Made by a program: the position numbers and the translations under genes. Of a DNA stretch of 64,000 nucleotides, positions 1-64,000 are shown piece by piece. Positions within the stretch are counted from its first letter, which is position 1. Each line of letters begins with the position of its first letter. This DNA is from Parapedobacter tibetensis (GTDB lineage Bacteria; Bacteroidota; Bacteroidia; Sphingobacteriales; Sphingobacteriaceae). Location: the NCBI RefSeq assembly GCF_024704835.1, contig NZ_JAMXBE010000014.1, positions 1 to 64,000 of the forward strand, read 5' to 3'. The notes under the pieces are model-generated. The model worked only from the letters and a program-made list of their open reading frames with translations. It had not been told where the DNA came from and did no database searches.

Positions 1-1
1 T

Positions 2-2899
2 ACCTTCACGATCAACGATGCCGCTACCGAAGCCGACATCGCGGACGTAGTGGTCAACGGGGTTGATCCCGTCGATCCATTGTGCCTGATGCCTGGTGAG
101 GAAGTCGTATTGACGGCCACGCTGAGTGCGACCAGCACGATTGAAAACGAGGTGTTCCACTGGTACGACACGAACGGCGACATGGTTGCCGGTGGTGCAA
201 ACGGTACCTTGAACCTCGGCGAACTGATGCCGGGCACTTATACCTACAGCGTGGGTGTTAGTGGCGACGGTGTGTGCGAGAGCGCCGAGGGCGACCGCAA
301 GACGGTTACCTTCACGATCAACCCATCGGCTACGCCTGAGGATATCGCGGATGTCCTAGTTAACGGAGTCGATCCAAGCGAGGATATCTGTATCGATCCT
401 ACGGATGAAACGGTTCTTACAGCAATGCTAAGTGCCAGTAGCACCATAACCAATCCAGTATTCCACTGGTATGATGCCAATGGCGACATGGTTGCCGGTG
501 GTGCGGATGGTACACTCAATCTTGGTGTCCTTGCCCCAGGTACGTATACGTATCGTGTTGGTGTAAGCGGCGACGGCGTTTGTGAAACCGCTGAGGTCGA
601 CCGTACAGTTGTTACCTTCACGACGGTGTTCTGCGATATGGAGCTGTCGATTACGAAGGTAGCCGATGAAGAACGCGTAGTAGCAGGCGAAAGCACAAGC
701 TTCACGGTGACGATCACTAATAATGGTCCAGGTACCATCCAAGAAGGTGAAATCATCAGTGTGGGAGAACGCCCAAGTGAAGGCGTGACCATTACCGGTT
801 ACGAAGTGGTTTCTGGTAGTGCAACGGTGTCTGGAACTGGCAACAGTGCGGCGGTAACGACAACGGGTACTGTGGCAACCGGTGAAAGCATTGTGATACG
901 TATCACGGCCGACATCGATGCCGATGCTCCAGCTACGATTACCAATGGTGTTGACGTATGGGGACCAGATAAGGATCCGGAAACAGAAGATCCAGACGAT
1001 GAAGACGATACCCCAGAAATCCCAGTTGACCGCGAGTCTACTATGGGTATCACGAAAGTGGCTGATCAGAACCGCGTAAAAGCCGGTACGAGTACCACCT
1101 TCACGGTAACCGTAACAAACAACGGTCCTTCAGTCATTGAGGTCGGTAAAGACATCAATTTAACTGAGCGTCCAAGCGAGGGTCTCACCATTACCGGTTA
1201 CGAGGTGACCTCGGGTGCGGCTACTATAGCTGGAAGCGGCAATATGCCGGTGTTGACAACCACAGGTAAGATTGCCGTAGGCGGTACGATTATCGTGAAA
1301 GTTACCGCAGATGTTGATGCCGATGCGCCTTCAACCATCTCCAACGGAATCAGCGTATGGGGTCCTGATAAGGATCCGGATACAGATCCAGATGATGAAG
1401 ACGACACACCTGAAATACCGGTTGATCCTGACCGTCTGCTGAGCATTACGAAAGTAGCCGATCAAGACCGTGTACAAGCGGGTACCAATACAAGCTTTAC
1501 GGTGACCGTCACCAATGAAGGGCCTTCGTTGATCGCCAATGGTGAGGTAATCAGCTTGGTAGAGCGTCCAGGTGAAGGAGTAACCATCACGGGTTACGAG
1601 GTCATCAGCGGAAGTGCTACGGTAAGCGGTACAGGTAATGAGGCTGCGGTAACCACCACAGCAGTATTGCCTGTCCAAGGTACCATTGTCTTGAAGATTA
1701 CCGCTGCTATTGCTGATGATGCAGAAGGAACGATCACCAATGGTATAGCGGTTTGGGGTCCTGATAAAGATCCTGATGATGGTGACCCAGATGATGAAAC
1801 GGAAACACCGGAAATTCCTGTGGATCCAAGGCATACATTGAGTATTACTAAGGTTGCCGATCAGCAACGCGTAACTGCCGGTGGTAGTACCAGCTTTACA
1901 GTGACCGTTACCAATGAAGGGCCGTCTACCATCGCGGTGGGCAAAACCATCAGCCTGGGAGAACGGCCAAGCGACGGCCTGACTATTACAGGATACGAAG
2001 TGACTTCAAGCAATGCAACGGTGGCAGGAACGGGTAACAGTGCTATACTGACCGCTACTGCAGCGATAGCTGCTGATGAAACCATCGTCATAACGGTGAA
2101 TGCTGATGTCACGGCCAGCGCTGGACAAACAGTTTCCAATGGCATAGCGGTTTGGGGACCTGATAAGGATCCAGATACGGATGATGAGGACGATGAGGAC
2201 CAGACACCTGATATTCCGGTAGATGCTCCATATACCTTGAGCATTGATAAGGCTGCTGACCAGTCGTTGGTACAAGCAGGACAGGCTACCACCTTTACGG
2301 TGACCATTACCAACAACGGGCCGTTGGCCATCGAAGCCGATGAACTGATCGCGCTCGAAGAACGGCCAGGTGCCGGAGTGACCATCACAGGATACGAGAT
2401 TGTATCCGGTGCGGCCACCATAGCCGGAACTGGTAACGATGCGACCATCACAACAACAGGAGTGATGGCACCGCAATCGACCATCGTGGTTAAGGTGACT
2501 GCCATGGTAGCTGAAACGGCTGTCGGAACCATTACCAATGGCATCGCAGTTTGGAGTCCAGGTACGGATCCTGATGATGAGGATCCTGATGATGAGGATG
2601 AGATCGATCCAGTTCCGGTCGACGCCATATTGGTGATTCCGAATCTGTTTACACCTAATGGTGATGGACTCAATGACCGCTTTGTCATCAGGAACCTCCT
2701 GCAGTATTCAAGTAGAGAGCTGTTGGTGCTCAACAGATGGGGCAACCAGGTGTACAAGAGCACAAACTACAACAACGATTGGGATGGTGGTTCACTTAGC
2801 GAAGGTACATACTACTATATTTTGCGGGTTCGCAATGACAATGGCGAATGGCAAACCTACAAAGGCGCCGTAGCCCTTATACGAGTGACGAACCGCTAA
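2..2899 (+). CDS. T9SS-exported repeat adhesin with gliding-type C-terminal domain (5' end outside window)
   Basis: The frame is open from base 2, so the true start and signal peptide lie upstream; 965 residues are visible. The first part is two Ig-like units of about 102 residues sharing the motif VNGVDP. Next are five DUF11-type units of about 132 residues, each opening with SITK.AD and closing with an Asp/Glu-rich linker such as GPDKDPDT. The last 90 residues (about 876-965) form a gliding-motility-associated C-terminal domain with LFTPNGDGLND, the type B sorting signal of type IX secretion. Known for the family: such proteins pass the T9SS and are surface-attached or released. The PorP/SprF gene downstream fits this. 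It is probably a very large surface adhesin; the ligand is unknown. Confidence 0.9.
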   Translation, partial: TFTINDAATEADIADVVVNGVDPVDPLCLMPGEEVVLTATLSATSTIENEVFHWYDTNGDMVAGGANGTLNLGELMPGTYTYSVGVSGDGVCESAEGDRKTVTFTINPSATPEDIADVLVNGVDPSEDICIDPTDETVLTAMLSASSTITNPVFHWYDANGDMVAGGADGTLNLGVLAPGTYTYRVGVSGDGVCETAEVDRTVVTFTTVFCDMELSITKVADEERVVAGESTSFTVTITNNGPGTIQEGEIISVGERPSEGVTITGYEVVSGSATVSGTGNSAAVTTTGTVATGESIVIRITADIDADAPATITNGVDVWGPDKDPETEDPDDEDDTPEIPVDRESTMGITKVADQNRVKAGTSTTFTVTVTNNGPSVIEVGKDINLTERPSEGLTITGYEVTSGAATIAGSGNMPVLTTTGKIAVGGTIIVKVTADVDADAPSTISNGISVWGPDKDPDTDPDDEDDTPEIPVDPDRLLSITKVADQDRVQAGTNTSFTVTVTNEGPSLIANGEVISLVERPGEGVTITGYEVISGSATVSGTGNEAAVTTTAVLPVQGTIVLKITAAIADDAEGTITNGIAVWGPDKDPDDGDPDDETETPEIPVDPRHTLSITKVADQQRVTAGGSTSFTVTVTNEGPSTIAVGKTISLGERPSDGLTITGYEVTSSNATVAGTGNSAILTATAAIAADETIVITVNADVTASAGQTVSNGIAVWGPDKDPDTDDEDDEDQTPDIPVDAPYTLSIDKAADQSLVQAGQATTFTVTITNNGPLAIEADELIALEERPGAGVTITGYEIVSGAATIAGTGNDATITTTGVMAPQSTIVVKVTAMVAETAVGTITNGIAVWSPGTDPDDEDPDDEDEIDPVPVDAILVIPNLFTPNGDGLNDRFVIRNLLQYSSRELLVLNRWGNQVYKSTNYNNDWDGGSLSEGTYYYILRVRNDNGEWQTYKGAVALIRVTNR
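638..2627 (+). repeat. Five tandem DUF11-type coding repeats, period about 396-405 bases
   Basis: Unit starts lie near 638, 1043, 1439, 1838 and 2237. Each encodes a beta-sandwich of about 132 residues with the conserved words NNGP or NEGP, ERP and ITGYEV, and an acidic linker. Base-level identity is only moderate, so this looks like an old protein repeat array and not a recent DNA expansion. Confidence 0.85.
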
Positions 2900-2909
2900 A
2901 AAAGGATGC

Positions 2910-2935
2910 CCTGCTGGGTAAATATTCCCAGCAGG
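2910..2935 (+). terminator. Perfect hairpin between the adhesin and porP genes
   Basis: Arms CCTGCTGGG (2910-2918) and CCCAGCAGG (2927-2935) pair over 9 bases around an 8-base AT loop, 10 bases after the adhesin stop. No U-run follows, so it may reduce read-through or protect the mRNA end and need not stop transcription fully. Confidence 0.45.
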
Positions 2936-2986
2936 TCATTAATTAGAAGAAGCTGATTTGACCAACATCCAATAAAAGATAAAGAC

Positions 2987-3949
2987 ATGAAGAAGTATTT
3001 TTTTCTACTGCTGATATTAGCCTCAACCGCTCCTGCTTTTGCCCAGCAAGTAGCGCAGTATAGCCAGTATATGTTTAACGGGTTGTACATCAACCCCGCG
3101 TATGCAGGCTATCGCGGACCGGTGAATTTGCATACGTATTATCGGTCGCAATGGACGGGTATACCCGATGGCCCGCGTACGTTGGCTTTGGCGGCGGATA
3201 TGCGTACTGCCAGTGATAATGTGGGACTTGGGTTGAATATCATGAGCGACCGCGTAGGTTTGGAAAAACGTATCTACGCTTATGCAAATTACGCATACCG
3301 CCTGCGTGTAGGTTGGGATCCTGAAGATCGGCTGTCGTTCGGTCTCGGATTGGGTGTAATCCATTCTGGGTTTGATAACGCAGATGCTAGGACGCAAGAT
3401 CCCGAGGCCGTGAACATCGAAAATTCGTTTCTACCGGATGCGCGGTTTGGTGTTTACTATTCCAATAATACCTTTTTCGCAGGTGTTGGGGTCGATAACC
3501 TGATTTCTCGTTTGTTGTTTAATGAAGATAATGGAAGTACCCGTATTCCGCCAATCACCCAATACTACATCAATGTAGGCGGAATTGTGCCCATTGCAAG
3601 TGATATGTTATTTAAACCTTCCATTATGGTCAAGAATGCGAATAATGCGGTAACGAGGGCTTGGACAACCGATTTAAATGCTGCGGTCATTTTTGCTGAG
3701 CAGATTACTTTTGGGGTATCCTACCGAACCGCACTATCAAGTGGCGATAAACTATCAAGTGATCTTTCCCGTCCAAATTCCATCATTGCGCTGGCTGAAT
3801 TTATTGCCGGCGGCCAGTTCAGGATTGGCTATTCCTTCGATTACGCATTAAGTAGGATACACAATCAAGTAGGTAGCACACACGAGATATCGTTGGGGTA
3901 TACCTTAAACAAGGGTACACAACGAGTACGTACGCCGCGGTACTTTTAA
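2987..3949 (+). CDS. PorP/SprF family type IX secretion membrane protein
   Basis: 320 residues with a cleavable signal peptide (hydrophobic run ending in AFAQQ). The early motif QYSQYMFNGLYINPAYAGYR is the hallmark of PorP/SprF proteins; the rest is a predicted outer-membrane beta-barrel. Family knowledge: PorP/SprF-like proteins act with individual cargoes that carry type B C-terminal domains and are usually encoded directly downstream of them, as here (88 bases after the adhesin stop). It probably serves secretion or surface attachment of that adhesin. The length is normal for the family. Confidence 0.92.
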   Translation: MKKYFFLLLILASTAPAFAQQVAQYSQYMFNGLYINPAYAGYRGPVNLHTYYRSQWTGIPDGPRTLALAADMRTASDNVGLGLNIMSDRVGLEKRIYAYANYAYRLRVGWDPEDRLSFGLGLGVIHSGFDNADARTQDPEAVNIENSFLPDARFGVYYSNNTFFAGVGVDNLISRLLFNEDNGSTRIPPITQYYINVGGIVPIASDMLFKPSIMVKNANNAVTRAWTTDLNAAVIFAEQITFGVSYRTALSSGDKLSSDLSRPNSIIALAEFIAGGQFRIGYSFDYALSRIHNQVGSTHEISLGYTLNKGTQRVRTPRYF

Positions 3950-4003
3950 TTTTCAGGATTTCCGGATTAACCCATGCTGAGAAGTTATAAACAATATTGA
4001 CCT

Positions 4004-5932
4004 ATGAGAATTTTTGACAATAAGATTAACCTGATTTTCGGACTTTGTCTGCTGGCAGTTCTTCCTCTTCAGGCACAGTACTCCCTTTTGAAGTCCGCTG
4101 ATCGTGAATTCGAATCCTTTAATTTCATTAAGGCGATTGAATTGTACCAAAAGGCTTATGATGCTAAGGCAGACATTAAAACGGTTGAGCGCCTTGCGGA
4201 GTCATATTTTAATATCCGTAATTATGGTGAAGCCGAAACATGGTATGCAAAATTGGCCAACCATGACGATGCCAAAATCGATCATATCCTGCAATACGGA
4301 CACGTGCTTCGCAACAATTCCAAATTTAGAGAGGCAAAGGCCCAATACCAACGTGCGGCATTGAAAGATGATGGGGGGGCATTAGCTGAAGAGCTGAAAG
4401 TGCTCTATGCCTCATGCGACTCGGCAATGGTGTGGCTTGAAAACCCCATAAAAGCCGTGGAAGTGAGGAATGAGAAATACCTGAACAGTGCCCAAGCGGA
4501 GTTTGGTGCAACCAAGGGACCTGATGGCCTTTATTTTGCCTCAGACCGGTTTAGTGGTGCAGTCAAATCCGATGTTATTTATGGATGGACCGGAAACCCG
4601 TATTTGTCTATGTATTCGGCTAAAGATAAGGTAGTCGACAAGGTGGACGCTAAATGGGGCGATGGAGCCAACCACTTCGGCCCAGCGACATTTTCTACGG
4701 AACGAAATGAGGTTTATTTTGCGGTAACCAGGAAACCTGATAGGGAAGAAAAAAGGAAAGCGGGAAGGGATGTGACAGTCAATATTGAGATTTTCTCCAA
4801 CACGTTAGATACGGCTAATTGGGGTGAGCAAGCGACACCTTTCCGTTATAATAATATCACCGAATGGTCGGTGGGCGATCCATTCCTGAGCCCTTCTGGG
4901 GATACCTTATACTTTACATCCGATATGCCAGGCGGACAAGGGGGCACTGATATATACTACGTGGTTCGTCAGACAGATGGTGCTTGGGGAGATGCTGCCA
5001 ATATGGGGAGTGTAGTCAATACCACTGGCGACGAGCGTTTTCCAACAATTGATGACCAAGGGGACTTTTATTTCTCATCTGATGGCCACCTGGGAATGGG
5101 CGGACTGGATGTTTATAAACTGGACAAAGGAAGTGGTCAGCCGCAGGTATCGAATTTGGGCTACCCGTTCAACTCACCTTATGATGATTTTTCTATCCGT
5201 TTCGACAAGGAAACGGAGGGTTATTTCGCTTCCAACAGAAAAGGTGGATCTGGAGCCGATGACATCTATTGGTTCAACCTCGATAAACGAATTCAGCTTG
5301 ATTTGGTCGGCGGGGTATACAACTCAAGAAGCAAACTGCCTATATCCGGTGCTAAGGTGACCCTTACACCTGCAGGCGATGAAGCAAATGCGGTGGTATT
5401 AAACGCGGGTAGTGATGGAAAGTTCAAGTTTAATCTCGCGGAAGAAACAGATTACCAAATCACAGCTGAGCAGACGGGATTCAGGGAAGCTACACCCTTA
5501 GCGTTCACCACAAAAGGGATAACCAAAACAATGACGGTACAAAAAGATATCTTCCTTGACCCGGTGGAAAAAGATGAAGTGGTTGTTTTGCGTAATATCT
5601 ATTTCGATTTCGACAAGGCGGATATCCGACCAGATGCGGCACTGGAATTGGACAAGATCTTAGCTTTCTTAAATAGCGACCCGAAGGTGAAAATCGAACT
5701 AAGTGCACATACCGACTCTAGAGGAACACAGGCTTACAACATGAAGTTGTCGCAAAGAAGGGCAGATTCAGCCATCGAGTACTTGGTTTCAGGGGGTATC
5801 AGCAGAGATCGCCTGGTTGCCAAAGGTTACGGCTTCACCAAATTGGCCAATCATTGTGCCAAAGGGGTGAAATGTACTGAAGAAGAACATCAATGGAATA
5901 GGCGCGTGGAATTTTTCGTGATTGAGAATTGA
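4004..5932 (+). CDS. OmpA-family protein with TPR-like, PD40 and carboxypeptidase-regulatory-like domains
   Basis: 642 residues. An N-terminal signal peptide (ending in LQAQY) is followed by a TPR-like helical region (about 25-140). WD40-like/PD40 propeller repeats (about 150-420) contain motifs such as LYFTSDMPGGQGGTDIY and FSSDGHLGMGGLDVY. A small beta-sandwich follows (about 430-515). The C-terminal OmpA peptidoglycan-binding domain (about 530-642) carries YFDFDKADIRPDA, then HTDSRG and the basic QRRADSA helix. Proteins of this layout often sit next to porP/sprF genes and are thought to anchor T9SS or adhesin assemblies to the cell wall. It is the last gene before a strong terminator. Confidence 0.9.
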   Translation: MRIFDNKINLIFGLCLLAVLPLQAQYSLLKSADREFESFNFIKAIELYQKAYDAKADIKTVERLAESYFNIRNYGEAETWYAKLANHDDAKIDHILQYGHVLRNNSKFREAKAQYQRAALKDDGGALAEELKVLYASCDSAMVWLENPIKAVEVRNEKYLNSAQAEFGATKGPDGLYFASDRFSGAVKSDVIYGWTGNPYLSMYSAKDKVVDKVDAKWGDGANHFGPATFSTERNEVYFAVTRKPDREEKRKAGRDVTVNIEIFSNTLDTANWGEQATPFRYNNITEWSVGDPFLSPSGDTLYFTSDMPGGQGGTDIYYVVRQTDGAWGDAANMGSVVNTTGDERFPTIDDQGDFYFSSDGHLGMGGLDVYKLDKGSGQPQVSNLGYPFNSPYDDFSIRFDKETEGYFASNRKGGSGADDIYWFNLDKRIQLDLVGGVYNSRSKLPISGAKVTLTPAGDEANAVVLNAGSDGKFKFNLAEETDYQITAEQTGFREATPLAFTTKGITKTMTVQKDIFLDPVEKDEVVVLRNIYFDFDKADIRPDAALELDKILAFLNSDPKVKIELSAHTDSRGTQAYNMKLSQRRADSAIEYLVSGGISRDRLVAKGYGFTKLANHCAKGVKCTEEEHQWNRRVEFFVIEN

Positions 5933-5956
5933 TTTGATTTGATCTTCCTAAATATA

Positions 5957-5990
5957 AACCTAACGGGCCCAGAAAGCCTGTTAGGTTTTC
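5957..5990 (+). terminator. Intrinsic terminator of the T9SS gene cluster
   Basis: Arms AACCTAACGGG (from 5957) and CCTGTTAGGTT (to 5987) pair with one G-U and run into TTTTC. It starts 24 bases after the OmpA-family stop. Confidence 0.85.
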
Positions 5991-6178
5991 TTATGTTTAT
6001 ACATTCCCCATTAGCAGCAATTATCATCTTTAAGTATAGGCCAGCACCCTATGATAATATATCATAGGTATTTGCAAATATTATTTAAGTAATGGATAGG
6101 GAATTGTATTTACTTTGTAATCGTGGTATGAAATATGGGTTGGAATAGATTTTTCGTGATTTGCAAATAGGATAAACC

Positions 6179-7030
6179 ATGAAGTTATATAAGACAATAC
6201 GGGGGAATCTGCTCCAAACGGAAGATAGTTATTACATCGTCCACCAAAACTGGGACGAATTAGTCAACAGGGATGGGCTTCATGACTACCTCAGCAATGG
6301 CATCGAGTCGTTTAAGCCAGTTAGCGAGAAGGATGCGGTTGATTGGATAGCCAATGGACTGTTGCCCCCCATCAGTTCCCAAGAGGTATGGGCAGCAGGG
6401 GTAACGTATTTCCGAAGTATGGAGGCACGTATGGAGGAGGCTAAGGACTCCGGAGGTGCCGACCTCTATGATAACGTTTATCATGCGGATCGACCTGAAT
6501 TGTTTTTCAAAGCATTGCCTCATCGCGTATCGGGGCATGGGCAACCCGTGAATATCCGAAAGGATTCCACGTGGAATGTACCTGAACCGGAATTGACCCT
6601 TTTCATCAATTCATTCGGAACTATTCAGGGATATACCGTGGGAAATGACATGAGTTCCAGGAGCATTGAGGGGGAAAATGCGTTATATCTACCGCAAGCC
6701 AAAATTTATGAACGCAGCGCGGCACTAGGGCCGTGCCTGTATGTTCCTAAAACATCGATTGACCCGAATACATTAATTGAAATGGAAATTATTCGGAGCG
6801 GTGAGCCCATGTACCGTGATTCCGTTAAAATCAGCCGGATGAAGCGTTCGTTGACCGAATTGGCAGACTACCTTTATCGGGAATGCAATTTTACCTATGG
6901 TAGTTACCTGATGACGGGTACTTGTTTGGTGCCTCCCAATGATTTCACATTGAAGGTGGGTGATGAAGTGGTCATCGCAATTGATTCCATTGGCACACTG
7001 CGAAATACCGTGGGGCATTACCATGGTTGA
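6179..7030 (+). CDS. FAH-family enzyme resembling 2-keto-3-deoxy-D-arabinonate dehydratase
   Basis: 283 residues, a fumarylacetoacetate-hydrolase fold. The motifs [47 protein letters not shown] and LYLPQAKIY match, from memory, the archaeal 2-keto-3-deoxy-D-arabinonate dehydratase subgroup better than true fumarylacetoacetases; the PEPEL glutamates are metal ligands in the family. That enzyme converts the ketodeoxy-pentonate made from D-arabinose or D-xylose to 2-oxoglutarate semialdehyde. No signal peptide, so cytosolic. It converges on the AraC gene with a 9-base gap and sits beside a SusC/SusD locus with a DUF4185 protein. Other ketodeoxy-sugar-acid or FAH-type reactions remain possible. 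Confidence 0.75.
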
Positions 7031-7039
7031 ACCGCCATG

Positions 7040-7921
7040 TCAGAGTAACTGGAATTTCTGCCGGTATTCCTTCGGTGTCATCCCCATATAAGTCTTGAAT
7101 TGTTTGTTGAAATTGGATAGGGTATTGAACCCGGATTCGTAACAAATTTGTGCAATACTTTTCGCTTCATCGGTAGTGAGGTGTTTACACGCATGCCGTA
7201 TACGGAGTTCCATCAGGAAGTACGAAAATGACTTGCTGGTTTTCATGGTGAAATACCTGGCAAAGGAAGTCGGGGTCATATTGAGCAATGCGGCAACCTC
7301 TTCCAGTGGGATTTTTTTCCTGAAATGTTTGGCCGCATAATTGTAAATGAGGTTGATGCGGTTCGTTTCCGCATCTTTCAGCGGGTAGTTGTACATATCG
7401 TCATGCAACAAGTGGTAATCCTTTGTGTTCGACAGCAAATCCAAGATCTTGAACAACTGGATAATGCTAGCTATCCCATGCATGTGCAGGATTTCGTGCA
7501 TAAGCTGTTGGGTTTGCGCTACCGTCGAACCGTATATCTCCATGCCGCAACGCATCTTGGTAAATAAGGTCTTGATCTGGGCCAGTTCGTCCTTATCGCT
7601 TAGGGGACTTAATGAATCCATATTGAAATAGATAACCAACCCATGCGAATGTGCATCGGAATGGAGGTCGAAATACATATCGTCACTCCGCCAAAGGTGA
7701 GGTATGTTGGGCCCTAGCAGTGTCAAATCCCCCCTGGAAAAGTATTTGACCGTATTGCCGATGAACCGGGTGCCCGTTCCCTCGAGAACCATGAAAAGTT
7801 GGCACTCCTGGTGGGCATGCCATGTTGCGTCAAAATGCTTGTCGCTTAATTCCCGGACGAAAAAAATTTTCGACTCAGGTATCCTTGTTTTCTGGACGGC
7901 CGTTTTCTTGAATGTTTCCAT
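7040..7921 (-). CDS. AraC-family transcriptional regulator
   Basis: 293 residues. The N-terminal half is a cupin-like sensor domain (HAHQECQLFMVLEGTG). The last 100 residues hold the two helix-turn-helix motifs of the AraC family, with AQICYESGFNTLSNFNKQFK and GMTPKEYRQKF. It is divergent from susC of locus 1 (301 bases between starts) and convergent with the FAH-family gene, so it is the obvious candidate regulator of this locus, which has no sigma/FecR pair. The effector is unknown but is probably a sugar or sugar acid. Confidence 0.88.
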   Translation of the reverse strand: METFKKTAVQKTRIPESKIFFVRELSDKHFDATWHAHQECQLFMVLEGTGTRFIGNTVKYFSRGDLTLLGPNIPHLWRSDDMYFDLHSDAHSHGLVIYFNMDSLSPLSDKDELAQIKTLFTKMRCGMEIYGSTVAQTQQLMHEILHMHGIASIIQLFKILDLLSNTKDYHLLHDDMYNYPLKDAETNRINLIYNYAAKHFRKKIPLEEVAALLNMTPTSFARYFTMKTSKSFSYFLMELRIRHACKHLTTDEAKSIAQICYESGFNTLSNFNKQFKTYMGMTPKEYRQKFQLL

Positions 7922-8051
7922 ATCCTCGATTACTTGCTGTGCGTAGCGTAAGTTAAGTATAAAAACGATAAAGTTATACTATTATTCTTGTTTTTATGGT
8001 GTTACTTTAACATTTATGGTAAAATACAGTCGTTATTGGTTGCCTAATAGG

Positions 8052-8082
8052 TTTGCGGTAGACTTGGTGTTGTCTACTTTTG
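8052..8082 (+). promoter_or_regulatory. Bacteroidota-type promoter of carbohydrate locus 1
   Basis: A -33 TTTG (8052-8055), a 19-base spacer and a perfect -7 TACTTTTG (8075-8082) lie about 140 bases upstream of the susC start. The rest of the 7922-8222 gap shows no gene; the long 5' leader leaves room for AraC binding and mRNA-level control. Confidence 0.7.
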
Positions 8083-8222
8083 TTTTAACGCAAAGGCAAT
8101 ATATACTAACCAATTAAGAACGAATTGCATCCGTATCTGGCATATAAATTAAATGCTAACCGATACTTATCGTACTCCAATACGCGGGTATCGTCAGTAT
8201 AAACCGATTATAAATTATCGAC

Positions 8223-11200
8223 ATGAAAAGTTTTTTTTATGCAATGGACAAAATCCTGTTAACCTGCCTGCTCTTAGGTATTGCTGTTCATTCCAATGCT
8301 ACAATGGGGGCTCATGGGGCCCGACAGGGCAAAATAGTACGGGGACAGGTCATGGAAGAGGGGACAAATGAGCCGCTGGTTGGCGTAAGTGTTCATGTTA
8401 AAGGCACCACGGCGGGGACGGTTACTAATCATGCAGGAAGATATGAGATCAATGTCGCCTCAGATGAAGCCATACTCGTGTTCTCTTATACGGGTAAAAA
8501 AACGGTAGAACGCTTTGTTAACGATTTAACCGTGATCGATGTGGTGATGACGAATGACGAAACCATGCTTTCGGAAGTATACATCGGGTACATGACCCAG
8601 CGGAAAGCCGATCTTACCGGCTCGATCGCGATGGCAACGGCAAGTGACATCGAGAAGAATCCTTCGGCAAATGCCATGAAATCCCTCCAGGGCAAGCTCG
8701 CCGGCGTACACATCACAACAAATGGGGGTAACCCTTCAGAAGGTGTGAACGTACAGATCAGGGGGCTCTCATCCTTATCCGGAGAAGTCAGGCCCTTGAT
8801 CGTGCTGGATGGGATGCCGACCGAGAACCTAAATCTGCGGGACATAAACGCAGGAGATATTGAATCCATTCAGGTATTGAAGGACGCAGCCTCAGCTAGT
8901 ATATACGGGGCAAGGGCTTCCGGAGGTGTGATATTGATCCAAACGAAAAAGGGAAAGGTCGGCCAAACTAAAGTTGAATACAATGGCAGTGTTGCGTTGA
9001 GCAAAGTAATTGATAAACCCACATTGATGAATGCCGAACAATACGGGGTCGCCACGTTCCGGGCATATGCATACGATGAAGCAGTGTATGGCATACCCAT
9101 TTCGTTGCCCGGCACCTATGATTTCACGTGGCATCGGGATGCCAACGGAAGGCCTGTATTGGATGCGGTGAAACCTGCGGAATGGCTCAACCCGGAGCAA
9201 ACCGTGAGGGGATCTGACACAGACTGGTTGGGTGAACTACTCCAACCGGCGATGATGACTAACCATCAACTGACGATATCCAGCGGAACGGAGCGATCAA
9301 GAAGTTTGTTCTCCTTGGGCTATTACGATAATGAAGGGACACAGATTCACACCTTCTTCAGGCAGTATTCGATACGTACGAATACGGAGTACAATTTGAT
9401 CAATAACCGGTTGAAAATAGGCGAAAATCTGGCAGTATCTTATTTGCAGTATAAGGACGGGAATGAAATGCGTTGGGCCTTGATTAACCCCCCAGCCGTT
9501 CCTGTTTATGACATAAACGGAGGATGGGCCGGAGCTGCAGGGTTTGACGATTTCACGAATCCGATACGGGTCCTGACCGATAGCAAAGGTAACATCAGCA
9601 ATTATGTGAAAATAATCGGAAATGTCTTTGCTGATCTTACCATCTGGAACGGCTTATCGGCCCGTACACAATTCGGGGTTGACTACGGAAACGCTTACAA
9701 CCGGAATGTGGATAAGCTTTGGTCTGAAACCGGAGGCAGGAACAGCGATGGAGAAAATTATGTAGGAAACAGCCAGTCCCATCCGTTAAGCTATGTGTGG
9801 ACCAATACCCTGTCTTATAGTATGAGCACGGACAGGCATAGCCTGGATGCCGTGGCCGGTGTCGAATATACACGGTTTGTGCAGGAAGGATTTTCAGCAA
9901 GAAGGGAGGGTATTTACCTTGAAGACCGGGATTTTGCCCATATCGGTGTGACGACGGGTACGAAATATTCACTTGGCAGTTCAGCGGATGAATACGTCTA
10001 TTTCTCCCTTTTCGGTAAAGCTAACTACGTTTATAACCAAAAGTATTTGTTCTCTGCCACGCTGCGCCGCGACGGTTCATCCCTCTTCGGCGCAAACAAC
10101 CGATATGCGGTATTTCCGGCATTTTCGGCCGGATGGCGGATCAGTAGCGAACCTTTTATGCAGCGCCATGAGGTCATATCTGACCTTAAAATACGAGCGG
10201 GTTGGGGCACAAACGGAAGTGTGCAAGGCCTCCCCCGTGGCTATACCTCAACGCCGTTTACAACGGACTATTTCGGGACGTCCTATCCGATAGAAGGGAA
10301 TGAAACCGGACCCTTGTACTCGGGTTATAGACGGACTTGGTTGGGTAATCCGGATCTGAAATGGGAAACAACCACACAAACCGACGTAGCGGTAGATTTC
10401 GGTTTGTTGGATAATCGGATAAACGGTTCGCTAGGCTATTATTTCAAGAAAACAAGGGATATTTTGGTCCAGACACCCTACATCGCGGCGATGGGTGAGG
10501 GTGGTGAGCCCTGGATCAATGGTGCAGATATGAATAACCGGGGGATTGAATTCGAGATTGGGTATCGCAACGATCCGAGGCATGCATTCCAATATGCCAT
10601 TTCGGCCAATGTAGGCACCTACAAAACCAAAATAGTTAGCCTCCCGGAGAATGTGATCAACAAATATCCGGGTGATGGCGTTCATGATCTTGTCCTGGGC
10701 AGAACACCTAATATCCTATATGGTTTAGTGGCGGATGGCATATTCAAAACACGGGAAGAGGTCGACAGCCATGCCGAGCAACCGGGGAAAGCCATTGGTC
10801 GTATCCGCTATAAAGACCTGGATGGCAATGGTATAGTGCAGGAGTTGCATGATCGGGCATATATCGGAATCATGGATCCGGATTTCTTTGGGGGAATCAC
10901 CTTTGACCTCAATTATCGCAATTTTGATATGAATGTGTTTTTCCAAGGTGTTTTCGGCAATAAAGTAGACAACATTTGGAAACGAGAATCCGATTTATGG
11001 AACATCACCGTTCCGGCACATAAAAACCACCCTAACCGGATTTTAGATGCATGGTCTTTCGATAACCCAAGCGCCGATATCCCCGCCATATCCAATTCAA
11101 CACAAAATGCGGAACATCGTTTTTCCAGCTATTTCGTGGAAGACGGGTCTTACCTGAAATTGAGAAACATAGAGCTTGGCTACACACTTCCGAGCGCCGT

Positions 11201-11372
11201 GTCGAATAAGATGATGATGCAGCATTTGCGGGTATATGCCTCAGCGCGTAATGTGCTGACACTTAAAAAGAACTGGGGTAAGGACAGATTTACCAGTTTT
11301 GATCCGGAGATGCCGGGCTATGGCTACTTGACGCCTTTTTTTGCGACCCTTGGACTTAACGTTACCTTCTAA
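8223..11372 (+). CDS. SusC/RagA-type TonB-dependent outer membrane transporter (locus 1)
   Basis: 1049 residues. Signal peptide, then a carboxypeptidase-regulatory-like domain (VRGQVMEEGTNEPLVGVSV), then a plug with the SusC signature VLKDAASASIYGARASGGV, then a 22-strand barrel ending in the usual aromatic-rich strand (LGLNVTF). There is no STN signalling domain, consistent with the absence of a sigma/FecR pair here. It imports oligosaccharides captured by SusD, using TonB energy. The susD start follows 11 bases after the stop. The substrate cannot be told from the transporter itself. Confidence 0.95.
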   Translation: MKSFFYAMDKILLTCLLLGIAVHSNATMGAHGARQGKIVRGQVMEEGTNEPLVGVSVHVKGTTAGTVTNHAGRYEINVASDEAILVFSYTGKKTVERFVNDLTVIDVVMTNDETMLSEVYIGYMTQRKADLTGSIAMATASDIEKNPSANAMKSLQGKLAGVHITTNGGNPSEGVNVQIRGLSSLSGEVRPLIVLDGMPTENLNLRDINAGDIESIQVLKDAASASIYGARASGGVILIQTKKGKVGQTKVEYNGSVALSKVIDKPTLMNAEQYGVATFRAYAYDEAVYGIPISLPGTYDFTWHRDANGRPVLDAVKPAEWLNPEQTVRGSDTDWLGELLQPAMMTNHQLTISSGTERSRSLFSLGYYDNEGTQIHTFFRQYSIRTNTEYNLINNRLKIGENLAVSYLQYKDGNEMRWALINPPAVPVYDINGGWAGAAGFDDFTNPIRVLTDSKGNISNYVKIIGNVFADLTIWNGLSARTQFGVDYGNAYNRNVDKLWSETGGRNSDGENYVGNSQSHPLSYVWTNTLSYSMSTDRHSLDAVAGVEYTRFVQEGFSARREGIYLEDRDFAHIGVTTGTKYSLGSSADEYVYFSLFGKANYVYNQKYLFSATLRRDGSSLFGANNRYAVFPAFSAGWRISSEPFMQRHEVISDLKIRAGWGTNGSVQGLPRGYTSTPFTTDYFGTSYPIEGNETGPLYSGYRRTWLGNPDLKWETTTQTDVAVDFGLLDNRINGSLGYYFKKTRDILVQTPYIAAMGEGGEPWINGADMNNRGIEFEIGYRNDPRHAFQYAISANVGTYKTKIVSLPENVINKYPGDGVHDLVLGRTPNILYGLVADGIFKTREEVDSHAEQPGKAIGRIRYKDLDGNGIVQELHDRAYIGIMDPDFFGGITFDLNYRNFDMNVFFQGVFGNKVDNIWKRESDLWNITVPAHKNHPNRILDAWSFDNPSADIPAISNSTQNAEHRFSSYFVEDGSYLKLRNIELGYTLPSAVSNKMMMQHLRVYASARNVLTLKKNWGKDRFTSFDPEMPGYGYLTPFFATLGLNVTF

Positions 11373-11383
11373 ATTTTTTTACC

Positions 11384-13141
11384 ATGGAAAAGTTTAAATT
11401 CTTCATATTTTCCTTCGCGCTCACGTTGACGGCGATAGGTTGTGCTGATTCGCTTAATGTGGCACCCAAACAAGTATTGGACGAGTCGCTGCTAACAAAA
11501 CCAAGTGATATGGAAGGTTTTGTGTCAGCGGCTTATGCCAGGATGACAGACATCCCGTCATTTGATTCGCCCTTTTCACCTTGGTGGACAGGTTCGATGC
11601 GGTCTGACGACTCCTATAAAGGAGGGGGCGGGACATGGGACGGCGACGGTTGGCACTTCATGGAGACGTTTGTCGGCGTAACGCCAAACGGATGGCCGCT
11701 CGATTATCCCTGGTATGTATCCTACCAGATCATACAGCGGTGCAATACCGCGATCCAAAAGTTGCAGAACATCACGGAAGAGGAATTTCCGCAAAAAAAT
11801 GCCCGGATCGGTGAAGTGACGTTTATCCGGGCTTTCACCCATTTCAGGCTCAAACAGTTTTTCAAGTATATCCCCTATATCGATGAACATGTGGTAGGAA
11901 CCTCGGCTGAGTTTGAAGCGGTCCCTAACAGGGAACGGGACCGACCCAACGACCAATATTTATGGGAACGTATTTTGGCTGATTTTAAAGAAGCGGAAGT
12001 GCTACTGCCGGAAATCCAGCCGAAGAAAGGAAGGGTAGACAAGAATGCAGCAACGGCAATGGTGGCGAGAACACTGCTGTTTATGGCATACGAGCAGGAC
12101 GACAGGAATAGCGTGGTAAACATCAATATGGAGCGGCTGACCGAAGCGTTGGTTTATCTGGATAAGTTAACCGACCAGGAAGGGGCAAAGGTTGGTCTAC
12201 AAGCTGATTTCGCCGATAATTTTGATATCGCTTTTGACAATAATACGAAGGAATCAATTTGGGAAATACAGTATTCCATTGACGACGGCAGCTCAACGGG
12301 AGGGAAAATAAACAGGGGAGAGGGATTGAACCATCCATTCCAGTGGGGTGGATTCCAATGCTGTGGATTCCACCATATAAGCTATAATATGGGTAGTGCT
12401 TTTAAAACCGGACCTGATGGGCTACCGCTGTTCGATACCTACAACAACGGCAGCTATGCCGATGGAGATGATGCGTTTTTTGGCCAGAATACGTTCGACC
12501 CACGTTTCAGCCATACGGCGGTCGCCCCCGGACAGCCTTGGAAATATAACCCCAATCTGCTGTTTGAAACAGCCGGAATCCGAAATGGTGCTGAATACGG
12601 TTACCTGAAATCCGTAAAGGAGTTGGTGCCGCCGGATTGCAATTGTTTATTATACGATGGGTGGCAGTTTAATTCGATGAACAAGCAGATGATCAGGTAC
12701 GATGAGGTGTTACTGTGGAAAGCGGAAGTGCTTATCCAGTTGGATCGGTGGAACGAATCCTTGGGGTTGATCAACAAGATTCGTGAAAGAGCCGCGAACA
12801 GTACGGGCCGTTTAGTGAAAAAAGATGGGTCGCCTGTATTGAATTATAAAATTGAACCATACAAGCCGGGCATAAACTGTACATGGGATAAGGATTTTGC
12901 GTGGAAAGCATTGCAATGGGAAAACCGCCTTGAAATGGCCGGTGAAGGACGCCGCTTCTTTGACCTGCAGCGTTGGGGGATTTTGACGCAAACGATGAAT
13001 GACTATTTTGCCGTTGAAAAAAACAGGTTTCCGTGGATGGGCATCGCACGCTTTACCGCCGGGCGTGATGAATATTTCCCCATACCACAAGCCCAAATCA
13101 ATTGGGCAAAAGGTAATTATACACAGAATGTGGGATATTAA
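11384..13141 (+). CDS. SusD/RagB-type surface glycan-binding lipoprotein (locus 1)
   Basis: 585 residues with a lipoprotein signal (TAIGC), a helical TPR-like SusD fold, the motif AFTHFRLKQFFKYIPYID, and the typical C-terminal run ALQWENRLEMAGEGRRFFDL...YFPIPQAQINW. SusD caps the SusC barrel and binds glycan at the cell surface. It is in an operon with susC (11-base gap) and is followed 17 bases later by a small lipoprotein gene. It is longer than average for SusD. Confidence 0.94.
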   Translation: MEKFKFFIFSFALTLTAIGCADSLNVAPKQVLDESLLTKPSDMEGFVSAAYARMTDIPSFDSPFSPWWTGSMRSDDSYKGGGGTWDGDGWHFMETFVGVTPNGWPLDYPWYVSYQIIQRCNTAIQKLQNITEEEFPQKNARIGEVTFIRAFTHFRLKQFFKYIPYIDEHVVGTSAEFEAVPNRERDRPNDQYLWERILADFKEAEVLLPEIQPKKGRVDKNAATAMVARTLLFMAYEQDDRNSVVNINMERLTEALVYLDKLTDQEGAKVGLQADFADNFDIAFDNNTKESIWEIQYSIDDGSSTGGKINRGEGLNHPFQWGGFQCCGFHHISYNMGSAFKTGPDGLPLFDTYNNGSYADGDDAFFGQNTFDPRFSHTAVAPGQPWKYNPNLLFETAGIRNGAEYGYLKSVKELVPPDCNCLLYDGWQFNSMNKQMIRYDEVLLWKAEVLIQLDRWNESLGLINKIRERAANSTGRLVKKDGSPVLNYKIEPYKPGINCTWDKDFAWKALQWENRLEMAGEGRRFFDLQRWGILTQTMNDYFAVEKNRFPWMGIARFTAGRDEYFPIPQAQINWAKGNYTQNVGY

Positions 13142-13158
13142 CAGAAAACATCGAAATC

Positions 13159-13569
13159 ATGGTAAAGTTAGTTCATGTAGTTGGTGTAGCGCTCAGCGCC
13201 ATCTTGTTGGTAGGTTGCTACGATAGGGATATTATCGATTATAAGGAGTTTGGCTATTCCTTGCCCAACGTGAAAAATTTGGCATACTCCAGACAGGGGG
13301 ATTTAGTCACATTGACATGGGAAATACCCGAAAGTATCTCGGCTGGCTTTAGAAGGCCCCTAGAGGTGAGCATACAAAAAGTAGAGAATGGGGTCTACAG
13401 GGAAATAATCATGGTGCATGGCGAAAGTACATCACGTGACATTGCCATCGACGCCAACAAAACGTACCGGTTTGTGGTTAAGCTAGCGGGGTACCTCACG
13501 GATGATGTACGAGCAACGGGAAAACCGGATAGGGTCTATTCTGAAGGCGAGGTCCTTGAGATTCAGTGA
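13159..13569 (+). CDS. Small lipoprotein, fibronectin-III-like (possibly DUF4945)
   Basis: 136 residues. Lipoprotein signal ending in LLVGC (Cys 20), then a single beta-sandwich reading like a fibronectin type III module (LTWEIPES..., YRFVVKLAGYL). Tightly spaced between susD and the DUF4185 gene (17 and 10 bases), so it is co-transcribed. I recall DUF4945 proteins occurring in similar positions, but cannot confirm the family. It is probably an accessory surface glycan-binding protein; that is inference. Confidence 0.6.
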   Translation: MVKLVHVVGVALSAILLVGCYDRDIIDYKEFGYSLPNVKNLAYSRQGDLVTLTWEIPESISAGFRRPLEVSIQKVENGVYREIIMVHGESTSRDIAIDANKTYRFVVKLAGYLTDDVRATGKPDRVYSEGEVLEIQ

Positions 13570-13579
13570 TAATTGATAG

Positions 13580-15010
13580 ATGAATCTAGGGTATATCAAA
13601 AAATATAGGCTATGTGTAGCTTTTGCCTGTTGCGCGCATCTGTTCGCTGCATGTAGCAAAGGTGATGGCAATAAGCTTGGTGAGCCAACGGATGAGATAA
13701 CCGCTGCGGAAACCAGCCTTATTCCAGACAGGCACACAAAGGTCGTATCGACTGTGTTGAGTTTTGTGGATCTCGATGCGATAGATCATATCATGGTCAA
13801 GAAAAGTGGGGGAGACCATTACCCGGTTCGCATAGGCCGGCAAGAACTTTCATCGCCCTATGCGTTTCATTACACCATCCAGCAATCCGATCCGGAATCT
13901 TTCAGGTTGGTGCTGGTTGCTTATTATAGAAATGGGAATGTATCGAAAGAACTTTCCTTGAACGTGGACAACCGTTGGGGATTTTTTATCCGGGGTGCTA
14001 GTCGTGTAGCCCGTGTGACGGGCAGGACAATGGCAGGCGAAAATTTCCCCAGTCCGAACAATACGGCGGCAGCATGGAATGTGGGCGGGACTGATCTTGG
14101 TGTCATATGGGAGATGGAACAAGGGAAGTATGGGTTTTTTTTTGGCGATACATTCGGAAGCGATTTTGTACCCAACCAAGCTAATCCGGGACCTAATGGG
14201 GGGAGTTGGCGATGCAATGTATTGGCTTTTTCGGATGACAATAACCTGGAAGACGGACTTTCATTGAGCGGTATGGTTACAGGTAACGGTGGGAATGCCC
14301 GGGAAATTATATATGGTGGAAAAGACCAGTCGGGCAATGGCGACTGGACATCCATCCCTACGGCAGCCATCCGGGCAAACGGGATTGACTACGTGCACTA
14401 TTTCAATATTAGAAATTGGACAGGGTGGGTTACAAATTATTCAGGGATATACAAATCTACGGATAATGGTCAGACATGGACGAAATGCGAAGATGCCGTG
14501 TTCTCGTCAAACAGTAAATTCGGACAAGGTGGCTATTTCAAGAAAGATGGCTATGTGTATATGATGGGTACCGAAACAGGTCGGGATAGCCCTGCGTACT
14601 TGGCACGTTTCCGGGAATCCGACATCGAAAATCCGGATGATTATGAATATTGGAACAGCTCAACCGCCCAATGGATAAAAGGTGACGAAAGCCAGGCGAC
14701 GATCCTAATAAACGATAAGGTGGGGGAGTTATCTTTCATCTATAATGATAAACACGAAAAGTGGATAGTTGCCTATTTCAATGGCGATCGATATAATATA
14801 ACCATGCGCACGGCCGTAGATATCGTCGGCCCCTGGAGCGAACCTTATGAATTGGCGGCCGGCAGTGAATATGCCCAGTTGTATGGTTCGTACTTCCATC
14901 CATTATCGACTTCCGGTGATCACCTGTATTTCCTGATGTCCATGTGGATGCCTTACAATGTCTTCCTGATGAGGGCTGAATTGGCCGACATGGGTAGTTT
15001 TGCAGATTAA
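13580..15010 (+). CDS. DUF4185 lipoprotein, possible GH183-related arabinan-acting enzyme
   Basis: 476 residues. Lipoprotein signal (LFAAC), an N-terminal beta domain (to about 140), then a DUF4185 propeller with the hallmark GGTDLGVIWE...YGFFFGDTF and repeated blade words such as YKSTDNGQTWTKCED. Known: some DUF4185 proteins are endo-D-arabinofuranosidases (GH183), found in mycobacteria and in a Dysgonomonas glycan locus; others are uncharacterised. Here it is the only hydrolase-like protein directly in the susCD operon, so it is likely the surface enzyme of locus 1. The D-arabinan substrate is inference. Confidence 0.8.
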   Translation: MNLGYIKKYRLCVAFACCAHLFAACSKGDGNKLGEPTDEITAAETSLIPDRHTKVVSTVLSFVDLDAIDHIMVKKSGGDHYPVRIGRQELSSPYAFHYTIQQSDPESFRLVLVAYYRNGNVSKELSLNVDNRWGFFIRGASRVARVTGRTMAGENFPSPNNTAAAWNVGGTDLGVIWEMEQGKYGFFFGDTFGSDFVPNQANPGPNGGSWRCNVLAFSDDNNLEDGLSLSGMVTGNGGNAREIIYGGKDQSGNGDWTSIPTAAIRANGIDYVHYFNIRNWTGWVTNYSGIYKSTDNGQTWTKCEDAVFSSNSKFGQGGYFKKDGYVYMMGTETGRDSPAYLARFRESDIENPDDYEYWNSSTAQWIKGDESQATILINDKVGELSFIYNDKHEKWIVAYFNGDRYNITMRTAVDIVGPWSEPYELAAGSEYAQLYGSYFHPLSTSGDHLYFLMSMWMPYNVFLMRAELADMGSFAD

Positions 15011-15024
15011 CCCAATTGGGTTTT
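15009..15024 (+). terminator. Weak hairpin after the DUF4185 gene
   Basis: Arms AACCC and GGGTT around AATT start at the stop codon and run into TTTTAT. A 5-base stem is weak; it may separate the susCD-DUF4185 unit from the DUF1080 gene. Confidence 0.3.
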
Positions 15025-15081
15025 ATGATTAAAATAAAACGTTCAATGGTTTAAATTGATTATTTTTCCACATTATGCGCT

Positions 15082-15819
15082 ATGTGGTGGATAAAAAACA
15101 GTAAAGAAATGGCAATAATTTTTTTCCTTAGGAGTACTATACTAGCATACGGTAAGCTACTATGCAGTGTTGGTTTGAGTTGTACGATATTGGCCGGCTG
15201 TTGTGCGGCTTGCGCACAGCAAAAGACTAAACCTGAAGGGGGAGTGGGCAAAACGGTAGCGCTGTTCGATGGGGAGACGCTGACAGGCTGGAAATCCGTG
15301 GATCCCGATGACGGACATTATTGGTCGGTAATGGATAGCCTGATCACTGGGGGGGATGGAGAGACCCCGGTGCCCAAAAACACTTATCTCCGGACAATCC
15401 GGGAATACGGGGATTTCGAGTTCAGGTGCCTGTTCCGCCTTTCGGGTGACCACGGAAGCGGTTTTATCAACAGTGGGATCCAATACCGTTCGAAAGTGGT
15501 TGACAACGATATTGTGGGTTATCAGGCCGATATCGGAAGGGGCCATTGGGGTGATCTTTATGACGAGCATCGCAGGGGGCTGTTGGTGCCCGGTGATTTG
15601 AATACACTGCGGCATATCCTTCATGAGGATGGGTGGAACAGTTATATTATCCGGGTTCATGGCATGCACCACGAGCTTTACATCAATGGTGTAAAAACGG
15701 CTGACTATATCGAAAAGGATCCGAATATCCCATCAACGGGTGTAATCGCATTCCAGCTCCACAGCGGCGGGGCAGCGAAGCTCCAGGTGAGGGATGTGAC
15801 CATTACGGAATGGCCATGA
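15082..15819 (+). CDS. DUF1080 lipoprotein, 3-keto-disaccharide hydrolase family
   Basis: 245 residues. Lipoprotein-type signal (ILAGCCAAC), then a LamG-like jelly roll with the DUF1080 words LFDGETLTGW, GDFEFRCLFRL, NSGIQYRS and GYQADIG. Family knowledge: DUF1080 proteins include 3-keto-disaccharide/3-ketoglycoside hydrolases, which cleave glycosides after C3 oxidation. A dehydrogenase-like fusion downstream would provide such an oxidation step. A later in-frame ATG at 15109 is a possible start. It lies 71 bases after the DUF4185 gene with only a weak hairpin between them. Confidence 0.85.
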   Translation: MWWIKNSKEMAIIFFLRSTILAYGKLLCSVGLSCTILAGCCAACAQQKTKPEGGVGKTVALFDGETLTGWKSVDPDDGHYWSVMDSLITGGDGETPVPKNTYLRTIREYGDFEFRCLFRLSGDHGSGFINSGIQYRSKVVDNDIVGYQADIGRGHWGDLYDEHRRGLLVPGDLNTLRHILHEDGWNSYIIRVHGMHHELYINGVKTADYIEKDPNIPSTGVIAFQLHSGGAAKLQVRDVTITEWP

Positions 15820-15862
15820 TGGTATCAATCTTTTAAGTAATATGATACAAAATAACGAAGAA

Positions 15863-15891
15863 ATTGAGACGATACCGCTTCTTTATTTTTG
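15863..15891 (+). promoter_or_regulatory. Internal promoter before the cupredoxin-dehydrogenase gene
   Basis: -7 TATTTTTG (15884-15891) is perfect; a TTG at 15864-15866 lies 17 bases before it. Transcription would start near 15898, upstream of the preferred start at 15964. It suggests that the last two genes of locus 1 can be expressed separately. Confidence 0.5.
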
Positions 15892-15963
15892 AAATAGCCA
15901 CTACTTTTAATGGACAATTATACCCCTAGATTTTATTACATTTACAGTATAACCAAATTGAAC

Positions 15964-18753
15964 ATGTATTTACGTTTATCCCACATTGCCTTCTTATTTC
16001 TGTTTGCTGCGTTTGTTGCGGCTTGTTCCGGCGATTCTGATTCGGCAGATTCACAGCAAATTGACCGCGAATACGTACTGGATGCCAAGATGATTGGCTA
16101 TACCGGAATCGGTGGCGACATAGACGGCAGGATGAATCCCGTACTTCGTGCGAAAAAGGGCGAGCGCGTGAAAGTTTCCCTGATCAACGGGGAGTTGATG
16201 GCCCATGACATCGTATTGGAAAAGGCGGGGGTCAAAAGTGAAACCATGCTGGAAGAAGGTGATACGACAAGTGTCATATTCAAAGCCATGGAAGATGATA
16301 TTTACTATTGCAGCCTTCCGGGCCACCAGATGGTCATGCGGGGACAGTTTAAGATCGTCGAGGATTTCGAAGCAGCTATAGTGAGCGACAATTGGGGTGT
16401 TTCTCCCCGGAAGGACGGCAGGCCCCTGAATTTCGGTTTCGAGCGCGGCAACCTGCAGGACTGGCAGGCAACGGGTAATGCATTTGGTCCCAAATCGGTG
16501 ACCTACGATCCAGCCCCGTGGTATCCGGATAGTGCGGTGCTGAAGCAATCGGGCGACTACTATGTGAGCAGTGGGGGCACGTTGAATTATCAAGCTACGG
16601 GCATGCTTACTTCAACATCATTTAAGGTGACGCACCCTTGGGCATCGTTCAAGGTAACGGGGGGCGCCATGGAAGGTTTACGGGTAGAGCTCGTGGATGC
16701 GGTTGCGGATACGGTCGTTTTTAAGATTTCGGGGTATGTCACCGAAAGTGAGCCAAGCAATCCGGCACATGCCGCATTCCGCCCGGTCGTGGTAGATCTC
16801 ATGCGTTACAGGAATAAAGAGCTATACATCCGCCTGGTTGACGACGAAACCGGTACGGTGCCCGAAATCCCTTACATTGCCGACAACCCTTGGGCCCATA
16901 TTTCGTTCGATGACTTCCGGTTCCACGAGGAAAGGCCTTCCTATGCCAATGAATTACGGCCTGACGACGTAGTGATCCTTCCGGCGAAAGACGTGGTGCC
17001 CAATGCAGGGCTTTCGGGTGCCGAGGCGGCGAAAGTCATGGAACTTCCCGACGGTTTTTCAGTGACGCTGGCGGCAGCTGAGCCTGATATCATTCGCCCG
17101 ATCGCGTTTACCCTGGATGACCGGGGTAGGTTGTGGGTTGTAGAGGCACATACTTATCCGGTGCGTGCCCCTGAAGGGCAGGGCAGAGACCGGATTTTGA
17201 TTTTTGAGGACACCAACGGTGATGGTGTGCTGGATAGCAGGAAAGTCTTCATGGAAAAGCTTAACATGGTCAGCGCAATCGCACTGGGTTTTGGCGGGGT
17301 GTGGCTGGGTGCCGCACCATACCTCATGTTTATCCCGGTTGATTGGGAAAAGGATGCCCCGGCCGGGGAACCGCAGATCCTGCTCGACGGCTTTGCCTAC
17401 GAAGATACCCATGAGGTACTCAACACCTTCAAATGGGGCCCCGATGGCTGGTTATACGGAACACAGGGGGTATTCACGCACTCCAATGTAGGGAAACCGG
17501 GGGCACCCGATAAGGAACGGATACCGATCAATGCGGGTGTATGGCGATTTCATCCCACCAAACATGAATTTGAAGTTTTTTCCCACGGTATGAGCAATCC
17601 CTGGGGAATTGATTTCAATGACCATGGACATACATTTGCGACGGTCTGCGTGATCCCTCATCTGTTTCACATGATACAGGGGGGAAGGTACCATCGCCAA
17701 GCCGGAGAGCATTTCAATCCCTATACCTATGAAGATATCAAAACCATCGCCGACCACGTGCACTGGTTGGGCGACAGGGGGCCGCATGCTGGGAATTTCC
17801 GCTCTGCCGCCGCAGGTGGCGGACATGCGCATGTGGGAGCCATGTTTTACCTGGGGAACAAACACTGGGGTATCAATAGGAATGCGATTTTCATGAATAA
17901 TATCAATGGTTTCCGCGTAAATATGGACATCACCAAACGATTGGGGTCTGGTTATACGGCGAGCCATGGGAAGGACTTTATCAATACCAATGATTTTTGG
18001 TCGCAATGGCTGAATTTCCAGATCGCACCCAGCGGATCGGTGTATGTGAATGATTGGTATGACAAAAACCAGTGCCACAGCCCGAATCCGGATGTCCACG
18101 ATAAGACCCTGGGCCGTATTTTCAGGATCAGCCACCGGGAGGATAAGTGGGTAAGCGTTGATCTGACTAAAAAGACCGATCAGGAGCTGGTGGAATACCA
18201 ACTCCATGAAAATGAATTTTATGTGGTACACAGCCGCCTCCTATTACAGGAAAGAGGGGCCAATGATGCGGTGCGTGATGGATTGTGGAAGATTTTTAGT
18301 GACAATCCGGATGTCACCCGGAAACTGCGCGCATTGTGGGCATTGCATGTAACAGGAGGGATTAATGAAAAGCAATTGTTGGATTTGCTGGACCATGACG
18401 ATGAAAATATACGTGCCTGGGGAATCCAATTGCTTGCCGAAACGAAAGATGTGTCCGCGGATGCACAGCGCCGTTTCGAGCGGCTGGCCAAAGATGATGC
18501 CTCGGCATTGGTGCGGCTACACCTTGCTTCCGCTCTCCAACGGATGGAACCGAACAGCCGGTGGGGTATCCTCAAGAACCTGAGCATGCACGAAGAAGAT
18601 GCCGGCGACCAAAACATACCGTTGATGGTGTGGTACGCTTTGGAGCCATTGGTTGCACTTGATGCCAACCGCGCCTCTGATTTGGCAAAAGCAGCCAAAT
18701 GGCCGGTTTTGCAGGATTTTGTTGCCAGGAGGATTGCAGATGGAAAACGATAA
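15964..18753 (+). CDS. Lipoprotein fusing cupredoxin, PVC-type dehydrogenase propeller and HEAT repeats
   Basis: 929 residues from the chosen ATG, which starts a clean lipoprotein signal (AFVAAC); an upstream in-frame ATG at 15910 would add 18 residues and spoil it. Domains: type-1 copper cupredoxin (about 35-140) with candidate ligands His81, Cys116, His121 and Met125 (YYCSLPGHQMVM, azurin-like spacing); a beta-sandwich (about 155-325); a propeller of the PVC-type membrane-bound dehydrogenase family (about 350-720; LPDGFSVTLAA, DDRGRLWVVEAH, WGPDGWLYGTQG); HEAT-like helices to the end. The usual C-terminal cytochrome c is absent (no CxxCH), so copper may replace haem as electron carrier. The substrate is probably a sugar; this is unproven. 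Confidence 0.8.
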   Translation: MYLRLSHIAFLFLFAAFVAACSGDSDSADSQQIDREYVLDAKMIGYTGIGGDIDGRMNPVLRAKKGERVKVSLINGELMAHDIVLEKAGVKSETMLEEGDTTSVIFKAMEDDIYYCSLPGHQMVMRGQFKIVEDFEAAIVSDNWGVSPRKDGRPLNFGFERGNLQDWQATGNAFGPKSVTYDPAPWYPDSAVLKQSGDYYVSSGGTLNYQATGMLTSTSFKVTHPWASFKVTGGAMEGLRVELVDAVADTVVFKISGYVTESEPSNPAHAAFRPVVVDLMRYRNKELYIRLVDDETGTVPEIPYIADNPWAHISFDDFRFHEERPSYANELRPDDVVILPAKDVVPNAGLSGAEAAKVMELPDGFSVTLAAAEPDIIRPIAFTLDDRGRLWVVEAHTYPVRAPEGQGRDRILIFEDTNGDGVLDSRKVFMEKLNMVSAIALGFGGVWLGAAPYLMFIPVDWEKDAPAGEPQILLDGFAYEDTHEVLNTFKWGPDGWLYGTQGVFTHSNVGKPGAPDKERIPINAGVWRFHPTKHEFEVFSHGMSNPWGIDFNDHGHTFATVCVIPHLFHMIQGGRYHRQAGEHFNPYTYEDIKTIADHVHWLGDRGPHAGNFRSAAAGGGHAHVGAMFYLGNKHWGINRNAIFMNNINGFRVNMDITKRLGSGYTASHGKDFINTNDFWSQWLNFQIAPSGSVYVNDWYDKNQCHSPNPDVHDKTLGRIFRISHREDKWVSVDLTKKTDQELVEYQLHENEFYVVHSRLLLQERGANDAVRDGLWKIFSDNPDVTRKLRALWALHVTGGINEKQLLDLLDHDDENIRAWGIQLLAETKDVSADAQRRFERLAKDDASALVRLHLASALQRMEPNSRWGILKNLSMHEEDAGDQNIPLMVWYALEPLVALDANRASDLAKAAKWPVLQDFVARRIADGKR

Positions 18754-19960
18754 GGAAATGATAAAAACAGGAAAAATTGCCCCTTTATACCTAGGGTGCG
18801 TGTTGTTGGTTTGTGCAATGACAGCCTGTAAGGTTCAGCACAGGCAGGGCGTAAGTGGAGAAGAAGTGAAGTTTACAAAAACAACGCTTACAACCGAGTT
18901 CATTTCAGAAGGCGTTGCCGTCGGAGATGTCAACAACGACGGTGCCGTGGATATCATAGCTGGTGCGCGATGGTTTGAAGGGCCCGACTGGGAGCGTGTC
19001 CATGATATCTATCCCGAACCGCAGAAGTTTGATGGAACTACAGGTTACAGCAATTCGATGTTGAATTTCACCATCGATGTGGACCAGGATGGGCGGATGG
19101 ATTACATCCGGGTGGATTTCCCGGGTAAGGAGATTTGGTGGTACCAGAATCCCGGTGACACTGGAGGATACTGGCAACGACATGTCATCACCGAAGCAGC
19201 CGCTAATGAGTCGCCGGCTTTTGTCGACATCGATGGGGATGGCCGTCCGGATATCCTCTGTGCCGATCCCAATACAAAGGAGATGGTTTGGTTCCGATGC
19301 CCGGATGAAAAAGGCAATATCGAATGGATACGTCATGTAATCAGTGAAAGGGGGGCACCGGGAACGGATGTTTTTTCGCATGGACTCGGTTTCGGCGATG
19401 TAAATGGTGATGGGCGGGGCGATGTGGTCTCCATGCATGGTTGGTGGGAAGCGCCAGCCGACCCCAAGCAGCTGCATTGGACATTCCATGAAGCTGACCT
19501 TGGTGAGGATTGTGCCCAGATACACGTGATGGATGTAAACGGGGACGGATATCCGGATGTCATCAGCTCGTCGGCACACCGATTTGGGATGTGGTGGCAT
19601 GAGCAGGGCCGGGATGAGGAAGGCAACACGACCTGGCATACCCATGAAATCACCGGTGATTTTTCCCAGACACATGCGTTGTCCTTGGTGGATATCAATG
19701 GCGATGGTAATTTGGACCTGGTGAGTGGCATGCGTTATTTTGCCCATATGGGAAACGATCCGGGTGAATTGAATGACCCAGTGATTTTCTGGCTGGAATT
19801 TGTACCGGGAGAGACCCCCATCTGGATACCCCACATCATCGACAATGCCTCTGGGGTTGGGGTGGACAATGCGGTACAGGACATTAACGGAAATGGTTTG
19901 CTGGATATCGCGATTGCCAACAAGAAAGGCGTTTTCTATTTCGAACGTGTGGCACGGTAA
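18740..19960 (+). CDS. FG-GAP/VCBS-repeat lipoprotein
   Basis: 406 residues from the ATG at 18740, preceded by a full AGGAGG seven bases upstream and overlapping the previous gene by 14 bases; another ATG at 18758 is possible. The lipoprotein signal ends in AMTAC. The body is a seven-bladed propeller of FG-GAP/VCBS repeats with calcium-type loops such as DVNNDGAVD, DIDGDGRPD, DVNGDGYPD and DINGDGNLD. Repeats of this kind bind calcium; some relatives bind or act on glycans. Overlap with the cupredoxin-dehydrogenase implies translational coupling and a joint function. Its 3' end overlaps the convergent protease gene by 25 bases. Confidence 0.85.
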   Translation: MENDKEMIKTGKIAPLYLGCVLLVCAMTACKVQHRQGVSGEEVKFTKTTLTTEFISEGVAVGDVNNDGAVDIIAGARWFEGPDWERVHDIYPEPQKFDGTTGYSNSMLNFTIDVDQDGRMDYIRVDFPGKEIWWYQNPGDTGGYWQRHVITEAAANESPAFVDIDGDGRPDILCADPNTKEMVWFRCPDEKGNIEWIRHVISERGAPGTDVFSHGLGFGDVNGDGRGDVVSMHGWWEAPADPKQLHWTFHEADLGEDCAQIHVMDVNGDGYPDVISSSAHRFGMWWHEQGRDEEGNTTWHTHEITGDFSQTHALSLVDINGDGNLDLVSGMRYFAHMGNDPGELNDPVIFWLEFVPGETPIWIPHIIDNASGVGVDNAVQDINGNGLLDIAIANKKGVFYFERVAR

Positions 19961-20391
19961 ACCACACGTTCGCGAAGTTTCAATATGTGTTTCCTGTAGT
20001 CGATGACCGCACCATAGCGCTTCAGGATATCCCCTCCGATGACACCGATAACAGGGTCGATATCCAACTGCTGGTAGGCATAGTTGATGGTTGATAGATC
20101 CAACACGGCCACTTCGAATTTTTTGAGGTGGAGGCCACCCAGCAGGAGGTCGGGTACGGTGAGCACAAAACTTTGCATCGACGTGGTTCCCAATCCGGTA
20201 GAGACCATGTCGGTATGCTGCAGTTCCATGTCCTCGTGGAGGTAGGCCTCCACGGTAGCCTTGTCAAATACGGTCTTGGACGCACCGGTATCCAAGACCG
20301 CGTTGAATGGTTTGCCAAAGACAACGACTTCCAACAAGAGGTGGAAGCCATCGTCCTGCAAGTTCAGTAAGGTCAACGGAACATCAACCAT
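19936..20391 (-). CDS. Clan AA retropepsin-like aspartic protease
   Basis: 151 residues from the ATG at 20391; the longer open frame runs back into mdh and is not needed. The protease core has VLDTGASKTVF (catalytic Asp34) and a second glycine-rich segment VIGGDILKRYGAVIDY, which matches the flap and fold of single-domain retropepsin-like proteases that act as dimers. There is no signal peptide or membrane segment, so it is likely cytosolic. It starts 5 bases after the mdh stop and is probably co-transcribed with it. The target is unknown. Confidence 0.8.
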   Translation of the reverse strand: MVDVPLTLLNLQDDGFHLLLEVVVFGKPFNAVLDTGASKTVFDKATVEAYLHEDMELQHTDMVSTGLGTTSMQSFVLTVPDLLLGGLHLKKFEVAVLDLSTINYAYQQLDIDPVIGVIGGDILKRYGAVIDYRKHILKLRERVVYRATRSK

Positions 20392-20396
20392 CGATT

Positions 20397-21335
20397 TTAG
20401 CGTGTTCCGATTTCTTTCAGTACATTGTTCATGGTACGTACAGCATCTGCGCTTTTGGTAAAGGCCGCTTTTTCGGTTTCGTCTAGGGGGAGTTCGAGAA
20501 TGCGCTCCCACCCGTTTTTGCCAAGGATGACGGGCACCCCAAGGTTGATGTCCTGCTGGCCGTATTCGCCATCCAGGTAAACGGATGCTGTAAAGAGTTT
20601 CTTTTGGTCGCGCACAATGCTTTCTACCACAGCGGCACTGGAAGCACCTGGGGCATACCAAGCCGAAGTACCAATGAGCTTAGTAAGCGTAGCACCACCA
20701 ACCATGGTGTCGGCAACGATTTGTTGTTGCTCTTCTTCTGACAGGAATTCGGTCACCGGCAGGCTGTTCCAGGTGGCGTGCTTGATCAGCGGAATCATGG
20801 TGGTATCACCATGGCCACCGATAACAATGGCATTGAGGTCGGCAGGAGAGGCGCCGAGCCGTAGGCTCAGCTGGTACCTGAAGCGGGAGGAATCCAATGT
20901 GCCGCCCATACCGATAATGCGGTTTTTGGCTAAGCCCGTGGCTTTCAGCGCCAAGTAAGTCATGGTATCCATCGGATTGGATACCACCACAAGGATGATC
21001 TCGGGTGAATATTTTAGCAAGTTCTCAGCTACGGTACGTACGATGGTTGCATTCGTGCCGATAAGCTCTTCCCGGGTCATTCCCGGTTTGCGCGGGATAC
21101 CGGAAGTAATGACGGCTACTGAAGAGCCCGCTGTTTGGCTATAATCGTTGGTTACCCCTGTAATCTTGGAATCGAAACCGAGCAATGCGGCAGTTTGTGA
21201 AATATCCTGAGCTTTGCCTTCGGCAAGTCCCTCCTTGATGTCTAGCAATATGACTTCTTCGGCAAGCTCCTTACGGACAATATTGTCAGCAGTAGTGGCG
21301 CCCACAGCTCCGGCACCTACGACAGTTATCTTCAT
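20397..21335 (-). CDS. mdh: Malate dehydrogenase
   Basis: 312 residues, of the lactate-dehydrogenase-like MDH type common in bacteria. It has the N-terminal NAD loop VVGAGAVGATTA, the substrate loop IPRKPGMTREEL with its arginines, NPMDTMTYLA, and the catalytic histidine in GGHGDTTMIPL. It interconverts malate and oxaloacetate with NAD in the citric acid cycle. The length is normal. A convergent terminator-like hairpin lies between it and the tamL stop. Confidence 0.96.
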   Translation of the reverse strand: MKITVVGAGAVGATTADNIVRKELAEEVILLDIKEGLAEGKAQDISQTAALLGFDSKITGVTNDYSQTAGSSVAVITSGIPRKPGMTREELIGTNATIVRTVAENLLKYSPEIILVVVSNPMDTMTYLALKATGLAKNRIIGMGGTLDSSRFRYQLSLRLGASPADLNAIVIGGHGDTTMIPLIKHATWNSLPVTEFLSEEEQQQIVADTMVGGATLTKLIGTSAWYAPGASSAAVVESIVRDQKKLFTASVYLDGEYGQQDINLGVPVILGKNGWERILELPLDETEKAAFTKSADAVRTMNNVLKEIGTR

Positions 21336-21418
21336 GGTTGTTATTAGTTGGATTTGACTATTAATTATCGAACGGTAGCTAAGGTAGGAATTATTTAGGA
21401 ATAAAGATAAAAGGAGTA

Positions 21419-21440
21419 GGGATTAAGGATCCTTATTCCC
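21419..21440 (-). terminator. Hairpin directly after the tamL stop
   Basis: GGGATTAAG and CTTATTCCC flank GATC with one mismatch, directly adjoining the tamL stop codon. On the minus strand it is followed by TACTCCTTTTATC, a poor U-run. Probable 3' end of the tamB-tamL unit. Confidence 0.4.
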
Positions 21441-23756
21441 TTAGAACGGATATCCAATTGCCAAATTAAACACGAGGTTATTCCGGCGCCAATCTCGATT
21501 ACCGAAATTAATCTCATCAAGCACCCAGCGTTCACCCTTCGCCCGATATGGGATCCGCAATGGCATGGCCAGATCCGTACGGATAATCAGGTAAGTAAAG
21601 TCGAATCGCAGGCCGACACCGGCCCCCACGGCTAACTCGTTGATGAATTCCCGGCTGAACTTTGCCCCGGGTTTGTTTTCATCCGTGTTTTGCAGCCAGA
21701 TATTTCCGGCATCCACAAATAGGGCCCAATTGACTACACTGGCCAGTTTGGCCCGATATTCTGTATTGAATTCAATCTTGATATCACCAGTTTGGTCTGC
21801 GAAGAAATTATCCTCACCATAAAACTCTGGCGTATAGGAGCCAGGGCCGAGTGCCCTTGCCCTAAATGCTCGTAAGCCATTGGGCCCACCCATGAAATAT
21901 TGCTTTAAATAAGGAAGCATGCGTGAATTGCCATACGAATAGCCAAAACCTGCGATGGCCCGGGAAGCCAATTGTGAGTTTTTCCCCAATCGCATGTAAT
22001 GCCGCACATCCCCCTCGATTTTTACATACTGCGAGAAGTTGGTGCCGAAAACTTGGTATACACGTCCTTCGTTGATGTTGGCGCCGCGGATCAACCCATA
22101 AAGGTTGGCTGATAAATCCAAGCCGCCTTTAAAATAATAGGTGTGTTGGCGGCTGGTTTCCATGGTGTTGGTATACGTAAAATTATAATTCGGCCCAAAG
22201 GTTAATTGGGGCTCTATGGCATGCCTCAGGGGAGGCACGGTATCCATCTGTGCCCGGTAGGAATCCGTAATGTTGCGGGGCTGCACATACGCCACTTCCA
22301 GTACATCCAGATCGTGTTCCTTTTGGAGCGTTTCTTTCCAGACATAGCCGTATGAAAACCGCATGGAATTGAGGCTATAGGCGGTTCGCCTGTTGAGATA
22401 CTCATAGCCCGTCCTGAAATACGTGCGCGGTACGAACCGCCGGGTGGGCTGCCACTTAAATGGAGCGATCATACGGGGGAACGAAAGGGTGGCCTCTATA
22501 CCGTACCGATAGAAACTTGAGTTGAGATTGACATTACCCCCTGTTTGGGTCTCAAAGCCGCCATATACGGTAAAGGTGAGCAACTCGGCACTCTTGAATG
22601 CGTTGCGGTGTTGCCAATTGACGTTCACCTCCGATCCGTTGTAAACTGATGCTGTTTTGCCAAGCAGTTCTACCCGCAGCCCATGCTTGGGCATAGGGGT
22701 CAGGTAATAGTGTACATCAAGCAGGTTGGTTTTCCCCGAGTCCACTTCCACGAAATCATTCCTGACAAACCTGAAGCTGCCCATACCCACCAACTGGCTA
22801 ATGGTTTGATTGTGGCTGTTGCGGTTATATAGGTCACCTTTATGGAAAAACATGGTCCGCGATATGGCAAACCTGCGGAATGTGATATCCGGATCAATGA
22901 AATAATATTGCCCATTGTAGAGCTGGGCATTTCTTATCGAACCACGCTGGTAACCACGCTGCGTAAGGGTATAATTGGGGAATATATAGATGTTGTTGAT
23001 GGTATAGGGTTTCTTTGCCCGAGCAGGTGTTTCGCCTTTCACCGTCACATAGAGGTCAACATGGTGGTTGCTCGACGTACTGTCCACCTCAATCAACAGA
23101 TGATCTGGACTAAAATAGTAATATCCCTTGTTTTTGAGATGATTATCAATCCGTTCACGCTCGGCAATGATGTTGTCCAGGTTATATGGCCTGTCAACTT
23201 GGAGCAACGAACCGGGTTCGGATGCCTTGATGGCTTTGCCCAGCTCACTGCTATCCACCTCAAACGTCACGGATTTTATGCGATAGATGATACGTGGGGT
23301 AGCTGTATAGGTGACCGTGGCTTTACGGTTGGAAATGCTGGTGTCTGAACTGACTTCGGCATTGAAGAAGCCCAAGTTTTCCAGCCGGTTCCGGAGCACA
23401 TTCTGGTTATATTCCCGGTTGACACCACTTAATAGTACCGGAGGTTCACCAGCCTTATTCTTCATCCAGGCTTTGAGACCGCGGTCACTTTTCGGTTCCC
23501 CAGCGATGTTATAGATGTATAGTTTGGTCCGCAGGCCTAAGAATTTTTTGTTGACTTTCGGACGCAACAGCTCTTCGAGGTTAGTGGTCAACGGCTCGAT
23601 ATACTGCTCCGGGATGGTATCCGTATCGATTTCTACTTCCCCTTTTACATAGAGATGTTCTCCTTCAGGCAAGTATTTGATATTGCTACAGCTGGCTAGG
23701 CACCATACCGTGGCAACGACGTAGACCATATGTAATAATCCATGCCTAGTGTTCAT
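21441..23756 (-). CDS. tamL: TamL: lipoprotein-type TamA/BamA-family outer membrane assembly protein
   Basis: 771 residues from the ATG at 23756, which directly starts a lipoprotein signal (CLASC, Cys 23); an upstream in-frame ATG at 23798 lies within tamB and is less likely. It has N-terminal POTRA-like domains and a C-terminal 16-strand BamA-type barrel (GPNGLRAFRARALGPGSY). In Bacteroidota the TamA counterpart is lipidated and called TamL; it works with TamB in outer-membrane protein insertion or lipid transfer. The start overlaps the tamB 3' end by 11 bases, indicating an operon. Confidence 0.88.
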   Translation of the reverse strand: MNTRHGLLHMVYVVATVWCLASCSNIKYLPEGEHLYVKGEVEIDTDTIPEQYIEPLTTNLEELLRPKVNKKFLGLRTKLYIYNIAGEPKSDRGLKAWMKNKAGEPPVLLSGVNREYNQNVLRNRLENLGFFNAEVSSDTSISNRKATVTYTATPRIIYRIKSVTFEVDSSELGKAIKASEPGSLLQVDRPYNLDNIIAERERIDNHLKNKGYYYFSPDHLLIEVDSTSSNHHVDLYVTVKGETPARAKKPYTINNIYIFPNYTLTQRGYQRGSIRNAQLYNGQYYFIDPDITFRRFAISRTMFFHKGDLYNRNSHNQTISQLVGMGSFRFVRNDFVEVDSGKTNLLDVHYYLTPMPKHGLRVELLGKTASVYNGSEVNVNWQHRNAFKSAELLTFTVYGGFETQTGGNVNLNSSFYRYGIEATLSFPRMIAPFKWQPTRRFVPRTYFRTGYEYLNRRTAYSLNSMRFSYGYVWKETLQKEHDLDVLEVAYVQPRNITDSYRAQMDTVPPLRHAIEPQLTFGPNYNFTYTNTMETSRQHTYYFKGGLDLSANLYGLIRGANINEGRVYQVFGTNFSQYVKIEGDVRHYMRLGKNSQLASRAIAGFGYSYGNSRMLPYLKQYFMGGPNGLRAFRARALGPGSYTPEFYGEDNFFADQTGDIKIEFNTEYRAKLASVVNWALFVDAGNIWLQNTDENKPGAKFSREFINELAVGAGVGLRFDFTYLIIRTDLAMPLRIPYRAKGERWVLDEINFGNRDWRRNNLVFNLAIGYPF

Positions 23757-26700
23757 CGGTGCTCCTTTCTTCCAACACGAGGTTTTCCTCCCTTTCATTG
23801 CGCATTGCCGTATTTTTCAATTTGGATTCGCTTGGATTTGGCTGTCCATTGTTTGACTGTCCATTGTTTTGCTGTTCTCCTCGGCTTTCCCTACGTTTCC
23901 TTAGTCTTTCCCTGAATTCAGGATCGTTGCGTTCCAAGCTGTCCAGTATGACCCGCCGCACACTGTCGCGGTACGCTGTGTCTGTTTCCATCCGTTCCAC
24001 ATCCCATCGTCTCCTGAAACTACGGCTTTCCGTATTGTACTCATCGGCAAGCCGATCCGCACTCATGAATATTTCCTTGAATTCATTATAGTCCATATTG
24101 ATGATGAAGCCAAGGCCTGTTTCTACGAACTGTCCTTGGAGGGTCACCTGGTACTGGTTTTTGCGATATGCCCGCAGTAGGTATCGCCCATCCTTTGACA
24201 GTTGGTAGTCTATTGAAATATCGCCAGCAATATTGGTCGTTTGTTCCCCTGGCCGTGCATTCCCCTCCAATTCGAAATTGGAGCCAACGGTTACTTTGAG
24301 CCGATCATTGAATAGCATTTTAGACACACCGATATTGAGGTCTGTCCGGTTTTGGCCCGATCCTGTCGAGTAATCTTCAGCCGATTGCAAATCAAAATCC
24401 AGCTCCACGCCTTGGATGAGGTCGCCAGCCAACCGGTTGAGCTGGGCGCTCAGCAATGAGCTGACACTATTTCGTGCAAGGGCTTCGGCGCCGCCTCCGG
24501 TAAGGCTTTCAAAGGGGTTCGCGGCCATGAAACGTCCCAGCACAATCAACGCGAACACCTGTTTGTTCATTTCGGATTCGTTTTCCCGTAGCTGGTTTAA
24601 TCCGGTATTGACTTTGCCGGCCACATCTTGTGATACCATGGCATTGTTTTCATCCAAATTGATGTCAAAGCCAAGTTTAGGTTGGAACATCTGCTCGGAT
24701 ATGCGTAAGACTACATCAAACGGAACACGTTGTTTGTACACATTGGGCCGTTCGGCCCCGATTTGATTTTGTACCAATTCCAATGTAGGAGCTTTCAGCT
24801 TATATACGGCTGTGATGTCCAAGCGAGCATCCATGGGATCGCCGGACCATGTGATGGTACTGCCTTGTCTGAACTGGAAAACACGTTTCACGGGACCAAA
24901 GGAAAAGGAATAATTGCCATCATTGACGGTGTAGGTGCCACTCAACATAATTTGGCCGCTGGGATCGATGCCTGCGTTCAGTTTGGCCTCGCCCTTGATG
25001 GCTAATGCATCCTGGCTACCGGGGTCAATGACAATCGTGAATGCGGCGTCCTTATCGGTTTCAATATTGAGCGACAGGTTTAGCCCTATTAACTTGGTTT
25101 GGGTAAGGGAATCCACTTTTGCGAACACATTCACCTGGGCAGTATCACTTCTATTTACGAACCGGACAATACCTTGTCGGTCTACCATGCCCGGATCTTC
25201 GTTTGGCAGCACGAACGTGACGTCGGTATCGGCATTGACCCGCAATGTGCCGGTTACATTAGGAGCATGCATATCACCTTGGATACGGATATTGCTGGAG
25301 AGGAAAAGCTGTCCGTAATACAGGTCATTATCCTCTTGGGTTGAGTTAAGCACCTGGAACTCATTTGCCGTCAGCGTAAGCCCGAAGAGGTAATCGGTAT
25401 AGGTTTTCGTATTGACCGTGCCATTCAAAACCGCAGTGTTACCCTTGCCATCGGTGAATTGGAAGCGGTTGAAACGCATGCCATTGTCATTGAAATTGAT
25501 GCTTTGTCCATCGATGTTGAATGGAGCGTTGAGCATGGTAACATTGAGGCCGGCATTGTTGAAGTTAAGCGCACCATTAATGAGTGGCTGTTCTGGTGTG
25601 CCTTTTATGTTGAGCTTACCATTGATGGAACCGGTCGCATTCCTGATGTAGCCAAGGCTGAATGCCTCCAACGTATGCATGGAAAGCGAATTGACATCCA
25701 ATGCAAAATCCAATTGCGGTATTACACCAGGTGGGCTGATGTAGTCGCCGACAAGGCTTATTTCATTGCCATTGCCCTTGATGTTGATATCGGCCGCATA
25801 CACGTTTTCACGTTCGTTGTTTACTTTGAGGTTGATGTCGCCAACCGTGTCATTTCCGAAGTAAAAACGGTCTATCGTGATGTCCGAAACAAACACGGGC
25901 GATGTATCAAGCCGGGATACGGTTGCTTTTCCATTGATGCCTCCACCCATACTCAATAATTCGCTTTCAAGCATTTGGCTTAGTGTTTCTATCCTGAAGT
26001 TATTAAAAACCAAGTCAATCGGCGAATTCAAGGTAGAATCTCTAGACTGTATCGCCATTTCTTGCCCACTGTTGCTTAGGATAAATTGATGGGTGATTAG
26101 GCCATCCTTACCAAAAGATATCGCGTTTTCTGGATTTACATCCCATTGTTCATAGTTGAGCATTAATCCATTTTCCAACAAATTGAAAACGAAGTTTCGG
26201 GCATCCACTTTGAGCCCCATTCCGAGGTGGTAGCGTTCCTTATCTGCATTATCCTTAATCCATAATCCAAAATCCAGTTGGTTTTGCTTTACCGTGCCAC
26301 TGAGCAAGGTGTTGATCATCTCGATGTTTCCTACGCCGATCCGGTTGATAAGCGTTGAATAATAGAGGACACTGTCCAGCGTATTGAGGTCAACTGCTAC
26401 ATCGTTGATACGGGTGCCTGCATATACGATAAGGGGAGCGGTGGCTTTCGCTAGCAACATCTTGTCATCGCTATTGAATGAGCCATCGAGGGTGATGTCT
26501 TCCATTTCGGTAAGGTCAGGAAAAAGGCCCTGGATAAACCGAGAACGCGTAAACTGTGCGCTGAAGTCAAAATATTGTGGTGTATATTCAAATTGTGGGG
26601 GTATGGAGTCAGGTTGATAATATACCGCAATGATATCCTGTACAGAAGCGCCCAATTCGCTCAGCTTGAAATCACCCACCATATGGGCATTAAGGAATTC

Positions 26701-29037
26701 GGATTGTAATTGCAGCATATTGGAACCTTCTTCAGCCACAGCCAGAAACTTCACCGTATCGAGTGCATAACGCTCGTCATTGTAGGCTATCGACGAATTG
26801 ACGATAGCTGCTGAGCCATTTAAATAGTCGATATCCGCAGTTTCCATGTCGACCAACATACGCCCATGATAGCGGAGTTCGTCTTTCATCAGGCCAAGGT
26901 TTTTGAGATTGATACTATCAACCATTAGATCCATGGTTACCTTAGGGTATCGGCCCCGCATATTAGCATGCGCATTCAGGTCAAAATCGATGTTGGTATC
27001 GCCACTCACAACCGATGCATTGATATCACCGCCGTTGGCTTTCATATTGATATCAATACCGTTATAGGTATAACCCATTGCTTCCAGGCTGATTAATTTG
27101 CCCTGGATATCCGCTATGGCCGAGGCCGGATCAAAGCCGGTTCCTTTCGCATGCGCTGCGAACGATACCTTGCCTAACACGGAATCCATCTTCATCAACT
27201 GTCCAATGTCGATATCCACGATGCTTATCTGGGCATCGTATACCGTATCCCGTGTTTGCGGATTTATCTGGTAATCGGCATCTATTGTAGCATTGCCCAT
27301 ACTAGTTTGGAGCTGCATGGCCGTACGGAAACCCTGCATGCCACCATTGAACGTACCCGCGAGGTGGATATCGGACGGGAAATTGAGGGTGTCTGGCAAG
27401 AGGCTGCGGGCGATTAATCGATCCAAATCTATTTTTCCGGTGGTCAATTCCTGTAAGTCAAGATCGAGCTGTAGGTTATCGGTATCAGGCAGTCCCTTGA
27501 GGTGGATGCTACCTACGATATGGGTTTTATCGAGTGTCGTCAAGTCCATGTTCTGGATGTGCAGATCGTCAAGGCGACCATCGATTTCCGTGCTGATGTG
27601 GTAAGTATGCTGCCAAATCGGCTTCATGATTTCTATGGTATCCAAATCGGGAACAAAAAACAAGACATCCTCCATGGCGATTTGGCTTTCTTTGATGTCG
27701 GCGGCAAATTGAATACTGCCAAGCGCTTCGGTGATAGTTTCCAGTGAAGGATAAGACACTTTGATGTAGTCTTGTAGTTGCGTGTTGGGTGTTTCGGCGT
27801 AAAGGTTACGTATTTCAACGCCTTGGTTTGTGTAGATCAAATCACCCTTGAACTGATTTAATATAAACCCGCTGCGATCCTTTGCACGCAGTTCACCGAA
27901 ACTTCCACTGATGGAATCTGGGGCGTAATAGAAATCACGGACGTCGCCGTTTACCTCGGTTAACCCCATGTTTCCATAGTCAAAGCCCTTAGCTATGCGA
28001 GGTTGGTTTGCATCTTCATATGCGAAATTGGTGTTCGTAAGTTGTAAGGACGCAGCTTTTAGTTTCCAGTTTGCTGGTTCACTGGCCGATGTGTCACTCG
28101 AAGAAGGAGATGGCTTTACGGCTTGCCCGAAGAAAACACGCGAGTCCGATCCATCCAGATCGATGGATTTCGCATCGATAAGCTCACCGTTTAAGTCCAG
28201 CTTGTTGATATTGGCCAACAGCTTGTTTATTTTAAAACGCGTATCCAATGCGCTGGCCTCGTCTACGTAGCTGAAGTCAATGTTGGTTAGATCTAATCTA
28301 TTAATGTCTATATCTGGAAGCAGTGAACTGGAGGAAGTGTCCATAAGGCCGAAGTCCTCGGCGTCTGGCATTTCCTCAGGCTGGGCCACCGCCCATTGCC
28401 TTATCGATGCGTTCAGGCCATCAATCGTGATGCGCGGTAGGCCGAAACGCATATTGCCTTCAAGGTCAAAGGTCTCGATGCGTGTATCCAAGTGGTTGAG
28501 GTTCACTTCCGCCGCCATCCCGATTATTTCATCCCGATAAAGGAAACGGACACGGTCGAAGTTTACCCTGTCGATATTAAACTTCATGGGTGCGGTGTTG
28601 TCAGCAGGGGAAGGTTCTTGCTGTTCACCCACGAATGCGCGGATGATGTAATCGAAGTTGAATGTGCTATCGGGGAGGGTACGATTTATCTTGGCCGTGA
28701 CACCGTGCAAATCAATTCGGCTGATTTCCACTGTGTTTTTCAGCAATTTCAACATGCTGATGTTTACCCTTAATTTTTCGCCTGCAAGAAGTGTGTCTTG
28801 CGATTGGTCCTCGAAATATACGCCCTCGAGTACGAGCAATTTGGGTAAATCAAGACTTATACGGGCGATACGCACCGGGGTTTTGATTTTATTTTCGACG
28901 TATGAGGTCACTTTTTGCGCCACATAGTTCTGAATGGCGGGGATTCGTATTAAAATGAATAGCAATAATATTAGTCCGATGACACTCCCTATTATCCAAA
29001 GGAGTGTCTTAATCGCTATTCTACCGAGTTTGTTCAA
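23746..29037 (-). CDS. tamB: TamB: inner-membrane-anchored periplasm-spanning translocation/assembly protein
   Basis: 1763 residues. One N-terminal transmembrane helix (residues about 10-30, WIIGSVIGLILLLFILI), then a long, repetitive beta-rich groove region of the AsmA/DUF490 type, with the conserved TamB domain in about the last 450 residues (LALGRF-like word ALIVLGRFMAANP). The tail is charged and low in complexity (RRESRGEQQNNGQSNNGQ). Members of this family bridge the two membranes and are linked to phospholipid transport and outer-membrane protein assembly. It is the first gene of the unit, overlapping tamL. Confidence 0.92.
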   Translation of the reverse strand: MNKLGRIAIKTLLWIIGSVIGLILLLFILIRIPAIQNYVAQKVTSYVENKIKTPVRIARISLDLPKLLVLEGVYFEDQSQDTLLAGEKLRVNISMLKLLKNTVEISRIDLHGVTAKINRTLPDSTFNFDYIIRAFVGEQQEPSPADNTAPMKFNIDRVNFDRVRFLYRDEIIGMAAEVNLNHLDTRIETFDLEGNMRFGLPRITIDGLNASIRQWAVAQPEEMPDAEDFGLMDTSSSSLLPDIDINRLDLTNIDFSYVDEASALDTRFKINKLLANINKLDLNGELIDAKSIDLDGSDSRVFFGQAVKPSPSSSDTSASEPANWKLKAASLQLTNTNFAYEDANQPRIAKGFDYGNMGLTEVNGDVRDFYYAPDSISGSFGELRAKDRSGFILNQFKGDLIYTNQGVEIRNLYAETPNTQLQDYIKVSYPSLETITEALGSIQFAADIKESQIAMEDVLFFVPDLDTIEIMKPIWQHTYHISTEIDGRLDDLHIQNMDLTTLDKTHIVGSIHLKGLPDTDNLQLDLDLQELTTGKIDLDRLIARSLLPDTLNFPSDIHLAGTFNGGMQGFRTAMQLQTSMGNATIDADYQINPQTRDTVYDAQISIVDIDIGQLMKMDSVLGKVSFAAHAKGTGFDPASAIADIQGKLISLEAMGYTYNGIDINMKANGGDINASVVSGDTNIDFDLNAHANMRGRYPKVTMDLMVDSINLKNLGLMKDELRYHGRMLVDMETADIDYLNGSAAIVNSSIAYNDERYALDTVKFLAVAEEGSNMLQLQSEFLNAHMVGDFKLSELGASVQDIIAVYYQPDSIPPQFEYTPQYFDFSAQFTRSRFIQGLFPDLTEMEDITLDGSFNSDDKMLLAKATAPLIVYAGTRINDVAVDLNTLDSVLYYSTLINRIGVGNIEMINTLLSGTVKQNQLDFGLWIKDNADKERYHLGMGLKVDARNFVFNLLENGLMLNYEQWDVNPENAISFGKDGLITHQFILSNSGQEMAIQSRDSTLNSPIDLVFNNFRIETLSQMLESELLSMGGGINGKATVSRLDTSPVFVSDITIDRFYFGNDTVGDINLKVNNERENVYAADINIKGNGNEISLVGDYISPPGVIPQLDFALDVNSLSMHTLEAFSLGYIRNATGSINGKLNIKGTPEQPLINGALNFNNAGLNVTMLNAPFNIDGQSINFNDNGMRFNRFQFTDGKGNTAVLNGTVNTKTYTDYLFGLTLTANEFQVLNSTQEDNDLYYGQLFLSSNIRIQGDMHAPNVTGTLRVNADTDVTFVLPNEDPGMVDRQGIVRFVNRSDTAQVNVFAKVDSLTQTKLIGLNLSLNIETDKDAAFTIVIDPGSQDALAIKGEAKLNAGIDPSGQIMLSGTYTVNDGNYSFSFGPVKRVFQFRQGSTITWSGDPMDARLDITAVYKLKAPTLELVQNQIGAERPNVYKQRVPFDVVLRISEQMFQPKLGFDINLDENNAMVSQDVAGKVNTGLNQLRENESEMNKQVFALIVLGRFMAANPFESLTGGGAEALARNSVSSLLSAQLNRLAGDLIQGVELDFDLQSAEDYSTGSGQNRTDLNIGVSKMLFNDRLKVTVGSNFELEGNARPGEQTTNIAGDISIDYQLSKDGRYLLRAYRKNQYQVTLQGQFVETGLGFIINMDYNEFKEIFMSADRLADEYNTESRSFRRRWDVERMETDTAYRDSVRRVILDSLERNDPEFRERLRKRRESRGEQQNNGQSNNGQPNPSESKLKNTAMRNEREENLVLEERSTDEH

Positions 29038-29418
29038 GGGTTATATATAATTTTTGATGCCTGTCACCTTATTAACGTAATCGCCTTTCAAAGGTTTAGC
29101 GAAAATGCTGAAAAGTTTTTGTATCAAAAAAAGAAACGCAATAATATTCAAGGCAAACGTCTTTTCAGCCTCGCATTCGATTCCCGCTCGACGGCCCTTT
29201 CCTCACCATTTAATGGGTTGCCGTTACAATCTTTTAACGCGATATACGTTATTACTTATATTGAAAGCCGTAAAGGTAGGGATTTCCTAGCAAGTATACA
29301 GCGGTTTATACGAAATGACCAATTTTGCCGAAACCAACACGAGCATCTGAATTTAAAGGTATAATACCCTTTCAAACGAATATTTTTTTACTATTTTTGG
29401 AGCAAACGCAATTTAATT
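29038..29418 (+). other. Divergent intergenic region between tamB and the E1 gene
   Basis: 381 bases, AT-rich, with no convincing gene. It holds the E1 promoter near its right end. I could not identify a clean -7 element for tamB on the minus strand. Confidence 0.6.
29370..29399 (+). promoter_or_regulatory. Promoter of the E1 fusion gene
   Basis: -7 TATTTTTG (29392-29399) is perfect; TTTC at 29370-29373 lies 18 bases upstream as a weak -33. The start codon is 20 bases downstream of the -7. A near-palindrome AAAGGTAT/ATACCCTTT overlaps the -33 side. Confidence 0.55.
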
Positions 29419-31836
29419 ATGTCCGATACCCATACTAAACATAGCGAGTCGGCCCATGCTAAACTAAGTTTTGACGATTTCAGAGCCTTTGTAATAGAAG
29501 ATTACAGAATTGCTGTAGAAAGCAGGTTTGTAAGTTTGTTAGGCCGTAAAGAAGTGCTTACTGGCAAAGCAAAGTTCGGCGTATTTGGAGATGGGAAGGA
29601 GTTGGCACAAATAGCCATGGCCAAAGTGTTCCAACTTGGTGATTGGCGTTCAGGGTATTACCGCGACCAAACCTTCATGTTTGCATCAGGGATTATCTCG
29701 ATTTACCAATTCTTTTCACAGCTCTATGCCCATCCAGATGTGGAAGCGGATCCATCATCTGCTGGTAGGCAGATGAATAGCCATTTTGCCACCCGGATGC
29801 TCACGCCAGAAGGAAAGTGGGTAGACCAAACCTTGATGAAAAATTCGTCGGCGGATATCTCTACAACCGGCGGACAGATGCCGCGCCTTTTGGGTTTTGG
29901 GCTTGCCTCTAAAATATATCGAAATAATCCTGATTTGGCCGATATGAGCAGCTTTTCCAATAATGGGAACGAAATTGCATTCGGTACAATAGGCAATGCT
30001 TCCACCTCTGAAGGAGTCTTTTTTGAAGCGGTGAACGCCGCTGGTGTTCGGCAAATCCCTACGGTGATTTCCATATGGGACGACGGATACGGTATTTCGG
30101 TATCCAATGAGGTACAAACGACCAAAGCAGATATTTCGGAAGTGCTTAAGGGCTTCCAACGGGATGAAAATGGTGAGGGGTTTGAGATTTTTAAGGTGAA
30201 GGGATGGGATTATCCGGGCCTTTGCGAAACATACGAGAAGGCAGCAAAGATCAGTAGAGAGCAGCATGTACCCGTGCTGGTTCATGTAACGGAGATGACC
30301 CAGCCGCAGGGCCATTCCTCATCCGGTTCACACGAACGTTACAAGTCTAAAGAACGTCTGGCTTGGGAAAAAGAGCTTGATTGTATTGCTAAAATGCGGG
30401 TCTGGATAATCGAATCAGGGATAACCGATGAAGATGAATTGACAGGTATCGAGCGCACGGTAAAAGAACAGGTACGCATCGAGCAACGAAGAGCGTGGAC
30501 AGATTATAATAAAACACTCAAGTGGGAAGTAGATGAGGCTATTGTCTTATTAGCAGCAATTCCTGATGGTACCGTGCGGTTATTGCTCAACGAATTGAAG
30601 TCGAATACCGAACCTTCGCTCAAAGAAGTGTACAGTACGGTGAGGCGAGTTATTCGTTTGCTGCGGGGCACCCCTAGCGAAGCAAAGTCGGCATTATTGG
30701 CTTGGTATAGTGAAAAACAAGAAATCAATAAAGATCGATACAATAGCGGCCTGTTTACGGAAACGGTAGAATCGCCCAAACATGTACCCATTGTCCCTGC
30801 TGATTATCCTGCGGATAGTAAAACCGTGGATGGCAGGGAAGTATTGAATGCATGCTTCGACGCTAATTTTGCCCGGGACGCTCGGCTGATAGGTTTTGGA
30901 GAAGATGTAGGCAAGATAGGAGATGTGAACCAGGGGTTTGCCGGATTACAGGCCAAGTATGGCGAGCACCGTATTTTTGATACGGGCATCCGTGAAGCTG
31001 CCATCATTGGCCAGGGCGTTGGCCTTGCCATGCGTGGATTACGGCCCATCGCGGAAATCCAATACTTGGATTATTTGGTATATGGTCTCACCGTGCTGAC
31101 CGATGATTTGGCTAGCCTCAGCTATCGGACCAAAGCCGGTCAAAAGGCGCCGTTGATTATCCGTACGCGTGGACATCGATTGGAAGGCATCTGGCATTCG
31201 GGATCGCCTATGAGCATGATTCTCGGCTCACTAAGGGGCATTCACATATGTGTACCCCGCAACATGACGCAGGCGGCAGGGATGTACAATACCCTTCTCC
31301 GGTCTGACGAACCCGCTTTGGTAATCGAGTGCCTGAATGGATACCGGCTCAAGGAACGTATGCCTGTAAATGTCGGAGAGTTTACTGTGCCATTGGGCAG
31401 GGCGGAAGTGGTAAAGGAAGGAAAAGATGTAACTGTGGTATCCTATGGATCTACGTTACGTATCGTGCAGGAAGCATCCACTGAGCTCGGCAAGCTCGGT
31501 ATTTCTATCGAGATCGTTGATCCGCAAACCCTGCAACCCTTTGATGAGGAACACCTATGTGCCCAATCGCTGAGGAAAACGAATAAATTATTGGTAGTAG
31601 ATGAGGATGTGCCGGGGGGTGCCTCAGCATTTATCTTGCAGCAAATATTGGAGGAACAAAATGGGTACTACCATCTCGATGGACAACCCCGTACGCTGAC
31701 AGCCAAGGCTCACCGACCTCCATATGGATCAGATGGGGACTATTTCTCCAAGCCGTCGGCAGATGACGTGATCGAAGCGGTGTACAGTATGATGAGTGAG
31801 TCGAATCCGAAGGATTACCCACCATTATTCAACTAA
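29419..31836 (+). CDS. Fused alpha/beta E1 component of a 2-oxo-acid dehydrogenase complex
   Basis: 805 residues. Residues 1-340 resemble E1-alpha (thiamine-diphosphate-binding half) and about 470-805 E1-beta, with FGEDVGKIGDVNQGF, FDTGIREAAIIGQGVGLAM and the C-terminal transketolase domain. Fused E1 proteins are common in Bacteroidota and decarboxylate branched-chain 2-oxo acids or pyruvate for an E2 encoded elsewhere. Oddity: the cofactor motif reads IGNASTSEG, with Asn where the metal-binding Asp of GDG/GDAS is expected, and WDDGYGIS replaces the usual NN. It is a single gene with its own promoter. The exact substrate is not decidable here. Confidence 0.88.
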   Translation: MSDTHTKHSESAHAKLSFDDFRAFVIEDYRIAVESRFVSLLGRKEVLTGKAKFGVFGDGKELAQIAMAKVFQLGDWRSGYYRDQTFMFASGIISIYQFFSQLYAHPDVEADPSSAGRQMNSHFATRMLTPEGKWVDQTLMKNSSADISTTGGQMPRLLGFGLASKIYRNNPDLADMSSFSNNGNEIAFGTIGNASTSEGVFFEAVNAAGVRQIPTVISIWDDGYGISVSNEVQTTKADISEVLKGFQRDENGEGFEIFKVKGWDYPGLCETYEKAAKISREQHVPVLVHVTEMTQPQGHSSSGSHERYKSKERLAWEKELDCIAKMRVWIIESGITDEDELTGIERTVKEQVRIEQRRAWTDYNKTLKWEVDEAIVLLAAIPDGTVRLLLNELKSNTEPSLKEVYSTVRRVIRLLRGTPSEAKSALLAWYSEKQEINKDRYNSGLFTETVESPKHVPIVPADYPADSKTVDGREVLNACFDANFARDARLIGFGEDVGKIGDVNQGFAGLQAKYGEHRIFDTGIREAAIIGQGVGLAMRGLRPIAEIQYLDYLVYGLTVLTDDLASLSYRTKAGQKAPLIIRTRGHRLEGIWHSGSPMSMILGSLRGIHICVPRNMTQAAGMYNTLLRSDEPALVIECLNGYRLKERMPVNVGEFTVPLGRAEVVKEGKDVTVVSYGSTLRIVQEASTELGKLGISIEIVDPQTLQPFDEEHLCAQSLRKTNKLLVVDEDVPGGASAFILQQILEEQNGYYHLDGQPRTLTAKAHRPPYGSDGDYFSKPSADDVIEAVYSMMSESNPKDYPPLFN

Positions 31837-31841
31837 AAATA

Positions 31842-31875
31842 GAACGCGGATGACGCGGGTATTGCGGATTTACAA
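31842..31875 (+). repeat. Interspersed repeat arm, related to 33946-34006
   Basis: GAACGCGGATGACGCGG at the left end is nearly the reverse complement of the right arm of the palindromic element at 33946-34006. It lies in the short gap between the E1 and ROK genes. Confidence 0.5.
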
Positions 31876-31897
31876 AGACGGACACTCATTAAGGATA

Positions 31898-32758
31898 TTA
31901 AACAAATACTGATGCAGCGCCAATCAATGCTGCATGTTCGCCCAGTTGGCTGATATGGATGTCGAAGCGGTCTAATGCTTTGGAATTGAAACTATGGAAA
32001 ATGTCCCAAGCCTTGGAGATATTACCACCTATGATGAACCTGTTCGTTCCTTCCCTTTCGCCGAAGAATTGGATGAAGTTGGTCAGGTGATGGCTGTACT
32101 CGGCCAATATGTCCGCTACAAAAGGATGCTGGCCCCGTAGTTGAAGCAGCTCGCGGAGTCCGGTCACTTTCATGTTATTTTGCGCTGCCCTTCGGACAAA
32201 CCATCGGGTTACCAAGTATTCCTCCATGATGCTATCTTGGTATGGTGTGTCCCATAAATCGGCGTCTACCGCATTTCCCCCTTGTTCCCATATGGCGCTT
32301 CCCAAACCGGTACCCAGCGTGATTCCTAAGATCTTTTGATGATCATCATGGCCCCCTGCGAAAACTTCGCCTTGGAGGAATGCCGCAGCATCATTGATGA
32401 AACGGATATTCGCTGGTTCTGTGGACAACATGGAAGCCAATTCCTGCTTAATATTCACTTGGTATAATGCATCGTATTTATCCTGATTGTGAATTAATGA
32501 TATGCCATTATCATAGTCAAACGGGCCAGGCATGGCAATGCCGACAGGTAAATGCTTGGCTGATATGTCCTTGAAGGAAGCGGTCAGTGCTTCCGTCCAA
32601 GTATATAAAATCGATTTAGCAGAAGCTGCTGAATTTACCCGATGCCTGACAATACTATGAGGTAAGATTGACCAATCTTGTGTATGGATGACAGCCGCAG
32701 TAATATGGGTACCTCCCACATCAGCAGCCATCACATACGGGCTGTTATCTTGCTGCAT
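31898..32758 (-). CDS. ROK-family sugar kinase/glucokinase-like protein
   Basis: 286 residues. It has the phosphate-binding motif [26 protein letters not shown] with the catalytic Asp, and the second glycine motif [12 protein letters not shown]. The zinc motif CxCGxxGC typical of many ROK proteins is missing, as in the polyphosphate-glucokinase-like branch. It likely phosphorylates glucose or a related hexose, or an N-acylated sugar. The start overlaps the 3' end of aroC by 14 bases, so it is translated from the aromatic operon transcript, an unusual partnership. Confidence 0.85.
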
Positions 32759-33848
32759 CGTAAATCTGGTTTTTAAGTAAATGATCAGCGAGGACCAACG
32801 CCGCCATGGCTTCTATAATAATAACTGCGCGGGGTACCACACAAGGATCATGTCTTCCTTTTCCGGTGATCTCGGTAGTTTCACCCTCCCGGCTGATGGT
32901 TTGCTGAGCGCGCATGATGGTGGCTACAGGTTTGAATGCCGTACGGAACGTGATTTCCATGCCGTTGGAAATGCCCCCTTGGATGCCTCCTGAGAAGTTG
33001 GTTAAGGTCTTCAGCTTTTCGGCATCATTTTCAGGATTGGTAAATAGGTCGTTGTGCTCAGATCCTTGCATTTCCGAGCCTGCGAAGCCGGAGCCGTATT
33101 CAAATCCATGCACGGCGTTGATGCTCATCATAGCTTTTGCCAAATCGGCATGCAATTTATCAAACACGGGTTCACCAAGCCCTACCGGTACATGCTGTAT
33201 CACGGTGCTGATGCGTCCACCCACGGTATCCCCGGCTTTACGTATGGCATCGATGAAGGCAATCATTTCATTGGCCGTGGCCGGATCGGCACAACGCACG
33301 ATATTACTTTCGCGGATTTGCGTCAGTTCGTCAATATCATGCGACACCAAGTTGGGTGCCTCTATCTTTCCTACACCGGACACATGGGCAAAAATCCGTA
33401 TGCCGAATTGCGAGAGAAAACTTTTGGCTACGGCACCTGCGGCCACACGGGCAGCGGTTTCGCGTGCTGATGAGCGCCCCCCTCCACGGTAATCGCGTAT
33501 GCCATATTTTACCTCATAGGTATAGTCGGCATGCGAGGGGCGGTATTTGTCCTTGATATGGGAATAATCTTTCGAACGTTGGTCTTCGTTGGGGATGAGC
33601 ATCGCCAATGGTGTGCCCGTGGTTTTTCCTTCAAATACACCTGAAAGGATTTTCGCGGTATCGCTCTCCTTGCGCTGGGTAGTGATTTTTGACTGCCCGG
33701 GGCGACGTTTATCCAGTTCGGATTGGATAAACGTTTCATCGATATCAATATTTGGTGGACATCCATCAATGATCACGCCGATTGCCTCACCATGCGATTC
33801 GCCAAACGTAGTTATACGGAATACATCTCCAAATGAGTTTCCTGCCAT
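32745..33848 (-). CDS. aroC: Chorismate synthase
   Basis: 367 residues, full length. It has the signature [17 protein letters not shown] near the N-terminus, [19 protein letters not shown] in the middle, and the C-terminal [11 protein letters not shown]. It makes chorismate from 5-enolpyruvylshikimate-3-phosphate using reduced FMN. Its 175-base gap to aroA carries a palindromic repeat; the ROK gene overlaps its end. Confidence 0.97.
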
Positions 33849-33945
33849 GTGTATTTTAGAATGTAGATTTTAGATGTACAATTTTTTCATAGAAGTTTCT
33901 TCTTCTCTGTCTCGCTAACGTCTAGACTTCTTTCCCACAAAAATT

Positions 33946-34006
33946 GAACACGGACGACACGGATAAATGATTAACAACCTGTGTAAATCCGCGTCATCAG
34001 CGTTCC
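33946..34006. repeat. Palindromic interspersed element between aroA and aroC
   Basis: The left arm GAACACGGACGACACGGAT and the right arm ATCCGCGTCATCAGCGTTC pair with a few G-U positions, enclosing about 20 bases. The same arm occurs at 31842. This fits a small non-coding palindromic repeat family of Bacteroidota intergenic regions. Confidence 0.55.
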
Positions 34007-34023
34007 AACTGCCCAACTTGCAG

Positions 34024-35271
34024 CTAAGATATAATAAATCCCTGTTGTTTCAAATGTTTCCAGAAATCGGGATAGGATTTTTCCACCACTTCGGGTTCAT
34101 TGATCTGTACAGGATCAAACATCAGCGCCAATGGGGCAAAGGCCATGGCCATCCGATGGTCTTCATAGGTATCAATGACAAGATGTTCCGGTTGGTATAA
34201 GCCCGCGGTATCGAGATGGCAAATTTCTCCATCCTCCACAAGCTTTACACCAAATTTCACCAGTTCATTTTGCAGGGCCGCAATCCGGTCGGTCTCCTTG
34301 ATCTTGAGTGTTTGAAGCCCAGTAAAAGATAGGTCGCGCTTCAGGGCGGCGGCACACACGATAGCAGTTTGGGCCAAATCCGGACATGCTTTGAAATCGA
34401 ATAGCGTTTTGTCTGAATGGGTGGTTGTCTTTTGGATGCGCAAGCCGCCATTTTCAAAGGACGAAGCCACGCCAAAGTGCACCATGATGTCTACAATGGC
34501 CATATCGCCCTGTAAACTATTTCGTTTTAGTTCAGGAAGGAAAATGTTGCCCGAGGCAGACAAGGCGACCATGGCGTACCAATAAGACGCGGCACTCCAA
34601 TCGGGTTCTATGGCCAATGTACTGGGCTGGGTTTGTTGGGGAGCAATGTGGATGGTATCCCCGCTCCATTCGTGATCGACGCCTGCTTGGAGGAGCATAT
34701 TGAGGGTCATGCTGAGGTACGGACGAGAAGTAAGCTCTCCCTCGATTTTCAAGCGGAGTCCGTGGGGCAAGGAAGGAGCGATAAGCAGCAATGCCGACAA
34801 ATATTGACTACTCACATTGCCCTGAACCCGTACTTCGGGTGTTTTCTGCATAAATCCACCATTGATGGCGAGCGGAGGATAACCGATCTCCTCGGCATAC
34901 CGGATGTCGGCACCTAATGTTTTCAGTGCATCCACTAAAATGCCAATGGGGCGCTGCTTCATCCGTTTGCTTCCGGTAAGCACGTAGTTGCCTTTAGCGG
35001 TGGTTAGGTAGGCAGTCAAAAACCGCATGGCTGTGCCAGCTGGTCCGATATCAATAACGGTTTCTTCGGCATCGGAAGCCGCTATGGTTTCCAGTGCCTG
35101 CCGTAGGGTTACCGTATCGGCCGCTGAAGACAGGTTGTCGATATGTACCGTTCCATTACCTAGTGCCTGAATAATCAAGGCACGGTTGCTCTCACTTTTC
35201 GAACCGGTGAGTTGTACGGTGCCCGACAGGGTTTTTGATGAATGAGAAAGCTTTACAGCGTTTGTATTCAT
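34024..35271 (-). CDS. aroA: 3-phosphoshikimate 1-carboxyvinyltransferase (EPSP synthase)
   Basis: 415 residues. It has GSKSESNRALIIQAL, DIGPAGTAMRFLTAYL, GSKRMKQRPIGIL, KETDRIAAL and the C-terminal YEDHRMAMAFAPLAL. It joins phosphoenolpyruvate to shikimate-3-phosphate. Its start overlaps the stop of the DAHP synthase gene by one base (TAATG), indicating translational coupling. Confidence 0.97.
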   Translation of the reverse strand: MNTNAVKLSHSSKTLSGTVQLTGSKSESNRALIIQALGNGTVHIDNLSSAADTVTLRQALETIAASDAEETVIDIGPAGTAMRFLTAYLTTAKGNYVLTGSKRMKQRPIGILVDALKTLGADIRYAEEIGYPPLAINGGFMQKTPEVRVQGNVSSQYLSALLLIAPSLPHGLRLKIEGELTSRPYLSMTLNMLLQAGVDHEWSGDTIHIAPQQTQPSTLAIEPDWSAASYWYAMVALSASGNIFLPELKRNSLQGDMAIVDIMVHFGVASSFENGGLRIQKTTTHSDKTLFDFKACPDLAQTAIVCAAALKRDLSFTGLQTLKIKETDRIAALQNELVKFGVKLVEDGEICHLDTAGLYQPEHLVIDTYEDHRMAMAFAPLALMFDPVQINEPEVVEKSYPDFWKHLKQQGFIIS

Positions 35272-36377
35272 TATGCTTCGGCAACCGGTTTGGTGTTCAT
35301 GATTTCATTTTGCTTGCGGATGGATTCATTATGAATCAACTCCAACATCTTCACCGTAAACTCCTTGTCCAATTTGAGTGCTTGGGCTACATTGCTCCGT
35401 TTGTGGATGATTTCGTCCCAACGGCTTACCTGAAGGATGGTTACGTTATTGTCACGTTTGTATTCGCCGATTTTTTCCACGATTTTCATCCGGTCAGCAA
35501 GCACTTGGATAACTTTATCGTCTAGCTTGTCAATTTCCTTCCGTAATGCGGCCAATTTATCTTCAAACACGGGGTCGTTTGATTCAGCGTGCCGGAGCGC
35601 AAGGTGACTGATGAGATCTGCCAATGCCTGCGGTGTAAGCTGTTGCTTGGCGTCGGTCCACGCCACAGACGGATCGATATGTGATTCAACGATAAGGCCT
35701 TGCATGTCCATATCGAATGCTTTTTGTGCGATGTAAGGGATCAGTTCCCGATTCCCGCAAATGTGGCTTGGGTCATTGATAACGGGTAGTTCGGGCACAA
35801 GGGTTTTTAATTGTATGGCTAGGTCCCACATTGGTTCATTACGGAAAGCCGTTTTCTCATACGACGAGAAACCACGATGGATGGCTGCCAATTTTCGGAT
35901 GCCGGCACGGTTTACACGTTCCAAGGCACCGAGCCAAAGTGAGAGATCCGGATTGACTGGATTTTTGACCAATACAGGCACGTCTACACCTTTCAGTGCA
36001 TCGGCGATTTCTTGCACGGTGAAGGGGTTGGCTGTGGATCTGGCACCTATCCAAAGGATGTCGACACCTGCGGCTAAAGCTTCCTCCACATGTTTGGCGG
36101 TGGCTACTTCTGTCGTAATGGGTAGCCCGGTTTCCTCTTTGGCCCTGCGCAGCCATTGGAGGCCGACGCTACCAACGCCTTCAAATTCACCCGGGCGGGT
36201 ACGGGGTTTCCAAATGCCCGCACGTAGCACAGATACTTTCCCTGTATTGGCAAGCAGATGGGCGGTTGCCAGCAACTGTTCTTCGGTTTCGGCGCTACAA
36301 GGCCCGGCGATGATTAACGGCTCATTGCCGGTATCAAACCATGATTTTAACGGTAAAATGTCTAACGTTTGTTTCAT
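35271..36377 (-). CDS. Bifunctional DAHP synthase (type I) / chorismate mutase (type II, C-terminal)
   Basis: 368 residues. Residues 1-265 are a short, KDO8P-synthase-like DAHP synthase (IIAGPCSAETEEQ, RAGIWKPRTRPGEFEG, NDPSHICGNRELI). Residues about 270-360 form an AroQ-type chorismate mutase helix bundle (LRKEIDKLDDKVIQVLADRM, KIGEYKR). It therefore catalyses the entry step of the shikimate pathway and the chorismate-to-prephenate step; the mutase domain often gives feedback control by prephenate. It lies between pheA (145-base gap) and aroA (1-base overlap). Confidence 0.95.
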   Translation of the reverse strand: MKQTLDILPLKSWFDTGNEPLIIAGPCSAETEEQLLATAHLLANTGKVSVLRAGIWKPRTRPGEFEGVGSVGLQWLRRAKEETGLPITTEVATAKHVEEALAAGVDILWIGARSTANPFTVQEIADALKGVDVPVLVKNPVNPDLSLWLGALERVNRAGIRKLAAIHRGFSSYEKTAFRNEPMWDLAIQLKTLVPELPVINDPSHICGNRELIPYIAQKAFDMDMQGLIVESHIDPSVAWTDAKQQLTPQALADLISHLALRHAESNDPVFEDKLAALRKEIDKLDDKVIQVLADRMKIVEKIGEYKRDNNVTILQVSRWDEIIHKRSNVAQALKLDKEFTVKMLELIHNESIRKQNEIMNTKPVAEA

Positions 36378-36522
36378 TGTCTTATTTGTTTATTTGTTAA
36401 TTATTGATTTCCTGTTTGCCTTTAAAGGCATCAATGAACCCTCCTACGTCGGGTTTCGCTTATCATCGGGACTCCACTTCGTTCAGCTTCCGGTTTTTCC
36501 GACTTCCCAATTTTCCGACTTA

Positions 36523-37350
36523 CTAAACCTTATCATTCTTCACATATTCCCCCATAATATTGAAATTGATGGTATGTTTCAATACCTTGCGGATGGCCAT
36601 ATCATATTCCGATTGGTTTTGCCATTCCACATCCACGTAAAATTCATATTCATTGCGTTTACCCAGCACAGGCATCGACTGTATCTTACTCAGATTGATA
36701 TGTTGCTCGGCAAAGCATTGCAGTACCGTGGAGAGTGAGCCTACACCATTACCTGTCTGGAAGGACAACGAGGCCTTGTTTACGGATCCCTTCTCTTCGG
36801 CATCAATGGCCAATATAAGAAACCGCGTATAGTTCTTCTTGTTGGTCTCGATACGGCGTTCCAATATTTCCAGCCCATATAATTTGGCGGCAAGCTGGTT
36901 GGCGATGGCGGCGGTATCTTTCAACTGCTGTTCGCTGATTTTCCGGGCGCATGCTGCGGTATCTTCCCCTTCACTCACCTTGATGTGGGGATTTTCTTCC
37001 AGGTAATCATTGCATTGTTGGATAGCGATGGGGTGTGATTCCACAAATTTGACGTCACGGAGCTTCACGCCCGGCAGCACCATGAGATGCAGTTGGATGT
37101 GTAGGTATACTTCCCCCACGATTTGGAAGCGGTAGTCGCGCAAAAGGTTGTAATTGGGTAGCAGACTCCCCGCAATGGAATTTTCGATAGCCATTGCTAC
37201 GTAGTCGGCTTTTCCCTGTTTCAATACTTCACAGGTCTTTTTGAACGAGTCACATTCAATGGTTTCGATCTTATTTCCGAAATATTTCAGTGCGGCTTCC
37301 TCATGGAAGGAAGCTTTGGTGCCCTGTATCGCTACTTTTATGCTCATCAA
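36523..37350 (-). CDS. pheA: Prephenate dehydratase with ACT domain
   Basis: 275 residues. The catalytic domain (to about 180) has AIQGTKASFHEEAALKYFG, AIENSIAGSLLPNYNLL and the NYTRFLIL segment with the TRF active-site motif. The ACT domain (about 190-270; LSTVLQCFAEQHINLSKIQS) gives phenylalanine feedback. It makes phenylpyruvate from prephenate and has no fused chorismate mutase, which is instead on the next enzyme. The promoter, leader reading frame and terminator upstream form an attenuator. The prephenate dehydrogenase and aminotransferase genes often found in this operon are not present. Confidence 0.96.
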   Translation of the reverse strand: MMSIKVAIQGTKASFHEEAALKYFGNKIETIECDSFKKTCEVLKQGKADYVAMAIENSIAGSLLPNYNLLRDYRFQIVGEVYLHIQLHLMVLPGVKLRDVKFVESHPIAIQQCNDYLEENPHIKVSEGEDTAACARKISEQQLKDTAAIANQLAAKLYGLEILERRIETNKKNYTRFLILAIDAEEKGSVNKASLSFQTGNGVGSLSTVLQCFAEQHINLSKIQSMPVLGKRNEYEFYVDVEWQNQSEYDMAIRKVLKHTINFNIMGEYVKNDKV

Positions 37351-37365
37351 TTGCAGTTATGGGTC

Positions 37366-37397
37366 AAAAAAAAGTCCCGGCTTTATTTGCCGGGACC
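37366..37397 (-). terminator. Attenuator terminator before pheA
   Basis: On the minus strand GTCCCGGC (37396-37389) pairs with GCCGGGAC (37381-37374) around a 7-base loop, directly followed by eight U residues (37373-37366). It stops 16 bases before the pheA start, so it lies inside the leader and would block pheA expression. Confidence 0.85.
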
Positions 37398-37425
37398 ATG
37401 CTACACTTTGTATTTTTATACGTTG

Positions 37426-37488
37426 TTAATGCATATCAATCCCGGCTTTTATCACTAAAATAAAAGTAGCCAAAAAACCAATATGCAT
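37426..37488 (-). CDS. Candidate pheA leader peptide (20 residues)
   Basis: ATG at 37488, stop TAA at 37428-37426. It has Phe at codons 5 and 9, not a long Phe run. Codons 14-17 contain AAAGCCGGGAT (within 37450-37439), which can pair with the GTCCCGGC arm of the terminator and so act as anti-terminator. A ribosome paused at the Phe codons would leave that segment free; one reaching the stop would cover it. Position and geometry are those of classic amino-acid attenuation. There is no independent proof of translation. Confidence 0.6.
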   Translation of the reverse strand: MHIGFLATFILVIKAGIDMH

Positions 37489-37522
37489 TATTGTGTGATA
37501 TCATTTTCAATTTTTGATGTGC

Positions 37523-37552
37523 CAAATGTACGTAAGATTTTTTTATTATCAA
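37523..37552 (-). promoter_or_regulatory. Promoter of the pheA operon
   Basis: Minus strand: TTG (37552-37550), a 19-base spacer, then a perfect -7 TACATTTG (37530-37523). Transcription would start near 37516, about 28 bases before the leader ATG. Confidence 0.7.
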
Positions 37553-37697
37553 GAAAAAAGTGAAAAAAGGCTGTCAAACGTGGACTTACCGTGTACACAT
37601 GTTGCTTACATATCGGAATTGTCTCAAATCATTGTCAGGGGGATTTTCGGGTGAATCAAGTTGTGTATAGCTATTCAGGACAAGACCGCTACCTGTT

Positions 37698-37774
37698 TTA
37701 CTTATGTATCATCTACCCATTAGCCACGGTTTATCCACGTATTACCCACATATAATCCACCTTTAATTTACCTT
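37698..37774. repeat. Helically phased array of DnaA-box-like words (11-base period)
   Basis: Seven consecutive 11-base units start at 37698, 37709, 37720, 37731, 37742, 37753 and 37764. The central four read TTAGCCACG, TTATCCACG, TTACCCACA and TAATCCACC in their first nine bases, close to the DnaA box TTATNCACA; the outer ones are degenerate. A further TAATCCACG lies at 37831. The array sits between divergent transcription units (pheA leftward, 37881 rightward). Eleven bases is about one helical turn, so all words face one side of the DNA. Confidence 0.6.
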
Positions 37775-37824
37775 TTTCTATATGACGAATCGCTGAGTAA
37801 TACACAAGGAATCCGTAACCAATG

Positions 37825-37856
37825 ATTGGATAATCCACGGGTTTTCCGTAACTTTG
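37825..37856 (+). promoter_or_regulatory. Promoter of the hypothetical gene at 37881
   Basis: ATTG (37825-37828), a 20-base spacer, then a perfect -7 TAACTTTG (37849-37856), 25 bases before the start codon. The TAATCCACG word at 37831 lies within the spacer. The rest of 37553-37824 holds the phased array and no gene. Confidence 0.65.
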
Positions 37857-37880
37857 TACTAATCATTTACGCCATAAACC

Positions 37881-38648
37881 ATGGCCATTCAGAAAAGTTC
37901 AATCACACTGGAAGGAAAAATTGGGAATTTGACCTTCTACCAAAGCAACGGTAAACCACAAGTCAGGCAGCATTCAGGAGTCAGCAAGGCACGCATCGCT
38001 AAGGATCCACGTTTTGCGAGAACCCGTGAAAATAACACGGAGTTCGGTCGTGCCAGCAGTGCGGCGAAGCAGATTCGTCTGACGGTAAAACGGGTGTTGG
38101 GCGAGCGCTACAAGCTATTCGAGGATAACACGTTAGTGAATAGACTGACACCACGGATGACTTCCATTGTTAGGGCTGATGCCAGGCACGACCGTGGAAA
38201 CCGCAAGGTATTGCCCGGAAATCTCCCTCTGCTTTATGGGTTTAGCTTCAATGCGGTTGCGGCATTGAAAGATGTGCTGTTCATGCCGCCGCGTTATACC
38301 TATCAGCATGACATGGGGCAGGTAGTAATCATCCTGCCAGAAGTCTATCCGAATGCAGCGATGGCTGTACCCAAGGATGCCGAGCTATGCAGTTTTCACG
38401 CCGCTGCACTATCGTTCAATGAAAACCACGATTGGCTGCCATTTGCGGTACAACACCAAGAATTGATACCGTTGGGCCATCAGGCCATCCCAGCGCAGAC
38501 CTTCCGGTTGGAATTGCCGGAGGCATCCTCCGATCCAGTGATTGTTTGTTTCGGTATGTCGTTTTACAAGCTGTTGGGCGGCTATCCGGTGCCGATTATG
38601 GAGCAAAGCAGGAATGTGTTTGAAGTAATTGGGGTGGATGTGGGCTAA
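37881..38648 (+). CDS. Hypothetical protein of a Bacteroidota-restricted family (DUF6266-like layout)
   Basis: 255 residues. No signal peptide, membrane segment or catalytic motif is seen. The opening GKIGNLTFYQSNGKPQVRQH and the segment RFARTRENNTEFGRASSAAK recall a family of multi-copy Bacteroidota proteins whose members begin with a GKIG/GKVG turn; the resemblance to DUF6266 is from memory and uncertain. The remainder is beta-rich. It has its own promoter and stands alone. Function unknown. Confidence 0.7.
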   Translation: MAIQKSSITLEGKIGNLTFYQSNGKPQVRQHSGVSKARIAKDPRFARTRENNTEFGRASSAAKQIRLTVKRVLGERYKLFEDNTLVNRLTPRMTSIVRADARHDRGNRKVLPGNLPLLYGFSFNAVAALKDVLFMPPRYTYQHDMGQVVIILPEVYPNAAMAVPKDAELCSFHAAALSFNENHDWLPFAVQHQELIPLGHQAIPAQTFRLELPEASSDPVIVCFGMSFYKLLGGYPVPIMEQSRNVFEVIGVDVG

Positions 38649-38689
38649 GGTTTAAGACGGCTCGTTCGAATATCAGCCCGCTCAGGTTT

Positions 38690-39112
38690 TTATCCATTCG
38701 ATAGCGCTTTTTCGAACTCAGTTGGTGTTAATATTTGTGCGGTTTTAAAAGGATTGTGTTCCAATAAATCTTTATCGCCTGTTACCAAATAATCTGCTTT
38801 GGAAAAATCAATCAAGTCTAACAGGAAATTGTCTTTTGGGTCACGGCTTATAAAATGCATGGGTTTGATTTCAAGTTTTTCGGCTAAGGTTTCTAGTAAG
38901 TCAATCAATTCGTTAACGCTGTCCTTAGGGAAATACTTTTTTAATTTTTCTCTTCCCGTAACTATCCTTATCTCTGTCAGCAGTTGTTCGGTTGTCACTA
39001 TCGTAATTTGCCCATCTGTAATGTATTGTTTTATATTTTTTAAACGCTTGCCGATGAGAAAGCTAATCCAAACATTCGTGTCAAAGATGACCTTAATGTT
39101 TTTGCTTGTCAT
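38690..39112 (-). CDS. PIN-domain toxin of a toxin-antitoxin pair
   Basis: 140 residues, one PIN nuclease domain. Acidic site residues: Asp11 (VIFDTNVW), Glu47, Asp94 (SRDPKDNF) and Asp113 (VTGDKDLL). It resembles the 'putative toxin component, PIN family' group (COG1569 type). It probably cleaves RNA in the cytosol when free of its antitoxin. The start overlaps the antitoxin gene by 20 bases. Codon use is AT-rich compared with neighbours, which hints at acquisition. Confidence 0.88.
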   Translation of the reverse strand: MTSKNIKVIFDTNVWISFLIGKRLKNIKQYITDGQITIVTTEQLLTEIRIVTGREKLKKYFPKDSVNELIDLLETLAEKLEIKPMHFISRDPKDNFLLDLIDFSKADYLVTGDKDLLEHNPFKTAQILTPTEFEKALSNG

Positions 39113-39323
39113 AAATTTCCTGCCTTACTTTTTCCACTTCATCATCTATCGTTTCTAAACTTAATTCATTGGCTTCGAAAGATTTCAAGAGTTTTGATAA
39201 CTTGGAGCCAACAATTTCTCGCTCCAACTCTTTGGTCAGTTTTAATTTTTGTCTTCTCGGTAATTGTTTAACGAGTGACAGCAGTTGGTCAAACGTAACG
39301 TCTATTTGCATGGTGGCTTTCAT
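39093..39323 (-). CDS. Antitoxin partner of the PIN toxin
   Basis: 76 residues, highly charged and mainly helical, with the word LVKQLPRRQKLKLTKELE near the start and a lysine/glutamate-rich tail. It resembles short antitoxins of PIN pairs by size, position and composition; no DNA-binding fold can be named with confidence. The upstream gene of the pair overlaps the toxin, as usual. It probably binds both toxin and the palindrome at the promoter. Confidence 0.75.
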   Translation of the reverse strand: MKATMQIDVTFDQLLSLVKQLPRRQKLKLTKELEREIVGSKLSKLLKSFEANELSLETIDDEVEKVRQEIYDKQKH

Positions 39324-39345
39324 TCTTCACACTTTATCTTATCTA

Positions 39346-39376
39346 CAAATTTAGCTAAATTCGCATATTTTCCAAG
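39346..39376 (-). promoter_or_regulatory. Promoter and palindromic operator of the toxin-antitoxin pair
   Basis: Minus strand: CTTG (39376-39373), 19 bases, then -7 TAAATTTG (39353-39346), 23 bases from the antitoxin ATG. A perfect 14-base palindrome, AATTTAGCTAAATT (39348-39361), overlaps the -7, a natural site for antitoxin autorepression. Confidence 0.65.
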
Positions 39377-39491
39377 ATTAGCAAATAAACTATCGACTTA
39401 GGCATCTGAAGTGTGCCATTATATTCCCTCGAAACACCTAGCTTTGTTGCTATAACCGAAAAATACAATGCTTAGCTGCACCTAAGTCCGC

Positions 39492-40682
39492 TCATATAAA
39501 TCCGAGCTTGGAATACGAGGATCCCAGGATGGCTTTGGAGTCATTGTCCAGCCAGTTTTCGAGGATGGTGGCATATACCCGTTTGAAATCAATTTCATGT
39601 GTTAAATCCCCATCCTGCAGATTTCCTAAGTCTGGCAAGGGATTGAGCAATCCCTGCTGCTTGAGTGATCCGCTGATGAAAAATAGATTGTTTGCCGTTC
39701 CATGATCGGTACCACCACTAGCGTTTTGGGCTACTCGACGGCCAAATTCGCTGAACGTGAAAAGCAGGATGTCTTCGAACCGGTTGTTGGCTTTCATGTC
39801 TTTGACAAAGGCCATGACTGCGTCGTCCAGCTGGGTGAATAGGTTTGACTGTCGTTGGTTTTGGTTTACATGGGTATCAAAGCTTCCCAAGCTTAGGTAA
39901 TATACTTGGGTATCCATATCGGAAAGGATTAAGGAGGCCACGGTCTTGAAATCATTACCCAGTAATGTGTTTGGATAAGGGGCTTTGGTGGCGTGACTCT
40001 TGCTTTCCTTGAAGATACGGTCGGCATGGCTCACGGTTTCTGCCAAGGTTTTATAAAGGTAACTAGCCATTCCATGGGTATGTTGTGCCGCATGGCTTGC
40101 AGCCAATTGTTTGAATAGTGGTCCGTTGCTATCGCGGTGTAACCGTGATGGGTTCCCCGCGGAAAGCCCTTTGGTTTCTTTGCCTTTCAGGGCAAGGCTC
40201 AGCACTTCATCCATTTCCAGTGCCCAGGATGGTGATTGCTTGATATCCAATACCCTGCCAATCCATCCGGTATGCAACACTTCATCACTTTGGCTAGCTG
40301 TTTGCCAGATATCCATGCTCCGGAAGTGGCTGCGGTTGGGCTCAGGATAACCTACCTGGTTAAGGATGGCTAGTTGCCCTTGCTGGTAAAGTTCACGGAG
40401 ACCTACCAAGGAAGGATGCAAGGCCACATCATCGGTCAGGCCAAGCGCATCTTTTGCTGTCAGCGCGATTTTTGGCCGAGCTCGGTGATAAAGGTCGTTG
40501 CTGATGGGGATGACGGTATTCAACCCATCGTTACCTCCGTCTAGTTGCAACACCACGACCACCTTGCCCTTCGGCGGTAAGCCCTGCTGGCCAAAGGCAT
40601 TCAGAAAGCGAGGAGCCATTAGCGACGCCGTGGTAAAACCGCTTAATCTTAAGAATTCCCTACGTTTGATCAAGATACTCAT
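39492..40682 (-). CDS. DUF1501 protein (sulfatase-like fold, Tat signal)
   Basis: 396 residues. A twin-arginine-type signal (KRREFLRLSG at residues 6-15) precedes the DUF1501 domain: VVVLQLDGGNDGLNTVIPI, PEPNRSHFRSMDIWQTA, FSEFGRRVAQNASGGTDHG. The domain belongs to the alkaline-phosphatase/sulfatase superfamily; the exported activity is undefined. It lies 12 bases after the DUF1800 gene, a pairing seen in many Bacteroidota, Planctomycetes and Proteobacteria. Confidence 0.9.
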   Translation of the reverse strand: MSILIKRREFLRLSGFTTASLMAPRFLNAFGQQGLPPKGKVVVVLQLDGGNDGLNTVIPISNDLYHRARPKIALTAKDALGLTDDVALHPSLVGLRELYQQGQLAILNQVGYPEPNRSHFRSMDIWQTASQSDEVLHTGWIGRVLDIKQSPSWALEMDEVLSLALKGKETKGLSAGNPSRLHRDSNGPLFKQLAASHAAQHTHGMASYLYKTLAETVSHADRIFKESKSHATKAPYPNTLLGNDFKTVASLILSDMDTQVYYLSLGSFDTHVNQNQRQSNLFTQLDDAVMAFVKDMKANNRFEDILLFTFSEFGRRVAQNASGGTDHGTANNLFFISGSLKQQGLLNPLPDLGNLQDGDLTHEIDFKRVYATILENWLDNDSKAILGSSYSKLGFI

Positions 40683-40694
40683 AATCGCTGTCCA

Positions 40695-42098
40695 TTAAGC
40701 TAATTGATATTCGGGTGTGCCCATTAGGGCTAGGGTGAGGCTGCTTAGTTCTTTCGATTTCACCAGGTTCTGCAATAATCGGCTGTCGAGGCGTTGCGCA
40801 TTGATGCCTAGCATCAATGTGGGCAGTGAATCCTGCCATTTGCTATTTGCCACGGCACTGAGCTGATTGCCAAAGCCATCCCAATCTGCTATCGCCAAAA
40901 GTCGCAGTCCCTTATTCCGCTCTGGTTTTTTGACTTGGCGTTGCATACCCATCTGCACATCGTCATCTTGTTTCTTGGTTGGGTAAAATGTTTCCTCCTT
41001 GCTAATTAATAGGGGGATCCGCATACGTGCTACCAGTGAGGAGCTGTCTATCCAATCCGTTCCACTGGGCCAACCGGCCACATTGGGTGGATGGAACAAC
41101 CATTGTCCGAGGTTCCGTTGGAGTTGGATGAGGCTGTTTGGGGTTTCAATGTTTAAGTTGAGCAGGCGACGGGTGTTCGTGATCAACTCCACGGGAGATT
41201 TGATGAGATTTCCCATGTTAGCGTCCTCATAGAACCAACGGGCCGTCAGAATATCCTCAATAAGCGGCAATAGTTCATAGTTGCCTTGATGGAAACGCTT
41301 GCTTAACCATGCTACATGTTCGGGATGAGGAGTGTCGTTCACTAAGTAACGGTATAGTTTTCCTGCAATGAATGAGGCGGTCTCTTCACGTTCCAATAAC
41401 AGCTCCAACACGTCTTCACCCTTGAAGTTGCCCTGTTTACCAAAGATGGTTTTTCGACCTTGGTCATGAACCTGTTCGCGAAAGACGAATTCACCCGATT
41501 GGTCAAATGACCATCCGGTAAAGGCTCGGGCAGCTTCCTTGATATCTGTTTCCGTATAGTTGTCTCTTCCCAACGTAAAGAGTTCCATCACTTCTCGGGC
41601 GAAGTTCTCATTCGGATGGCGCTTTTTGTTTTGCTGGTTATTAAGGAATTGCAACATAGCCGCAGACTGCCCGACTTTCTGGAGCAGGGTGCCAAAATTC
41701 CCCAATGCATGCTCACGGATACGGTGGAGCAACTGCTGATGAAAGTAGGCATTATTGCTCCTGCAGGCAAAGTGCCCGTGCCAAAACAACGCTAACTTTT
41801 CGCGAAGCTGTACCTTGCTATCGGTCATTTCATCCATCCATAAGAGATTGAGCTGTGCGATTGCCCGATTATTCTCGCGTTGTACCTGTTGCCGGTCTTT
41901 TTTCTGTCGTTGTGGGGTCCGGGTATTTTCTTCAACGACGATAAGCGGCTTTGCCGGTTCATTGGATCGGTTAATCCATGATTGCCGGAATTCGGCAAAA
42001 GGAGTGCCATGTATGGTTTGGAGCTCTTTCGTTGAAAGGCCAAATCCAGCTCGGTTCATCAAGTGGATATAGTACGTTAATGGTTCTTGCTCGCTCAT
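40695..42098 (-). CDS. DUF1800 protein
   Basis: 467 residues, a helical DUF1800 protein with LNRAGFG-like NRAGFGLSTKEL near the start, REKLALFWHGHFA, NENFAREVMELFTLGRDNYTE, FTGWSFD and the late NVAGWPSGTDWID. No obvious signal peptide. The family is nearly always next to DUF1501 and its function is not known. It is the first gene of the pair. Confidence 0.9.
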   Translation of the reverse strand: MSEQEPLTYYIHLMNRAGFGLSTKELQTIHGTPFAEFRQSWINRSNEPAKPLIVVEENTRTPQRQKKDRQQVQRENNRAIAQLNLLWMDEMTDSKVQLREKLALFWHGHFACRSNNAYFHQQLLHRIREHALGNFGTLLQKVGQSAAMLQFLNNQQNKKRHPNENFAREVMELFTLGRDNYTETDIKEAARAFTGWSFDQSGEFVFREQVHDQGRKTIFGKQGNFKGEDVLELLLEREETASFIAGKLYRYLVNDTPHPEHVAWLSKRFHQGNYELLPLIEDILTARWFYEDANMGNLIKSPVELITNTRRLLNLNIETPNSLIQLQRNLGQWLFHPPNVAGWPSGTDWIDSSSLVARMRIPLLISKEETFYPTKKQDDDVQMGMQRQVKKPERNKGLRLLAIADWDGFGNQLSAVANSKWQDSLPTLMLGINAQRLDSRLLQNLVKSKELSSLTLALMGTPEYQLA

Positions 42099-42160
42099 TT
42101 GTAACTTTTGGATAAAGCAAACGCAGTTTTGATAGTTGGCTAAACTATTAATTAGAGCAG

Positions 42161-42186
42161 CTATGCACTTTAGAACAACTATGCAC
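42161..42186. repeat. Short direct repeat upstream of the DUF1800 gene
   Basis: CTATGCAC occurs at 42161-42168 and 42179-42186, 18 bases apart, within a wider imperfect match. It may be a protein-binding site; it may be chance. Confidence 0.25.
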
Positions 42187-42307
42187 CTAAAAGGTTTAAT
42201 TGGTATCTGTCTATAATGTCACCTGGCACAGGTAATAGCATCCACTTATAATCATATTGGTAGAATTTTGTATCTTGACCATTTGAGTGTAGTTATACCT
42301 TGCAAGT

Positions 42308-42589
42308 ATGATAGACGACGGTCATTTCGGGTTTGAGGAAGTCGGCACGGTTAATTATATAATCAGTTTTGCTTTTCCGGGCGAGAGCTACCATGTTTCC
42401 GATGCAGGCAGATCGGTTAAAAAGGAATCCGTTATTTCGGATAACCTGAGGGTAGTTAGCGTTATCGTGCTGAGGGCCACTGATATGGAAAACGCCATTG
42501 AATTGGCCAAAGATTGCCCTATTCTTGAACATGGTGGTACGGTAGAAGTCAGGGAAATCCCTTCCCCATCCGTTTTCACTTCGAACTGA
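42308..42589 (+). CDS. YCII-related small protein, probably truncated or degenerate
   Basis: 93 residues. The C-terminal part (ATDMENAIELAKDCPILEHG then GTVEVREI) is the recognisable end of YCII/DGPF-type proteins. The N-terminal half is shorter than the usual 110-120-residue family form and does not align well, and the conserved DGPF segment is not clear (GRSVKKESVIS instead). This may be a remnant or a divergent member. An overlapping minus-strand frame has no recognisable motif. Confidence 0.45.
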   Translation: MIDDGHFGFEEVGTVNYIISFAFPGESYHVSDAGRSVKKESVISDNLRVVSVIVLRATDMENAIELAKDCPILEHGGTVEVREIPSPSVFTSN

Positions 42590-42633
42590 GGACTGCGAAG
42601 ATACCCCTTTGAGTGGGCCAGTGGACAAAGCGT

Positions 42634-42665
42634 TTTGCTTTACACATGAATTTCTTGTAATTTCA
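42634..42665 (+). promoter_or_regulatory. Weak promoter of the substrate-binding lipoprotein gene
   Basis: TTTG (42634-42637), a 20-base spacer, then TAATTTCA (42658-42665), which matches 6 of 8 of the -7 consensus. It ends 28 bases before the start codon. Confidence 0.4.
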
Positions 42666-42692
42666 CCTGTTCATTAAGCAAAAGCTATCACG

Positions 42693-43673
42693 ATGTCAAA
42701 AAACGTTTTCTATCTTTTTGGGCTAGTTGCCATTGCTTCGTTGTTTTCCTGCCAGTCTTCCCAGCGGCGAGAAGGGACACCACTCATCGGGTTCGTAGAA
42801 GCATTTGAGGATGCTACCATTGCCCAGGCGCGACAGGGCTTTGAAGATGCGCTGAGAGATAGTGGCTATAGTGAGCAACAGGGCACGGTTACGTTCATCC
42901 ATCGCAATGCGCAGGGTGATGCCGCTACACTTAACCAAATTATCAGCTATTTCAATAGCCAGCAGGTAGATATCATGGGTACCAGCACTACATTGGCTAC
43001 CATGGCAGCCATCCAGCGGAGTAAGGCCATTCCTGTGTTTATGACGGTGACGGCCATGCCCGAAATTCTTGGCTTGACGGATGCCGAAGGCAATCCCCCG
43101 GCCAACTTGTTCGGTACGGGTGAAGACCTGAATTATATCGATACCTCTTTTACCATCATCACCGAAATCGTTCACCCCAAAAACGGAAAACTTACCGTGG
43201 GTATGATTTATAACCAATCCGAGCCCCAGTCTGTGGACGCCCATGAACGGATTGCCAACCTTGCCAAAAAACTAGGTGTGCGTTTGGTGGCTTTGCCCCT
43301 CAATTCTTCGGCCGAGGCGCAATTGGTCGTCCGCTCACTGCTGACCAATGATATTGATGCATTTTTTGCCAACCCTGACAATACCGTGTTCGCGGCATTT
43401 GAAACCATCTTGAAAAATTGTAATGACAAGGGAATTCCCGTGTTTACCAGTGAAGCGGGCCTAGTGGTCAGGGGGGCGGTTGCCGCTTTCGGTGCGGATA
43501 TCTATCAATGGGGCTATCAAAGTGGTGCGCAGGCTGCCACATACCTCAGGAACCAATCGACCGATGGCTTGCAAGTGAATATGGTCACGGTAAGGAAAAG
43601 AGTATATAACCCCGGTATGGCCGAGAAGTTCGGGCTCACTTTTCCGGATACATTTGATGCGGTGACGGATTAG
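42693..43673 (+). CDS. ABC-transporter substrate-binding lipoprotein (PF04392 type)
   Basis: 326 residues. Lipoprotein signal (ASLFSC), then a two-lobe periplasmic binding fold of the ABC_sub_bind family: GFVEAFEDATIAQARQGFED, TTLATMAAIQRSKAIPVFM, VGMIYNQSEPQS, FFANPDNTVFAAFETI and FGADIYQWGYQSG. Relatives with known ligands bind amino acids such as tryptophan or phenylalanine. The permease and ATPase genes that normally follow are absent: the next sequence is an epimerase stub and a repeat. It is therefore an orphan here, possibly separated from its partners by the same rearrangement. Confidence 0.88.
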   Translation: MSKNVFYLFGLVAIASLFSCQSSQRREGTPLIGFVEAFEDATIAQARQGFEDALRDSGYSEQQGTVTFIHRNAQGDAATLNQIISYFNSQQVDIMGTSTTLATMAAIQRSKAIPVFMTVTAMPEILGLTDAEGNPPANLFGTGEDLNYIDTSFTIITEIVHPKNGKLTVGMIYNQSEPQSVDAHERIANLAKKLGVRLVALPLNSSAEAQLVVRSLLTNDIDAFFANPDNTVFAAFETILKNCNDKGIPVFTSEAGLVVRGAVAAFGADIYQWGYQSGAQAATYLRNQSTDGLQVNMVTVRKRVYNPGMAEKFGLTFPDTFDAVTD

Positions 43674-43727
43674 CATGCAATTGCCTTAATGTTGTTCTTG
43701 CCGTGTCATCAAATGGCAAAAAGGTGT

Positions 43728-43735
43728 TATCTTTG
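43728..43735 (+). promoter_or_regulatory. Promoter -7 element before the epimerase stub
   Basis: Perfect TATCTTTG, 39 bases before the ATG at 43775. No -33 at normal spacing is visible. Confidence 0.45.
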
Positions 43736-43774
43736 AGGCCTGGTCCTGAGGCGCCCTAGGCCGAATTTATAACC

Positions 43775-43825
43775 ATGAAAATATTAGTGACCGGAGCCGC
43801 TGGATTCATCGGCTATCATTATTAA
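43775..43825 (+). pseudogene. 5' stub of an NAD-dependent sugar epimerase gene
   Basis: ATG at 43775 opens MKILVTGAAGFIGYHY and then stops (TAA at 43823-43825). The sequence is the unmistakable N-terminal Rossmann loop of NDP-sugar epimerases/dehydratases, which are normally over 300 residues long. Coding identity ends exactly where the 28-base repeat begins. No downstream remainder is seen in the window. Confidence 0.85.
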
Positions 43826-43852
43826 AGAACAGGGGAATGTTAAATTTTTCGG
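43825..43852 (+). repeat. 28-base direct repeat, left copy
   Basis: Identical to 51241-51268, both beginning AAGAACAGGGG and ending TTTTTCGG. The match extends a few bases leftward (TATTA, with one extra A here). It abuts the epimerase stub. Confidence 0.85.
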
Positions 43853-43917
43853 GCCGACATCATGCAAACGTGAAATTTTCGTTACGTTTTGTTGAAAAAT
43901 TATTGCCTGGGTTTTTT

Positions 43918-43925
43918 TAGTTTTG
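43918..43925 (+). promoter_or_regulatory. -7 element of sigma-factor gene 1
   Basis: Perfect TAGTTTTG. The nearest upstream TTG is 23 bases away, so the -33 is poor. It overlaps the ATG at 43923, which argues for a later start of the sigma gene. Confidence 0.45.
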
Positions 43926-43961
43926 CTAACTTGCAACTTGATGCCACATATAAACTTGAAA

Positions 43962-44558
43962 ATGCAGGCTATATCCAACGACGTTGATGAAAAGGAATTG
44001 CTGCAACGATTTCGGCGTGGGGATTACGCGGCTTTTGACCAACTTTATGATACCTATAAAAGGCCGCTCGCTAAAGTTCTGTTGCGATTTTTGAAATCCA
44101 GTGAATTGGCTGATGAAGCGCTGCAAGATCTTTTTATGAAACTTTGGGAAAACAAATCGAAGATAGACCCGGAGAAATCCATCAAAGCATACCTATTCCG
44201 CATGGCCGAAAACCTGGTTGTTGATTTCTTCCGCAGGGCTGCACGAGACAAACAAATGCGTGCGCATTTCATGGTTACATCTACCGAAATTTATTCACAT
44301 ATCGAGGCCGGTTTATTTAGCAAAGAGCGTAAAGAGCAGTTGTACCGCGCCATTGATCAATTATCACCGCAACGCCGGAAAGTGTTTGTGCTCTGTAAAT
44401 TGGAATCAAAAAGCTACGAGGAAGTAAGCCAATTGTTGAAAATATCCGTTTCCGCGGTAAATGACCACATTAAGAAATCAAATCTTTTCCTGAAAAAATA
44501 CTTTAATACACAAAGCTTCATTACGACTATGCTATTTGTAATCAGTCTGTTAAATTGA
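43962..44558 (+). CDS. ECF sigma-70 factor, FecI-like (locus 2)
   Basis: 198 residues from the ATG at 43962, chosen because the promoter -7 overlaps the first in-frame ATG (43923); 43941 is also possible. Region 2 (FRRGDYAAFDQLYDTYKRPL, ALQDLFMKLWENK) and region 4 (LSPQRRKVFVLCKLESKSYE, ISVSAVNDHIKKS) are both present. It directs RNA polymerase to the susCD genes of its locus when released by FecR. A FecR gene follows after 92 bases. Confidence 0.93.
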   Translation: MQAISNDVDEKELLQRFRRGDYAAFDQLYDTYKRPLAKVLLRFLKSSELADEALQDLFMKLWENKSKIDPEKSIKAYLFRMAENLVVDFFRRAARDKQMRAHFMVTSTEIYSHIEAGLFSKERKEQLYRAIDQLSPQRRKVFVLCKLESKSYEEVSQLLKISVSAVNDHIKKSNLFLKKYFNTQSFITTMLFVISLLN

Positions 44559-44650
44559 TCTGGGAATTAACAATAATCCAAGTACATCAATTTTTTATTA
44601 ACGGAGCTACTGGTTTTTTCTGCTGAAGCGTATAAGCTGAAGAAAAAACA

Positions 44651-45967
44651 GTGAGCACCAACAGACGTATCCTGATCTTATTTCAGAAATACTTGGCCAA
44701 TGCACATAATCATGATGAGTTGGACGAGCTTTTGCGCTATTTTAATTTGGAAGAAGATCAGGCGACGCTACGGACGTTGGTGAGGCAGGAATTTAAGCGG
44801 TTGGAGACCCAACAAGACGAGGAGGAAGCGCTAACTCATTTTGTAGATACTGTAAAACAGAAGTTAGATGCCAGCATCCGGTCTCGCACTCGCAAGGGCA
44901 GTAGTTTTAAAAGTTGGTTTACTGCTGCGGCGATATTGGTTGTTGTGTTAGCTGTTGGTTTTCGTTTTTATTTTTATCAGGAAGCCAGCAACAACCAGCA
45001 GCCGGCTGTCATCCAGTCAGTCGGCAACGATGTCCTGCCAGGAGGCAGTAAAGCAACGCTTACCCTAGCCGACGGCCATACGATAGATTTGAGCGAGGCT
45101 CAAAACGGTATCATCGTTGGTTCTGAAAGCATCACCTACCAAGACGGTTCATTAATCAATTCGTCATCGCGAGCAAGCGACCCCACACCGCCTTCCCGAA
45201 GCAAGTTCGGGACAGGCAGCAATGACGTTACGTTGTTAGTGCTCACCACACCCAAAGGCGGGCAATACCAGGTCACGCTGTCGGATGGCACCAACGTATG
45301 GCTCAACGCCGGAAGTACCTTGAAATACCCCTCCAAATTTGCTTCGGATAAACGCGTAGTAGAACTCGAAGGTGAAGCGTATTTTGAGGTTAGCCATCAG
45401 CTGTCGGCTATCAGCAGTCAGCCATCAGCAGTTGGCAATAAGGAAGATCAGCAGTCATCAGCCCAATCGGCGTCGTCTGTGTTCCATCCTTCGCATGAAC
45501 GAATTCCATTTCTCGTGAAAACGCAATCCCAAACCGTTGAAGTCCTCGGTACCCGGTTCAATATCTCCGCTTATCCCGAGGAAAAAGAGACCAGGACCGC
45601 ATTGATGACCGGCAGTGTACGCGTAGCGCGCCCATCGGGCCAATCCGTCGTTCTAAAGCCTGGTCAAGAGGTTGTTAATCATTCAGATGCAGCGGATTTT
45701 GCCGTGCGTCAAGCAGATGTGGACGAAATTGAAGCTTGGCGGAACGGTTATTTTGGCTTTGACGACAAGAGCATAAAATATATCATGCAAAAAGTTGCCC
45801 GCTGGTACGATGTAACTGTTATTTATGAAGGCGATGTCGAAAACCGGAAATTCGGATGTATGGTGAAGCAATCGAAAACATTAGTGCAATTATTGACCAA
45901 TTTTAAGCAAGCCGGAATTTTGGATTTTCATATCGAAGGAAGGAGGTTGGTTATCAGGGAAATATAA
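44651..45967 (+). CDS. FecR-type anti-sigma factor with two inserted low-complexity segments (locus 2)
   Basis: 438 residues from a GTG start. Cytosolic sigma-binding part (1-90), one transmembrane helix (about 92-110, AAAILVVVLAVGF), periplasmic FecR domain (TPKGGQYQVTLSDGTNVWLNA) and the C-terminal STN-contacting domain (YIMQKVARWYDVTVIYEG). It relays the SusC signal to the sigma factor. Relative to the second FecR in this window it carries two extra in-frame segments. One, encoded by a palindromic element of 66 bases (45162-45227), lies just before the FecR core. The other is a Ser/Gln-rich stretch (45392-45475) after EAYFEV. Both look like non-coding repeats captured by the gene. Confidence 0.9.
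   Translation: MSTNRRILILFQKYLANAHNHDELDELLRYFNLEEDQATLRTLVRQEFKRLETQQDEEEALTHFVDTVKQKLDASIRSRTRKGSSFKSWFTAAAILVVVLAVGFRFYFYQEASNNQQPAVIQSVGNDVLPGGSKATLTLADGHTIDLSEAQNGIIVGSESITYQDGSLINSSSRASDPTPPSRSKFGTGSNDVTLLVLTTPKGGQYQVTLSDGTNVWLNAGSTLKYPSKFASDKRVVELEGEAYFEVSHQLSAISSQPSAVGNKEDQQSSAQSASSVFHPSHERIPFLVKTQSQTVEVLGTRFNISAYPEEKETRTALMTGSVRVARPSGQSVVLKPGQEVVNHSDAADFAVRQADVDEIEAWRNGYFGFDDKSIKYIMQKVARWYDVTVIYEGDVENRKFGCMVKQSKTLVQLLTNFKQAGILDFHIEGRRLVIREI
45162..45227. repeat. Palindromic repeat inserted in frame within FecR of locus 2
   Basis: The ends CGTCATCGC (45162-45170) and GCAATGACG (45219-45227) are near-complementary, and a perfect inner inverted repeat TCCCGAA/TTCGGGA lies at 45194-45212. 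The element is 66 bases, exactly 22 codons, so the reading frame is kept. Confidence 0.7.
45392..45475 (+). repeat. CAGC/ATCAGC-rich repeat tract inside FecR of locus 2
   Basis: Short units such as CTATCAGCAGT and CCATCAGCAGT recur, encoding a Ser/Gln/Ala-rich run. The corresponding site in the other FecR of the window has no such tract. Confidence 0.6.
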
Positions 45968-46023
45968 CATGCTGCTTGAAAGGAGCGGTATGTGGTGAAA
46001 ATATTTAGCAAAAGGACCTAAAA

Positions 46024-46072
46024 ATGCCGGGGCGTTTGCCCGCACCCGGCATGTTGTTCACCAGGTGAACAA
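46024..46072 (+). promoter_or_regulatory. Two leader hairpins before susC of locus 2
   Basis: ATGCCGGG/CCCGGCAT (46024-46031 with 46045-46052) encloses a smaller GGGC/GCCC pairing. Next comes TTGTTCACC-A-GGTGAACAA (46054-46072), a perfect 9-base inverted repeat. They lie between fecR and susC and are followed by an AT-rich stretch, not a U-run. This may be a processed leader or a control element. Confidence 0.45.
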
Positions 46073-46125
46073 ATGGGCAAAAAGAATAATAAAAAACCAA
46101 TTACTAATTCTAACCCATCTTTCAA

Positions 46126-49100
46126 ATGTATAAAAAAATCACTGCATTTATATGCAGAAGAAAGCGATTGTATTCATTAAAATTTCTGATGAAGATGAAC
46201 TTGGTGATGATGGCTTTGACTGTGTTAAGTTTACAGATTGCTATCGCTGCAAACGCACAGCGGGTCACCATTGATGTAAAAAAAGCCACAGTCAGGGACG
46301 TTTTACTAAAAATTTCAAAGCAAACCGGTTATGATTTTATATATGACCCAGGGTTGATCCGGGAAAACTCCAGAATAACGATGAATGTTGATCAGGTATC
46401 TTTGGAAGAAGCCCTGACAACGTGTTTTGGTGGTAAATCACTTGACCTCATGTATAAGGACGACCGTATGGTCGTCATTAAAGCCAGAAAGCAACTCAGT
46501 ACATCAGCTACTATACAGCAGCGCGAAATCACTGGTCGGGTGACAAATGAGCAAGGACAGCCCTTATCAGGTGTAACGGTTCGCGCAAAAGGATCGGCGG
46601 AAGCTGTTGTTACTGATGACGAAGGGAGTTACCGTATTCTTATTCCCCAAGCTATAAATGTTATCGTATTCACCATTGTAGGATTTGAACTTCAGGAGCT
46701 GACGATTGGAACGTCCAATGTCATCAATACGGTCATGGAAGAATCGGTGAGTGATCTGGAGGAAGTCGTGGTAGTGGGGTATGGAACGATGAAAAGGCGA
46801 GATATCATTGGCTCTGTGGCGACCGTTACAGGTGCTGACATCAATAAAGTTCCGGTAGCCAACCTATCGCAGTCCATGCAAGGGATGGCCAGCGGACTAT
46901 TTATCAGTAATAGCAGCGGTCATCCGGGGAGCAGCCCAGATATTTTAATCAGGGGGCTCAACTCGATTAATTTGGGTACCTCACCTCTCTGGGTAATCGA
47001 TGGTGTACCCATTTACACGGGATCATCTCAGCTTGAAGCAAATGGTGTGAAGCCCGTTTCGGCGATATCCATGATAAATCCTGCCGACATTGAGTCGATT
47101 GAAGTGTTGAAGGACGCTGCAGCAACCGCTGTATATGGGAGCCGTGGTTCCGGAGGTGTCATCTTGGTGACGACCAAATCCAATAAAGGGGGTGCCAGCG
47201 GAGTATCTGTGAATTATGACGGTGGCGTTTCCGCATTGCCATTCAAGCAGGAGGATATCTGGGTGGACTCAAAAACCTGGTGGGAACTGCATGACGAAGC
47301 CTATGCAAATTCTGGATTTAGTGGTCAGGTTGATCCGAATACCATTATACAGGTGCAATTTCTGGACGTAAATAAACCGTCCATGACACGGGAAGAGGCA
47401 AGCGCAATAAATTCCGATCATCTGGGAGCCCTCACACAAACGGCTAAATTCAATCAGTTTGGATTGACGGCAAATAAGGGGTTCGAAACAGGTGGGGTAC
47501 TGTTTTCGCTTAATTATCGGAATGAGGAAGGCATACTTCGGAACAACGATTTTGAACGGCTCACAGGCCGGTTTAACTTCAACTTTTCTCCGATTGAACA
47601 GGTGAGCATGGGTATCAATATGAACCTACAGTATTTGAAGAACAAGGGTGTGCCACAAAGCCATGGAAAAGGAGCGGCGGGTGGCTGGTCTAATTTAATT
47701 ACGATGTTGCCTTGGTACTTGATTGAAGATGAAACGTCGCAGAGCGGTTATTGGTTTCCCAATTCGGGCTATAATGCCATGGCTTCTTCCGACCCGGCTT
47801 TAGTGCGCAATGAGTCAGATATGTATCGTACCATCAGCAATGCGTTTGTGGAGTGGAATACACCTGTTGATGGGCTACGTGTCAGGGGGGAAGTGGGGGT
47901 AGACCTGATGTTGACCAATAGCAGTTCATGGACATCCATATTGATGTCAACCACCCCTTACCAAAGCGAGGCAGCCGAACTAGCCATTACTAAACGCACC
48001 GTGAACCTGAATGGGTACGCTACGTATGAACGCGATCTTGGCAATCATCATATCCATACGACGGTAGGTGCGGAGGCAATCAAGGGTCATGATTATGTGC
48101 GCCGTGCCGAAGGCACACAGATTTACAGCAACTATCCGGAACTGATCAACCCGATGAACAGAACGGTGGCTTCCGGTAGAAGTAATTACGCTCCGGCTAT
48201 CCTGGGTGTTTTTGGAAGGGTAAATTATAAGTACAATGATCGGTATATTCTCAATTTCAGTATTCGGCAAGATGGCCACGGAGCCTTTAGCGAGGAAAAT
48301 CGATGGGCTACGTTTACGGCTGTTGGTGCCGGATGGTTGTTGTCTGAAGAGTCGTTTTTTGATTCGCAAGACATTGATTTACTAAAGATACGTGGAAGTT
48401 ATGGACAAACCGGGAACACGAATGTCAACCAAACCATGACACAGATGAATTGGGATCTTACAAGAGATCAGTATGGTGGGGATTTTCTTCCTGGATCCAC
48501 GTCCTTGGGACCCATGGGGAATCGGGGGCTGCGTTGGGAAACGACAAGCAATATGGATGTGGGACTTGATTTTGGTTTGTTTAATAGTCGGATTTCGGGA
48601 TCCGTGGCCTATTATCGGCAGCGGATGACCAATCTGATCCTCAAGGGAAATGTGCCATGGTCGACAGGCTTCGGAATAAACGAGCTATGGGAAAACGTTG
48701 GCGATATGGAAAATTGGGGGTGGGAATTCAGCGTTTCTTCGGTGAATGTGGCAAAAGCAGTCCGTTGGAGCACCGATTTCAATATTAGCTTAAACGAAAA
48801 TAAGGTGACAGGCTTGAACGAATTTGAAAAAGGCAAGGGATATGAAGGTACGCAAACGATTCGTAAAGAAGGGGAGCGGCTGAATACATGGTACCTTTCA
48901 AACTTTGTGCATGTTGACCCGCAAACGGGAATCCCCATGATTGAACAACGGGATGAGGAAAAATGGAACAATGATTATATGACGGTTTCTACGGGTAGAC
49001 TGATCCCCATGAACGAATCTAATACGAATGCAAATAAAATGATCCAGTCGGGCAAAAGCGATCTGCCAACCTTCTATGGCGGGCTTACCAATACCATTCG

Positions 49101-49590
49101 GTATAAGGCGTTCGACCTGAACATCCTATTGACCTTTGCCGGAGGACATTACCTGCTCAATCTTCCCAATGAAAATACGAATGGACAGGGCAGTTACCGT
49201 ACGAATGGTATTTCGGCTATAACAACCGATCTCGTTGGCAATTATTGGAAGAATCCGGGAGATATCGCCAAATATCCCAAATTGGTTTACGACGATAAGT
49301 ACCCGGTTGACAATGACGGCAATCCATCGGAGGCTGGAACTAATTTCTCCAGGAATATCAATTCCACATTTCTGCTTGAAAAAGCGGATTATATCAAGTT
49401 GCGCAACCTGCAATTGGGTTATACCTTTCCAGCTTCAGTAGCCAACAGGATGAAACTGCAAAACGTTAGGATGTATGTTGGAGGTATCAATTTATTAACG
49501 CTTACGGGTTATAGCGGTTATGACCCCGAAACGGGGAATCAATTACCCTTGCCCAGAACGGTGAATTTCGGTTTGTCATTTAATCTATAA
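46126..49590 (+). CDS. SusC-type TonB-dependent transducer with STN domain (locus 2)
   Basis: 1154 residues. A long N-terminal leader and signal peptide (ending AANAQ) typical of this group, then an STN domain (about 45-115; KATVRDVLLKISKQTGYDFIY), a carboxypeptidase-like domain (ITGRVTNEQGQPLSGVTVRA), the motif EEVVVVGYGTMKRRD, a plug with VLKDAAATAVYGSRGSGGV, and a barrel. The STN domain passes ligand status to FecR. The susD gene starts 11 bases after the stop. No enzyme is encoded in this locus. Confidence 0.95.
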   Translation: MYKKITAFICRRKRLYSLKFLMKMNLVMMALTVLSLQIAIAANAQRVTIDVKKATVRDVLLKISKQTGYDFIYDPGLIRENSRITMNVDQVSLEEALTTCFGGKSLDLMYKDDRMVVIKARKQLSTSATIQQREITGRVTNEQGQPLSGVTVRAKGSAEAVVTDDEGSYRILIPQAINVIVFTIVGFELQELTIGTSNVINTVMEESVSDLEEVVVVGYGTMKRRDIIGSVATVTGADINKVPVANLSQSMQGMASGLFISNSSGHPGSSPDILIRGLNSINLGTSPLWVIDGVPIYTGSSQLEANGVKPVSAISMINPADIESIEVLKDAAATAVYGSRGSGGVILVTTKSNKGGASGVSVNYDGGVSALPFKQEDIWVDSKTWWELHDEAYANSGFSGQVDPNTIIQVQFLDVNKPSMTREEASAINSDHLGALTQTAKFNQFGLTANKGFETGGVLFSLNYRNEEGILRNNDFERLTGRFNFNFSPIEQVSMGINMNLQYLKNKGVPQSHGKGAAGGWSNLITMLPWYLIEDETSQSGYWFPNSGYNAMASSDPALVRNESDMYRTISNAFVEWNTPVDGLRVRGEVGVDLMLTNSSSWTSILMSTTPYQSEAAELAITKRTVNLNGYATYERDLGNHHIHTTVGAEAIKGHDYVRRAEGTQIYSNYPELINPMNRTVASGRSNYAPAILGVFGRVNYKYNDRYILNFSIRQDGHGAFSEENRWATFTAVGAGWLLSEESFFDSQDIDLLKIRGSYGQTGNTNVNQTMTQMNWDLTRDQYGGDFLPGSTSLGPMGNRGLRWETTSNMDVGLDFGLFNSRISGSVAYYRQRMTNLILKGNVPWSTGFGINELWENVGDMENWGWEFSVSSVNVAKAVRWSTDFNISLNENKVTGLNEFEKGKGYEGTQTIRKEGERLNTWYLSNFVHVDPQTGIPMIEQRDEEKWNNDYMTVSTGRLIPMNESNTNANKMIQSGKSDLPTFYGGLTNTIRYKAFDLNILLTFAGGHYLLNLPNENTNGQGSYRTNGISAITTDLVGNYWKNPGDIAKYPKLVYDDKYPVDNDGNPSEAGTNFSRNINSTFLLEKADYIKLRNLQLGYTFPASVANRMKLQNVRMYVGGINLLTLTGYSGYDPETGNQLPLPRTVNFGLSFNL

Positions 49591-49601
49591 CTGATTCGAT
49601 T

Positions 49602-51242
49602 ATGAAGATGAAAAAAATAATATTATTGATTGCGCTAACGGTTTTCTTTTCTTCCTGTAAGGATTATTTTGATAACCCAAGGCCGCAGGAGATCCAATGG
49701 GTCAATACAACTACATTTGACCAGGGGCTGACATCGGCTTATTTTAACCTTTTTTATAAATGTTTGAATGGGAGAACTACCTTTATGGAATTTGCCAGTT
49801 CAGGCACTTCCCAGCTTCTTCCCGAAACGTCGACCGGTGTGCCCTGGAATGAGGCTTACAACCGGTTGTTCAATCAAAATGTTTCGCTGAATAACGACGT
49901 TTGGCAATACGCCTATAAAACAATTACAACCTGCAATGCGGCCATTGCACTGGATGAATCAGCCAATGCCAATCCATTTAATTTGGAGATGAACAGTGCC
50001 GATTATGAAGACAATTACCTCCGACAAATCGGAGAATACCATTTCTTGCGTGCCTATGCGTTCTATACCCTGGTACGTATTTTTGCCGCTCCTTATGTCC
50101 ATAATGGCGATAATTCCCAACAGTATATTCCTTTTACCACACAGGTACCTGAAACAAAGGAAGATATTTATTCGATACCTTTGGGAACCAACGCGGAACT
50201 ATACGAACAGATTGTATCCGATTTGAGAAGGGCTAAAGCGATGTTGCCAGAGGCGTTTAATGCTTCAACCATGCTGCCAAATTATGCGATAGGTAGAGCC
50301 AATCAATATGCTGCGGCGGCACTGCTGGCCAAGGTGCTGTTTGTGATGGGTGATTATACGGCAGCGGAACAGGAACTCGATTTCGTTATCCAAGCGGCTG
50401 AAAATGATGCGCGCTATGCATTGGAAGAACCCATCGAGGCATTCAATAAATTAGATAGAAATGTCATCTCCAGGGAGGCCATCCTTGAGTTTCACTCCGG
50501 TATCGAAGGTAACTATCCTTACCAAGGGGAATATATGTATTACGCGATGATTTTTTCCCTCAACTTCCGCGATGCAACGGGTGGCGGCAGGGGCTTGGGA
50601 AATATGGTGAAAAGCGGATGGAATCAGTTCACTGTCAGTTATTGGGCACTTGATAAAATGGGCTGGATGACGGATCCGGCGAATGACGATTATACACTGA
50701 CAGCTGCGGCCGAGAATGACTTAAGATGCAAGCAACTCTATTATTACCTGCTTGGATATAAAGCGGGAATAACGGACTCCGACCCTGATTACCTAATATA
50801 CGAATCGGTGCTGGCGCATAAGGCGGTGCATACTCCGCAACTATATATTGACAAGTACTTTCGGGGAGGGCAAGGAAATGAACTGAGTCGCTTTACCAAG
50901 TTCCCATTAATTCGCCTCGGGGATTTATACCTTATTCGGGCATGGGTGCGATGGAACGGTGGCAATACAGAAGGAGCAGTAACGGATTTAAACAAGATAT
51001 GGAACCGGGCTAATCCCACCAACCCTGACTACTATACGGCATCGACCATAAATCATGATGTGATTTTTGCGGAATATTTGAAGGAAATGGCAGGAGAGGG
51101 CTGGACCCTTGATTTCATGATGGCTACACAGATGGATATCCCGGCTGGCGATAGGCGCAATGTCGCTGCGGTACAACCTCCGTATGCCAACTGGCATTGG
51201 GCCATACCAGTTTCAGAAACGGATCTGAATCCGAACTATTAA
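49602..51242 (+). CDS. SusD/RagB-type surface glycan-binding lipoprotein (locus 2)
   Basis: 546 residues. Lipoprotein signal (VFFSSC), SusD fold with EYHFLRAYAFYTLVRIF, YAAAALLAKVLFVMGDYTAA and C-terminal RLGDLYLIRAWVRWNGGNTE. It partners the preceding SusC. Its stop codon shares two bases with the right copy of the 28-base repeat, so the gene ends exactly at the repeat. Confidence 0.94.
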   Translation: MKMKKIILLIALTVFFSSCKDYFDNPRPQEIQWVNTTTFDQGLTSAYFNLFYKCLNGRTTFMEFASSGTSQLLPETSTGVPWNEAYNRLFNQNVSLNNDVWQYAYKTITTCNAAIALDESANANPFNLEMNSADYEDNYLRQIGEYHFLRAYAFYTLVRIFAAPYVHNGDNSQQYIPFTTQVPETKEDIYSIPLGTNAELYEQIVSDLRRAKAMLPEAFNASTMLPNYAIGRANQYAAAALLAKVLFVMGDYTAAEQELDFVIQAAENDARYALEEPIEAFNKLDRNVISREAILEFHSGIEGNYPYQGEYMYYAMIFSLNFRDATGGGRGLGNMVKSGWNQFTVSYWALDKMGWMTDPANDDYTLTAAAENDLRCKQLYYYLLGYKAGITDSDPDYLIYESVLAHKAVHTPQLYIDKYFRGGQGNELSRFTKFPLIRLGDLYLIRAWVRWNGGNTEGAVTDLNKIWNRANPTNPDYYTASTINHDVIFAEYLKEMAGEGWTLDFMMATQMDIPAGDRRNVAAVQPPYANWHWAIPVSETDLNPNY

Positions 51243-51268
51243 GAACAGGGGAATGTTAAATTTTTCGG
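51241..51268 (+). repeat. 28-base direct repeat, right copy
   Basis: Identical to 43825-43852, same orientation, 7.4 kb apart. It starts within the susD stop codon. Confidence 0.85.
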
Positions 51269-51687
51269 TTATGTGAATTGTATTTTCCGTGAGTTTACAT
51301 TTCAATTTTTAGGGTTACCCATTTAGACGACAATCAACTGTTTATGAATAGATTACAAATTATAAAATCGCAGAATCCAAAATGGTTGAAAGCGCTTAAT
51401 GAAATTAATAAACAGTGTTTACGCTCATCCGTCATGTAAAAAATCAAGATTTATACGATTTAAATGGATAACCCTATTAATTTTTTAACAATAATGTCTG
51501 AGTAAAATTTTCGACGCTATTGTAAGATCCATCCGGTTGTCCCCAAACATGCTTATTCCTAATTCCATGATTCCTCCTTGTTTAGCAACAAAAGTAAACA
51601 AGATGTTTGAACGGAAAATTGATATAGGTTAAGAAAACGCGGATTACAGCTAACCTTCCCAACCACACACCAGTGGTTTGGTACGCG
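51269..51687 (+). other. AT-rich gene-free stretch
   Basis: Between the repeat and the sigma-2 promoter I see only reading frames of about 30 codons, no recognisable domain, no clear hairpin and no remainder of the epimerase gene. Confidence 0.6.
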
Positions 51688-51719
51688 TTTGCGTTTTTAT
51701 CGTGATTAGTTTATATTTG
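51688..51719 (+). promoter_or_regulatory. Promoter of sigma-factor gene 2
   Basis: A textbook Bacteroidota promoter: TTTG (51688-51691), 20 bases, TATATTTG (51712-51719), with the ATG 41 bases after the -7. Confidence 0.8.
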
Positions 51720-51759
51720 TCGCCCGCAGACCAATTGTAGTTTATGATTAGGCAGATTT

Positions 51760-52350
51760 ATGGGATTCAAAAGTGAAAATACGCATCGTATCCGTAATCT
51801 TGATACGAAAAGCGAGTCATCCTTTTCTGCTATTTACGATGCGTATTGGGAGCGTCTATTTCGATTTGTCATCCGTATTTTGCCAGATGAAGACGATGTC
51901 GCTGATGTCGTACAGGAAACGTTCATTACGTTCTGGGAAGCACGCACCAGGCTGGAACATATCAAATCCGTCAAATCCTACTTGTTTGTCATCGCCAGGA
52001 ATTTGGCTTTTAGGCGCTTCCGTGAGCAATTGAAATATGGCGATGCCGCAAACAGGCTCATCGATCAGTATACTGAAGGTGCCGACAGTACATTGGCGAC
52101 CATACACACCAGGGAGTTGTCAGCCATCATTGATGCGGAAGTCGAGAAACTGCCCGAACGGATGCGTGAAGTATTCGTGCTGAGCCGCAAAGAACACCTG
52201 TCTTATAAGGAAATTGCCGAGCGGCTGAATATTTCGGACCAGACGGTAAAGAAACAAATCAGTAAGTCATTGAGGTACCTACGCCTTAAACTCGACGTGG
52301 ATTACATCCCATATCTCGCCATATTACTCATTACTGATCATTTTCGTTAA
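51760..52350 (+). CDS. ECF sigma-70 factor, FecI-like (locus 3)
   Basis: 196 residues. Region 2 (FSAIYDAYWERLFRFVIRIL, VADVVQETFITFWEAR, KSYLFVIARNLAFRRFR) and region 4 (LPERMREVFVLSRKEHLSYK, LNISDQTVKKQISKSLRYLR). It is a cytosolic transcription initiation factor for the susCD genes downstream, held by the FecR encoded 109 bases later. Confidence 0.95.
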   Translation: MGFKSENTHRIRNLDTKSESSFSAIYDAYWERLFRFVIRILPDEDDVADVVQETFITFWEARTRLEHIKSVKSYLFVIARNLAFRRFREQLKYGDAANRLIDQYTEGADSTLATIHTRELSAIIDAEVEKLPERMREVFVLSRKEHLSYKEIAERLNISDQTVKKQISKSLRYLRLKLDVDYIPYLAILLITDHFR

Positions 52351-52459
52351 TTTTTTCTTTTTGATTATCAATGATTTATCGAAAAGGTTAGTCGGGTGAA
52401 TACCACTTGCCTGCGTTTTTTTACTCTTTATACTAAAAGCACCAATTTTATAAACTGAC

Positions 52460-53599
52460 ATGCAACGAGAAGAATTCCGAGGATTATTGCGTCGCTATGC
52501 CGATGGTTCCTGCACCAAAGCGGAAAAGCTTTTTCTAGAAGATATGGTGCTTCGTAATCCTGTTGTCGGCAATTGGTCTTGGAACAGCGAGGAAGAACGA
52601 GTGTTGATGGGGATTCGGATCAGGCAAGCGATTGACGAAAAGCGTTATGTAAGCAGGCGTTCCCGGTCTATGAAGCTATGGTATGGAGGTATTGCAGCTT
52701 CTTTACTAGCTGTTTTTGGACTTATGTGGTCTTTCGGTGGGAAGAAAAACGTTAGGGAAAAGCCTTTAGTGATTTCGGAAACAGCTTCCTATCCATCCGA
52801 TGGTATCCGGCTCACATTGGCCGACGGTTCGGTAGTTGGGTTAGATAGCTTACAACACGGATTGGTGAGCCATACCGGAGATGTCGATATCCGGAAACTT
52901 GACGGCGGTGAACTGGTTTACGAGAAGTCACCGGATTCCAAGTCGGATGTTGCGCCGGAGTTGCCAGCACAAAACACCCTCCACGTACCCAATGGTAAGC
53001 AATTCAAGCTGGTCTTGCCAGACGGAACAAATGTATGGCTGAATACAGCAACAACGCTCACCTACCCTGTTGCATTTACGAGGAGTGAACGTAAAGTAGT
53101 ATTAGATGGGGAAGCCTATTTTGAAGTAATGCCCGACCGGTCAAAGCCGTTCAAGGTGATGACGCATGGCCGGGAAATCACGGTGACAGGTACGCATTTC
53201 ACGGTCTCTGCATATGCATCAGATGAAGTGGTGCGCACCGCGCTACTGGAAGGCGGTGTAGATGTGCGCCATCAAGGCAAGACGCTTTCGTTGACTCCTG
53301 GTTTCGAGGCTGTTTCCTCGGCGGATGGGAACCTAGTGAAGAAACAGAGCAACCTGGAGCAGGCGATGGCTTGGAAAAACGGTTACTTTTTGTTTGACGA
53401 TATGGATGTCGTTTCGGTCATGCGGAGCGTGGCGAGGTGGTATGATGTACGGATAGTCATCGAATCGAATCTCCCCAAAAAACGCTTCGGGGGAAGTTTT
53501 CCGATCACCGCCGGAATCGACGAACTGCTGGCGGACTTGGAATTGGTCAGCAAGATTAAATTTGAGCGCAACGGAAAGGAGGTTCGGATGATATGGTAA
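52460..53599 (+). CDS. FecR-type anti-sigma factor (locus 3)
   Basis: 379 residues. Cytosolic sigma-binding head with QREEFRGLLRRYADGSCTKA, one transmembrane helix (about 76-92, AASLLAVFGLMWSF), periplasmic FecR domain (HVPNGKQFKLVLPDGTNVWL, LDGEAYFEVMPD) and the C-terminal VMRSVARWYDVRIV segment that meets the STN domain. Standard length, without the extra segments of the FecR in locus 2. Confidence 0.94.
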   Translation: MQREEFRGLLRRYADGSCTKAEKLFLEDMVLRNPVVGNWSWNSEEERVLMGIRIRQAIDEKRYVSRRSRSMKLWYGGIAASLLAVFGLMWSFGGKKNVREKPLVISETASYPSDGIRLTLADGSVVGLDSLQHGLVSHTGDVDIRKLDGGELVYEKSPDSKSDVAPELPAQNTLHVPNGKQFKLVLPDGTNVWLNTATTLTYPVAFTRSERKVVLDGEAYFEVMPDRSKPFKVMTHGREITVTGTHFTVSAYASDEVVRTALLEGGVDVRHQGKTLSLTPGFEAVSSADGNLVKKQSNLEQAMAWKNGYFLFDDMDVVSVMRSVARWYDVRIVIESNLPKKRFGGSFPITAGIDELLADLELVSKIKFERNGKEVRMIW

Positions 53600-53623
53600 C
53601 CTGAATCTTTACCCAGAGTAGCC

Positions 53624-53748
53624 AAAAAAAGCCGGAAGTGCGGCTAACGCTTTCGGCCGGAGTGCTAATGGTACCGCAAAAAGGCTAATCCGATGGTTAG
53701 TTGGTAAATGCCAATTGACAATGATAAATTAAACAGAATAATCACTTT
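53624..53748 (+). repeat. Leader repeat, copy 1 (before the GH16 gene)
   Basis: An A-run, hairpin GCCGGAAGTG (53631-53640)/CGCTTTCGGC (53648-53657) around CGGCTAA, then AAGGCTAATCC, CAATTGACAATGATAAATT and AACAGAATAATCA. The same order and words occur at 55314-55444. The two arm differences from copy 2 are both G-U substitutions that keep pairing. Confidence 0.75.
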
Positions 53749-53772
53749 ATAAGAACTGTAATAGTTATTGCT

Positions 53773-55182
53773 ATGGAAAAAAATAGGCGTAATATTGGAT
53801 TGGTCATCACAGCGTTGGTGATCGGTTCGATGGTAAGTTGTAGCGAAGTTATTGAGAATCCGAATCCGGAGATTCCGTTGGAGGATATACCTGTAATAGC
53901 AGATCGGCGCTTGTCAATCAACGGCATTGATCTTGATCCGATGACCACGTTGGAAGAACCAATTGGCATCCCTCCCGGCGCGACCAAGGCTCACGTCCGG
54001 CTGACGCTAGCCGGTGCGATTATGAGCACTGCTTATGTACAGGTTAATACGAGTACAAGTGGAGCAAAGGGCTTCAACGTCAATAGAGACATATCCACTC
54101 CTTTCAACTATCAATATTGGCGTCCCGGTGACGACGCTGACCTTTGGATTACGGTTGACATTATCAATCCGAGGCACACCCCTGGCGATCAATTCAAGAT
54201 AACTTTTCCCGGCGAGGGCACCGCCGGTCCTGTTGCTTGTTTTTTCCAGATTCAGGAAGGTGCAGTCAATGAGCTTCCAGATGAAATACCCTTCCACCGT
54301 GATCCCCTTGTGTTGCACGCGGACGGGGTAACCCCATCCATGGATTTGGATATGGCCGCCATTGAATGGTCGGATAGTGGTTTTGACGCTGATGGCAACC
54401 CAATCTGGCGCTCCCGCCTAGCTCATGGTTATTCGCAGGCCAGCAACGGTGAGACTGGCCTGTACACAAACGTCGAGGCGTTTCCGGACGACGCGGTGAA
54501 CCCTCAGACACGAGAGGTGGATAGCGAAGGAAGGCCATTTGTTCGGCTGCATACGGTAAAGTTTGAAGAGCCCGTTGTCTTTAGCGACAGAATATTCCCC
54601 TTTCAGGCGTCTGTATTGCAAGGTTCGAAATTGGATGAATGGAAGTATCGCCGAGGCGTTTATCGCGCTCAAATACAGACCCCTAGCCGTAAAGGAGCTT
54701 GGTCTGCTTTCTGGGCTATAGGGAGCAGGCTTAGTACGGGCGCTAGCCAGTGGCCGCCGGAGATCGACTTCTTCGAGAGCTTCAACGGAGCTTACGGCGC
54801 AGCCTACACGCCGCGCTCGACAAGTTCTGCACAACATATCGGTGTGCATGGCTCCAACCAGCGTGATATGGTAAATGGGCTGAAGAGTGAATTGGACCGT
54901 GTCCCCGGTTTCGAGCTGGACGTAGACCTGAATGCTGAACCTCACGATTACGCCTGCGTTATTGAAGATGACTGGATTACGCATTTCGTTGATGGCAAAG
55001 AGACCCTGCAGCATAGAAATATGCTTGATAGGGCCGATGGCGACACCGATTGGGCTTTCTACCCCATCATAAACGTGGCCGTGAAGATAGGTGCGGAAAA
55101 TCCCTATAACGAAGGAACTCCGGATCTGTTATGGTATGGCCTACAGTATTATGCTCCCGGTTCCGGATGGTCTATGCAGTAA
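53773..55182 (+). CDS. Glycoside hydrolase family 16 lipoprotein
   Basis: 469 residues. Lipoprotein signal (GSMVSC), an N-terminal beta-sandwich (about 30-175), then a GH16 jelly roll (about 180-465). It has YRAQIQTPSRKGAWSAFWAI, the catalytic motif EIDFFE (nucleophile Glu330, Asp332, acid/base Glu335) and the late HDYACVIEDDWITHFVDGKE. GH16 enzymes cut beta-1,3- or beta-1,4-glucans and galactans (laminarin, agar, carrageenan, porphyran and others). The sulfatase downstream favours a sulfated galactan, as inference. It lies unusually between fecR and susC, and both it and susC carry the same leader. Confidence 0.9.
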   Translation: MEKNRRNIGLVITALVIGSMVSCSEVIENPNPEIPLEDIPVIADRRLSINGIDLDPMTTLEEPIGIPPGATKAHVRLTLAGAIMSTAYVQVNTSTSGAKGFNVNRDISTPFNYQYWRPGDDADLWITVDIINPRHTPGDQFKITFPGEGTAGPVACFFQIQEGAVNELPDEIPFHRDPLVLHADGVTPSMDLDMAAIEWSDSGFDADGNPIWRSRLAHGYSQASNGETGLYTNVEAFPDDAVNPQTREVDSEGRPFVRLHTVKFEEPVVFSDRIFPFQASVLQGSKLDEWKYRRGVYRAQIQTPSRKGAWSAFWAIGSRLSTGASQWPPEIDFFESFNGAYGAAYTPRSTSSAQHIGVHGSNQRDMVNGLKSELDRVPGFELDVDLNAEPHDYACVIEDDWITHFVDGKETLQHRNMLDRADGDTDWAFYPIINVAVKIGAENPYNEGTPDLLWYGLQYYAPGSGWSMQ

Positions 55183-55313
55183 GTAGCGGGTATAATTGAA
55201 TGCGACCCTGAAGATGTATAAATGATCAAATCGAACACAAATGTAAGGAGGTGTGGAAATATGGAGACTTGAGTAGATCCCCAATCATGGATTCCCTGTG
55301 AGGGTATAGGCCC

Positions 55314-55444
55314 AAAAAGCCGGAAGTGCGGCTAACACTTCCGGCCGGCGCGGTTATTGATGCCGCAGACAGGCTAGTCCAATGATCAATTGACAATGTA
55401 TAATTGACAATTGATAATGATAAATTTAACAGAATAATCATTTA
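55314..55444 (+). repeat. Leader repeat, copy 2 (before susC of locus 3)
   Basis: Second copy of the leader at 53624-53748. Its hairpin GCCGGAAGTG (55319-55328)/CACTTCCGGC (55336-55345) is perfect. An additional CAATTGACAATGTATAATTG duplication makes it slightly longer. The reverse strand of the hairpin ends in a T-run and could stop antisense transcription. Confidence 0.75.
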
Positions 55445-55457
55445 ACCTGTATGGCAA

Positions 55458-58400
55458 ATGTATGCAATTTGTATTGCAATAACGTGCGGAGTTTGCAAAA
55501 CTTGCAAAACGCATAAAACTTATAAAACCCCGACGTATAGTCGCGACCTCATTAAGCTTTTGATTATGATTAAAATCATACTCGCTATCGTGTTGATTAC
55601 TGCTGCGCGCGCCGGAGCTGAGGTGTACGCGCAGAAAGCGAGTATTACGGCTGAGCATATTCCATTGAAAACGGTCTTTGCTGAATTGCGTAAGCAGACT
55701 GGCTATCATTTCCTTTACCTGACGGATGATTTGAAGGAAGCCCGTCCGGTGAGCCTGCGTTTTAATCATGCTCCGTTGGATGATATCTTACAGCACTGTT
55801 TTACCGACCAGCCACTTACCTACCAAATCCGTGGAAAACGGGTGCTGGTATCGAGGAAGGAAATAGCAGTCGAAGAGGAGCAAAGCTTCCGGCAACAACG
55901 TGTCGTAGCGGGTAGGGTCACCGATGAACAGGGGACGGCGGTGTCTGGGGTTACCGTTACTCTAAAAGGTTCGTCGTCAGCAACATCTACGGATGATGAT
56001 GGACGATATCGGATTGAGGTTACCGATCAAAACGCGGTACTCGTTTTTACCATATTGGGCTATAATACGCAGGAACGAACAGTAGGCAGTACCAATGTGA
56101 TTGACGTTCAATTAAACGCATCGGTCAGTGATTTGGAGGAGGTGGTCGTGGTCGGTTATGGAACCATCCGTAAATCCGATTTGACGGGTTCTGTCGCACA
56201 GATTACATCCGAAGACATCCAAACAGTACCCGTTTATAACATGGAGCAAGCATTGAAGGGCCGCGCTGCAGGTGTGCAGGTGACCCAGAACTCCGGCCAA
56301 CCGGGAGGTAGAATAGAAGTACGCGTACGCGGCGGAAATTCGATGATCGGTAATAACCAACCATTATATGTAGTAGATGGCTTCCCGGTTACGGGCGGCA
56401 TCAATTTCCTGAACCCAGCGGATATCGAATCCATCGATATCTTGAAGGATGCTTCCGCTACGGCGATTTACGGGGCCCGGGGTGCGAATGGTGTGGTCAT
56501 CATCACCTCCAAAAAGGGGAAAGCCGGACAAGCAGGCCGCATCGAACTGAACAGCTTCTACGGGGTACAGCAGGAAACCAAGCGCTATGATTTGCTCAAT
56601 GCGAAAGAATATGCTGAGATAGCCAACGAATGGTTGCGGAATGGTGGCCAAGAACCCTATTTCAATATTGATGAAGTGGAAAATCCCGGTACTGACTGGC
56701 AGGATGTGGTATTGCGCGCTGCACCGATTCAGGATCATACCCTTACGTTTTCGGGCGGCTCCGAAAAGACACAGTATTCTGCGTCAGGTAATTACTATGG
56801 GCAGGACGGGATTCTAATCAACACTGGCGTGAAACGCGGGTCGGCCCGTGTAAACCTTGGCCACGACGTCAAAGACTGGTTGCGCTTCAATGTAAACCTG
56901 AACCTTTCGCGCAGGGAGCAACGTTCCGTGCCGGTCAACAACGGTTATCGGGGCGGGGGCTCTGTCTTGTCTGCAGCCGCCTCGGCACCCCCGACGCTGC
57001 CGGTATATGACGAGAATGGCCAACTTACACAGATTGAGCGGATTTATAGCTTCGGTTCGTCCGATATGCGAAATCCGTTGATTTTTGCCGAGGACCAAAC
57101 CAGGGCGCTAGGCAATACGGTGATTGGAAATACGAGTCTGGACGTCAAATTGACGGAAAATTTGGTGTTCCGAACCTTACTGGGCTTAGAATATGCCAAT
57201 TCGTTGACCGACCAGTTCAGACCCATCATTTTCGAAACGGACCGCGGTTATGCCCGACAGCGAAACGATTACCGCAGCTCCTTCCTGAACGAAAATACGC
57301 TGACCTATACGAAGGAATTCAATGATATCCATCGGCTTACCGTATTAGGTGGTTATACCTACCAAACAAATAGGGATCGGTATTTCCAGGCTGCTGTATC
57401 CGGGCTTCCGGGCAACACCACGGAGAATTATGATCTTTCGGCGGCGGAGACCATTAACCCACCTACGTCAAGCATTGAGGAATGGGTACTGGCGTCTTGG
57501 CTGGCCCGTGCCAACTATTCTTTTGCGGATAAGTACCTGCTGACCGCCAGCATGCGGGCCGATGGATCGTCTCGTTTCGGAAGCAACAACAAATGGGCGG
57601 TGTTCCCATCGGCTGCGGTCGCTTGGCGGATTTCCGAAGAACCGTTCATGCAGGATGTCACGGTTATCAATGACTTGAAATTGCGGGCAAGTTATGGGGT
57701 GACGGGGAATACCGCATTGGATCCTTACCAGTCACTGGATCAGATGAGCGCTGCGCGGATAATTTACGGAAATAATGAGGAAATTGTCGGCTATGTCCCT
57801 TCCGGTATCGCTAATGACGACCTGAAATGGGAAACGACGGCACAGACAGACGTTGGTATCGATATCAGCTTCTGGAATAGCCGGTTGAACGTAACTGCCG
57901 ACTATTATTGGAAATATACAACGGATCTGTTGGCTTCGGTTCCGTTGCCGCCTTCCGTAGGATTCGAATCCATCTTCCAGAACGTAGGGGAGATCAGAAA
58001 CCAAGGGATTGAATTGGGCGTTAATGGGGATATCCTCACCGGTGAATGGAAATGGAACATGGCTGCCATGGTGTCTTCCAACAAAAACCGGGTGATGAAG
58101 CTTGCTGGCGGAAGCGACATTTACAGCGCTGGCCAAGCCGCGGTATGGTCCAGCACCAACATTGCCCGTGAAGGGGAACCGTTGGGTTCACTCTTCGGCT
58201 ACCTGGAAGACGGGCTTGATGAAAACGGGTTCATCAAGTATAGAGACATGAATGGCGACGGGGTGGTGAATGCTCAGGACCGGGTGATTCTGGGTAACCC
58301 TATCCCGGATTGGATATATAGCGTTAATTCCAGCCTTTCTTATAAGGGGGTCAATCTGAACATTTTCCTGGAAGGGGTCCAAGGCAATGAGATTTTCAAC

Positions 58401-58826
58401 GCAACCAACGGCACGCATCTGAATTCCTTCCAGCGCGGCAGCAACCAGTTCAAGGACATCATCGGGAATTATTGGACAGCCGAAAATCCGGATCCGAATG
58501 CCAAGTACCCGAAAATCAGCGCTGCCACCGGCGTGGACATCTCAGACCGGTTTATTGAGAACGGCAGCTACCTGCGGGTGAAAACCATCAGCTTAGGTTA
58601 TGATTTCCCTGTGAAGAAGTGGAGCATGGCCTGGTGCAATGCCGCTCAGATTTATGTGTCGGGAACCAACCTGTTTACCTTTACAGACTATACCGGCCTC
58701 GACCCCGAAATGAATACGCGGGGAGACGATACGCAAGAAATCGACGACCGCCTCCGGATGGGACACGACCAAAGTGGCTACCCGAACGCCAAAGTATATG
58801 CAATTGGTTTAAGATTAACCCTTTAA
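55458..58826 (+). CDS. SusC-type TonB-dependent transducer with STN domain (locus 3)
   Basis: 1122 residues from the ATG at 55458; the signal peptide proper starts at the ATG at 55566, which is an equally good start (1086 residues). The intervening segment encodes an odd Lys-Thr repeat (CKTCKTHKTYKT). It has an STN domain (HIPLKTVFAELRKQTGYHFL), a carboxypeptidase-like domain (VAGRVTDEQGTAVSGVTVTL), EEVVVVGYGTIRKSDLTGSV, a plug with ILKDASATAIYGARGANGV, and a barrel. It signals to the FecR of this locus and imports glycan. susD starts 11 bases after the stop. Confidence 0.94.
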   Translation: MYAICIAITCGVCKTCKTHKTYKTPTYSRDLIKLLIMIKIILAIVLITAARAGAEVYAQKASITAEHIPLKTVFAELRKQTGYHFLYLTDDLKEARPVSLRFNHAPLDDILQHCFTDQPLTYQIRGKRVLVSRKEIAVEEEQSFRQQRVVAGRVTDEQGTAVSGVTVTLKGSSSATSTDDDGRYRIEVTDQNAVLVFTILGYNTQERTVGSTNVIDVQLNASVSDLEEVVVVGYGTIRKSDLTGSVAQITSEDIQTVPVYNMEQALKGRAAGVQVTQNSGQPGGRIEVRVRGGNSMIGNNQPLYVVDGFPVTGGINFLNPADIESIDILKDASATAIYGARGANGVVIITSKKGKAGQAGRIELNSFYGVQQETKRYDLLNAKEYAEIANEWLRNGGQEPYFNIDEVENPGTDWQDVVLRAAPIQDHTLTFSGGSEKTQYSASGNYYGQDGILINTGVKRGSARVNLGHDVKDWLRFNVNLNLSRREQRSVPVNNGYRGGGSVLSAAASAPPTLPVYDENGQLTQIERIYSFGSSDMRNPLIFAEDQTRALGNTVIGNTSLDVKLTENLVFRTLLGLEYANSLTDQFRPIIFETDRGYARQRNDYRSSFLNENTLTYTKEFNDIHRLTVLGGYTYQTNRDRYFQAAVSGLPGNTTENYDLSAAETINPPTSSIEEWVLASWLARANYSFADKYLLTASMRADGSSRFGSNNKWAVFPSAAVAWRISEEPFMQDVTVINDLKLRASYGVTGNTALDPYQSLDQMSAARIIYGNNEEIVGYVPSGIANDDLKWETTAQTDVGIDISFWNSRLNVTADYYWKYTTDLLASVPLPPSVGFESIFQNVGEIRNQGIELGVNGDILTGEWKWNMAAMVSSNKNRVMKLAGGSDIYSAGQAAVWSSTNIAREGEPLGSLFGYLEDGLDENGFIKYRDMNGDGVVNAQDRVILGNPIPDWIYSVNSSLSYKGVNLNIFLEGVQGNEIFNATNGTHLNSFQRGSNQFKDIIGNYWTAENPDPNAKYPKISAATGVDISDRFIENGSYLRVKTISLGYDFPVKKWSMAWCNAAQIYVSGTNLFTFTDYTGLDPEMNTRGDDTQEIDDRLRMGHDQSGYPNAKVYAIGLRLTL

Positions 58827-58837
58827 AGCGAGTTGAA

Positions 58838-60292
58838 ATGAAAAGTATAGGTATAGCGATAGTCACCCTTATGATATCATTGACGTCTTGTCAAGATATG
58901 CTGGACGAAATTCCAAAGGACTTTGTTGCAAGAAATAATTACTATAAAAATGAAGCCGATGCGCAAGGTGCGTTGAATGGTGCGTATAATGCGTTGAGTA
59001 AAGAATTTTACGGTATTGACAACTATATATTGAGCGAGTTGCACGGTGATTTCCTGAACGGAAGGGGATCACAGGCCCCGATTTCCAATATGCACCAGCT
59101 GCTGGATCAGCAAAATATTGGCAGGGCATCCAATCAATGGACACGGTTATATCAGGGGATCAATCGGGCAAATGCGGTGTTAGATAATGTGCCTCAGATC
59201 GCTCAAATGAATGAGGGGGCACGAACCCGCATCCTTGCTGAAGCGCACTTTTTGCGGGCTCTTGCCTATTTTGAACTGGTGAGGGGCTTTGGAGCGGTTC
59301 CGATCAAGACAAGAGAAAGTACGGATCTATCCGATCTGGAATCGCCCCGCAGGCCGGAAAATGAAGTCTATGAACTCATTATCGCCGATGCAATGGCCGC
59401 AGAGGAAGGGCTGCTTGAAACGGTCAGCGGAACGGGGCAAGCGTCCAAATCGGCCGCAAAAATGCTGTTGGCGCATGTGTACTTAACCATTGGCAACTGG
59501 GAAGCGGCGGCTGCGAAGGCGGATGAGGTGATCACCAGTGGAAAGTACCAGCTGGTGAATGTGCAGCAGCCGGACGACTTTTATCGGATTTTCGGGTCAA
59601 ATACCAGCTCGGAGGATATCATGTCCGTGCATCATTCAGAAACGATTCCATCCGAAATCACCAATTTCCTCCATATGGGTAATAACATACCTTACAATTA
59701 CAGCAGTACTGGATATTTTGCTTGGCTACCAAACATGAACTCCTTCATTGGCGAGGCTTGGGATGAAAACGATTTACGCAAACCGTTCAACCTTTATACG
59801 CACGTCCAAAACGCTGCTGGCGAATGGGTGCCCTTACCGGCTACAACCCCAGTCCTTTTCAAAAAGTTCATTACGAATAATAGTGGCCTAAGCACGTATA
59901 GCGTGCCGATATACCGTTATGCAGAGGCGCTATTGTTTTATGCTGAAGCCGCTTGTCGCGCGGAAGGTGGGCCGTCGGCACTTGCCTTGGAACGGCTTAA
60001 CATGATTAAGCGGAGAGCTTATGGTCATAATCCTGCTACACCTTCTCCTGTAGACTATGCGGCCGGTATGAGTGAAACCGCATTTGTGGATGTTGTTTTA
60101 CAGGAGCGGGCATACGAATTTCTAATCGAACGGCGACGTTGGTGGGATCTGAAACGGACAGGGAAAGCAAAGGAGGCATTTGCAGCAGTAGGAAAAAACT
60201 TGATTGATGAACGTTTGCTATGGCCTATCCCGGAAAATGAGATCAACAATAATCCGGCGATTGGTCAGGGCGATCAAAACCCCGGGTATTGA
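58838..60292 (+). CDS. SusD/RagB-type surface glycan-binding lipoprotein (locus 3)
   Basis: 484 residues from the ATG at 58838, 11 bases after the susC stop; longer frames run back into susC. Lipoprotein signal (ISLTSC), EAHFLRALAYFELVRGFGAV, AKMLLAHVYLTIGNWEAAA and the C-terminal ERAYEFLIERRRWWDLKRTG, with the final NPGY typical of SusD proteins. It overlaps the sulfatase start by one base. Confidence 0.95.
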   Translation: MKSIGIAIVTLMISLTSCQDMLDEIPKDFVARNNYYKNEADAQGALNGAYNALSKEFYGIDNYILSELHGDFLNGRGSQAPISNMHQLLDQQNIGRASNQWTRLYQGINRANAVLDNVPQIAQMNEGARTRILAEAHFLRALAYFELVRGFGAVPIKTRESTDLSDLESPRRPENEVYELIIADAMAAEEGLLETVSGTGQASKSAAKMLLAHVYLTIGNWEAAAAKADEVITSGKYQLVNVQQPDDFYRIFGSNTSSEDIMSVHHSETIPSEITNFLHMGNNIPYNYSSTGYFAWLPNMNSFIGEAWDENDLRKPFNLYTHVQNAAGEWVPLPATTPVLFKKFITNNSGLSTYSVPIYRYAEALLFYAEAACRAEGGPSALALERLNMIKRRAYGHNPATPSPVDYAAGMSETAFVDVVLQERAYEFLIERRRWWDLKRTGKAKEAFAAVGKNLIDERLLWPIPENEINNNPAIGQGDQNPGY

Positions 60293-61836
60293 TGTGTTGT
60301 GGGTTATTAACGATGCGATCGTTGTTTTTAGTGGGTAGTCTTAGCCTGTTTTTCAACCTATATGGGCAATCAACAGACACCGCGAAAGCGAGCCGGACAG
60401 ACTACAATGTTCTTTTTCTCATGGTAGACGATCTGAGACCGCAATTAGGGTGTTACGGGGACACCATGGTAAAGACTCCGCATATCGATCAATTGGCAGC
60501 TACGGGCACGGTGTTTAACCGTGCCTACTGCCAAATTGCATTATGCAACCCGTCGAGGGCTTCACTGCTTACCGGATTGCGGCCCGATGAGCTGAATGTA
60601 TATAATCTGACCACGCATATCCGCGAGCATGCGCCTGATGCGGTAACGCTGCCTCAGTTGTTTAAAAACAATGGGTGGCAGAGCCAGGGACTGTATAAGA
60701 TTTTCCATCTGATACCAAGCGATCCGCGTGCTTTCGGCAATATGGACGATACAGCTTCCTGGAGCAGTCCGCTGTGGCTGCCCACGAAATCCGTATACGG
60801 ACCGAAAGGTGAAGCGCTGCGCCAGCGAAAGTTGGACGAAATGGCTAAGGCGGGCGACACTATGGATTATAGCAACATTCCCAGGGGATTCGCTACCGAG
60901 GCACCGACGATACCGGACAGTGCCCTGGCGGATGGAGAGACGGCAGTACAAGCCATAAAAGTGTTGAATGAACTGAAAGACGAGCGGTTTTTCTTAGCGG
61001 TCGGGTTTTATAAACCTCACCTACCATTTATCGCACCGAAGGAATATTGGGATTTATACCGGGCAGCCGACATCGTCCTACCCAATAACCGATATGCGCC
61101 GAAAAATGCTCCTGAGTTTGCATTGCAAAAGTATGCGGACCTGCGGTTGTATGAGGATTATAAACACATACCCTATGAAGCAGAACTAACAGCAACACAA
61201 CAGCGGGAATTGCTGCATGGATACCTTGCCTGCATTAGCTATGTGGACGCCCAAGTAGGCAACATACTGGCAGAGCTCGACCGCCTAGGTTTGCGGGACA
61301 ATACCGTTATCGTGCTGTTGGGCGATCATGGTTTTCAGGTGGGTGAACATAATATGTGGACGACCAAACATACCAATTATGAGACTTCAGTGAGGGCACC
61401 GCTTATTGTGGCAAAACCGGGGCAGAAAGCCGCCGGTGCGGTCAGCGATGAACTGGTTGAATTTGTGGATATCTATCCGACGCTGGCGGATATCTGCGGA
61501 CTGGAAGCGCCGGCTTCATTGGAAGGAGAAAATTTCGCTCCGTTATTAGACAATCCGAATGCACCTTGGTCCAAAGACTTCGCACTCAGCCAATATCCAA
61601 AACACGTGGATGACGAACAGGTCATGGGCCGGAGTATCCGTACGGAACGGTATCGGTTAGTGGAGTGGCGGGTGCCATCGACGGGTCGTGTCATCCATGA
61701 GCTGTACGACCATGAAGTCGACCCCGATGAAAATACGAATGTGGCCACGTACCCCCGCTATAAGGACGTGGTGAACGCATTGAGCCAAGCATTGCATAAT
61801 CACTGGAATACTAAAACAACAACTATTCACTTATGA
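60292..61836 (+). CDS. Sulfatase (S1 family, iduronate-2-sulfatase-like)
   Basis: 514 residues from the ATG at 60292, which overlaps the susD stop (TGATG); the ATG at 60313 would also open the signal peptide (ending LYGQS). It has LFLMVDDLRPQLGCYGD metal ligands, the formylglycine site CNPSRASLLTG (Cys85), GFYKPHLPFIAP and LGDHGFQVGEHNMWTTKH. It removes sulfate esters in the periplasm after modification of Cys85 by an anaerobic or copper-type maturation enzyme encoded elsewhere. It overlaps the next gene by 4 bases (ATGA). Confidence 0.94.
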   Translation: MCCGLLTMRSLFLVGSLSLFFNLYGQSTDTAKASRTDYNVLFLMVDDLRPQLGCYGDTMVKTPHIDQLAATGTVFNRAYCQIALCNPSRASLLTGLRPDELNVYNLTTHIREHAPDAVTLPQLFKNNGWQSQGLYKIFHLIPSDPRAFGNMDDTASWSSPLWLPTKSVYGPKGEALRQRKLDEMAKAGDTMDYSNIPRGFATEAPTIPDSALADGETAVQAIKVLNELKDERFFLAVGFYKPHLPFIAPKEYWDLYRAADIVLPNNRYAPKNAPEFALQKYADLRLYEDYKHIPYEAELTATQQRELLHGYLACISYVDAQVGNILAELDRLGLRDNTVIVLLGDHGFQVGEHNMWTTKHTNYETSVRAPLIVAKPGQKAAGAVSDELVEFVDIYPTLADICGLEAPASLEGENFAPLLDNPNAPWSKDFALSQYPKHVDDEQVMGRSIRTERYRLVEWRVPSTGRVIHELYDHEVDPDENTNVATYPRYKDVVNALSQALHNHWNTKTTTIHL

Positions 61837-63848
61837 ACATGATGAAGAAAATTTTTGTACAGGTAGTTCTATTTGTTTTCGTCTATGCGTCGTGCATAGC
61901 GCAGGTCAAAAACGCGTTATATGACCTCTGCATATATGGCGGTACCTCTGCCGGTGTAGTGGCGGCATATACCGCTTCCAAAGCCGGCAAATCTGTCGTA
62001 TTGATCGAGTCGGGCCACAGGCTCGGCGGATTAAGCTCCGGTGGGCTTGGGCAGACCGATATCGGCAACAAATACGTGGTACGCGGTTTGGCGCTGGACT
62101 TCTATCGGAAAACCGGTACACACTATGGTACCTTTGAGCAGTGGATATTTGAACCGAAAATAGCCGAAGCGATTTTCAAGCAGTATATGGAACAGTGCGA
62201 TGCGGATGTTGTTTATGGACAAGTCATCATGGACGTGACGAAGGAGGGGACGAGACTCGACGGCATTACCCTCCAATCTACGGAAAAAATGGGCGTGCAG
62301 TCGATGTCCGTGAAAGCCAAAGTCTTCATGGACTGCACCTATGAGGGCGACTTGATGGCCAAAGCCGGTGCATCCTACCATGTGGGACGAGAAGATAACA
62401 GTGTATATGGGGAAACGTTAAATGGTGTGCAACTGATGACGGGCCATCAGTTTCCGGATGGTATAGATCCCTATGTGAAACGTGGCGATCCCAGCAGCGG
62501 TCTGCTATGGGGAATACGCGATGGCGAATTATTACCTGACGGTACCGGAGATCGAAAGGTGCAAGCATATAACTATCGCATTGCCTTAACCAATGTTTCG
62601 GAAAATCGTATTCCGATTACCAAACCTGCCAATTACGATCCCGATCGCTATGAATTGTTGAGGCGGCAGAAGGAAATCCAGCCATGGAAGGGATTGAATG
62701 ATGTCTTCATCTGGAGCCTGATGCCCAACGGCAAAACAGACATTAACAACCGTAATGGGTTTTCGACCGACATGATCGGTATGAATTGGGACTATCCGGA
62801 GGCCGATTACGAGCGGCGGCAGGAGATTATAAAAGCGCACGAGGACTATACCAAGGGGTTGCTGTATTTCGTGGGCAACGACCCGTCCGTGCCAAGGTTC
62901 ATCCGCGATGAGATGCAGCAATGGGGATATCCGAAAGACGAGTATGTCAGCAACAACCATTGGAGTCCTCAGCTCTACGTGCGCGAGGCGCGGCGTATGA
63001 TCGGTGAGGTAGTAATGACTCAGCACCATTGCCAGGGTAGGGAAGTGGTAGACGATGAAGTGGGCTTTGCGGCGTATACGATGGATTCGCATAACTGCGA
63101 CCGATTGGTGGTAAATGGTATGGTAAAGAACGAAGGGAATGTAGAGGTTGGAGGGTTCCCGCCGTTTCCGATTTCGTATCGTGCCATCGTTCCGAAGCGT
63201 GGTGAAGTGACTAATTTATTGGTGCCGGTTTGCCTTTCTGCCAGCCACATCGCCTTTGGGTCTATCCGGATGGAGCCGGTTTTCATGGTGCTGGGACAAT
63301 CTGCGGCCGTGGCCGCCTGCCACGCCATTGATCAGGGTATTGATGTGCAAGCAGTGGATGTGAACGATATAAAAGCGACCTTGGCGGCCAATCCCAAAGC
63401 GGATGGCCGTGAGCCAGACGTGCTCATTAACAGCACGGATAGCGATGCGGTACAGTTTGCCGGAAATTGGAAAAAAGGCCGAAGCAAGGGGTATGGACGT
63501 ACTTATGTAGAGGCCGATGGCAAAGACGGACTCAGCAGCGCAACGTTTATTGCGAAGAGCCTGAAACCGGGTCGCTATCAGCTTTACACCTACTTCCCCA
63601 AGCATGCTGAAAGTGCCACGAAGGTTAGTTACCGGGTTTTTGACGGAAAACGCGTTTCGGAGAACATATTAGATTTGTCGACCGTGGAAATCAAGGGACA
63701 AACATCTAGTACCTGGGTATCCCTAGGCAGTTATACGATTGTTAAAGGTAGTGAACCCGCTTTTGTTGAAATCAGCACAAAAGGTGCGGATGGCGTTGTT
63801 GCAGCGAATGCCGTTATTTTGGTTCCTAGTGATGATCAAGCGCTCTAA
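61833..63848 (+). CDS. FAD-dependent oxidoreductase with golvesin-like C-terminal domain
   Basis: 671 residues. Signal peptide (ASCIAQ), then a FAD-binding domain opening YGGTSAGVVAAYTASKAGKS with the dinucleotide motif and E at VVLIESG. Further motifs are GGLSSGGLGQTD and MDCTYEGDLMAKAG. The C-terminal 135 residues (AVQFAGNWKKGRSKGYGRTY onward) resemble the golvesin C-terminal beta-sandwich, found on other exported glycan proteins. Start overlaps the sulfatase stop, so it is coupled. The substrate is not known; proximity to GH16 and sulfatase suggests a sugar or a released oligosaccharide. Confidence 0.85.
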   Translation: MNMMKKIFVQVVLFVFVYASCIAQVKNALYDLCIYGGTSAGVVAAYTASKAGKSVVLIESGHRLGGLSSGGLGQTDIGNKYVVRGLALDFYRKTGTHYGTFEQWIFEPKIAEAIFKQYMEQCDADVVYGQVIMDVTKEGTRLDGITLQSTEKMGVQSMSVKAKVFMDCTYEGDLMAKAGASYHVGREDNSVYGETLNGVQLMTGHQFPDGIDPYVKRGDPSSGLLWGIRDGELLPDGTGDRKVQAYNYRIALTNVSENRIPITKPANYDPDRYELLRRQKEIQPWKGLNDVFIWSLMPNGKTDINNRNGFSTDMIGMNWDYPEADYERRQEIIKAHEDYTKGLLYFVGNDPSVPRFIRDEMQQWGYPKDEYVSNNHWSPQLYVREARRMIGEVVMTQHHCQGREVVDDEVGFAAYTMDSHNCDRLVVNGMVKNEGNVEVGGFPPFPISYRAIVPKRGEVTNLLVPVCLSASHIAFGSIRMEPVFMVLGQSAAVAACHAIDQGIDVQAVDVNDIKATLAANPKADGREPDVLINSTDSDAVQFAGNWKKGRSKGYGRTYVEADGKDGLSSATFIAKSLKPGRYQLYTYFPKHAESATKVSYRVFDGKRVSENILDLSTVEIKGQTSSTWVSLGSYTIVKGSEPAFVEISTKGADGVVAANAVILVPSDDQAL

Positions 63849-63865
63849 GAAATTCCAGAGACACG

Positions 63866-64000
63866 ATGATATATACAACTAAGATGGTTAGATACATCTC
63901 CCCCCTTTTCGTTATATGCTGCCAACTGGCGTGCAGCATGCCCGACCCGAATGCTTATGAGGCAGACCTCATCATATATGGCGGGACGTCCGCTGCTATC
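63866..64000 (+). CDS. Second FAD-dependent oxidoreductase, lipoprotein (3' end outside window)
   Basis: 45 codons visible before the window ends. Lipoprotein signal (QLACS) then EADLIIYGGTSAAI, the start of the same FAD-binding domain as the previous gene. It starts 17 bases after its neighbour's stop; a second ATG at 63884 is possible. This is a tandem paralogue pair, one probably periplasmic and one lipidated. Confidence 0.75.
   Translation, partial: MIYTTKMVRYISPLFVICCQLACSMPDPNAYEADLIIYGGTSAAI

Follow-up and report, generated by a model that had tools for sequence, protein, structure and literature searches.

The window analysed here, a stretch of 64,000 nucleotides from Parapedobacter tibetensis, encodes a lipoprotein in which a predicted type 1 copper cupredoxin is fused to a six-bladed propeller of the DUF7133/TIGR02604 family. 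This fusion is probably a (keto)sugar dehydrogenase of the cell envelope that carries its own copper acceptor, from which electrons would pass to the respiratory chain. Comparison with other members of the family suggests that the one-electron carrier looks like an exchangeable, plug-in part: haem c, a HiPIP or type 1 copper, the last at either terminus of the chain or on a separate protein. In current annotation the family is either called 'heme-binding CxxCH protein' or listed as a domain of unknown function. In the open-licence PMC literature, outside which most subscription papers fall, we found no description of the copper fusion or of carrier exchange; the sole report found there on the TIGR02604 family describes beta-galactosidase activity of a haem member (PMC5342196).

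The fusion gene and its domains

Three genes follow one another on the plus strand. The first (15082..15819) encodes a 245-aa lipoprotein of the DUF1080 (3-keto-disaccharide hydrolase) family, with a PF06439 score of 101 bits (cut-off 26.8), a lipobox for export, read from the sequence as LAGC at residues 37–40, and the putative hydrolase 4jqt as its best PDB match (4.9e-16); 3-ketoglycoside activity is predicted for it. The second (15910..18753, plus strand) encodes the fusion lipoprotein of 947 aa, or 929 aa from the probable start at ATG 15964, with the lipobox Cys at position 39 in the 947 numbering, which is used below. The third (18740..19960, plus strand) encodes an FG-GAP lipoprotein (PF13517, 1.3e-34; lipobox MTAC), for which a check for likeness to aldos-2-ulose dehydratase among PDB sequences gave no match better than E 0.24. 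It overlaps the fusion gene by 14 bp, and an AGGAGG within the terminal part of the fusion gene, with ATG 18740 behind it, suggests that the two genes are translationally coupled. An earlier note on this DNA had named the same three genes, and both ORFs and Pfam confirm them; the coupling that it claimed agrees with the overlap and AGGAGG, and its cell-envelope location with a lipobox in each of the three proteins. Upstream of the DUF1080 gene, on the same plus strand, lie genes for SusC (8223-11372), SusD (11384-13141), DUF4945 (13159-13569) and DUF4185 (13580-15010), the place of which is taken by different genes upstream of the fusion locus in other genomes of the genus.

Elsewhere in the window, a row of genes at 50-5932 encodes a T9SS type B sorting-domain protein, a PorP/SprF-family protein and an OmpA-like protein. 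The minus strand carries genes for a ROK-family protein, chorismate synthase, EPSP synthase and DAHP synthase-chorismate mutase (31901-36377) as well as a DUF1501 and DUF1800 pair (39495-42098), and a sulfatase followed by a FAD_oxidored-Golvesin_C protein is encoded at 60289-63845, behind SusC/SusD genes.

From the lipobox onwards, the fusion consists of a cupredoxin (about residues 52–157; 16063..16380, plus strand), a CBM-like jelly roll (about residues 160–345; 16387..16944, plus strand), the propeller (residues 377–776; 17038..18237, plus strand) and a C-terminal HEAT-like alpha-solenoid (18178..18744, plus strand). The cupredoxin has the His-Cys-His-Met ligand set of type 1 copper proteins (H99, C134, H139 and M143), so that copper binding is predicted; once 18 is subtracted, as for a start at ATG 15964, these are the His81, Cys116, His121 and Met125 named as ligands in the earlier note. 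The Pfam Copper-bind match is marginal (21.3 bits, cut-off 21.2); phmmer matches the domain to the N-terminal cupredoxin of three-domain copper nitrite reductase at 9.8e-16, and a profile search does so at 3e-25. The cupredoxin was modelled at low confidence in the first full-length model and at moderate confidence in the second (mean pLDDT 66.6). The only cysteines of the fusion are at 39, 134, 580 and 722 and none forms a CxxCH haem site, as had been noticed before; the motif from which NCBI's TIGR02604 takes the name 'PVC-type heme-binding CxxCH protein' is therefore absent. The jelly roll, which the earlier note had passed over, was assigned no family in a Pfam search, and its best fold match is a porphyran-binding CBM.

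The propeller scores 332.9 bits with TIGR02604 (cut-off 122.2) and 207.8 bits with DUF7133 (cut-off 27). Since its sequence profile ranked designed, teneurin and NHL propellers above sugar dehydrogenases, we relied on fold and profile-profile comparison. The 13 best fold matches of the model are six-bladed sugar dehydrogenases, which places it in the superfamily of sGDH, Asd and AA12 and bears out the dehydrogenase-type propeller proposed from the sequence. The HEAT repeats proposed with it were recovered in part: model residues 739–927 are helical, mostly with pLDDT above 90, and form an alpha-solenoid, but Pfam HEAT_2 stays below its cut-off.

In the hhalign comparison, in which the GSDH side comprised nine short single-domain proteins of 373–463 aa, N563 aligns with the GSDH Asn. 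In the ungapped register H501 misses the GSDH catalytic His (sGDH His144, AA12 His363) by one residue, and a one-residue gap would bring them together. The PQQ-binding residue of sGDH is Arg228. Its AA12 counterpart is Arg430 (PMC6881789), and alignment of the window propeller places Ser562 at this position instead. An Arg there occurs in 0/11 fused N-terminal copper proteins, 0/27 fused C-terminal copper proteins and 21/53 haem rows. Because the PQQ-binding Arg was looked for and found replaced, we do not class the fusion as a PQQ enzyme. Of the PQQ biosynthesis genes, pqqE was over the cut-off in 0/8 genomes and in 0/14 controls, and pqqC in 0/16 genomes, again with no control genome over the cut-off. 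PQQ can be acquired from outside the cell (PMC6881789).

One-electron carriers across the propeller family

With profiles built here, we collected 109 propeller ORFs from 23 Bacteroidota genomes, one of which (G032) was sampled in part, as were weak matches. One gene cut by a contig end (L047_8) was dropped and two apparent halves of a frame-broken gene (L099_4 and L099_5) were counted once, as haem; L133_0 was counted as copper despite its cut C-terminus, and L093_0 and L093_2 are duplicates. We added two HiPIP-like genes that antisense ORFs had masked, together with one masked cupredoxin gene. Among the matches listed, a one-electron carrier was found for all 107 judged propeller genes: haem c in 58, a fused cupredoxin in 39, a separate cupredoxin in five and an adjacent, separate HiPIP-like protein in five. 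The fused cupredoxins are azurin-type in 27 cases (26 C-terminal, one internal) and N-terminal in 12. The 17 haem cases that rested on the motif alone all match Pfam Cytochrom_C, and four of the five HiPIP-like proteins exceed the Pfam cut-off, the fifth, from L042, scoring 18.9 against 22. Two carriers in one protein were seen in none of the 107, a count that concerns single proteins and not separate extra carrier genes beside haem-fused propellers. Among 244 other ORFs of at least 400 aa in the same loci, taken as a control, eight had CxxCH and one a cupredoxin, the latter belonging to a propeller as its split partner. We restrict the pattern to DUF7133/TIGR02604 propellers; short single-domain GSDH proteins lie outside it. 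The statement that PVC-type dehydrogenases usually carry cytochrome c, with which the earlier note had set the fusion apart, holds for 58 of the 107 but not for the other 49, which have no haem in the protein, and for these sampled members the family name misleads.

The window's own genome encodes six propeller proteins, of which all but one exceed the TIGR02604 cut-off. They show four carrier solutions: an N-terminal cupredoxin (the window fusion), a C-terminal azurin-type domain (two proteins), a C-terminal cytochrome c (one) and, for the remaining two, which lack a fused carrier, a HiPIP-like gene that follows the propeller gene after 2 or 15 bp. The latter arrangement, a carrier-less propeller and then a small HiPIP-like gene, is found at L042:6317-8831 and L043:8234-10773 and likewise in L061, L091 and L106. 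In four genomes the cupredoxin has its own gene, encoding a separate cupredoxin-HEAT protein, with the FG-GAP gene between it and the propeller gene, and in L149 a separate cupredoxin gene follows a carrier-less propeller. At L138:5011-9891 (the G494 group), the HEAT tails of the cupredoxin-HEAT protein and the propeller protein share ~49% identity, as if the two proteins had arisen by split and duplication.

Among four plasmid records examined, the three that are readable lie outside the phylum and all have haem, in one of them as a separate gene: the Catenovulum and Gemmatirosa records encode a propeller with fused haem, and in that of Ketogulonicigenium vulgare a c-type cytochrome gene lies 24 bp upstream of the propeller gene. 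The fourth case, from Runella (Bacteroidota), is truncated where its record stops. K. vulgare is a producer of the vitamin C precursor, and a 2006 paper reportedly deals with Ketogulonicigenium PQQ dehydrogenases; the product of its TIGR02604 propeller gene (L192:4410-7160, just after the cytochrome gene) might be a dehydrogenase that has already been characterised.

A tree of 101 propellers (six of the 107 were left out for short propeller matches) was built quickly, with SH-aLRT support only and with long-branch warnings. It needs at least five carrier changes, compared with 42.3 for shuffled labels, and the carrier is accordingly mostly inherited within clades. The N-terminal copper type, including its split forms, makes up one clade (99), which is joined to four haem proteins (99); by Pfam, three of these are DUF6807-propeller-cytochrome c proteins. 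Three changes fall to the fused C-terminal copper and one to HiPIP; as the root was not inferred, the direction of change has to be. The change is clearest within one genus, which preserves a natural carrier swap: a haem c protein (L083_2; L083:3517-6726) and an azurin protein (L064_2; L064:3586-6873) share 57.8% identity along 939 aa before continuing into different carriers. Such haem-to-copper swaps offer a means to test how an enzyme can be rewired. The earlier idea that copper takes the role of haem is well supported by this pair, the census and the tree, all of which are comparative evidence. That three unrelated one-electron carriers were swapped on one propeller argues for a redox function of this enzyme and indicates which activity an assay should look for. 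We lean, if only slightly, towards a broader reading in which DUF7133 propellers are a general redox socket: they would make up a large family of envelope (keto)sugar dehydrogenases, as yet uncharacterised, among which haem c, type 1 copper and HiPIP are freely exchanged; a single cell would use one catalyst with three kinds of carrier, and the window fusion would be one plug-in, made by replacement of a haem domain.

Genomic neighbours and the proposed reaction

The fusion could have been unique to the window, but this was rejected, as the full fusion is present in 8 of 201 genomes of the family. The cupredoxin-jelly-roll part is matched in 14 of 395 genomes of the phylum. Five of these, including the window's own, encode the fusion; in four the cupredoxin is on a separate protein, and in the remaining five the jelly roll alone is matched. 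The earlier note had suggested looking for the same architecture next to DUF1080 genes; such co-occurrence in other genomes is supported, with 16 loci of this copper type compared. In 11 of the 16 (10 by locus survey, G494 by tblastn), across the families f1, f24, f10 and f52, an FG-GAP gene stands beside the propeller gene, no more than 436 bp away and in the same orientation; one more contig stops before this can be judged. Directly after the FG-GAP gene, G078 and G003 have a gene for a second propeller, with a C-terminal azurin (L033:5512-7833 and L034:5747-8098).

DUF1080 is a looser partner than FG-GAP. It adjoins the fusion in 5 of the 16 loci and lies within about 10 kb in 11, being 5-6 kb off on the opposite strand in four and about 9 kb off in G078 and G007. 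In seven genomes, DUF1080 was found within 5 kb of five of seven copper-type propellers (0.24 expected) and within 10 kb of all seven (0.43 expected), five of the seven coming from one genus and hence not being independent. For the other 58 propellers of these genomes the counts are seven (2.2 expected) and nine (4.0 expected), one of the nine sharing its locus with a copper-type gene. The counts leave out below-cut-off matches, one neighbour-dependent DUF1080 match and G032.

We propose that the fusion works in the manner of CcPDH and other quinohaemoprotein sugar dehydrogenases. The jelly roll would help to bind the sugar, perhaps together with the FG-GAP protein; the propeller would carry out a two-electron oxidation, most likely of an aldose or keto-aldose, freed from a glycoside, at its anomeric carbon; electrons would then move in one-electron steps to the type 1 copper domain of the same chain, which may hand them to the respiratory chain. 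The six-bladed fold kin of the propeller oxidise the anomeric carbon. This and the 2-keto-D-glucose dehydrogenase activity of a CcPDH homologue (PMC6881789) favour a released (keto)sugar as the substrate. It is possible, and we suggest it tentatively, that this sugar has already been released by DUF1080, the reverse of the order in the earlier note.

That note had the propeller oxidise a glycoside at C3, with electrons going to copper and DUF1080 cleaving the 3-keto product. Gfo/Idh oxidoreductases include C3-oxidising enzymes, LacABC is made up of a GMC flavoprotein, a cytochrome c and a small subunit, and PF13618 is part of LacABC-type enzymes; the C3-oxidising enzymes that we know of, LacABC and Gfo/Idh, belong to families other than that of the propeller. 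The proximity of DUF1080 speaks for this order, as does the proposal made elsewhere that DUF1080 proteins act downstream of a 3-dehydrogenase, LacABC oxidising C3 (PMC9007349). However, DUF1080 is not a constant neighbour. Gfo/Idh genes lie near 7 of the 16 loci (checked by Pfam in four, the other three being 90-96% identical to a checked one), and PF13618 is present in 16/16 genomes, in the window's own at three places outside the window; both weigh against the propeller as the C3 oxidiser. In G385, the fusion has a GMC and Gluconate_2-dh3 pair about 6 kb away. Among the 31 window proteins scanned with Pfam there was neither a GMC nor a Gfo/Idh protein, the recognised C3-oxidising types. Overall, C1 oxidation of a released sugar is a better fit to the fold than 3-keto production, which lacks support from either fold kin or known C3 oxidisers, and we regard the C3 order as unlikely.

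The main published result against a dehydrogenase is the beta-galactosidase report: Lac161_ORF7, a purified TIGR02604-HEAT-cytochrome c protein assigned to Verrucomicrobia, freed glucose from lactose with a Km of 1.8 mM (PMC5342196). If the propeller were a glycoside hydrolase, the carriers would serve something else, and a one-electron carrier in 107/107 judged genes would be left unexplained; moreover, in that study the assay scored glucose release and the protein was made in E. coli, so that host beta-galactosidase could have been the source of glucose. We consider hydrolysis decidedly improbable. Electrons might also run in reverse, from the copper or haem domain to the propeller or a partner, as in a reductase or in the supply of a copper oxygenase. 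Coupling of carrier and propeller holds in either direction, and a fungal AA12 enzyme drives lytic polysaccharide monooxygenases (PMC5960967), but no oxygenase family appeared among the scanned window proteins and the best fold kin are dehydrogenases, which makes reversed flow very improbable.

Comparison with known systems

The haem proteins of the TIGR02604 'PVC-type heme-binding CxxCH protein' family share the propeller family and HEAT-like helices with the fusion, which differs in lacking the haem site and in having its copper at the opposite end of the chain. Proteins with the order ThuA, propeller, LamG-like domain and azurin (L041 and L044 in the window's own genome) likewise combine a DUF7133 propeller with type 1 copper, but the fusion falls in a separate clade and has another type of cupredoxin at the other end. 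The closest solved relative of its cupredoxin is the N-terminal one of the three-domain copper nitrite reductase from Hyphomicrobium (2dv6, 6tfd), where the domain is joined to nitrite reductase rather than to a propeller. Lactose 3-dehydrogenase LacABC resembles the proposed system in oxidising sugar in the envelope beside DUF1080 (PMC9007349), although it has no DUF7133 propeller. A parallel in the proposed mode of action is the fungal pyranose dehydrogenase CcPDH, which consists of an AA8 haem b domain, an AA12 PQQ propeller and a CBM1. In comparison, the fusion has copper in place of haem b and its CBM-like module between carrier and propeller, lacks a counterpart of Arg430, has an added alpha-solenoid and is a bacterial lipoprotein.
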